Shown here: positions 1-26,718 of the stretch, piece by piece
Position numbering within the stretch: position 1 is the first letter of the stretch
Layout of the letters: the number at the start of each line of letters is the position of its first letter
Position numbers and translations under genes: made by a program
Notes under the pieces: generated by a model
What the model was told of the DNA's origin: nothing
Databases searched by the model: none
Seen by the model: only the letters and a program-made list of their open reading frames with translations
IMG/VR virus record: IMGVR_UViG_3300008110_000518
Coordinates: 1 to 26,718 of that record
Strand: one strand, 5' to 3'
Source of the DNA: a virus
Length of the DNA stretch: 26,718 nucleotides

Positions 1-12
1 GGCACTAGTTCC

Positions 13-39
13 TATAAATAATTGAAATCTTGATAAATA
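13..39 (+). promoter_or_regulatory. tandem T4-type late promoter motifs
   Basis: TATAAATA at 13-20 is the exact T4 late-promoter consensus. GATAAATA at 32-39 is a one-base variant that recurs before other structural genes in this window (2769-2776, 17587-17594, 24976-24983). The second copy lies 22 nt upstream of the ATG at 62. The downstream leader (GATAAATA, then TATA, CATCTTT, GAATTA, CTATG) closely resembles the leader before the giant fibre gene at 2769-2809, which supports a shared promoter/leader type. Late promoters of this family need the phage sigma factor gp55. Activity is inferred from sequence only. Confidence 0.7.
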
Positions 40-61
40 CTATACATCTTTGGGAATTACT

Positions 62-790
62 ATGAAACTTACAGAATTTAATCAAAAACCTTACGCAATG
101 GCCAAAAAGGCTTTAAGAGAAAACTTTAATACCGATCTTCCGATTGAGAAGCTAAGCTTGTCACAGACAAGAAACATGCTCGGTAAAGTAAAAAACTTAA
201 TCAGCGAGGTAAAAGAAACTGATAAATCCTATTCCAGCGAAAATAATCCACAGTATCTAAAACTAGTGTTTATGGAACAAGCATTGTCAGACTATTATGC
301 TGAACTAAAAGAAACACCAAAATATAACAGTCGTATCGTTGTAGAAAACGAAGAAATTGAACAAGCACAGGTTGTTCTTGCGGCTAAAGATATGATGGAC
401 AGTGTTCAGAAAATGATTGAAGATGTTTCTGACATGCTAGTAAAAGAATTGCCTGCAGTAGTAGAAAGTGTTAGCGGTGAAATGGGCAGTGACCAAGGAG
501 AGCAATTCAATGCAATGGCGACTGAAGCTTTGTCTGGATTGCAAGCAGCATTGACACAAGCTAAAAGTGGATTACAAAGTGCCTTAAATGTTGTCACAGG
601 ACAAGGTAGTGGTTTTGGTAGCGGTATGCCTGGCATGGGCGGTATGGGTAATATGGGCGCTGCACCATCAATGGGCGAGCCTGAAGTTGACGCTATGGCT
701 CAAGGTGCAGAAGAATTACCAACGCCACCTGAAGATGAAATGGACAGTGAAGAAATTCCTGCTCCTAAATTAGGCCGTGGCAAAAGATAA
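62..790 (+). CDS. putative phage structural protein, unknown function
   Basis: This is a 242-residue protein from the ATG at 62. A TTG four codons upstream (position 50) is open in frame, but the ATG is preferred because GGGA sits 6 nt before it and the TTG has no ribosome-binding site. The N-terminal two thirds are charged and predicted helical or coiled-coil. A low-complexity Gly/Met-rich stretch follows at about residues 185-210. The tail is acidic and Pro/Glu-rich and ends in a basic LGRGKR. There is no signal peptide or membrane segment. From memory, similar proteins with a Gly/Met-rich linker and acidic tail occur in marine T4-like phages next to the two downstream genes, generally unnamed or called structural. 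The late promoters upstream fit a virion or prohead-assembly role. No enzyme motif is visible, and a core/scaffold-type role is only a guess. Confidence 0.6.
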   Translation: MKLTEFNQKPYAMAKKALRENFNTDLPIEKLSLSQTRNMLGKVKNLISEVKETDKSYSSENNPQYLKLVFMEQALSDYYAELKETPKYNSRIVVENEEIEQAQVVLAAKDMMDSVQKMIEDVSDMLVKELPAVVESVSGEMGSDQGEQFNAMATEALSGLQAALTQAKSGLQSALNVVTGQGSGFGSGMPGMGGMGNMGAAPSMGEPEVDAMAQGAEELPTPPEDEMDSEEIPAPKLGRGKR

Positions 791-792
791 TA

Positions 793-1122
793 ATGCGTTT
801 ATTTGAGTTTGTAGGTACCGATCCACTTAGAGTTAAGTTAGTTGCAATAACTGACCAACTTAAGGATAGATACCTACATGCAAACAAACCTATGTCAGTT
901 GATGCATTCTTGCAATTGATGAATAACAATGACATCAGTGTTGATATAAGTGATTTACGTGACATGATATCTAAGGAGCCTTTAGTAAACATCATTGATG
1001 ATATTAAAGGTGACGAAGTTATTTTCAAAGGTCAAAAAACTGACGGCAAAACACCAATGAGTGTTGATGATGCTGAAAAAACTGTTGCAAAAATGGCACA
1101 AAGAGCCAGCGATAAAAGATGA
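793..1122 (+). CDS. conserved phage hypothetical protein
   Basis: This 109-residue soluble protein has its ATG 2 nt after the stop of the preceding gene, and its TGA overlaps the ATG of the Fe-S carrier gene (ATGA), so translation is probably coupled. The sequence begins MRLFEF and has an alternating helix pattern. A central segment (residues about 33-75) resembles a small winged-helix-like or structural fold, with the motif pattern DAFLQL..NDI.VD..DLRDMI. The C-terminus (residues 80-109) is Lys/Asp-rich and probably disordered. I recognise the family only as a marine T4-like phage conserved protein lying between the gene at 62 and an IscA-like gene. I cannot assign a function. Confidence 0.6.
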   Translation: MRLFEFVGTDPLRVKLVAITDQLKDRYLHANKPMSVDAFLQLMNNNDISVDISDLRDMISKEPLVNIIDDIKGDEVIFKGQKTDGKTPMSVDDAEKTVAKMAQRASDKR

Positions 1123-1445
1123 TTATACTCACTGAAAAAGCAGCAAACAAAGTCAAGCAACAAATTCAAAAACGTGGTAAAGGATTAGGCATAATGATAG
1201 GTGTGCAAACTACTGGTTGCAGTGGTTTAGCATACAAATTAGAATATGTTGATAATTTACCTGATTCAGGAAGCTACATGAGCTACAACACAAATGATGT
1301 TATTGTTGTTGTCAGTCAAAAAGACTTGCCCTATGTAAGCGGTCTTACAATGGAATGGAAACGAGAAGGACTCAATGAAGGGTTTGACTTTATCAATCCC
1401 AATGAAAAGGCACGTTGCGGTTGCGGAGAAAGTTTTACCGTTTAA
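1119..1445 (+). CDS. iscA: IscA/HesB-type A-type Fe-S cluster carrier protein
   Basis: This 108-residue protein matches the full length of the A-type carrier (IscA/ErpA/HesB) family. It begins MIILTEKAANKVK, typical of the family. It has the conserved TGCSGLAY segment with Cys34 and the C-terminal CGCGESF motif with Cys100 and Cys102, the three cysteines that bind iron or an Fe-S cluster. A-type carriers take clusters from the scaffold and deliver them to apo-proteins in the cytoplasm. IscA-like genes are known auxiliary genes of marine T4-like phages. The start overlaps the previous stop by 4 nt, placing it in the same late transcript as putative structural genes. The phage benefit (supporting host Fe-S enzymes, or a metal site in a virion protein) is inference. 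Confidence 0.9.
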   Translation: MIILTEKAANKVKQQIQKRGKGLGIMIGVQTTGCSGLAYKLEYVDNLPDSGSYMSYNTNDVIVVVSQKDLPYVSGLTMEWKREGLNEGFDFINPNEKARCGCGESFTV

Positions 1446-1446
1446 G

Positions 1447-1474
1447 TTGTATTATTAGTAATATTGTAATACAA
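1447..1474 (+). terminator. AT-rich hairpin after the Fe-S carrier gene (possible weak terminator)
   Basis: TTGTATTA (1447-1454) and TAATACAA (1467-1474) form a perfect 8-bp stem with a 12-nt loop, starting 1 nt after the TAA of the Fe-S carrier gene. There is no U-run after it and the stem is AT-rich, so termination would be weak. It could instead mark a processing or 3'-end stability site. It lies directly before the oxygenase gene, which has no clear ribosome-binding site. Confidence 0.3.
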
Positions 1475-1481
1475 TTCATAG

Positions 1482-2069
1482 ATGTCCGATGACACTTTTA
1501 ACTACAATTATCTATTCCCTTCTCTAGTAGTTTACAAAGATTTTGGAAAAGTACCTGACGATTTAATAGACCTTTCACGGGATATTATATCTGAGCATGG
1601 GGGTAAACCTTTTAATAGTCCCTGCCTTAGCACAGTACGAACCTATGCAAATGTGTTAAATCTTAAAGAATTTACTAAAATAAAAGAACAAATAATACAA
1701 ACTATAGCCGTATTTTGTGACATACATAAAATAGAAAAAGAAGAATTATATTTTGTAGATTCTTGGTTAAATTCTTATCAAGTACATGGATTTCAAGACT
1801 TGCATTTACACCCTGATTCACTTTTATCTGGAGTTTTTTATATTAAAAGTTCAGGAGAAAAAGACTTTGTATTTCAATCACCATATCATTTCTATCAACC
1901 AATAACTCCAAAATATACAGAGACTAATTTAAATAATTGCCATACTAGTGATTATAACAGTTTGGAAGGTAGATGCATCATTTTTATGAGCAATTTGATG
2001 CATAGAACACTTCCAGCTACTGATGAAAGAATTAGTTTAAGCTTTAATATAAAATATAAAAATGTATAA
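1482..2069 (+). CDS. 2OG-Fe(II) oxygenase family protein (TIGR02466-like)
   Basis: This 195-residue protein shows the double-stranded beta-helix dioxygenase pattern. HLHPDS at residues 108-113 supplies the HxD metal ligands (His110, Asp112), followed by LSGVFYIK as the next strand. The distal ligand is His174 in NLMHRTLPAT. Arg183 in DERISLSFNIKY is placed to bind the carboxylate of 2-oxoglutarate. Such proteins hydroxylate or otherwise oxidise a substrate using O2, Fe(II) and 2-oxoglutarate; the substrate here is unknown. This family is frequent in marine T4-like phage genomes, where it may modify proteins or nucleotides. The start at 1482 lacks a strong Shine-Dalgarno sequence. The stop overlaps the start of the nuclease gene by 8 nt, implying translational coupling. 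Confidence 0.82.
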   Translation: MSDDTFNYNYLFPSLVVYKDFGKVPDDLIDLSRDIISEHGGKPFNSPCLSTVRTYANVLNLKEFTKIKEQIIQTIAVFCDIHKIEKEELYFVDSWLNSYQVHGFQDLHLHPDSLLSGVFYIKSSGEKDFVFQSPYHFYQPITPKYTETNLNNCHTSDYNSLEGRCIIFMSNLMHRTLPATDERISLSFNIKYKNV

Positions 2070-2748
2070 TCCAAACAAATTCAATTACGTCAAAATCAAC
2101 AAAGAGACAATTAACGGTTCAAGAAAGTATGCTACTCCAGACGGTGAAAAACTTCCTAGCGTAACAACTATACTAGACGCAACGAAGTCCGAAGAATCTA
2201 AAAAAGCATTAATGGAATGGCGAAACCGTGTTGGTCATAAACGTGCGCAAGAGATTACTACTGAAGCAGCCGGTCGTGGAACACGAATGCACAAATTCAT
2301 TGAGGATTATATCAAAGAAGGATCACTAAAAGATCCAGGAAGTAATCCTTATAGCGTACAAAGTCATACAATGGCTAAGTCTATTATTGAGCAAGGTCTT
2401 TGTAAAGTAAATGAAGCATGGGGCGTAGAAGTTCCTCTTTACTTCCCTAAGATTTATGCTGGTACCACAGACTTGTGCGGAATACATGATGGTGATGAAG
2501 CTATTATGGATCACAAACAGAGCAATAAAGTAAAAAAGCGTGAATGGATTGAAGATTATTTCATACAATCAGCAGCATATGCAAATGCACATAACGAAGT
2601 TTACGGAACAAAGATTACAAAAGGCGTAATTTTTATGTGTACTGCAGACAATCAATATCTAGAATTCATAGTTGAAGGGGGTGAATTTCAGAAATATTCT
2701 GATCTTTGGTTCCGTAAATTAGACGAATATTACAGTAAATTTCTATAG
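2062..2748 (+). CDS. PD-(D/E)XK superfamily exonuclease (RecB/MGME1-like)
   Basis: This 228-residue protein carries the motif order of the RecB/Cas4/MGME1 branch of PD-(D/E)XK nucleases. GRGTRMHKFIEDY (residues 71-83) contains His77 and Glu81. GTTDL supplies Asp137, IMDHKQS supplies the DxK pair Asp150/Lys152, and QSAAY (Gln169, Tyr173) is the QxxxY motif after the active site. Its N-terminal segment KLPSVTTILDATK is also typical of the group. The expected activity is metal-dependent exonuclease action on DNA ends in replication, recombination or host-DNA breakdown. It overlaps the oxygenase stop by 8 nt. It is the last gene before the hairpin and late promoter that serve the giant fibre gene. 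The family call is firm; the precise biological role is not. Confidence 0.83.
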   Translation: MYNPNKFNYVKINKETINGSRKYATPDGEKLPSVTTILDATKSEESKKALMEWRNRVGHKRAQEITTEAAGRGTRMHKFIEDYIKEGSLKDPGSNPYSVQSHTMAKSIIEQGLCKVNEAWGVEVPLYFPKIYAGTTDLCGIHDGDEAIMDHKQSNKVKKREWIEDYFIQSAAYANAHNEVYGTKITKGVIFMCTADNQYLEFIVEGGEFQKYSDLWFRKLDEYYSKFL

Positions 2749-2752
2749 TTTC

Positions 2753-2776
2753 CAATCTATTTTAGATTGATAAATA
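2753..2776 (+). promoter_or_regulatory. hairpin plus late promoter for the giant fibre gene
   Basis: CAATCTA (2753-2759) and TAGATTG (2763-2769) form a perfect 7-bp stem with a 3-nt loop, 4 nt after the nuclease stop. The last base of the stem is the first base of the late motif GATAAATA (2769-2776), 30 nt before the fibre ATG at 2807. There is no U-run, so the hairpin is not a classical intrinsic terminator. The leader up to the ATG has no good Shine-Dalgarno sequence; the best candidate is AAGAA around 2795-2799. Confidence 0.55.
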
Positions 2777-2806
2777 GTATAATCATCTTTTCATAAGAAT
2801 TATACT

Positions 2807-5800
2807 ATGGCTATTATACAGATTTCTAAGATTCAACACCGTACAGGGGCTAACGTTGATTTGCCCCAGCTAGCTGAAGGCGAATTAGGTTTTGCAACTG
2901 ATGAGCGTAGATTATACATAGGAAATGATCCCAATTTATTTCCTCCAGCTGGTAACTCATTAACCACTCAGACTGAAATTTTAACAGAAGTTTCTGTTTT
3001 AAATTGGTCTAAAATAGGCGGAACCGCTAATACCCAAATTGCTTTAACTAGTCCAGTTGGAAATGGTCAAGTTTTAGTAGCAAATGCAAATACATGGGTT
3101 AACGCAGGTGGAACAAGTAATATTAAGATTGACCTAGGAAACGCAAATAATGTTGTTATGCGCGGAGGTTTGAATGGTTATGTTCTCACTACTGACGGTA
3201 CAGGAAATCTTACATGGGAAGGTACAGGAGTTGGTACTTTTAGAATTCAGGATATTTCTAAAACGAATCCAGCGGTTGTAACAACAATTAATGACAACAC
3301 AGTTGTAACTGGTATACCACTTACCATTATTGGTGTAAGTGGTATGACACAAATATCAACAGCGGGTGAAAATAGCACAAACAAATTCTATGGCGTTAAG
3401 TTAACAAATAAAACTTTTTCACTATATTCAGACCCTGGTTTAGCGAACGCTGTTAACAGTACAGGATTCACTCCAGCAACACCAAACACTGGTAATATTA
3501 TATGTTCATTTTATCAAGCTGGTACAGGTGTGCCTGGCGGAGCTAATACACAAATTCAATTCCAAGATACAGCAGGACTATTTGGTGGAAGTGCGAATTT
3601 AACTTTTAATAAAAATACAAGTAATTTAGCTCTTGCTGGTAATGCAAATATTACAAATATAAATGTAACTTCTAATATTGTTGCAAATAATTTTTCAGGA
3701 AACATAGGCCTCGGTAACACGGCACAAGCGGCAAATTTCACAACAGTAAATGCTAATTCAGCAATTAGTGCTGCGGGTAATGTTACCGGTGCTAATTTAA
3801 GGACAACTGGTATCGTAAGTGCAGGTGGAACATTAACAGCAGGAAATGTTAACACATTAGGTAGTGCAAATGTAGGTAATCTTTCGGTCACCGGTGTTGT
3901 TAGAGGTAATTTAATACCTGCTACTGATATTCAACAGGATTTAGGTAACGCAACGAATCGTTGGAGATCATTATACCTATCAGGTAATACTATTTACTTA
4001 GGTAATACTTCAATTTCATCTGATGCTAATGGCATTAGTAGTAACACACTAACTGCTGAAAACGCAAACATATCTAATACTGTTTACGCAAATTTTGTTT
4101 CAGCAATCATAACTGCAGATTCTTCCTCACAGCCTAATATTAGTAGTGTAGGTACATTAAATGGATTGACCGTTAATGGACTTACCCAATTAGGTGATGT
4201 TTCTAACGTAAGAATAGGTGGCGGATTTCCTGACTATACACTTGTTACAGATGGTTTAGGTAATCTTAGCTGGAGTCCTGTAGTACTACCGGATATAGTT
4301 GCAGGTAGCACGAATCAAATTCAATATAATATCAATAGTGGATTAGCAGCAAGTGCTAATTTAACATTTAACCCTACTACTAGTACGTTACAAAGTGTGA
4401 CAATAAGTGCAACAGGAAGTATTACAGGTAGTAATTTAAACATTGGTAGCAACATTATTGCCGGTAATAACATACGTGGAGCAATAATTTCTAGTACTGG
4501 CAATATAACGGCAAGTAGTAACATTCAAGGATCTAATCTTTTAGCAACCTCTTCAATATCAACTGGAGGTGCATTAACTGCAAGTAGTATTAGCGTCAGT
4601 ACTAATATTAGCGTATTAGGTAATGTTCTTGCAAATAATTTAAATGCAGCAAGTGTAGTAAGTGCTAATGGCAATATATCAGGATCAAATTTAAATACTG
4701 CGGGTAGAGTTAGTGCAAATGGCAACATTACAGGTGCTAACCTGTTTACAGGTGGTAATGTGAGTGCAACCGGCACCGTAATTGCACAACAGGTAAATTC
4801 TGGTAATATTTCTGTTTCAGGTAATATTACATCAAATAACTTAATCATTAATAATGAAATAAGTTCAACAGGAAATATAACTTCAGCTAATTATATTTTG
4901 GGAAATGGTGCGTTCCTAACAGGTATTAATTTAGGTAATCAAAGTTCCTTAAATCAAATAAGTAATGGTACAAGTAACGTAAGTATTCCTTCATTAAATG
5001 GCGCAGTTACAATTAGTTCTGGCGCAACTGCAAACGTAGTTACTGTTACTAATACAGGATTATCTGTATCAGGAAATGTATCTGTAAATGGTAATTCTAA
5101 TTTAGGAAATCTCAGCACATCTACGTTCTCAGCTTCTGGTAACATTACTGGTGCTAATTTACTGACAAGCGGTCGCATCAGCGCAACCGGAAATGCAAAT
5201 GTTGCTAATTTGGGAGTAGCAGGTACAATAAGTGCTTCTGGAAATGCTACAGTCAATAATCTAAATACAGGACAAATTAGTGCAAGTGGTAATTTAACTG
5301 CATTAAATGCTAATTTAGGTAATTTAGTAACAGCGAATTTCTTCCAAGGAGACGGAAGTTTACTAACCAACCTAACTGTTGCTGCAGGAAGCTCAATCAT
5401 TAATGGTAATAGTAATGTATCTGTAGCAGCAAATGGTAATGTAAGAACAAGCGTTGGCGGTACTGCAAATGTACAAGTAATTACAAGTACAGGTATTGCA
5501 GTGACAGGCACACATAGTGCAACCGGTAATGTAACTGGTGCAAACTTATTTACCACAGGTGTTGTAAGTGCGTCAGGAAACTTATCAGGTAATAATATTG
5601 CCGCTGCAGCGGCAATCAGCGCATCCGGCAATATTTCAGGTCTTAATATAGCTGCAGCAGGCGGTATAACTTCTTCGGGCGCAATATCAACTGCTACTAA
5701 CATCACAGCAACAGGAAATGTTACTGCTGGTAATATTGCTTCCGTAACCAATGCTAATTTTACAGGAACAATAAGTGCAGTTGGTATAGTGAGCAACGCA

Positions 5801-8800
5801 AACATCGTTGCTGCAAATTTAAACTCAACAGGAAATGTAAGTGCTGTATCAAACATTAATGCTGCAGGAGTTAGTGTATCTGGTAATATATCTGCAGTAG
5901 GAAATGTTAATGCAAATAACGTTAACTCTACAACTCTTTCAGCGTCAGGAAATATTACAGCATTAAATGCTAATTTAGGTAATGCAGTTACCGCTAATTT
6001 CTTCTTAGGAAATGTAAGAGGTAATTTATTTAATGGTACTACAAGCATCAATGTGCCTGCAGCTAATGGAAACGTTGCAGTTAGTGTCAATAATGTTTCT
6101 AACGTTGTTGTTATAAGTCAAAATACAGTTACGGTAACCGGTGTATTATCAGTTACAGGTAATTCAAATTTATCAACTATAAATGGTTCAACTGCTAATG
6201 TTACTACTGTAAATGCTACTACCGTAAATTCCGCAGTATTAATAGGATCAACAGTGTCAGCCACTGGCAATGTTGAAGCAGGTAATCTAGTAACAAGTGG
6301 AAATCTAAGTGTTGCAGGGAACAGTAATTTAGCCAATGCTCAATTTAGTGGAAGTATAACTGCTGCAGGTACTATCACAGGCGCAAACTTAAGCACTACC
6401 GGAACAGTAATTACTAGTGGAAATGTAAATGCAGGAAATATTAATTCTGCAAATATTATAAGTGCTATTGGAAATATTAGTGGCGGTAATTTAAGTATTA
6501 CTGGACTAGTTAGAGGTGGTAATATTTCAGCAGTTGCTAATGTTAATGCTGCAAATATCATAAGTGCTAACATAAGTGTTACTAGTAATTTAACAGTAGC
6601 TAATTTAGCAAATGTAGGTAATTTAATAGCTACAGGTAATATTAGTGCATACAGTAATGTTAAGTCAGACAATGTAAATGCTAACACTTTACTGATTAAC
6701 TCAGCAGCCACACTTAATAATTTATCCGTTACGAACTTTGTAAGGTCTAATTTAGTGCCTAATGTAACTGCTACTTATAATTTAGGAATTCCTGCAAATA
6801 CTTGGCGTAGTTTAGCAGTAAGTAACGTGGGTGTATCTATTGGTCAAACATCAATTACATCTAATGTTGATAACCTAACAATTAATGCAAATAATACAAT
6901 AATTTCATATGTGACAGCTAATGATATTTCTGTTGCCAATCTTGCTAATTTAGGAAATATAGCCAATGTAAAAATTGCCGGCGGGTCAATAGATGATGTT
7001 ATAACTACCGACGGTAATGGAACTTTAAGCTTTGCGAACATTTTAAATATCGTTCCGGCTGCAGGAACAAACACAGAAATTCAATTTAACGATAATGGTA
7101 CTTTTAATGGTTCATCATCATTAAGATTCTTTAAGAGCAATGGTGTAACAAGTGGTACGTTCGCAGGAAATGCTTCAAGATTGTTTGGTATAGTAGGTGC
7201 AAATATAACTGGTCAAGTGCCTAACGCTTTATTAGCTAGTACTGTTACTTTCCCGTCACAAGCAAATATTACATCAGTCGGAAACTTAATTTCGTTAAGT
7301 GTTGTAGGAAATGTTAGAGCAGGTAATGCAAGTTTAGGTAATTTAGCAAATGCGAACTTTTTCTCTGGAAGATTAGTTACATCTAACCAACCTAATATCA
7401 CTGATTTAGGATCTCTGAATAACTTGACAGTTAGTAATATTGACGGTGTAGTAAACTTTGAATATACATCAAATGTAACACTTGGTCAAATATCTAACTT
7501 GCATATTGCAGGTGGATTGAACGGCCAATATTTAGTTACTGATGGAGTTGGTAATCTAAGCTGGTCTACTCCTATTGCAGCTGGTGTTGCAAATGGTTTA
7601 AGTAATATGACCATTGAACAAAGTGGAAATATCGCATTTCAAGTCGCTGGTTTCGCAAATAGATTTAGAATTGAACAATCAACTTTCTCATCTAATGTTC
7701 AAGGTATTTTCAACGAATCAGTTAACTTCTTTGCACCTGTTAGTTTAGGTACAATAGCAAACGTAAGAATTTTAGGTGGACAAACTGGACAGGTTCTAAC
7801 CACTACAGGCGTATCAGGTCAAATTGGCTGGGCATCTGCACCAGCAACACAATCTATTGTAAATGGCAACAGTAATGTTATAGTCGGACCCAATACAAAT
7901 ATTAGAGTAAGTGTCGCAGGTATATCAAATGTAACGCAATTTACAAGCACTGGAATAATAACAGGTATTGTAAGCGCAACAGGTTTAGTTAATACAGGTA
8001 GTGCTAATTTAGGCAATATAAGCAATGTTAAAATTTTCGGCGGCTCAGCTGGTCAAATTATACAAACAGATGGGACAGGCAATTTAAGTTATGTTGCTGC
8101 TCCAATTTCTGCTATATTAGCAAATGGTTTAAGCAACGTTTCTATTGACTTAAGTGGTAATGTAAGAACAAGTGTTGCAGGTACAGCGAATGTATTGGTA
8201 GTTGCAAATACAGGAATAACTGTTACAGGAATTTCAAACTTAGGTTCTAACTCTAATGTTAAAATTACAGGTGGTGCAGCTAATCAATTACTGTCAACTG
8301 ATGGTACAGGTAATCTTGCATGGGTAGCCTCACCTCCAACATCACAAATTAGCAACGGTACAAGTAATTTAACTATAAGCCAAAACGGAACCATTGTTGC
8401 AGTCGCTACTGGAACAACTGCACTTACCATATCTAACTCAGGTATTAATGTATCTGGTGCAATCAATGCGACAGGTAATATTAATACAGATATATTAAAA
8501 CTAAAAATAGCAGGTGGTATAGCAAATGCTATTTTAATTGCAACCGACACTACGGGCAATTTAGCTTGGGGTAGCTTGCCTGCATCAAATCAAATAGTAG
8601 GTGGCAATAGTAATGTAATTGTAAATCCTAACGCTAACGTTTCGATTGGTGTTACAGGTGTTCCTAATGTTATGGTAGTTACACCAACTAGAGTTAACAT
8701 TACAGGTGATTTACTATTAACAGGAAACGCTAACCTAACTAGTACAGACGCACTAAATATTCCAGGTGGTAATCCCGGAGATGTTCTATCAACCGACGGT

Positions 8801-11800
8801 GCTGGTAACTTAAGCTTTACTACCCCTTCAGTTGGTACTGCAATTGTTAATGGATCAAGTAACGTTCGTATACCTGCAAGTGCAAGTAACATTAACTTTG
8901 CTGTTAGTGGTGCTCCTAACGTTTTTGTATTGTCTCCTACGCTAGCTAGTTTGAATGGTAATTTAAGTGTAACTGGAAGTTCAAATATAAACGGTAATAT
9001 AAACTTAGGATCTACATTAAGTGCCGCTGGTAACGTAATAGGAGCAAACCTTAGCACACCCGGAACTGTCAATGCATCAGGCAATATAAACACTTCACTA
9101 AACCTTTCAGTCACGGGCGCCGCCACAATAACAGGGCAATTGACAATTGGTTCAGCTAATTTAGGCAACGTTTTAAATGGTTCGGGTAACATTTCGTTAA
9201 CAGGAAACATAACTGGTAATAATTTAGTAGGTAATAATCTCAGTACAACTGGAAACATAAATGGTATCAATGTTACAGCTGGCGCCAATGTCATTTCAGG
9301 CAATATTTATGTAAGTAATACGGTGAGTGCTGCAGGTAACATTGCGACATCTACAAACATTACAGCAGCAGGTACAATATCTGCTATTGGAAACATTACA
9401 GCGGATCGTTTTATTGGTAACGGTGCTTTACTAACCAATGTAACAGCAAACGTTTCACGTATTGCAAATGGTGTAAGTAATATTTCTATACCTGTAGCTA
9501 ACGGTAATATTGGTTTCACTGTAGGTGGCGCCAACGTTGTTACAGTTTCCCCAGGCAACTTTATTATTGCAACTGATAGTGGCATAGGCGGAAACTTAAA
9601 CGTATTTGAAAACATCACAGCAGGAAATCGTATAACTGCAAATGGTAATATTACTGCAGTAGGCAACATCACAGGTAATTACATTTATGGTAATGGTGCT
9701 TTCTTAACTGGCGTTAATACCGACATTTATAATGATGCAAACGTAGCTAATTACTTACCAAATTATACTGGTAATATTAATAATGTCAATAATATAATTG
9801 CTAATAATATTATTAGAACTTCAGGTTTACAGGTTTCATACCTTAGTATTTCATCAGCTACTACTCTTACAACTTCTAGGGCAGGTGCATTAGTTGATTT
9901 AACGAACAGTGGTTATCAAATAATTTTACCAAATCCTATAGGTAATCCAGGTGTAAATTATACATTTAGATTGAGAACCCTTGGACAAAACGTTAATTTA
10001 GCAACACCAAGTGGAACATTTGAGGGTTCAGGCTATACAGGTCAGGGTATAATTACAATAGCATTTGCAATTGGTCAATACTTCTATGTCTATAGTGACG
10101 GAACAAAGTACATTATTTCTGCTAGAATTGAATCAGAGGCTGGTGCTGGATTAAGAGTAAGAACAGGAACTCAATCAACTTCTACTACAACCGGAGCATT
10201 AGTTGTAACAGGTGGGTTAGGTGTAAGTCTCAACTTATTTGCCGGTGGAAATGCAAATATATCAGGTGCGTTATCAATTGGTGGGTCATTCAATTCACCT
10301 GCTGCAAATATAGGTGCAGTTACAGGTAATATATTTGGTAGAACTACAAGTAATATAATTATTGCTAATGGTGATGTAGGTGCAGGTGAACTTATATTCC
10401 GTGCAGGCGGCGCCATCATTCAAACAATCAATAATGCTAATGTAACAGTAAATGGAAATATAAGTGCTACTGCAAATATATCTTCTTTGGGTAATATATA
10501 TTCACCGCATGCAAATTTAACTGGAAATTTAACTACACCAATTGTAATTACAAACACAATTACTAGCAATGCAACTAATTCTTCAAATAGTGCATTAAAT
10601 GTTTTTGCAAACAGTATTACTACAGGTAACGTAACAGGTAACGGTAGTATAGTATTAGGTGGTTTACTTGGACTACATGCTAATGGAAACATAACTAATG
10701 TACAAAATCTTCAAGTATCAAATGTCAATGCTCAAAACATCACAGCTCCTGTATTCAATGTAGGTAATATTAGTGTCTCAAGTAATGTTACAGCTAACGG
10801 GGTAATTCATTCAAACAATGTAGGCACAGGTAATAACTTCAGAGTTGGTAACAGTGTTTGGTTAGGTGATCTTAATACTGCCGATAGCTTAGCAGTTAGA
10901 AGTCAGCAAAATCCAACAATTGGTTATATTACATTTGGTTCTGATTCTACTGCTAAATTAGGACGTAGTGGCACCGCAGCATTAACATGGAATAGCAACT
11001 TATCAGTTGGTGGCACAATAACTGCAAATAACTTTGTTGGTAACATTAATGTAGCTAATACAGATTTAAGTGCAAACAGCTTTACATCAAATAATTTCTT
11101 TGGCGGCAATTTCTCTGGAAGATTAATCACAACAGTTATTGGTGCAAATACTGTAGAAATGGTTCGTGCTAACATAGCAGGCCCAACAAATGCTGACTAC
11201 TTTAGTATTGATGTTGGTGGCAACTCACAAGATTTTGGATTTGTATCATTTAACACAGGTGATAACGGATCAGAACCAATTTATTTTAGACAGTACAATG
11301 GTCCAAATATTCAAAATCAAGTTACATTATTAGATCAGAGCGGTAATACATTCTTCCCTGGCAGCATAAGCGCAAATGGTAATATTACTGCTGGTAACTT
11401 GCGCGGTAATTTAACAGCAGTTGTTAATGCGCCAGGAACTGCTAATATAATTAATGCTGTAATGGCAGGTAGTGACGCCTTTAGACTACAGTTGGGTGGT
11501 AACCTATCAGATCAAGGATATGTAGCGTTTGATGTAGGTGATGAAAATACTGAAAGTATAATATTTAGACAGTTTAGTGGCCCTAATTTTGCTACAGAAC
11601 AACGCAGAGTAACATTGATGGATGCTAATGGTGATGCTGTGTTCCCCGCAGGCGCAAACTTATTTGTGGGTAATAGAATAGGTGCTACCTCTTTAAGTGT
11701 TTCTGGAACAGTTACGGCTGCAAGTCTTGTTGGTACTATTAGCACGACAGGAAACATAAATGCAGGTAATTTTGTTGGTAACTTATCAGCATTTGCTGCA

Positions 11801-14800
11801 AATGCTACTATATTCAATGGACAAAACGTAAGTTTAACTGGTAATATTTCTGCAACAGGCGGAACAGTTAATGCTAACTTATACGTTGGTAATACAATAA
11901 GTTTAACTGGTACAATTTCAGGATCAAGTTTAACTGGAAATGTAAGTGCATGTTCAATATTTACCACAAGTCTTACTGGAACGAACGCAAGTCTATCAGG
12001 TAATATAACAGCTAATAACTTTATATCTAACAGCACTGGTACAGGTAATAATTATGCAGTTGGTAATCGTGCGTTTATCGGTGATATTGGTGTAGCAGAT
12101 ACAGTCATTATTAAGGGACAAAATAACCCTGCTAATGGATACATTGTGTTTGGTAATGGCAATAATAGTCAAACATTAGGTAGAGCAGGCACAGGTCCAT
12201 TAACTTATAGTGGAAATATTAGTGCTGCAGGTACAATAACAGCAAATAATTTTGTTGGTAATATCACATTAAGCAATGCTGACATAAACGCAAATAGTTT
12301 TACATCTAATAATTTCTTTGGTGGTAACTTTGTTGGTTCACTAATAACAAACACTATCATTGGATCAAATACTTTCCAATTAATTCGTTCTAATGTCGCT
12401 GATAATGACTACTTCAGAGTGATTGTTGGTGGTACTGGAACAGATCAAGGTTTCGTATCATTTGAAACAGGTGATCAAGGAAATGAACCTATATACTTTA
12501 GACAATATAATGGTGCAAGTATTCAAAATGAAGTTACACTATTAGATGCAAATGGCAATTCAATATTTGAAAATGCAATTGCAAATAATTTTGTTGGTAA
12601 TCTTTTTGTTTCAACTCCAACTGTATTCACAAATGCAAACATTGTTAGTGGCACGATGGCAGGAAATGATGGATTTAGAATACAAATAAGTGGTTCAGGA
12701 TCAAGTCAAGGAAATGCGTATATTGACACCACTGATGGCGCTGGCACTTCACCTACTCCGATAATAGTAAGACAGTTTAATGGGGTTGGATATACTTCAG
12801 AAATTCGTTCATTGACATTACTTGATAGAAATGGTAATAGTATTTTCCCTGCTAATGTCTCAGTTACTGGAACTTTAAGCGCATTAGGAAATCTTTCTGT
12901 TTTAGGTACATTAAATGCCGCAGTATTAAGCACAACCGGTACAATTAATGCAGTAAATGTTTCTGCTACTGGAACAATATCATCTCCTTCACTGACAGGA
13001 ACAAATATTTCTGTTACAGGTAATGTAAGGGCACAAACTGATATAGTTGCAACTGCAAACTTACAGGGTCAAAATGTTACATCATTAGGTCAAATCACAG
13101 CATTAGGTAGTATTACAGCTATCGGAAATGTAATCGGTGATAGACATACAGGTAACATAGTATCTGTTACAGGTAATATTACAGGTAGCAGCTTAATAGG
13201 TAATGTAACTGCGACAACGGCCAATGTTACAAGTTTAACTGGTATTGCGGCAAGCTTGTCAGGTAATATAACTGCTAATAACTTTATAGCGACAAGCAAT
13301 GGTACTGGAAATAATTATGCTGTAGGAAATGACGCTTTTATTGGCGATGTTAACATTGCAGATACAATAATATTAAAAGGCCAAGCAAATTCTGCTAATG
13401 GATATATTATATTTGGTACTAGTAACAACAGTCAAAGTTTAGGTCGTGCAGGAACTGGACCACTTACTTGGTCAAGCGACATGTCACTTGTTGGTAATGT
13501 TACTGCAAATAATTTTGTAGGTAACTTTAACTTTAGTAGTGGTGATTTAAGTGCAAATAGTTTCACATCAAATACATTTGTTGGTGGTAATTTCAGAGGT
13601 AGGTTAATCACAGCTAATCTAACAGGCACCAATACAGCAGAGTTAATAAGAGCTAATATTGCTGATAATGATGTATTCACTGTGACAGCTGGAGGATTCG
13701 GGGTCAATCAAGGCTACGTTGAATTTGCTACAAGAGATGAAGGTAATGAACCAATTTTCTTTAGACAGTATACTGGTGGCACTGCTTCAAGTAATCTAAC
13801 TCTTTTATCTACAGCTGGTGATACGATACTAAACAAAAACTTGTCTGTACCAGGAAATATTACTACTAGCGGTAGCATAACAGCAAGTAGTATTATTGGT
13901 ACTCTTACTGGAATCGCTAACACAACTAGCACTACAGCTCTTGTTAGTGCAATTATGGCAAATGGTGGCGCCGGACAGGACTTCTTCAGACTGGCAGTTG
14001 GTGGCACTGGAACTGATCAAGGTTTCGTAGAAATTGCGACTGGTGATAATGCTGCAGAACAAATATATGTAAGGCAATATCAAAATATAAGTGGCAACCC
14101 TTTTGGTGGTATTGTAAAAGAAGCTACGTTATTAGATAATACTGGAAATACTATATTCCCAGGAACTGTACAAGCAAATCTTGGCATAAGATCACTTGGT
14201 GCTTTATCTGTGTTTGGTGCAGCCACCGTACAAGGGCAATTATCTGTGACAAGTGGCGGAGATGTTGTTGTCAGTGGCGGCGGAGATGTTGTTGTAAGTT
14301 CAGGTGGTAATGTTACTGCAAATAATATTAACGCAACTAACCAAATACGAGGTAGTTCACTTGTAGCAAATAGTTCAATAACACTTGGATCTTCAAATGC
14401 AATAATGTATGCTAATGGAGTTATTATTACAAATGGATCTATAACTTCATATGATAGCCTTAATACAACCGGTAACGTAATAGCAGGTAATTTAAGAGCG
14501 AATAGTAACATCACTGCAACTGGTAATATAACTGCAACCGGTAATATAACTGCAGTTGCAAATATACATGCTTCAAGTGTATTTGGTAATTTATCTGCTA
14601 CTTCTGCTGTAGTTAGCAGCGTAACAGGTACAACCTCAAGTGTAACCGGCAACGTTACAGGAAATATGTTTATTTCTACAGCAACTGGTACTGGAAATAA
14701 TTATAGAATAGGTTCTGCTGCATGGTTAGGTGATATATCTAGTTCTGACACTGTAAGAATAACTGGATTTACTGATCCTGCTAATGGGTACATAGTATTT

Positions 14801-17572
14801 GGTAATGGTAATAACGCTGCTAAATTAGGTCGTGCAGGAACTGGTTCGTTGACATATTCAGGTGATATGTCATTAACTGGAAATTTAACAGCAAACAATT
14901 TAGTAGGTAATCTAAACTTAGCATCAGGAAATGTAACTGCTGCAAACTTCATTGCCACACATAGTTTTTGGGGCGGCAATTTAAATGGTACACTTACTAG
15001 AAATAATTTAAGTGGAACAAGCAATGCAAACTTAATATTTGCAAATATTGCTGACACAGATTTCTTTAAATTAACTATCGGTGGTACATCAAGTGATGCC
15101 GGATTTGTTGCTATTGATGTAGGTGACAATGGTAATGAACAAGTATTTGTAAGACAGTTTACAGGCACGAATCCAACTCGTACATTAACGTTACTAGATA
15201 CAGACGGCAACACACAGATACCTGGCAATTTAAATGTAACAGGAATTGTTTCAACGACTTCAAATATCGTTGCTAATAATTTTGTTGGTAATCTTGCTAT
15301 GTCTGTAGGGGGTGGAGTCACAGCAAATATTATTAATACAACTGTCGCAGGTACTGATTTCTTTAGAATTCAAATAGGCGGAGATACTAATAACGGATAT
15401 GTTTCTTTTGATACAGCCAATGAAGGTAGTGAACCAATATATGTAAGACAATACAATTCTTCGCAAGTTACTCCATTTAACTCACTAGAACGTGAATTAA
15501 TACTTCTTGGACCAACTGGAAATAGTAGATTTCCAGGAAGTGTATCTGTAGTTGGTAGTATTTCGGCAGGTGGTAATATAACTGCACCTACCCTAAGTCT
15601 CACCGGAAATATAGTTACGAGTGGCAGTATTACAGCAACAGGAAATGTAAATGTTTCAACAAATCTAAGTGTTGTTTCAAGTATTACAGGTGGTTCAATA
15701 CTATCACAAGGAACATTAAGTGCAACAGGTGCTATATCTACTCCTTCTACTATTACCGCAACAGGAATAATCAGTGCGACCGCAAATATTGTAAGTGCAT
15801 CTAATTTAATTGTTGGAACTAATATACATGCTACATTTGGAAATCTGTTTATTAACAGTGTAATTGGTAATGTAGTATCCACAACAGGAAATGTGACTGC
15901 AGCTAACCTAGTTGGTAATCTAACTGCAACATCAGCAGTTATTACTAGCGTAACAGGTATAAGTTCAAGTGTAACAGGGAATGTAACTGGTGGTATCATT
16001 GTATCAACTGCTACTAGCACAGGTCAAAACTTTAGAGTAGGCACTACAACTTGGTTAGGTGATATAGGTGTTACTGAAACATTGATGATCAGTAGCCAAA
16101 CTAATGCTGCAAACGGTTATGTTGTATTTGGTAATGGAAATAATTCAGCTAAGTTAGGACGTGCTGGCACTGGCCCATTGACTTACACAGGTGATATGTC
16201 GTTAACTGGTAATATCACTGCAAATAATTTATTTGGTAATGTAACTATTAGTGGTGATTTAGTTGCGAATAACTTCACAGCTAACAATTTTATTGGTGGT
16301 AACTTAGTTGGTACTTTAACATGTAACAATTTGACAGGTACAAACAATGCTAACTTAATACTTGCAAATATTGCTTCAAGCGATTACTTTAGATTAACAG
16401 TTGGTGGTACTGGAGCAGATTCAGGATTCGTATCATTTGATATAGGTGATAATGGTAATGAACCAATCTACTTTAGGCAATATAGTGGTCTCACTCCAAG
16501 AACATTGACATTATTAGATAGTGCAGGCAATACACTATTACCAGGTAACTTATCACTATCCGGTAGTATTACAACTACAGGAAATGTGACTGCAAATACG
16601 TTTACGGGTAATTTACAAATAAGTTTGTCTGGTACAAATACAGCAAATATTATTAATACAACTATTGCAGATAATGATTACTTTAGAATTCAAGTAGGTG
16701 GCACAGGACCTAGTGGTGGATATGTAGAAATAGCTACAGCAAATGAAGGCACTGAACCAATATATGTAAGACAGTATGCTGAACTTAGTGGTAATCCTTA
16801 TGGTAACATTCAAAGAACTCTTACATTATTAGATGCTAGTGGTAATACACAAATACCTGGTAATTTAAGTGTTACTGGAAATATAAGTTCAGCGAATATT
16901 ATTAGTGCTTCAAGTGTAATTGGTAGTGTAGTTACACCTGGTCTTACTGCAAGCATGACTGCAAATGCTCTATATGGTGTCATTGCATCAGATGACTACT
17001 ATAGAATACAAGTTGGCGGTACAGGCGCAAATGCTGGATTCATATCTATTGATACTGCTGACAACGGTGATGAACCAATTTATGTAAGACAATATACAAA
17101 CAGCGGTGGAAACCCATTTGGTACTAAGTCACGTGAACTTATTTTGTTAGATAGCGGTGGTAATACAACATTACCGGGCAACTTATCAATAACTGGTGGA
17201 TATAGTAACATAGGAGTACCAGTAATAGGTGGTTCAGCTCAAATTGGTTATAGAATCGCTCCTTTAAACACAAAAAATGCTAGTTACACATTAACTAGTG
17301 TTGACACAGGGACGTTAATTTACTATACAGGGCAACCAGGAGGAACGATTTTAAATGTTCCTAACGATACGACTCAAACAATACCTCCTGGAACTCAGCT
17401 TCGTATTATAAATGGTGATAGTACTCAGAACTTAACTGTAGCTCCTGGATTAGGTGTTACAATGAGATACCAAGGAAGTACTGGTACTAGAACATTATCA
17501 ACACATGCTGATGTAACGATTATAAAAGTAGCAGCGAATACTTGGTACATTGACGGATACGGCATAACCTAA
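2807..17572 (+). CDS. giant repetitive tail-fibre-like structural protein
   Basis: This is a single open frame of 4921 residues with no break. Residues 1-41 resemble the N-terminal domain found on many phage fibre and receptor-binding proteins (Mtd-N type: QLAEGELGFATDERRLYIG). Residues about 150-235 resemble the FCCH-like domain seen in phage structural proteins (KFYGVKLTNKTFSLYSDPG). The first two thirds are Asn/Gly/Ser/Thr/Ala-rich repeats with a 17-residue period (for example GNVTGANLFTTGVVSAS), mixed with recurring motifs of the types GGxxGQVLTTDGxGNLSW and NGxSNVxI...ANVxVVT. A probable globular insert lies at nt 9720-10190. From nt 10823 a longer module pair repeats five times. A compact beta-rich C-terminal domain occupies about the last 100 residues. 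I noticed only three cysteines. There is no signal peptide, coiled coil, peptidase or intramolecular chaperone motif. Probable role: host-contacting fibre or other long virion appendage. The fibre role is inferred from the N-domain and repeat style; the receptor is unknown. Confidence 0.8.
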   Translation: MAIIQISKIQHRTGANVDLPQLAEGELGFATDERRLYIGNDPNLFPPAGNSLTTQTEILTEVSVLNWSKIGGTANTQIALTSPVGNGQVLVANANTWVNAGGTSNIKIDLGNANNVVMRGGLNGYVLTTDGTGNLTWEGTGVGTFRIQDISKTNPAVVTTINDNTVVTGIPLTIIGVSGMTQISTAGENSTNKFYGVKLTNKTFSLYSDPGLANAVNSTGFTPATPNTGNIICSFYQAGTGVPGGANTQIQFQDTAGLFGGSANLTFNKNTSNLALAGNANITNINVTSNIVANNFSGNIGLGNTAQAANFTTVNANSAISAAGNVTGANLRTTGIVSAGGTLTAGNVNTLGSANVGNLSVTGVVRGNLIPATDIQQDLGNATNRWRSLYLSGNTIYLGNTSISSDANGISSNTLTAENANISNTVYANFVSAIITADSSSQPNISSVGTLNGLTVNGLTQLGDVSNVRIGGGFPDYTLVTDGLGNLSWSPVVLPDIVAGSTNQIQYNINSGLAASANLTFNPTTSTLQSVTISATGSITGSNLNIGSNIIAGNNIRGAIISSTGNITASSNIQGSNLLATSSISTGGALTASSISVSTNISVLGNVLANNLNAASVVSANGNISGSNLNTAGRVSANGNITGANLFTGGNVSATGTVIAQQVNSGNISVSGNITSNNLIINNEISSTGNITSANYILGNGAFLTGINLGNQSSLNQISNGTSNVSIPSLNGAVTISSGATANVVTVTNTGLSVSGNVSVNGNSNLGNLSTSTFSASGNITGANLLTSGRISATGNANVANLGVAGTISASGNATVNNLNTGQISASGNLTALNANLGNLVTANFFQGDGSLLTNLTVAAGSSIINGNSNVSVAANGNVRTSVGGTANVQVITSTGIAVTGTHSATGNVTGANLFTTGVVSASGNLSGNNIAAAAAISASGNISGLNIAAAGGITSSGAISTATNITATGNVTAGNIASVTNANFTGTISAVGIVSNANIVAANLNSTGNVSAVSNINAAGVSVSGNISAVGNVNANNVNSTTLSASGNITALNANLGNAVTANFFLGNVRGNLFNGTTSINVPAANGNVAVSVNNVSNVVVISQNTVTVTGVLSVTGNSNLSTINGSTANVTTVNATTVNSAVLIGSTVSATGNVEAGNLVTSGNLSVAGNSNLANAQFSGSITAAGTITGANLSTTGTVITSGNVNAGNINSANIISAIGNISGGNLSITGLVRGGNISAVANVNAANIISANISVTSNLTVANLANVGNLIATGNISAYSNVKSDNVNANTLLINSAATLNNLSVTNFVRSNLVPNVTATYNLGIPANTWRSLAVSNVGVSIGQTSITSNVDNLTINANNTIISYVTANDISVANLANLGNIANVKIAGGSIDDVITTDGNGTLSFANILNIVPAAGTNTEIQFNDNGTFNGSSSLRFFKSNGVTSGTFAGNASRLFGIVGANITGQVPNALLASTVTFPSQANITSVGNLISLSVVGNVRAGNASLGNLANANFFSGRLVTSNQPNITDLGSLNNLTVSNIDGVVNFEYTSNVTLGQISNLHIAGGLNGQYLVTDGVGNLSWSTPIAAGVANGLSNMTIEQSGNIAFQVAGFANRFRIEQSTFSSNVQGIFNESVNFFAPVSLGTIANVRILGGQTGQVLTTTGVSGQIGWASAPATQSIVNGNSNVIVGPNTNIRVSVAGISNVTQFTSTGIITGIVSATGLVNTGSANLGNISNVKIFGGSAGQIIQTDGTGNLSYVAAPISAILANGLSNVSIDLSGNVRTSVAGTANVLVVANTGITVTGISNLGSNSNVKITGGAANQLLSTDGTGNLAWVASPPTSQISNGTSNLTISQNGTIVAVATGTTALTISNSGINVSGAINATGNINTDILKLKIAGGIANAILIATDTTGNLAWGSLPASNQIVGGNSNVIVNPNANVSIGVTGVPNVMVVTPTRVNITGDLLLTGNANLTSTDALNIPGGNPGDVLSTDGAGNLSFTTPSVGTAIVNGSSNVRIPASASNINFAVSGAPNVFVLSPTLASLNGNLSVTGSSNINGNINLGSTLSAAGNVIGANLSTPGTVNASGNINTSLNLSVTGAATITGQLTIGSANLGNVLNGSGNISLTGNITGNNLVGNNLSTTGNINGINVTAGANVISGNIYVSNTVSAAGNIATSTNITAAGTISAIGNITADRFIGNGALLTNVTANVSRIANGVSNISIPVANGNIGFTVGGANVVTVSPGNFIIATDSGIGGNLNVFENITAGNRITANGNITAVGNITGNYIYGNGAFLTGVNTDIYNDANVANYLPNYTGNINNVNNIIANNIIRTSGLQVSYLSISSATTLTTSRAGALVDLTNSGYQIILPNPIGNPGVNYTFRLRTLGQNVNLATPSGTFEGSGYTGQGIITIAFAIGQYFYVYSDGTKYIISARIESEAGAGLRVRTGTQSTSTTTGALVVTGGLGVSLNLFAGGNANISGALSIGGSFNSPAANIGAVTGNIFGRTTSNIIIANGDVGAGELIFRAGGAIIQTINNANVTVNGNISATANISSLGNIYSPHANLTGNLTTPIVITNTITSNATNSSNSALNVFANSITTGNVTGNGSIVLGGLLGLHANGNITNVQNLQVSNVNAQNITAPVFNVGNISVSSNVTANGVIHSNNVGTGNNFRVGNSVWLGDLNTADSLAVRSQQNPTIGYITFGSDSTAKLGRSGTAALTWNSNLSVGGTITANNFVGNINVANTDLSANSFTSNNFFGGNFSGRLITTVIGANTVEMVRANIAGPTNADYFSIDVGGNSQDFGFVSFNTGDNGSEPIYFRQYNGPNIQNQVTLLDQSGNTFFPGSISANGNITAGNLRGNLTAVVNAPGTANIINAVMAGSDAFRLQLGGNLSDQGYVAFDVGDENTESIIFRQFSGPNFATEQRRVTLMDANGDAVFPAGANLFVGNRIGATSLSVSGTVTAASLVGTISTTGNINAGNFVGNLSAFAANATIFNGQNVSLTGNISATGGTVNANLYVGNTISLTGTISGSSLTGNVSACSIFTTSLTGTNASLSGNITANNFISNSTGTGNNYAVGNRAFIGDIGVADTVIIKGQNNPANGYIVFGNGNNSQTLGRAGTGPLTYSGNISAAGTITANNFVGNITLSNADINANSFTSNNFFGGNFVGSLITNTIIGSNTFQLIRSNVADNDYFRVIVGGTGTDQGFVSFETGDQGNEPIYFRQYNGASIQNEVTLLDANGNSIFENAIANNFVGNLFVSTPTVFTNANIVSGTMAGNDGFRIQISGSGSSQGNAYIDTTDGAGTSPTPIIVRQFNGVGYTSEIRSLTLLDRNGNSIFPANVSVTGTLSALGNLSVLGTLNAAVLSTTGTINAVNVSATGTISSPSLTGTNISVTGNVRAQTDIVATANLQGQNVTSLGQITALGSITAIGNVIGDRHTGNIVSVTGNITGSSLIGNVTATTANVTSLTGIAASLSGNITANNFIATSNGTGNNYAVGNDAFIGDVNIADTIILKGQANSANGYIIFGTSNNSQSLGRAGTGPLTWSSDMSLVGNVTANNFVGNFNFSSGDLSANSFTSNTFVGGNFRGRLITANLTGTNTAELIRANIADNDVFTVTAGGFGVNQGYVEFATRDEGNEPIFFRQYTGGTASSNLTLLSTAGDTILNKNLSVPGNITTSGSITASSIIGTLTGIANTTSTTALVSAIMANGGAGQDFFRLAVGGTGTDQGFVEIATGDNAAEQIYVRQYQNISGNPFGGIVKEATLLDNTGNTIFPGTVQANLGIRSLGALSVFGAATVQGQLSVTSGGDVVVSGGGDVVVSSGGNVTANNINATNQIRGSSLVANSSITLGSSNAIMYANGVIITNGSITSYDSLNTTGNVIAGNLRANSNITATGNITATGNITAVANIHASSVFGNLSATSAVVSSVTGTTSSVTGNVTGNMFISTATGTGNNYRIGSAAWLGDISSSDTVRITGFTDPANGYIVFGNGNNAAKLGRAGTGSLTYSGDMSLTGNLTANNLVGNLNLASGNVTAANFIATHSFWGGNLNGTLTRNNLSGTSNANLIFANIADTDFFKLTIGGTSSDAGFVAIDVGDNGNEQVFVRQFTGTNPTRTLTLLDTDGNTQIPGNLNVTGIVSTTSNIVANNFVGNLAMSVGGGVTANIINTTVAGTDFFRIQIGGDTNNGYVSFDTANEGSEPIYVRQYNSSQVTPFNSLERELILLGPTGNSRFPGSVSVVGSISAGGNITAPTLSLTGNIVTSGSITATGNVNVSTNLSVVSSITGGSILSQGTLSATGAISTPSTITATGIISATANIVSASNLIVGTNIHATFGNLFINSVIGNVVSTTGNVTAANLVGNLTATSAVITSVTGISSSVTGNVTGGIIVSTATSTGQNFRVGTTTWLGDIGVTETLMISSQTNAANGYVVFGNGNNSAKLGRAGTGPLTYTGDMSLTGNITANNLFGNVTISGDLVANNFTANNFIGGNLVGTLTCNNLTGTNNANLILANIASSDYFRLTVGGTGADSGFVSFDIGDNGNEPIYFRQYSGLTPRTLTLLDSAGNTLLPGNLSLSGSITTTGNVTANTFTGNLQISLSGTNTANIINTTIADNDYFRIQVGGTGPSGGYVEIATANEGTEPIYVRQYAELSGNPYGNIQRTLTLLDASGNTQIPGNLSVTGNISSANIISASSVIGSVVTPGLTASMTANALYGVIASDDYYRIQVGGTGANAGFISIDTADNGDEPIYVRQYTNSGGNPFGTKSRELILLDSGGNTTLPGNLSITGGYSNIGVPVIGGSAQIGYRIAPLNTKNASYTLTSVDTGTLIYYTGQPGGTILNVPNDTTQTIPPGTQLRIINGDSTQNLTVAPGLGVTMRYQGSTGTRTLSTHADVTIIKVAANTWYIDGYGIT
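4430..6700 (+). repeat. 17-residue (51-bp) coding repeats in the fibre gene
   Basis: In this part of the fibre gene the protein repeats with a 17-residue period. Clear adjacent units are GNISGSNLNTAGRVSAN and GNITGANLFTGGNVSAT near nt 4673-4774, and GNVTGANLFTTGVVSAS and GNLSGNNIAAAAAISAS near nt 5527-5628. The core pattern is G-N-[IV]-[ST]-G-x-N-[LI] followed by nine variable residues ending in S-A. The period suggests one beta-solenoid coil per unit. Similar units continue more irregularly on both sides, so the limits given are approximate. Confidence 0.7.
7497..8960 (+). repeat. six tandem ~250-bp two-motif repeats in the fibre gene
   Basis: Two motifs alternate here. Motif C (type KITGGAANQLLSTDGTGNL) begins near nt 7497, 7761, 8026, 8257, 8502 and 8755. 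Motif D (type NGLSNVSIDLSGNVRTSVAG) begins near 7590, 7860, 8120, 8350, 8600 and 8847. The period is about 231-265 bp, or about 84 residues. Three more C motifs (near 3148, 4206, 6966) and four more D motifs (near 4950, 5395, 6030, 9467) lie outside the array, so the pair pre-dates its tandem amplification. Confidence 0.7.
14252..14310 (+). repeat. short imperfect tandem repeat (SGGDVVV) in the fibre gene
   Basis: The unit AGTGGCGGAGATGTTGTTGT occurs at 14252-14271 and again at about 14273-14295 with an extra GGC, followed by a degenerate third unit. It encodes SGGDVVV, SGGGDVVV and SSGGNV. It lies between an A module and the next repeat block and looks like recent slippage expansion. Confidence 0.6.
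14513..14566 (+). repeat. 18-bp tandem repeat in the fibre gene
   Basis: ACTGCAACTGGTAATATA at 14513-14530 is followed by a copy with one change at 14531-14548 and a partial third copy. It encodes repeats of TATGNI. Near-identity at the DNA level suggests very recent expansion. Confidence 0.65.
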
Positions 17573-17578
17573 AAACAC

Positions 17579-17640
17579 CAGTTGGGGATAAATACATATG
17601 TTCTCTCTCTATATGGGAGACTTATGCAGTTCCCCAACTG
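17579..17640 (+). promoter_or_regulatory. inverted repeat enclosing a late promoter, 5' of the 17682 gene
   Basis: CAGTTGGGGA (17579-17588) pairs perfectly with TCCCCAACTG (17631-17640), starting 7 nt after the fibre stop. The late motif GATAAATA (17587-17594) begins in the last two bases of the left arm and runs into the loop. A second hairpin lies inside the loop: TCTCTC (17604-17609) pairs with GGGAGA (17615-17620) around a TATAT loop. A late start about 6 nt after the motif would begin the mRNA at about 17600, so only the inner hairpin would remain near its 5' end, with a leader of roughly 80 nt. AAGGAG at 17666-17671 is the ribosome-binding site. Confidence 0.6.
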
Positions 17641-17681
17641 CGTAGGACCTAGAACGTTCACACTTAAGGAGATGAAACAAA

Positions 17682-18791
17682 ATGGGACGCCCTTTAAAAA
17701 TAGCAAAAACAAACGCAGCAGTTAGCCCAGACGGAATTACCGATGAAGGTTATCCAAACGATGGCACTACAGACAATGGTTTTACAACTAGCGCACCTGG
17801 CGTAGTTGGTGGTATAGAAGCTGTTACTGTATATGGTTATGCAGCAGTAGAACAACAGCAACAAGGTACAATTGTTGCTTCAACAGCAACAACTACTGTA
17901 AGTGGATTCAGCACACAATTTAGTGATGTATTAAGTGTAGGTTCATTACTTTATGCAAACGATGTAGAATTAGGTGCAGTAAGTGTAATCAACGCATCAG
18001 CAAGTGATACAGTAACAGCAACTACAGCAAGTAACGACCGTTTAACAGTTACAGATTCAAGTCAATTTGTAGTTGGTGGTGCAGTCACAGTAGCTGGTAA
18101 TATGGGTAATTTAATAGCAGGTACTGTATATTATGTATATGATTTACCAACAGCAACAACATTGCGTGTTAGCGAAACACCTGATCTTGCAGCAGTATTC
18201 CAATTAGCCGACGATGCTGTTGGACCAGTCGGAATAACACAAGGCGATACAGTTACTTTAGGAGCAGTTTCAAACGGAAATGCCTCAAATGTATCTTACA
18301 CAAGTGCAACTTCAGACCGTTGCTGGATCTTACGTCAAAAAGGTAAGAGAAAGCATTTAGTAGTCAGAAATCAGAATATTGAAGATGAATTTATGGCTAA
18401 TGGACAAGCATACTATATTGTTAGTGTTAGTAACACTAATTGGGAAGCATTAGGAGCAGGCCCAGATGCAGGAGTAGGTAAACTATTTACTTGTACAGGT
18501 GCAAATGCTAGCTTAACAACTAATGGTTATGGATATGCAGCTGGTGTTTGTACATTAGTAAATAAAGCTTCAAATGCTTTAGTGAGAAATGAAATGACAG
18601 TTACATTAGACAAAGCTTCAGGTGGTGATCCATATTGCCAAAGCTTAACTGATCATTTTGCAATTGACTTTACTAATAATGGCACAGATGAAAATTCAGG
18701 AGTTAAGTATATTGCTTCATTTGATGATAAGACAGATACACCTGATCCAGCAACTGGTCTTATTACGATTGATATTGATTACGCTTGCTAA
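17682..18791 (+). CDS. phage virion structural protein (beta-rich, modular)
   Basis: This is a 369-residue protein. The start is supported by AAGGAG 10 nt upstream, and the N-terminus MGRPLKIAK resembles a recurrent N-terminus (MGRPL) of marine T4-like phage structural proteins. Three short beta-rich modules common in phage virion proteins can be seen. The first is at residues about 62-100 (GTI...TTTVSGFSTQFSDVLSVG). The second is an FCCH-like module at about 112-175 (LTVTDSSQF...GTVYYVYD...TTLRVSETPD). The third is at about 240-295 (GQAYYIVSVSNTNWEALGAG). The C-terminus is acidic and ends in Cys. It has no signal peptide or enzyme motif. Its own late promoter and strong terminator make it a separate, probably highly expressed late unit. 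Head decoration, whisker or fibre accessory roles are all possible. Confidence 0.7.
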   Translation: MGRPLKIAKTNAAVSPDGITDEGYPNDGTTDNGFTTSAPGVVGGIEAVTVYGYAAVEQQQQGTIVASTATTTVSGFSTQFSDVLSVGSLLYANDVELGAVSVINASASDTVTATTASNDRLTVTDSSQFVVGGAVTVAGNMGNLIAGTVYYVYDLPTATTLRVSETPDLAAVFQLADDAVGPVGITQGDTVTLGAVSNGNASNVSYTSATSDRCWILRQKGKRKHLVVRNQNIEDEFMANGQAYYIVSVSNTNWEALGAGPDAGVGKLFTCTGANASLTTNGYGYAAGVCTLVNKASNALVRNEMTVTLDKASGGDPYCQSLTDHFAIDFTNNGTDENSGVKYIASFDDKTDTPDPATGLITIDIDYAC

Positions 18792-18811
18792 GCTTAATTT
18801 ACTATCAATAA

Positions 18812-18833
18812 AAAAGCGGCGCAAGCCGCTTTT
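18812..18833 (+). terminator. strong Rho-independent terminator
   Basis: AAAAGCGGC (18812-18820), a GCAA tetraloop and GCCGCTTTT (18825-18833) form a 9-bp stem with a GNRA-type loop and a T-run, 20 nt after the stop of the 17682 gene. It closes the late unit of fibre and structural protein and lies 15 nt before the pirin ATG. The A-run on the 5' side could make it work in both directions. Confidence 0.9.
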
Positions 18834-18848
18834 CCATTAAATAAACTT

Positions 18849-19532
18849 ATGATTACACATAGACTACCTGAAACAAGAGGGCATTTCAACTTTGGTTGGA
18901 TAGATAGTTATCGTTCATTCAGCAACAATACATACAACGACCCTAATTATATCCACTATAGCGACTTAGAGGTTATTAATGATGATAAAGTTAAACCACA
19001 TAACTTTACTCCTATTCATCAACATATGGATATGGAAATCATAGGTTATGTAATTAAAGGTCCTTGCTTTCATAATGATAATTTGACCAATGTACTAGAA
19101 GTGCCTAGTGGTGCTGTACAAAGAATGAGTACGGGTACAGGCATTTGGCATTGTGAAGGTAATAATTCAGATGAAGAAATTCATTATTTGCAAATATGGA
19201 TGCGTCCAAATAGACATAACTTTCAACCTCAATATGATGTTTGGATGTTTGACAGAGAAGAAAAGTTAGATAATTTCTGTCCTATTGCAAGTGATAAAGG
19301 TCCATTAATAATTCAAAGTGATGTTAAGTTAAGTGCAGGTATTTTTACTAAGGATCATATAGAACAGTTAAATTCTAATCGTAAGTATTATCTTTATATA
19401 ATAAACGGTTCTGCTTATATTAATGGTATTGAAGCATATACAGGTTCTGGATTTAGTTTTGAAAATGAAACTGAATTAGTCATCACTAATCCAGAAGAAG
19501 AACCTGAGATATTACTCTTTAACTTGCGTTAA
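18849..19532 (+). CDS. pirin-family protein (bicupin, YhhW-like)
   Basis: This 227-residue protein is the full length of short bacterial pirins. The metal site of the N-terminal cupin is intact. TPIHQHMDMEIIGYV gives His57 and His59, and STGTGIWHCEGN gives His101 and Glu103, the same spacing as in characterised pirins. A C-terminal cupin-like half (residues about 150-227) contains KYYLYIINGSAYING. YhhW-type pirins can show quercetin 2,3-dioxygenase activity in vitro; the natural substrate is generally unknown. The gene follows a strong terminator with only about 15 nt between, and I see no clear promoter or ribosome-binding site, so its transcription is uncertain. It is convergent with the broken Nudix gene and overlaps its tail by 21 nt. 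It is unusual cargo for a phage and may be an auxiliary metabolic or stress gene. Confidence 0.85.
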   Translation: MITHRLPETRGHFNFGWIDSYRSFSNNTYNDPNYIHYSDLEVINDDKVKPHNFTPIHQHMDMEIIGYVIKGPCFHNDNLTNVLEVPSGAVQRMSTGTGIWHCEGNNSDEEIHYLQIWMRPNRHNFQPQYDVWMFDREEKLDNFCPIASDKGPLIIQSDVKLSAGIFTKDHIEQLNSNRKYYLYIINGSAYINGIEAYTGSGFSFENETELVITNPEEEPEILLFNLR

Positions 19533-19934
19533 TTGTTCTAATTTATCTTTCACAACATCAAAGTTCACGGTATTAAACAATCCAGGATGCAATGGCTTAG
19601 GATAGTTGTTAACATCTACCCAACAGTATCCTATGTGTTCTTCATTTAATATTGGGATAAACTCATTCTCTATTGGACAAAAGAATGTATGATATGTGAA
19701 TGTATTGTTGACAAATTTTTGAATTGGAATCAGTTTAGGAGTAGTAGGAAAAAACTGTATTTATTCATGACATTCACGTTCTAGTCCTTGAATAATAGTT
19801 TCGTTCTTCTCAAGTTTCCCACCTGGAATTCCCCAATAGGTTGTTTCTTTATTGTCGTTGCGTAACAAAAATAAAAATCTATTGGTAGATGTAGAATAAA
19901 AGAAGATTCCTGCACTGATATTTGCTTTACTCAT
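19512..19934 (-). pseudogene. Nudix hydrolase interrupted by an in-frame stop in the Nudix box
   Basis: Reading leftwards from the ATG at 19934-19932, the protein shows a Nudix fold start (SAGIFFYS, FLFLLRN, WGIPGGKLEKNE) and the Nudix box G-x5-E-x7-R-E-C-H-E. A TAA at 19763-19761 then falls exactly where the next glutamate of REUxEE belongs. The same frame continues without another stop for 82 codons (IQFFPTTPKLIP, then EEHIGYCWVD and PKPLHPGLF) to a TAA at 19514-19512. Without the stop the protein would have about 140 residues, a normal Nudix length. A single G-to-T change (GAA to TAA) explains it. Intact phage Nudix enzymes hydrolyse nucleoside diphosphate derivatives such as oxidised dNTPs or ADP-ribose. 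The gene lies 17 nt after the gp15 stop, in the gp14-gp15 transcript. Sequencing error cannot be excluded. Confidence 0.82.
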
Positions 19935-19951
19935 ATAATAATTTATCAAAT

Positions 19952-20743
19952 TTAAATTACTATACTAAAATCTCCAGCACTATACCATCCTTCCCATGAC
20001 TTCATCCATGCATTATTCACAAATCTATATTGGAGACCTGATGTAAGATTAGTCACGTACTGAACATTAGTCAATAATGTACTATCAAAACTCACAAACC
20101 ATTCACCAATAACACCGTCATATTCAATAATGTCATTTTCGTGAGCAACAAGTGCGCCCCAACCTTCTGTAGAACTTAATGGTATATCACTCCCAATATC
20201 TTCAACAATTAAATAACGCTGCCCTGCTGTGGCATTCGGTAATCCATTACCAGGTGACTTAACTGATGGATTAATAACACTATCTACTGCTCCTAATGTA
20301 TTTTGTGGTAGTGTATCAGGATCAACATTGTATATTAATAGTCTATCATCGGTTGGATTAAACGCTATTGTACCAACTATTTCAGTATCCATGTATGGAT
20401 TTTCTAGCCATATCTGACTAATACCAGGACGTACTGTACCGTATACATTTAAGAACGCTTGCCAATATACATTAGTATTTGGATTCGTAGGTAAGTCCAT
20501 ACTTTCGTTATTAGGATAGAATGGCTGACCATCTGGAAGTATTTGTAATGAATTGCCTAGCAATAGTAATTTATAACCATATGGGGTAATTTTCTGTCTT
20601 GTACCCAATAATAAATCATCATCTTGCATATCAGTAAGTGCGTTACCTTGGAATATACTTGCAATAATTTTATATATAACTCCAAGCTTCTTAATTTTAG
20701 CACTAGAACTAATCCATATAGGCATGTAAAAAGTCCATGTCAT
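19952..20743 (-). CDS. gp15-like tail sheath stabiliser, C-terminal fragment of a broken gene
   Basis: The frame from the ATG at 20743 gives 263 residues beginning MTWTFYMPIWISSSAKIKKL. This is the interior of the gp15 family of marine T4-like phages, not a natural N-terminus. The same frame is open upstream to about 20815 and there encodes VLYQDRLTFSSRVIP and GSGNPIDI, which are also family sequence, so the true fragment begins about 24 codons before the ATG. Downstream is the long marine-type C-terminal extension, ending in a Trp/Tyr-rich segment (YRFVNNAWMKSWEGWY, residues about 237-252). In T4, gp15 caps the tail and stabilises the sheath before head joining. No ribosome-binding site is evident for the internal ATG, so translation as a separate protein is doubtful. 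Confidence 0.72.
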   Translation of the reverse strand: MTWTFYMPIWISSSAKIKKLGVIYKIIASIFQGNALTDMQDDDLLLGTRQKITPYGYKLLLLGNSLQILPDGQPFYPNNESMDLPTNPNTNVYWQAFLNVYGTVRPGISQIWLENPYMDTEIVGTIAFNPTDDRLLIYNVDPDTLPQNTLGAVDSVINPSVKSPGNGLPNATAGQRYLIVEDIGSDIPLSSTEGWGALVAHENDIIEYDGVIGEWFVSFDSTLLTNVQYVTNLTSGLQYRFVNNAWMKSWEGWYSAGDFSIVI

Positions 20744-20798
20744 TATGTCAATTGGATTGCCTGATCCTATTGGTATGACTCTACTACTAAACGTTAAT

Positions 20799-21203
20799 CT
20801 ATCTTGATATAGTACACTTACGTAATGTATATGGCACGGGCATTAAACGTTCAACAGTAAATGCATCACCTTGTGTTTGTTCAAATTGTTGTGTATCTTC
20901 ATTAAATGTTCGTCTACGTACACTTGTTTTGTCAGTAAAATAAGGACTTTGAGTTCTTGTCTGATCATATTCAAGTGCAGAAATATAATAGGTAATCATA
21001 GGCGTACTAGGTAAACTGCTTGGACTATTATTAGCAATTACAGTAGATACTTGTCTACTCTGATCTCCGTATTGTATTGGAACTCTAACAAGAATATCAT
21101 TACCTGCAGGATCTTTACCCTTAGTAACATACCAGTTACTAAAAATTCTTGCAAACTGCACTAAAAATCGTCTTATCTGATTGTCATAAAAATATTGTGC
21201 CAT
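20799..21203 (-). CDS. gp15-like tail sheath stabiliser/completion protein, N-terminal fragment
   Basis: These 134 residues begin MAQYFYDNQIRRFLVQF, with FSNWYV and LVRVPIQYGD following, matching the T4 gp15 N-terminus pattern (GYFYNSSFRRYATL, LFSN, FIRVPITY). After MPVPYTL (ending at 20823) the frame gives seven unrelated residues (RKCTISR) and stops at 20801-20799. Family sequence resumes in another frame within a few bases. From memory of the family, roughly 40-50 residues that should lie between the two parts (the WTSNTDQKLQ-like segment) are absent, so the lesion looks like an internal deletion with a frameshift. The start is well supported: AAGGAA sits 5 nt before the ATG, and the gene follows the gp14 stop by 8 nt. 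Confidence 0.75.
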   Translation of the reverse strand: MAQYFYDNQIRRFLVQFARIFSNWYVTKGKDPAGNDILVRVPIQYGDQSRQVSTVIANNSPSSLPSTPMITYYISALEYDQTRTQSPYFTDKTSVRRRTFNEDTQQFEQTQGDAFTVERLMPVPYTLRKCTISR

Positions 21204-21211
21204 TTAATTCC

Positions 21212-22975
21212 TTAATCTGGTGTAATTGTAAGTATTGATGAAAGCGGTTGTTGTTGTGGTATCGTACCACTTGTTGTAGCAGTAACATTGCTATTATTAA
21301 TAAATGATGATAATAGTGATTCATCATCTGCTTCAAATGCTACACCTGTTCTGACGTTCTCACTTATTCTAACCCAAATAGCACCATCAAAACGGAACAG
21401 TTGTTGCGGTAGATAGTCTATTCGTAATACATATTGACCTGTAGTTGGATTAGGTGGAAACTCAATAGCTGATGTTACAGGTTCTCCGTTCGGAGCTTCG
21501 CCTGTACCAACTAAGTAACCTTCTAAGTAACCAAATCCTGTTGGACTACTTCTAACAATAAATCTAAATCGTGGATCACAGTCAGCACGGAAATCCATAT
21601 CAGGTGTTAATTGTGTTGTATCAAAATTAGGCTGCTCAGGATCAGCATCAGCAAAAGCATATGTATTATCTGATGTACCAAACGGTACTGAAACAGGACC
21701 AAAAGCTTTAACTGCTAAAACAATATCAGGCTCAACTGCTCCTGATCCAGTGTCTGTTAATTCAGGTGCTATCTCTGCTAATTCTAAACTCATTTGTATA
21801 AATGCTCTAATTGCGTCATTGTCACCCACTTGTTCTTGTAAATTAGCTAGTGCTGCTGCACTTATTCGTATGATAGGACTAGGACTAAAGCCAGCTGGCT
21901 GAACAATTTCTAAAGAACCTAATGCTAATTCAGGATCACCATTGCGAATAATTAAACTAACAGGTGGTGCAGGTTGATCGGCTTCAGTAGGTAAAATGTA
22001 TAATTGTGATCTGTCATAACCTGTTTTAGGTACAACACGTTTTGCTTCAGCAATTGCCGCATCATTGATTTGTATGTTTTTATTGTACCTACTAATTATG
22101 TCTTTCAAGTTATCAGCAGTATCACGTTCCCAATATAATTCATAATAATTTGTATTTGTCACAGGTGTTCCTGCAGGAGTTAATTGTGTAGTTACATATG
22201 TTTTTCCGTCTTTTGTTACTGTAGTGCCAATAGGGTATTCTTTAGTTTGTGACCAAGCTACACCCTGACAAGGAATACCAGCAGGTACTTCTTTTACTGG
22301 AGTCCAGTTTGTGTCACCATAAGTCACAACATAACCAGGTACATACGTTTTAGTCTTATCCCAATCACCTAAGTAATTTTCTTTATTAATTGGTTGCTCA
22401 AGTATGTCACTGAATTCTTGACTATCAACTAATGGCTCGCACTTAATGCGCCATAAGTGTGGATACCATGTTTGACTAAAGCCCTCACTTGCATAGTTCG
22501 CATCCGTAATTTGGTAGTATCTGCGTAACCCCACAGGTATGGTGTCATTCAGTGGGTGATAATCTGTCAAATGAGGTAGTTCTAGTACATCACCAACCAT
22601 CAACTTACGACCCATTAGATCAATCATTGTGTTGTAATGAACTGTTATAAAAATTATATCATTATTTAAAAACAATCCAAATTGACTTAAATCAAAGTCT
22701 AGATTCTGTACATTATAATGCCCACGAATTCTGTAAATGTCAGGGGCGTATTTTCTGTCACGGTTTTCTAGGAATAATAAATCCTGTATATTCAGAGGAT
22801 CTAGATTATTGTATTGAGGTTGAGTAAAATCTTTACTTGGACCTTGATCCGCAGGCCCTAAATACTTGTGTATGTATAGGTCTGTTCCACCCACAGTGAA
22901 CATTTCATTGATGGTTCTGTCCAAAAACTTATAGTCTTGGGTCTTTTCTGGACGGTAAAGGCTGAGGCGCGGCAT
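21212..22975 (-). CDS. gp14-like neck protein, enlarged
   Basis: This 587-residue protein begins MPRLSLYRPEKTQDYKFLDR, with GGTDLYIHKYLGP, then VGDVLELPHLTDYHPL and YYQITDA, matching the neck-protein family of marine T4-like phages. T4 gp14 is about 256 residues, so this version is more than twice as long. Residues about 202-283 hold two consecutive carbohydrate-binding-module-like units (GDWDKTKTYVPGYVVTYG and AWSQTKEYPIGTTVTKDG). An Ala/Pro-rich middle follows, and the C-terminal segment DYLPQQLFRFDGAIWVRI ends the conserved part. gp14 sits with gp13 at the head-tail connector and is added after DNA packaging. AGGAAAA lies before the ATG and a late-like motif 21 nt upstream. gp15 follows after 8 nt. 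Confidence 0.75.
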   Translation of the reverse strand: MPRLSLYRPEKTQDYKFLDRTINEMFTVGGTDLYIHKYLGPADQGPSKDFTQPQYNNLDPLNIQDLLFLENRDRKYAPDIYRIRGHYNVQNLDFDLSQFGLFLNNDIIFITVHYNTMIDLMGRKLMVGDVLELPHLTDYHPLNDTIPVGLRRYYQITDANYASEGFSQTWYPHLWRIKCEPLVDSQEFSDILEQPINKENYLGDWDKTKTYVPGYVVTYGDTNWTPVKEVPAGIPCQGVAWSQTKEYPIGTTVTKDGKTYVTTQLTPAGTPVTNTNYYELYWERDTADNLKDIISRYNKNIQINDAAIAEAKRVVPKTGYDRSQLYILPTEADQPAPPVSLIIRNGDPELALGSLEIVQPAGFSPSPIIRISAAALANLQEQVGDNDAIRAFIQMSLELAEIAPELTDTGSGAVEPDIVLAVKAFGPVSVPFGTSDNTYAFADADPEQPNFDTTQLTPDMDFRADCDPRFRFIVRSSPTGFGYLEGYLVGTGEAPNGEPVTSAIEFPPNPTTGQYVLRIDYLPQQLFRFDGAIWVRISENVRTGVAFEADDESLLSSFINNSNVTATTSGTIPQQQPLSSILTITPD

Positions 22976-22996
22976 GTTATTTTTCCTGTTCTAATA

Positions 22997-23004
22997 CTAT
23001 TTAG
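22997..23004 (-). promoter_or_regulatory. late-promoter-like motif for gp14-gp15
   Basis: On the minus strand the sequence reads GACTAAATAGTA, close to GATAAATAGTA before the fibre gene. The CTAAATAG core lies 21 nt before the gp14 ATG, almost the same distance as the late motif at 32-39 from its ATG. It differs from the T4 consensus, so the call rests on position as much as sequence. Confidence 0.45.
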
Positions 23005-23040
23005 TCATAAATCCGTTGTCTAAATGACAATTCCAAAAGG

Positions 23041-23069
23041 TTGTAATTAAATACAGGGTATGCTATAAT
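23041..23069 (+). promoter_or_regulatory. sigma70-like promoter with extended -10
   Basis: TTGTAA (23041-23046) and TATAAT (23064-23069) are separated by exactly 17 bp. TG at 23061-23062 gives an extended -10 element. The -10 is a perfect consensus and the -35 matches at 4 of 6 positions. A transcript would start near 23076. AGGAG at 23087-23091 lies 6 nt before the ATG at 23098. This fits early or middle transcription by host polymerase of the 23098-24961 operon. The divergent gp14 motif lies about 40 bp away. Confidence 0.75.
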
Positions 23070-23097
23070 AGCAGTTCGTTAATAATAGGAGCAAAGC

Positions 23098-24297
23098 ATG
23101 TCCCGTAAGTCTAAGAATTCAGATCATGCAATGATCAAAGCACTTAATCCCAAAGACCCTGATACAAAATACACAGGGGAAGAGCCATTTTTTGCGGTAC
23201 AACCCGATAGTGAATTTCGTACTAGTGCAATGGCTAGGGCGTTCAGTTGGTACACAAGATTCTATGGTCGTAAAGAAGCCAAAGACTTACTAATTCAATA
23301 TCTAGAACTTAATGACCGTAAGGCAGATGCTAAGGTGATGGCAAAAGCACCTGAAAGTGAGATTTTAGGTACATATGGTTGGCTAGCACGTATGACATTG
23401 CGTGGACTACAACTAACTGAGCATGAAGAAATGTCATTGCAAAATGAAATTACTAGGTTAATGACCTGTGTACATAAGCCTGAAACAGTTTTTAAATCTA
23501 ATCTTACTCCTCAAGAAGTAGAAGTAGAAGTAGAAAAAGAAACTACTAATCGTCCTAATGTGCAAGAAATTATGCGTGAAAAAGCACGTGAGGCAACAGG
23601 GGAAATCATTGGACTGTTTGATGATTTTATTCAGGCTGGATTGAAGGGTAGTCTGCCAGGCAAACCCATTGATATTCTGTCAAAGCATAACATTCTTCCA
23701 CAACATATCCCTATTATTCTTGACGTTTGGAAGAAAGAACTTAATGAATGGTATGAAGTGCAAGAAGGTAAAGACCCACAACTTGTAGAGGGCTACAGTC
23801 AGTTCGGCAAGGTACAAGTGAAAAATATGATTAAGGCTATTGAGCAAGTTATTAGTGACCTCAATAGTTATATCAGCATCAAAAAAGCAAGCAAGACACC
23901 TCGTAAGCGCAAGCCGGTGCCAGTAGAGAAGATTGTTAGCAAACTCAAGTATCTCAAAGAGTTTAAAGACGCTGCGGCTAAACTTGATTTGGTTAGCGTA
24001 CATCCAACAAAGCTACATGGTGCAAGTGAAGCATGGGTGTATGATACTGCAAAGCGCAAACTGCATCACTACATTGCCGATCAATACAGTCAGACATTTA
24101 CTGTAAAAGGTAATACTATCATTGGCTTTGATACAGGCAAGAGTGAGATTAAAACATTACGTAAGCCAGGTGAGCAACTTAAAGAAATTATGGGAAGTAA
24201 GCCCGCAGCACGTAAATTCTTTGAGGGTATTAAAGCAACTGCGACTGTACCAAACGGTAGGTTTAACGAAAATATGCTAATACTGAAGGCATTCTAA
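23098..24297 (+). CDS. conserved phage protein of unknown function
   Basis: This 399-residue soluble protein has a strong AGGAG ribosome-binding site. Residues 1-130 are helical and rich in conserved-looking aromatic and basic residues (AFSWYTRFYGRKEAKDLL at 48-65). Residues 141-147 are an alternating Val/Glu run. A mixed helical region spans 155-260, and a strongly basic segment KKASKTPRKRKP sits at 262-273. The C-terminal 100 residues look like a beta-rich domain with LHGASEAWVYDTAKRKLHHY. I recognise the type only as a conserved gene of marine T4-like phages often found near MazG; no catalytic motif is clear. The basic segment might bind nucleic acid. Its stop overlaps the next ATG by one base (TAATG), so the three genes form an operon. 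Confidence 0.6.
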   Translation: MSRKSKNSDHAMIKALNPKDPDTKYTGEEPFFAVQPDSEFRTSAMARAFSWYTRFYGRKEAKDLLIQYLELNDRKADAKVMAKAPESEILGTYGWLARMTLRGLQLTEHEEMSLQNEITRLMTCVHKPETVFKSNLTPQEVEVEVEKETTNRPNVQEIMREKAREATGEIIGLFDDFIQAGLKGSLPGKPIDILSKHNILPQHIPIILDVWKKELNEWYEVQEGKDPQLVEGYSQFGKVQVKNMIKAIEQVISDLNSYISIKKASKTPRKRKPVPVEKIVSKLKYLKEFKDAAAKLDLVSVHPTKLHGASEAWVYDTAKRKLHHYIADQYSQTFTVKGNTIIGFDTGKSEIKTLRKPGEQLKEIMGSKPAARKFFEGIKATATVPNGRFNENMLILKAF

Positions 24298-24518
24298 TGA
24301 ACGAACGAATTAGAGAATTATACTATGAGTGTCAGGATGAAAGTCAAAGCACCGAGCAATGCTATCAAAAGTTCGCCGAGTTGATTGTGAAAGATTGTCT
24401 ATCCATTGCGAGACTACAGCGAAATAATATGCAATTCCTTGCATCAAACCCACCACAATCTGCTGCGGCATATGATATAGAACGAAATATTATGAATCAT
24501 TTTGGAGTTGAGGAATGA
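24297..24518 (+). CDS. small conserved phage protein
   Basis: These 73 residues begin MNERIRELYYEC, with FAELIVKDCLSI in the centre and MNHFGVEE at the end. From memory, this N- and C-terminal pattern is very common among small proteins of marine T4-like phages; no function is known. It is predicted to be all helical and is acidic. It is tightly coupled: TAATG with the gene before and ATGA with MazG after. Such a short linker protein between overlapping genes could be a regulator or an accessory subunit, but nothing in the sequence shows which. Confidence 0.65.
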   Translation: MNERIRELYYECQDESQSTEQCYQKFAELIVKDCLSIARLQRNNMQFLASNPPQSAAAYDIERNIMNHFGVEE

Positions 24519-24961
24519 ATATTGATTTAAACAAATACCAACACTTTGTAGAAAAAGTTACTAGTCAACCAAGTAATGATTTGACTACTTTTATGTCAAC
24601 ACTTGATAGACTAGATGCAAACTATGAATTAGATTTAAATGATGGACAAATGAAACATGGTCCTGACGTTAATCTCCCACTACTTATTACAGCATGTATG
24701 GGTCTAGCAGCAGAATCAGGTGAGTTCATTGAAATCCCTAAGAAAATTATCTTTCAAGGTAAGGCACTTACTGATGAAAACGTCCATCACATGAAACGTG
24801 AACTAGGTGATATCATGTGGTACTGGGTAAATGCCTGTAGGGCACTTCAGTTAGACCCAAATGAAGTCATTGCTGAGAATGTCAGAAAGCTAGAATCAAG
24901 ATATCCAGGTGGTAGCTTTGATGCATACTACAGTGAGAACAGAAAAGATAATGATCTTTAA
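24515..24961 (+). CDS. mazG: MazG-like nucleotide pyrophosphohydrolase
   Basis: This 148-residue protein has the all-helical NTP-pyrophosphohydrolase motifs. AAESGEFIEI supplies Glu67, Glu70 and Glu73 (the ExxE part), and KRELGDIMWYW supplies Glu96 and Asp99 (the ExxD part), which together bind Mg2+. ENVRKLESRYPGG (Asn122, Lys125, Arg129) forms the nucleotide-binding segment. MazG enzymes cleave (d)NTPs to NMP and pyrophosphate. Marine phage versions have been linked to dNTP salvage or to altering host (p)ppGpp-related physiology, which is debated. It is the last gene of the early-type operon. A terminator hairpin follows 7 nt after the stop. The ATGA overlap with the small gene before it implies translational coupling. 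Confidence 0.87.
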   Translation: MNIDLNKYQHFVEKVTSQPSNDLTTFMSTLDRLDANYELDLNDGQMKHGPDVNLPLLITACMGLAAESGEFIEIPKKIIFQGKALTDENVHHMKRELGDIMWYWVNACRALQLDPNEVIAENVRKLESRYPGGSFDAYYSENRKDNDL

Positions 24962-24968
24962 TTAACCC

Positions 24969-25002
24969 TTCCCCAGATAAATATAGTATCTGGGGAATTT
25001 TT
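24969..25002 (+). promoter_or_regulatory. terminator hairpin containing a late promoter and the gp13 ribosome-binding site
   Basis: TTCCCCAGATA (24969-24979) and TATCTGGGGAA (24987-24997) form a perfect 11-bp stem around AATATAG, followed by five T (24998-25002): an intrinsic terminator for the mazG operon. GATAAATA (24976-24983) begins inside the left arm and ends in the loop. GGGGA (24992-24996), the only Shine-Dalgarno-like sequence before the gp13 ATG at 25003, lies in the right arm with 6-nt spacing. A late start about 6 nt beyond the motif (near 24990) would omit the left arm and free the ribosome-binding site. Confidence 0.72.
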
Positions 25003-25767
25003 ATGCCAATATCACAAAGTTTACAGCAATTAAAAGACGAATTATTTAAAAACTTACGTTATCGTTTGGGTGACGGAATAGTAGATGTAGAACTGGATCC
25101 TGAACACTACGAAGCAGCCTATCAATATGCAATTAAAGTTTATCGTCAACGTGCGCAGAACGCTACGATAGAGTCCTATACTCTATTTGAAATACATAAA
25201 AATACAAACGTTTATACTTTACCGGATGAGTTTATCAATGTTAGACAGTTGTTTCGTAGAACTGTTGGACTTGAGACAGGTCCATCTTCTAGTAGCTTTG
25301 ATCCTTTTAGTAGTGCTATATTAAACACATACCTACTTAACTACAATTATGCAGGTGGTTTAGCAACATACGATTTTTATGCAGGATATATAGAATTAGC
25401 AGCACGTATGTTCGGTGGATATGTAATTTACACATTTAACCCTGTAACTAAAGAATTACGTATCGTGCGTGATCCAAAAGGTTCAGGAGAAAAAGTCTTA
25501 ATTTGGGCCGACATTCAACGCCCTGAATTGGAGTTGCTACAAGATCCAGGCGCTGGCGTATGGATCGGAGATTGGACACTTGCGCAGTTAAAGAGTATCT
25601 TAGGTGAAGCACGTGAAAAGTTTGCAAGCATTGCAGGACCAGCTGGTGGCACAACATTAAATGGTACTGCTCTCAAAGCAGAAGCAAAAGCGTCACAAGA
25701 TCAACTTATTGAGGATTTGCGTAGATACGTAGATTATAGCCAACCGTTAACTTGGATACAAGGTTAA
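25003..25767 (+). CDS. gp13-like neck protein (head completion)
   Basis: This 254-residue protein is somewhat shorter than T4 gp13 (about 309). It begins MPISQSLQQLKDELFKNL, with RLGDGIVDVELDPEHYEAA, a helical start shared by head-completion/connector proteins. YTLPDEFINVRQLFRR lies in the middle. Near the end, WTLAQLKSILGEAREKF is followed by GPAGGTTLNGTALKAEA, a pattern typical of marine T4-like gp13. gp13 and gp14 close the filled head at the portal vertex and provide the tail attachment site. Expression appears tied to the late promoter in the hairpin upstream. Unlike T4, where 13-14-15 are adjacent and co-directional, gp14 and gp15 here lie 2 kb away on the other strand. Confidence 0.75.
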   Translation: MPISQSLQQLKDELFKNLRYRLGDGIVDVELDPEHYEAAYQYAIKVYRQRAQNATIESYTLFEIHKNTNVYTLPDEFINVRQLFRRTVGLETGPSSSSFDPFSSAILNTYLLNYNYAGGLATYDFYAGYIELAARMFGGYVIYTFNPVTKELRIVRDPKGSGEKVLIWADIQRPELELLQDPGAGVWIGDWTLAQLKSILGEAREKFASIAGPAGGTTLNGTALKAEAKASQDQLIEDLRRYVDYSQPLTWIQG

Positions 25768-25776
25768 CCTTTAACT

Positions 25777-25805
25777 TATGAAATATTTCTTTATTGTAAT
25801 ATAAT
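25777..25805 (+). promoter_or_regulatory. possible sigma70-like promoter for the dNMP kinase gene
   Basis: TATAAT at 25800-25805 is a perfect -10. TTATGA at 25777-25782, 17 bp upstream, is a weak -35 (3 of 6). The region from the gp13 stop to the start is AT-rich, so chance matches are likely. A 12-bp palindrome, AAGGTTAACCTT (25760-25771), spans the gp13 stop just upstream. Confidence 0.45.
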
Positions 25806-25823
25806 ATGTTACAAGGAGATAAA

Positions 25824-26459
25824 ATGCTAGTAAGCGTTACTGGATTCATCGGATCAGGCAAAGATACTATTGCCGACTACCTCATCACAGAACACGGATT
25901 CAAAAAAGAAAGTTGGGCTGGCAGTCTTAAAGACGCAGTATCACACATCTTTGGTTGGGAACGTGAATTACTTGAAGGCACTACAAAATATAGCCGTGAA
26001 TGGCGTGAACAAGTTGATCTTTGGTGGAGTGAGCGATTAGGAATTGAGAAACTTAGTCCACGCTGGGTCTTACAACAGTGGGGAACTGAAGTAGGCCGTC
26101 AAAGCTTTCATAACGATATTTGGATAGCAAGTTTAGAAAATAAATTGCGTCAAAGTAGGGATGATATTGTTATTACTGACACACGTTTTGCTAATGAAAT
26201 GGAAGCTATTAAAAGACTTGGTGGCATAACAATTAGAGTACATCGTGGACCTAAACCTGACTGGTATGATGATGCTATATCAGTTAATAAAGGACCTAGG
26301 CATATTGGTTGGTCACTAAGCAAAGATAGACTTGGGAAATTAGGAATACACCCTAGCGAATATAGCAGTGTAGGACTAGATTTTGATCATGAAATACATA
26401 ATGACAGCACAATTGACGATTTATTTGACTGTGTTAAACACATGCTCAATTTGCCTTAA
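25824..26459 (+). CDS. deoxynucleoside monophosphate kinase (T4 gp1-like)
   Basis: This is 211 residues from the ATG at 25824, chosen because AAGGAG lies 5 nt upstream. An ATG at 25806 is also in frame but lies upstream of that site and would put the ribosome-binding sequence inside the gene. The P-loop GFIGSGKDT spans residues 7-15. VITDTRF (116-122) resembles the conserved strand and Arg segment of the dNMP-kinase family, and LSPRWVLQQWGTEVGR (78-93) matches the substrate-binding helix typical of phage dNMP kinases. T4 gp1 (241 residues) phosphorylates dTMP, dGMP and hydroxymethyl-dCMP to diphosphates for phage DNA synthesis. The substrate range here is unknown. Its stop overlaps the stop of the convergent HNH-like gene. 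Confidence 0.85.
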   Translation: MLVSVTGFIGSGKDTIADYLITEHGFKKESWAGSLKDAVSHIFGWERELLEGTTKYSREWREQVDLWWSERLGIEKLSPRWVLQQWGTEVGRQSFHNDIWIASLENKLRQSRDDIVITDTRFANEMEAIKRLGGITIRVHRGPKPDWYDDAISVNKGPRHIGWSLSKDRLGKLGIHPSEYSSVGLDFDHEIHNDSTIDDLFDCVKHMLNLP

Positions 26460-26718
26460 TCGACTTCTAAATCCCCACGTTTCCAAATAGTTTCTCTACG
26501 TTTGACTATTTCCACACAATTTAAACATACTGTACGTAGATTAAATAGGTCTACGTTGTTTAAATTTCCGTCAATGTGAAATACTAATAACTGACTATCG
26601 TAGAGTTTTTTAAACCCGCATATATCACATGTGGGTTTTTTCTTGTACCCTACTAGCTTCCATTTGGGCTGCTGCGGAGTTAGCTTTTTATTCTTTCTCC
26701 TGCATTCCTCACACTTGC
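26456..26718 (-). CDS. HNH-like zinc-binding protein, 3' part only
   Basis: Translating leftwards from the right edge gives 86 codons to a TAA at 26458-26456; the 5' end lies outside the window. Pairs of cysteines form zinc knuckles: KCEECRRK at the edge, TCDICGFK, and VCLNC. Between the last two lies VFHIDGNLNNVDLFNLRTV, which matches the H..D.N...N.-type HNH nuclease core (His47, Asn51, Asn59 of the visible part). Similar small proteins, often labelled HNH endonuclease, are frequent in marine T4-like phages. It may be a stand-alone nicking or homing nuclease, or a zinc-ribbon protein without activity. The stop overlaps that of the dNMP kinase gene tail to tail. Confidence 0.75.
   Translation of the reverse strand, partial: KCEECRRKNKKLTPQQPKWKLVGYKKKPTCDICGFKKLYDSQLLVFHIDGNLNNVDLFNLRTVCLNCVEIVKRRETIWKRGDLEVD
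26612..26641 (+). terminator. possible terminator for rightward transcripts, inside the HNH-like gene
   Basis: AAACCCGCAT (26612-26621) and ATGTGGGTTT (26629-26638) form a 10-bp stem with one G-T pair and a 7-nt loop, followed by further T to 26641. On the plus strand this has the shape of an intrinsic terminator about 150 nt after the dNMP kinase stop. On the minus strand the same bases encode the KPTCDICGF zinc knuckle. The fit may be chance. Confidence 0.35.

Follow-up and report, generated by a model that had tools for sequence, protein, structure and literature searches.

A hairpin joining a late promoter to the ribosome-binding site of the neck gene gp13: a probable early-off/late-on switch in uncultured and jumbo phages

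Introduction

In phage T4, the long early RNA of gene e (lysozyme) folds into a hairpin over the ribosome-binding site, and about 100-fold less product is made; the 5' strand of the hairpin is encoded by DNA that contains the late promoters of this gene, so that the late RNA is without that strand (PMC3014915). The late genes soc and 49 of T4 are carried on early polycistronic RNA with the Shine-Dalgarno (SD) sequence or the AUG in a helix (PMC3014915). For I-TevI and segB of T4 and mobE of Aeh1, the ribosome-binding site is hidden on early or middle RNA and becomes accessible on late RNA, whose 5' end lies within the structure (PMC2988022). Leaders that hide a ribosome-binding site and have an internal late promoter have so far been known from T4 and its close relatives, mostly for lysozyme, soc, gene 49 and homing endonucleases.

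Here we analyze a hairpin directly 5' of a gp13-type neck gene in a 26,718-nucleotide stretch of viral DNA, called the window below, and in related phages. A search of the open-access literature turned up no earlier description of the element at gp13.

Results

Structure of the hairpin at the gp13 start

A first-pass annotation of this DNA had described, at gp13, an 11-bp perfect hairpin that is followed by a U-run, has a late motif in its left arm and loop, and carries in its right arm the only SD-like sequence of gp13. All of these features were found in the sequence (Table 1). The stem consists of 11 perfect base pairs and the loop of 7 nt, spanning 24969-24997 in the window. The octamer GATAAATA is split, with GATA in the left arm and AATA in the loop, and GGGGA, the sole SD-like sequence for gp13, lies 6 nt 5' of the ATG.

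Table 1. Positions of the element and of the surrounding genes in the window
Feature	Position	Strand	Basis
Left arm TTCCCCAGATA, pairs with the SD-bearing arm	24969-24979	+	Sequence, fold, covariation
Loop AATATAG	24980-24986	+	Sequence
Right arm TATCTGGGGAA	24987-24997	+	Sequence, fold
U-run TTTTT, giving the hairpin intrinsic-terminator form (candidate function)	24998-25002	+	Sequence
gp13 start codon ATG	25003-25005	+	Sequence
SD-like GGGGA of gp13, within the right arm	24992-24996	+	Sequence and computed accessibility
Putative late promoter octamer GATAAATA, T4 gp55-type by analogy	24976-24983	+	Sequence
Predicted late transcription start, offset 12-13 from the G of GATAAATA	24988-24989	+	Inferred from the leaderless class
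gp13-type neck (head-tail adaptor) gene	25003-25767	+	phrog_211, E 6e-26
mazG-like pyrophosphohydrolase gene, co-directional, directly 5' of the hairpin	24515-24961	+	MazG Pfam, E 2e-9
Small ORF in the mazG operon, overlapping both neighbours	24297-24518	+	ORF list
First gene of the early-type operon, phrog_11903 (function unknown)	23098-24297	+	ORF list, phrog match
Predicted early sigma-70-type promoter, extended -10 (TTGTAA-N17-TATAAT, TGC before the -10), upstream of the operon ending in mazG	23041-23069	+	Sequence

The RNA fold of the hairpin has a free energy of -16.8 kcal/mol (z -4.15), and none of 200 shuffled sequences was equally stable. The computed accessibility (unpaired probability) of the central G of GGGGA was 0.00 on a long RNA and about 0.9 when the 5' end of the RNA was placed at 24976 or later. 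By computation, the SD sequence is therefore sequestered in a helix on long transcripts, as are the SD, the AUG or both in the T4-type switches. Rfam covariance models gave no match above the gathering score at 24969-24997, and the sole match in the window, RF02980, lies elsewhere.

GATAAATA occurs 4 times in the window against 2.3 expected, which is no enrichment, and terminator-like sites occur 9 times against 9.4 expected. Because both counts are at chance level there, the significance of the element comes from its relatives and not from the window alone. One copy of GATAAATA, at 2769, stands upstream of a single ORF of 4921 amino acids (2807-17572).

The early-type unit upstream of gp13

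As in the T4-type switches, gp13 lies downstream of an early-type unit on the same strand. We compared the region before this unit in 39 relatives that have at least 2.2 kb of upstream DNA, among them L001, a near-twin of the window. The early-type promoter arrangement GGTTGnnn ... TGNTATAAT ... ATG was present at the corresponding place in 15 of them. Because this conserved sigma-70-type promoter stands before the operon at 23098-24961, the predicted chain from early promoter through mazG operon to locked gp13 is present in the sequence.

In one relative (L295) and phages related to it, mazG and gp13 are separated by a small inserted gene that resembles acyl carrier protein (Pfam PP-binding, E 1e-9). 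These phages retain the gp13 hairpin, and in some of them it reaches over the ATG. DNA matches to S-SSM7 and S-SSM6a cover mazG only and do not extend to the hairpin.

The late promoter and its predicted start

The 30.9-kb record of this phage has five copies of GATAAATA, all on one strand. We collected 82 copies from three related records of 84-367 kb (G002, G003 and G009) and measured the offset of the ATG from the octamer, which was 12-15 at 22 sites, 16-23 at none and 24-41 at 44. The empty interval suggests that the AUG is either at the 5' end of a leaderless RNA or far enough downstream to leave room for an SD sequence, and we infer from it that transcription starts at about offset 12-13. 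The spacing of T4 late promoters agrees with such a start. The distribution also suggests that many late mRNAs of these phages (L087-L156) are leaderless.

At gp13 the late 5' end is accordingly predicted at about 24988-24989, inside the right arm, and a late gp13 mRNA that begins there would be without the left arm. The first-pass annotation had proposed a late start near 24990 that drops the left arm, a proposal that gains support from the class of sites with an ATG at offset 12-15. Judged from sequence only, the late promoter is thus placed as in the T4-type switches, where the late RNA loses the 5' strand of the helix.

Two further features of the late promoters were observed. In several genomes a single gene is preceded by two GATAAATA sites with a spacing of 56-59 bp (G002:276647/276703, G003:113477/113533, G009:66435/66492 and G011:34307/34366), possibly a tandem late promoter. 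The freshwater-2 RNA of Rfam (RF02980) is at 17587-17684 in the window and also in L377, L378, L381, L385-L387 and others; 14 of 16 of these phage records contain it, nearly always as a single copy, and where checked it lies directly 3' of a GATAAATA late promoter and 5' of an ORF. Its position suggests a leader of late genes in this phage group. The loop and arm of freshwater-2 contain CCCCAACTG (17620-17640), which is complementary to CAGTTGGGG (17579-17587), a sequence that begins just upstream of the late promoter and runs into it; this complementarity is retained in the near relatives L386 and L387 and absent in more distant ones. Read-through RNA could refold the freshwater-2 RNA.

Covariation of the arms in uncultured relatives

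Three scans of viral metagenomic contigs yielded several hundred gp13 loci and from these 120 distinct leaders with GATAAATA, whose kinship inflates the sequence counts and leaves the slid-register and same-genome controls uninflated. Across the 120 leaders the promoter octamer is invariant while both arms vary in concert (TTCCCCA/TGGGGAA, GTTTCCT/AGGAAAC, GTTACCT/AGGTAAC, AACTCCT/AGGAGTT, TTCTCCC/GGGAGAA and many others), and every leader has an SD-like sequence 5' of the ATG. In the 43 ungapped leaders, 88.4% of the cells are paired, whereas slid registers never exceed 46%. Both partners have changed in 8 of the 13 pairs, and the covariation score of 0.334 compares with 0.139 after shuffling. 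Mapped by parsimony onto the gp13 tree, the seven non-promoter pairs switched from one Watson-Crick type to another 79 times, a count that omits leaders with fewer than five of the seven pairs in Watson-Crick form.

The mean energy of arm pairing was -13.0 kcal/mol for arms of the same phage and -7.8 kcal/mol for arms swapped between phages (permutation z -18.8). This swapped-arm test rules out that the pairing arises by chance from the constraints of the SD sequence and the promoter. These comparisons of sequences indicate that the pairing is under selection. The switch reading in the first-pass annotation was exposed to relatives that keep the promoter without pairing between the arms; the relatives show the opposite, with the octamer retained and the arms covarying.

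As DNA, the element is a near-perfect palindrome surrounding a promoter, and it could also be an operator at which a dimeric protein represses or activates gp13; I-TevI represses transcription from its late promoter by way of an operator that overlaps it (PMC2988022). We regard an operator as very unlikely here, as the outer arms conserve complementarity only and not sequence, unlike the DNA site of a protein, and the right arm is SD-like in every case. In addition, departures from Watson-Crick pairing are G-U in 31 cases and A-C in 19, an excess that mildly favours RNA over DNA pairing and is suggestive only.

Restriction of the hairpin to gp13

Over the same 44 nt, the median folding energy was -13.9 kcal/mol in the 120 gp13 leaders and -2.5 kcal/mol at the 82 GATAAATA sites of the three genomes. 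Among the 82 sites, values below -11 occurred only at two gp13 sites, at the gene that precedes gp13 in one of the records and at a single additional gene. A hairpin as a general property of late promoters is ruled out in these three genomes, where nearly all other sites are without it. When we searched 17 records with a covariance model of the element, gp13 was the single strong match in most of them, and the other matches included almost nothing of note save the same palindrome on the opposite strand. The model gave no strong match in the record of L052, which is without the hairpin.

A few other genes have a comparable arrangement. In G009 (L129:572-640), the gene just before gp13 has its late promoter in a 17-bp stem that covers its ATG. 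A superoxide dismutase-like gene of the leaderless type (Sod_Fe_C, E 7e-22) in L103 (G002:190900-192000, minus strand, near 559) has its late promoter within a hairpin and its AUG in the right arm, with -18.9 kcal/mol over 44 nt. A second gene of the cultured phage GAP32, at about 16.3 kb (L336), shows AATCCCCTAAATA...TTAGGGGATTttatt-ATG in a hairpin designed as at gp13.

The hairpin in RaK2-like jumbo phages

An equivalent hairpin over an SD-like sequence was found in 13 RaK2-like records (XaC1, RaK2, Munch, 121Q, GAP32, XbC2, CBB, SNUABM_19, BF, Hallingskeid, fENko, Muenster and SD-2_S15), with a gp13 identity of about 34-40%. These hairpins have energies of -17 to -25 kcal/mol, end just 5' of the start codon, and carry CTAAATA or TATAAATA in the left strand and the SD-like sequence in the right. 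The neighbourhood of gp13, dNMP kinase and tail sheath is common to most of the cultured jumbo phages checked. In RaK2 (L159) and 121Q (L161) the annotated gp13 ATG lies inside the hairpin, and the fit holds with the next in-frame ATG. This ATG, just after the SD-bearing arm, is probably the true start, with the annotation too far upstream.

The authors of the CBB genome described ATAAATA as a motif before structural genes (PMC5259590). Most RaK2-like records have the octamer xCTAAATA and not this consensus, and the identity of the promoter is less certain in them. In GAP32, CTAAATA shows a strand bias of 28 to 4, yet no excess over the control, and only some of its sites precede an ATG.

The U-run and termination

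In the window a G+C-containing stem is followed immediately by five T, as in intrinsic (Rho-independent) terminators. The element might thus be a plain terminator of the mazG operon, with the overlap of late promoter and SD sequence resulting from the short intergenic space, and ten RaK2-like records also have at least four T after the hairpin (XaC1, GAP32, CBB, XbC2, BF, SNUABM_19, Munch, fENko, 121Q and SD-2_S15). However, the U-run is not conserved alongside the stem. At least four T precede the ATG in only 12 of the 120 uncultured leaders, mainly the nearest relatives of the window, while most of the leaders retain the pairing, and the rate of U-runs among gp13 leaders is no higher than among other late leaders of three relatives (4/45). 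In RaK2, Muenster and Hallingskeid the hairpin is present but no U-run follows it. Moreover, the stem carries a promoter and the right-arm region has an SD-like sequence in every case, unlike that of a terminator. A plain terminator therefore appears very unlikely to us. Because the U-run is limited to a few uncultured leaders and most RaK2-like records, the lock on translation is probably the shared function, and termination a possible addition in some phages.

Phages without the hairpin

The octamer is kept with little pairing (-4 kcal/mol or weaker) in 8 of the 113 leaders that have a readable upstream region (L317, L075, L255, L064, L060, L076, L052 and L079). In L052, L060, L064 and L076, several hundred nt separate the last clear co-directional ORF from gp13, and this long gap may remove read-through. 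L079 has a different upstream gene, and in L075 and L317 the octamer overlaps the stop codon of mazG.

Among the cultured relatives checked, no equivalent gp13 hairpin was found in PA5oct, Slicko01, Atu_ph07, Phosso, Vibrio 2.275 and SCTP-2. In the distant relatives PA5oct and Slicko01 it is absent though the upstream gene is co-directional; in the other four, the upstream neighbour is on the opposite strand. We considered and rejected a tie between loss of the hairpin and an opposite-strand upstream gene in the uncultured leaders, where the automatic opposite-strand ORF calls looked spurious and inspection revealed co-directional mazG or acyl-carrier-like genes upstream in several. The four cultured cases lend weak support to such a tie.

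A stable hairpin at the end of a gene often serves to protect an mRNA or to process it. The octamer follows the upstream gene by only 13-17 nt in many relatives, and the hairpin could cap the mazG mRNA at its 3' end or be cut by a ribonuclease that parts early from late RNA. Such a role in processing or stability leaves unexplained the fixed place of the octamer in the left arm and loop, the constant SD sequence in the right arm and the retention of the hairpin where the upstream gene is not mazG, and we think it highly improbable.

Discussion

The gp13 element very probably acts in cis as a T4-type switch that keeps translation off early and turns it on late; both the gene and the phage lineage are new for this kind of switch. 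Early in infection, host-type RNA polymerase would start near 23041-23069, transcribe the three-gene mazG operon and perhaps enter gp13. The hairpin on this long RNA would hide the gp13 SD sequence, and the neck protein would not be made; in the closest relatives and most RaK2-like phages, the U-run may also halt part of the polymerases. Later, a late sigma factor would start transcription at GATAAATA, at about offset 12-13, and the resulting mRNA, without the entire left arm, would have its ribosome-binding site free.

We put forward only tentatively a broader proposal, which may well prove wrong: that about 34 bp do three jobs at the border of early and late genes, as terminator of the early operon, as lock on the ribosome-binding site of read-through RNA and as late promoter that removes the lock; that this arrangement has been kept at the neck gene since before the RaK2-like and uncultured phages split; and that similar locks may guard other late genes, such as the superoxide dismutase-like gene and the one at about 16.3 kb in GAP32.

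With strong comparative support, the design known from T4 is now seen in many uncultured and jumbo phages, a large group in which it precedes a virion gene, and the cultured members RaK2, 121Q, GAP32, Munch and BF make the switch testable.

The first-pass annotation had called the compact fusion of these parts unusual. This holds for the added U-run only; a late promoter in the 5' strand of a hairpin that hides a ribosome-binding site is not new, being known for T4 gene e and I-TevI (PMC3014915, PMC2988022). We class the gp13 element with the T4 switches because it matches them by every available sequence test. As described for soc and gene 49, gp13 would be a late gene carried on early RNA with its SD sequence in a helix. 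As with I-TevI, segB and mobE, its ribosome-binding site is hidden, by computation, on long RNA and predicted to be free on late RNA; those leaders guard mobile endonuclease genes, whereas the gp13 element guards a virion gene and keeps its position over a wide range of phages with strong covariation. Its geometry is identical to that of gene e, but it stands before a neck-protein gene in a different phage lineage, and its hairpin has one octamer, with the GATA of the promoter forming the inner four pairs, and in some members a U-run.
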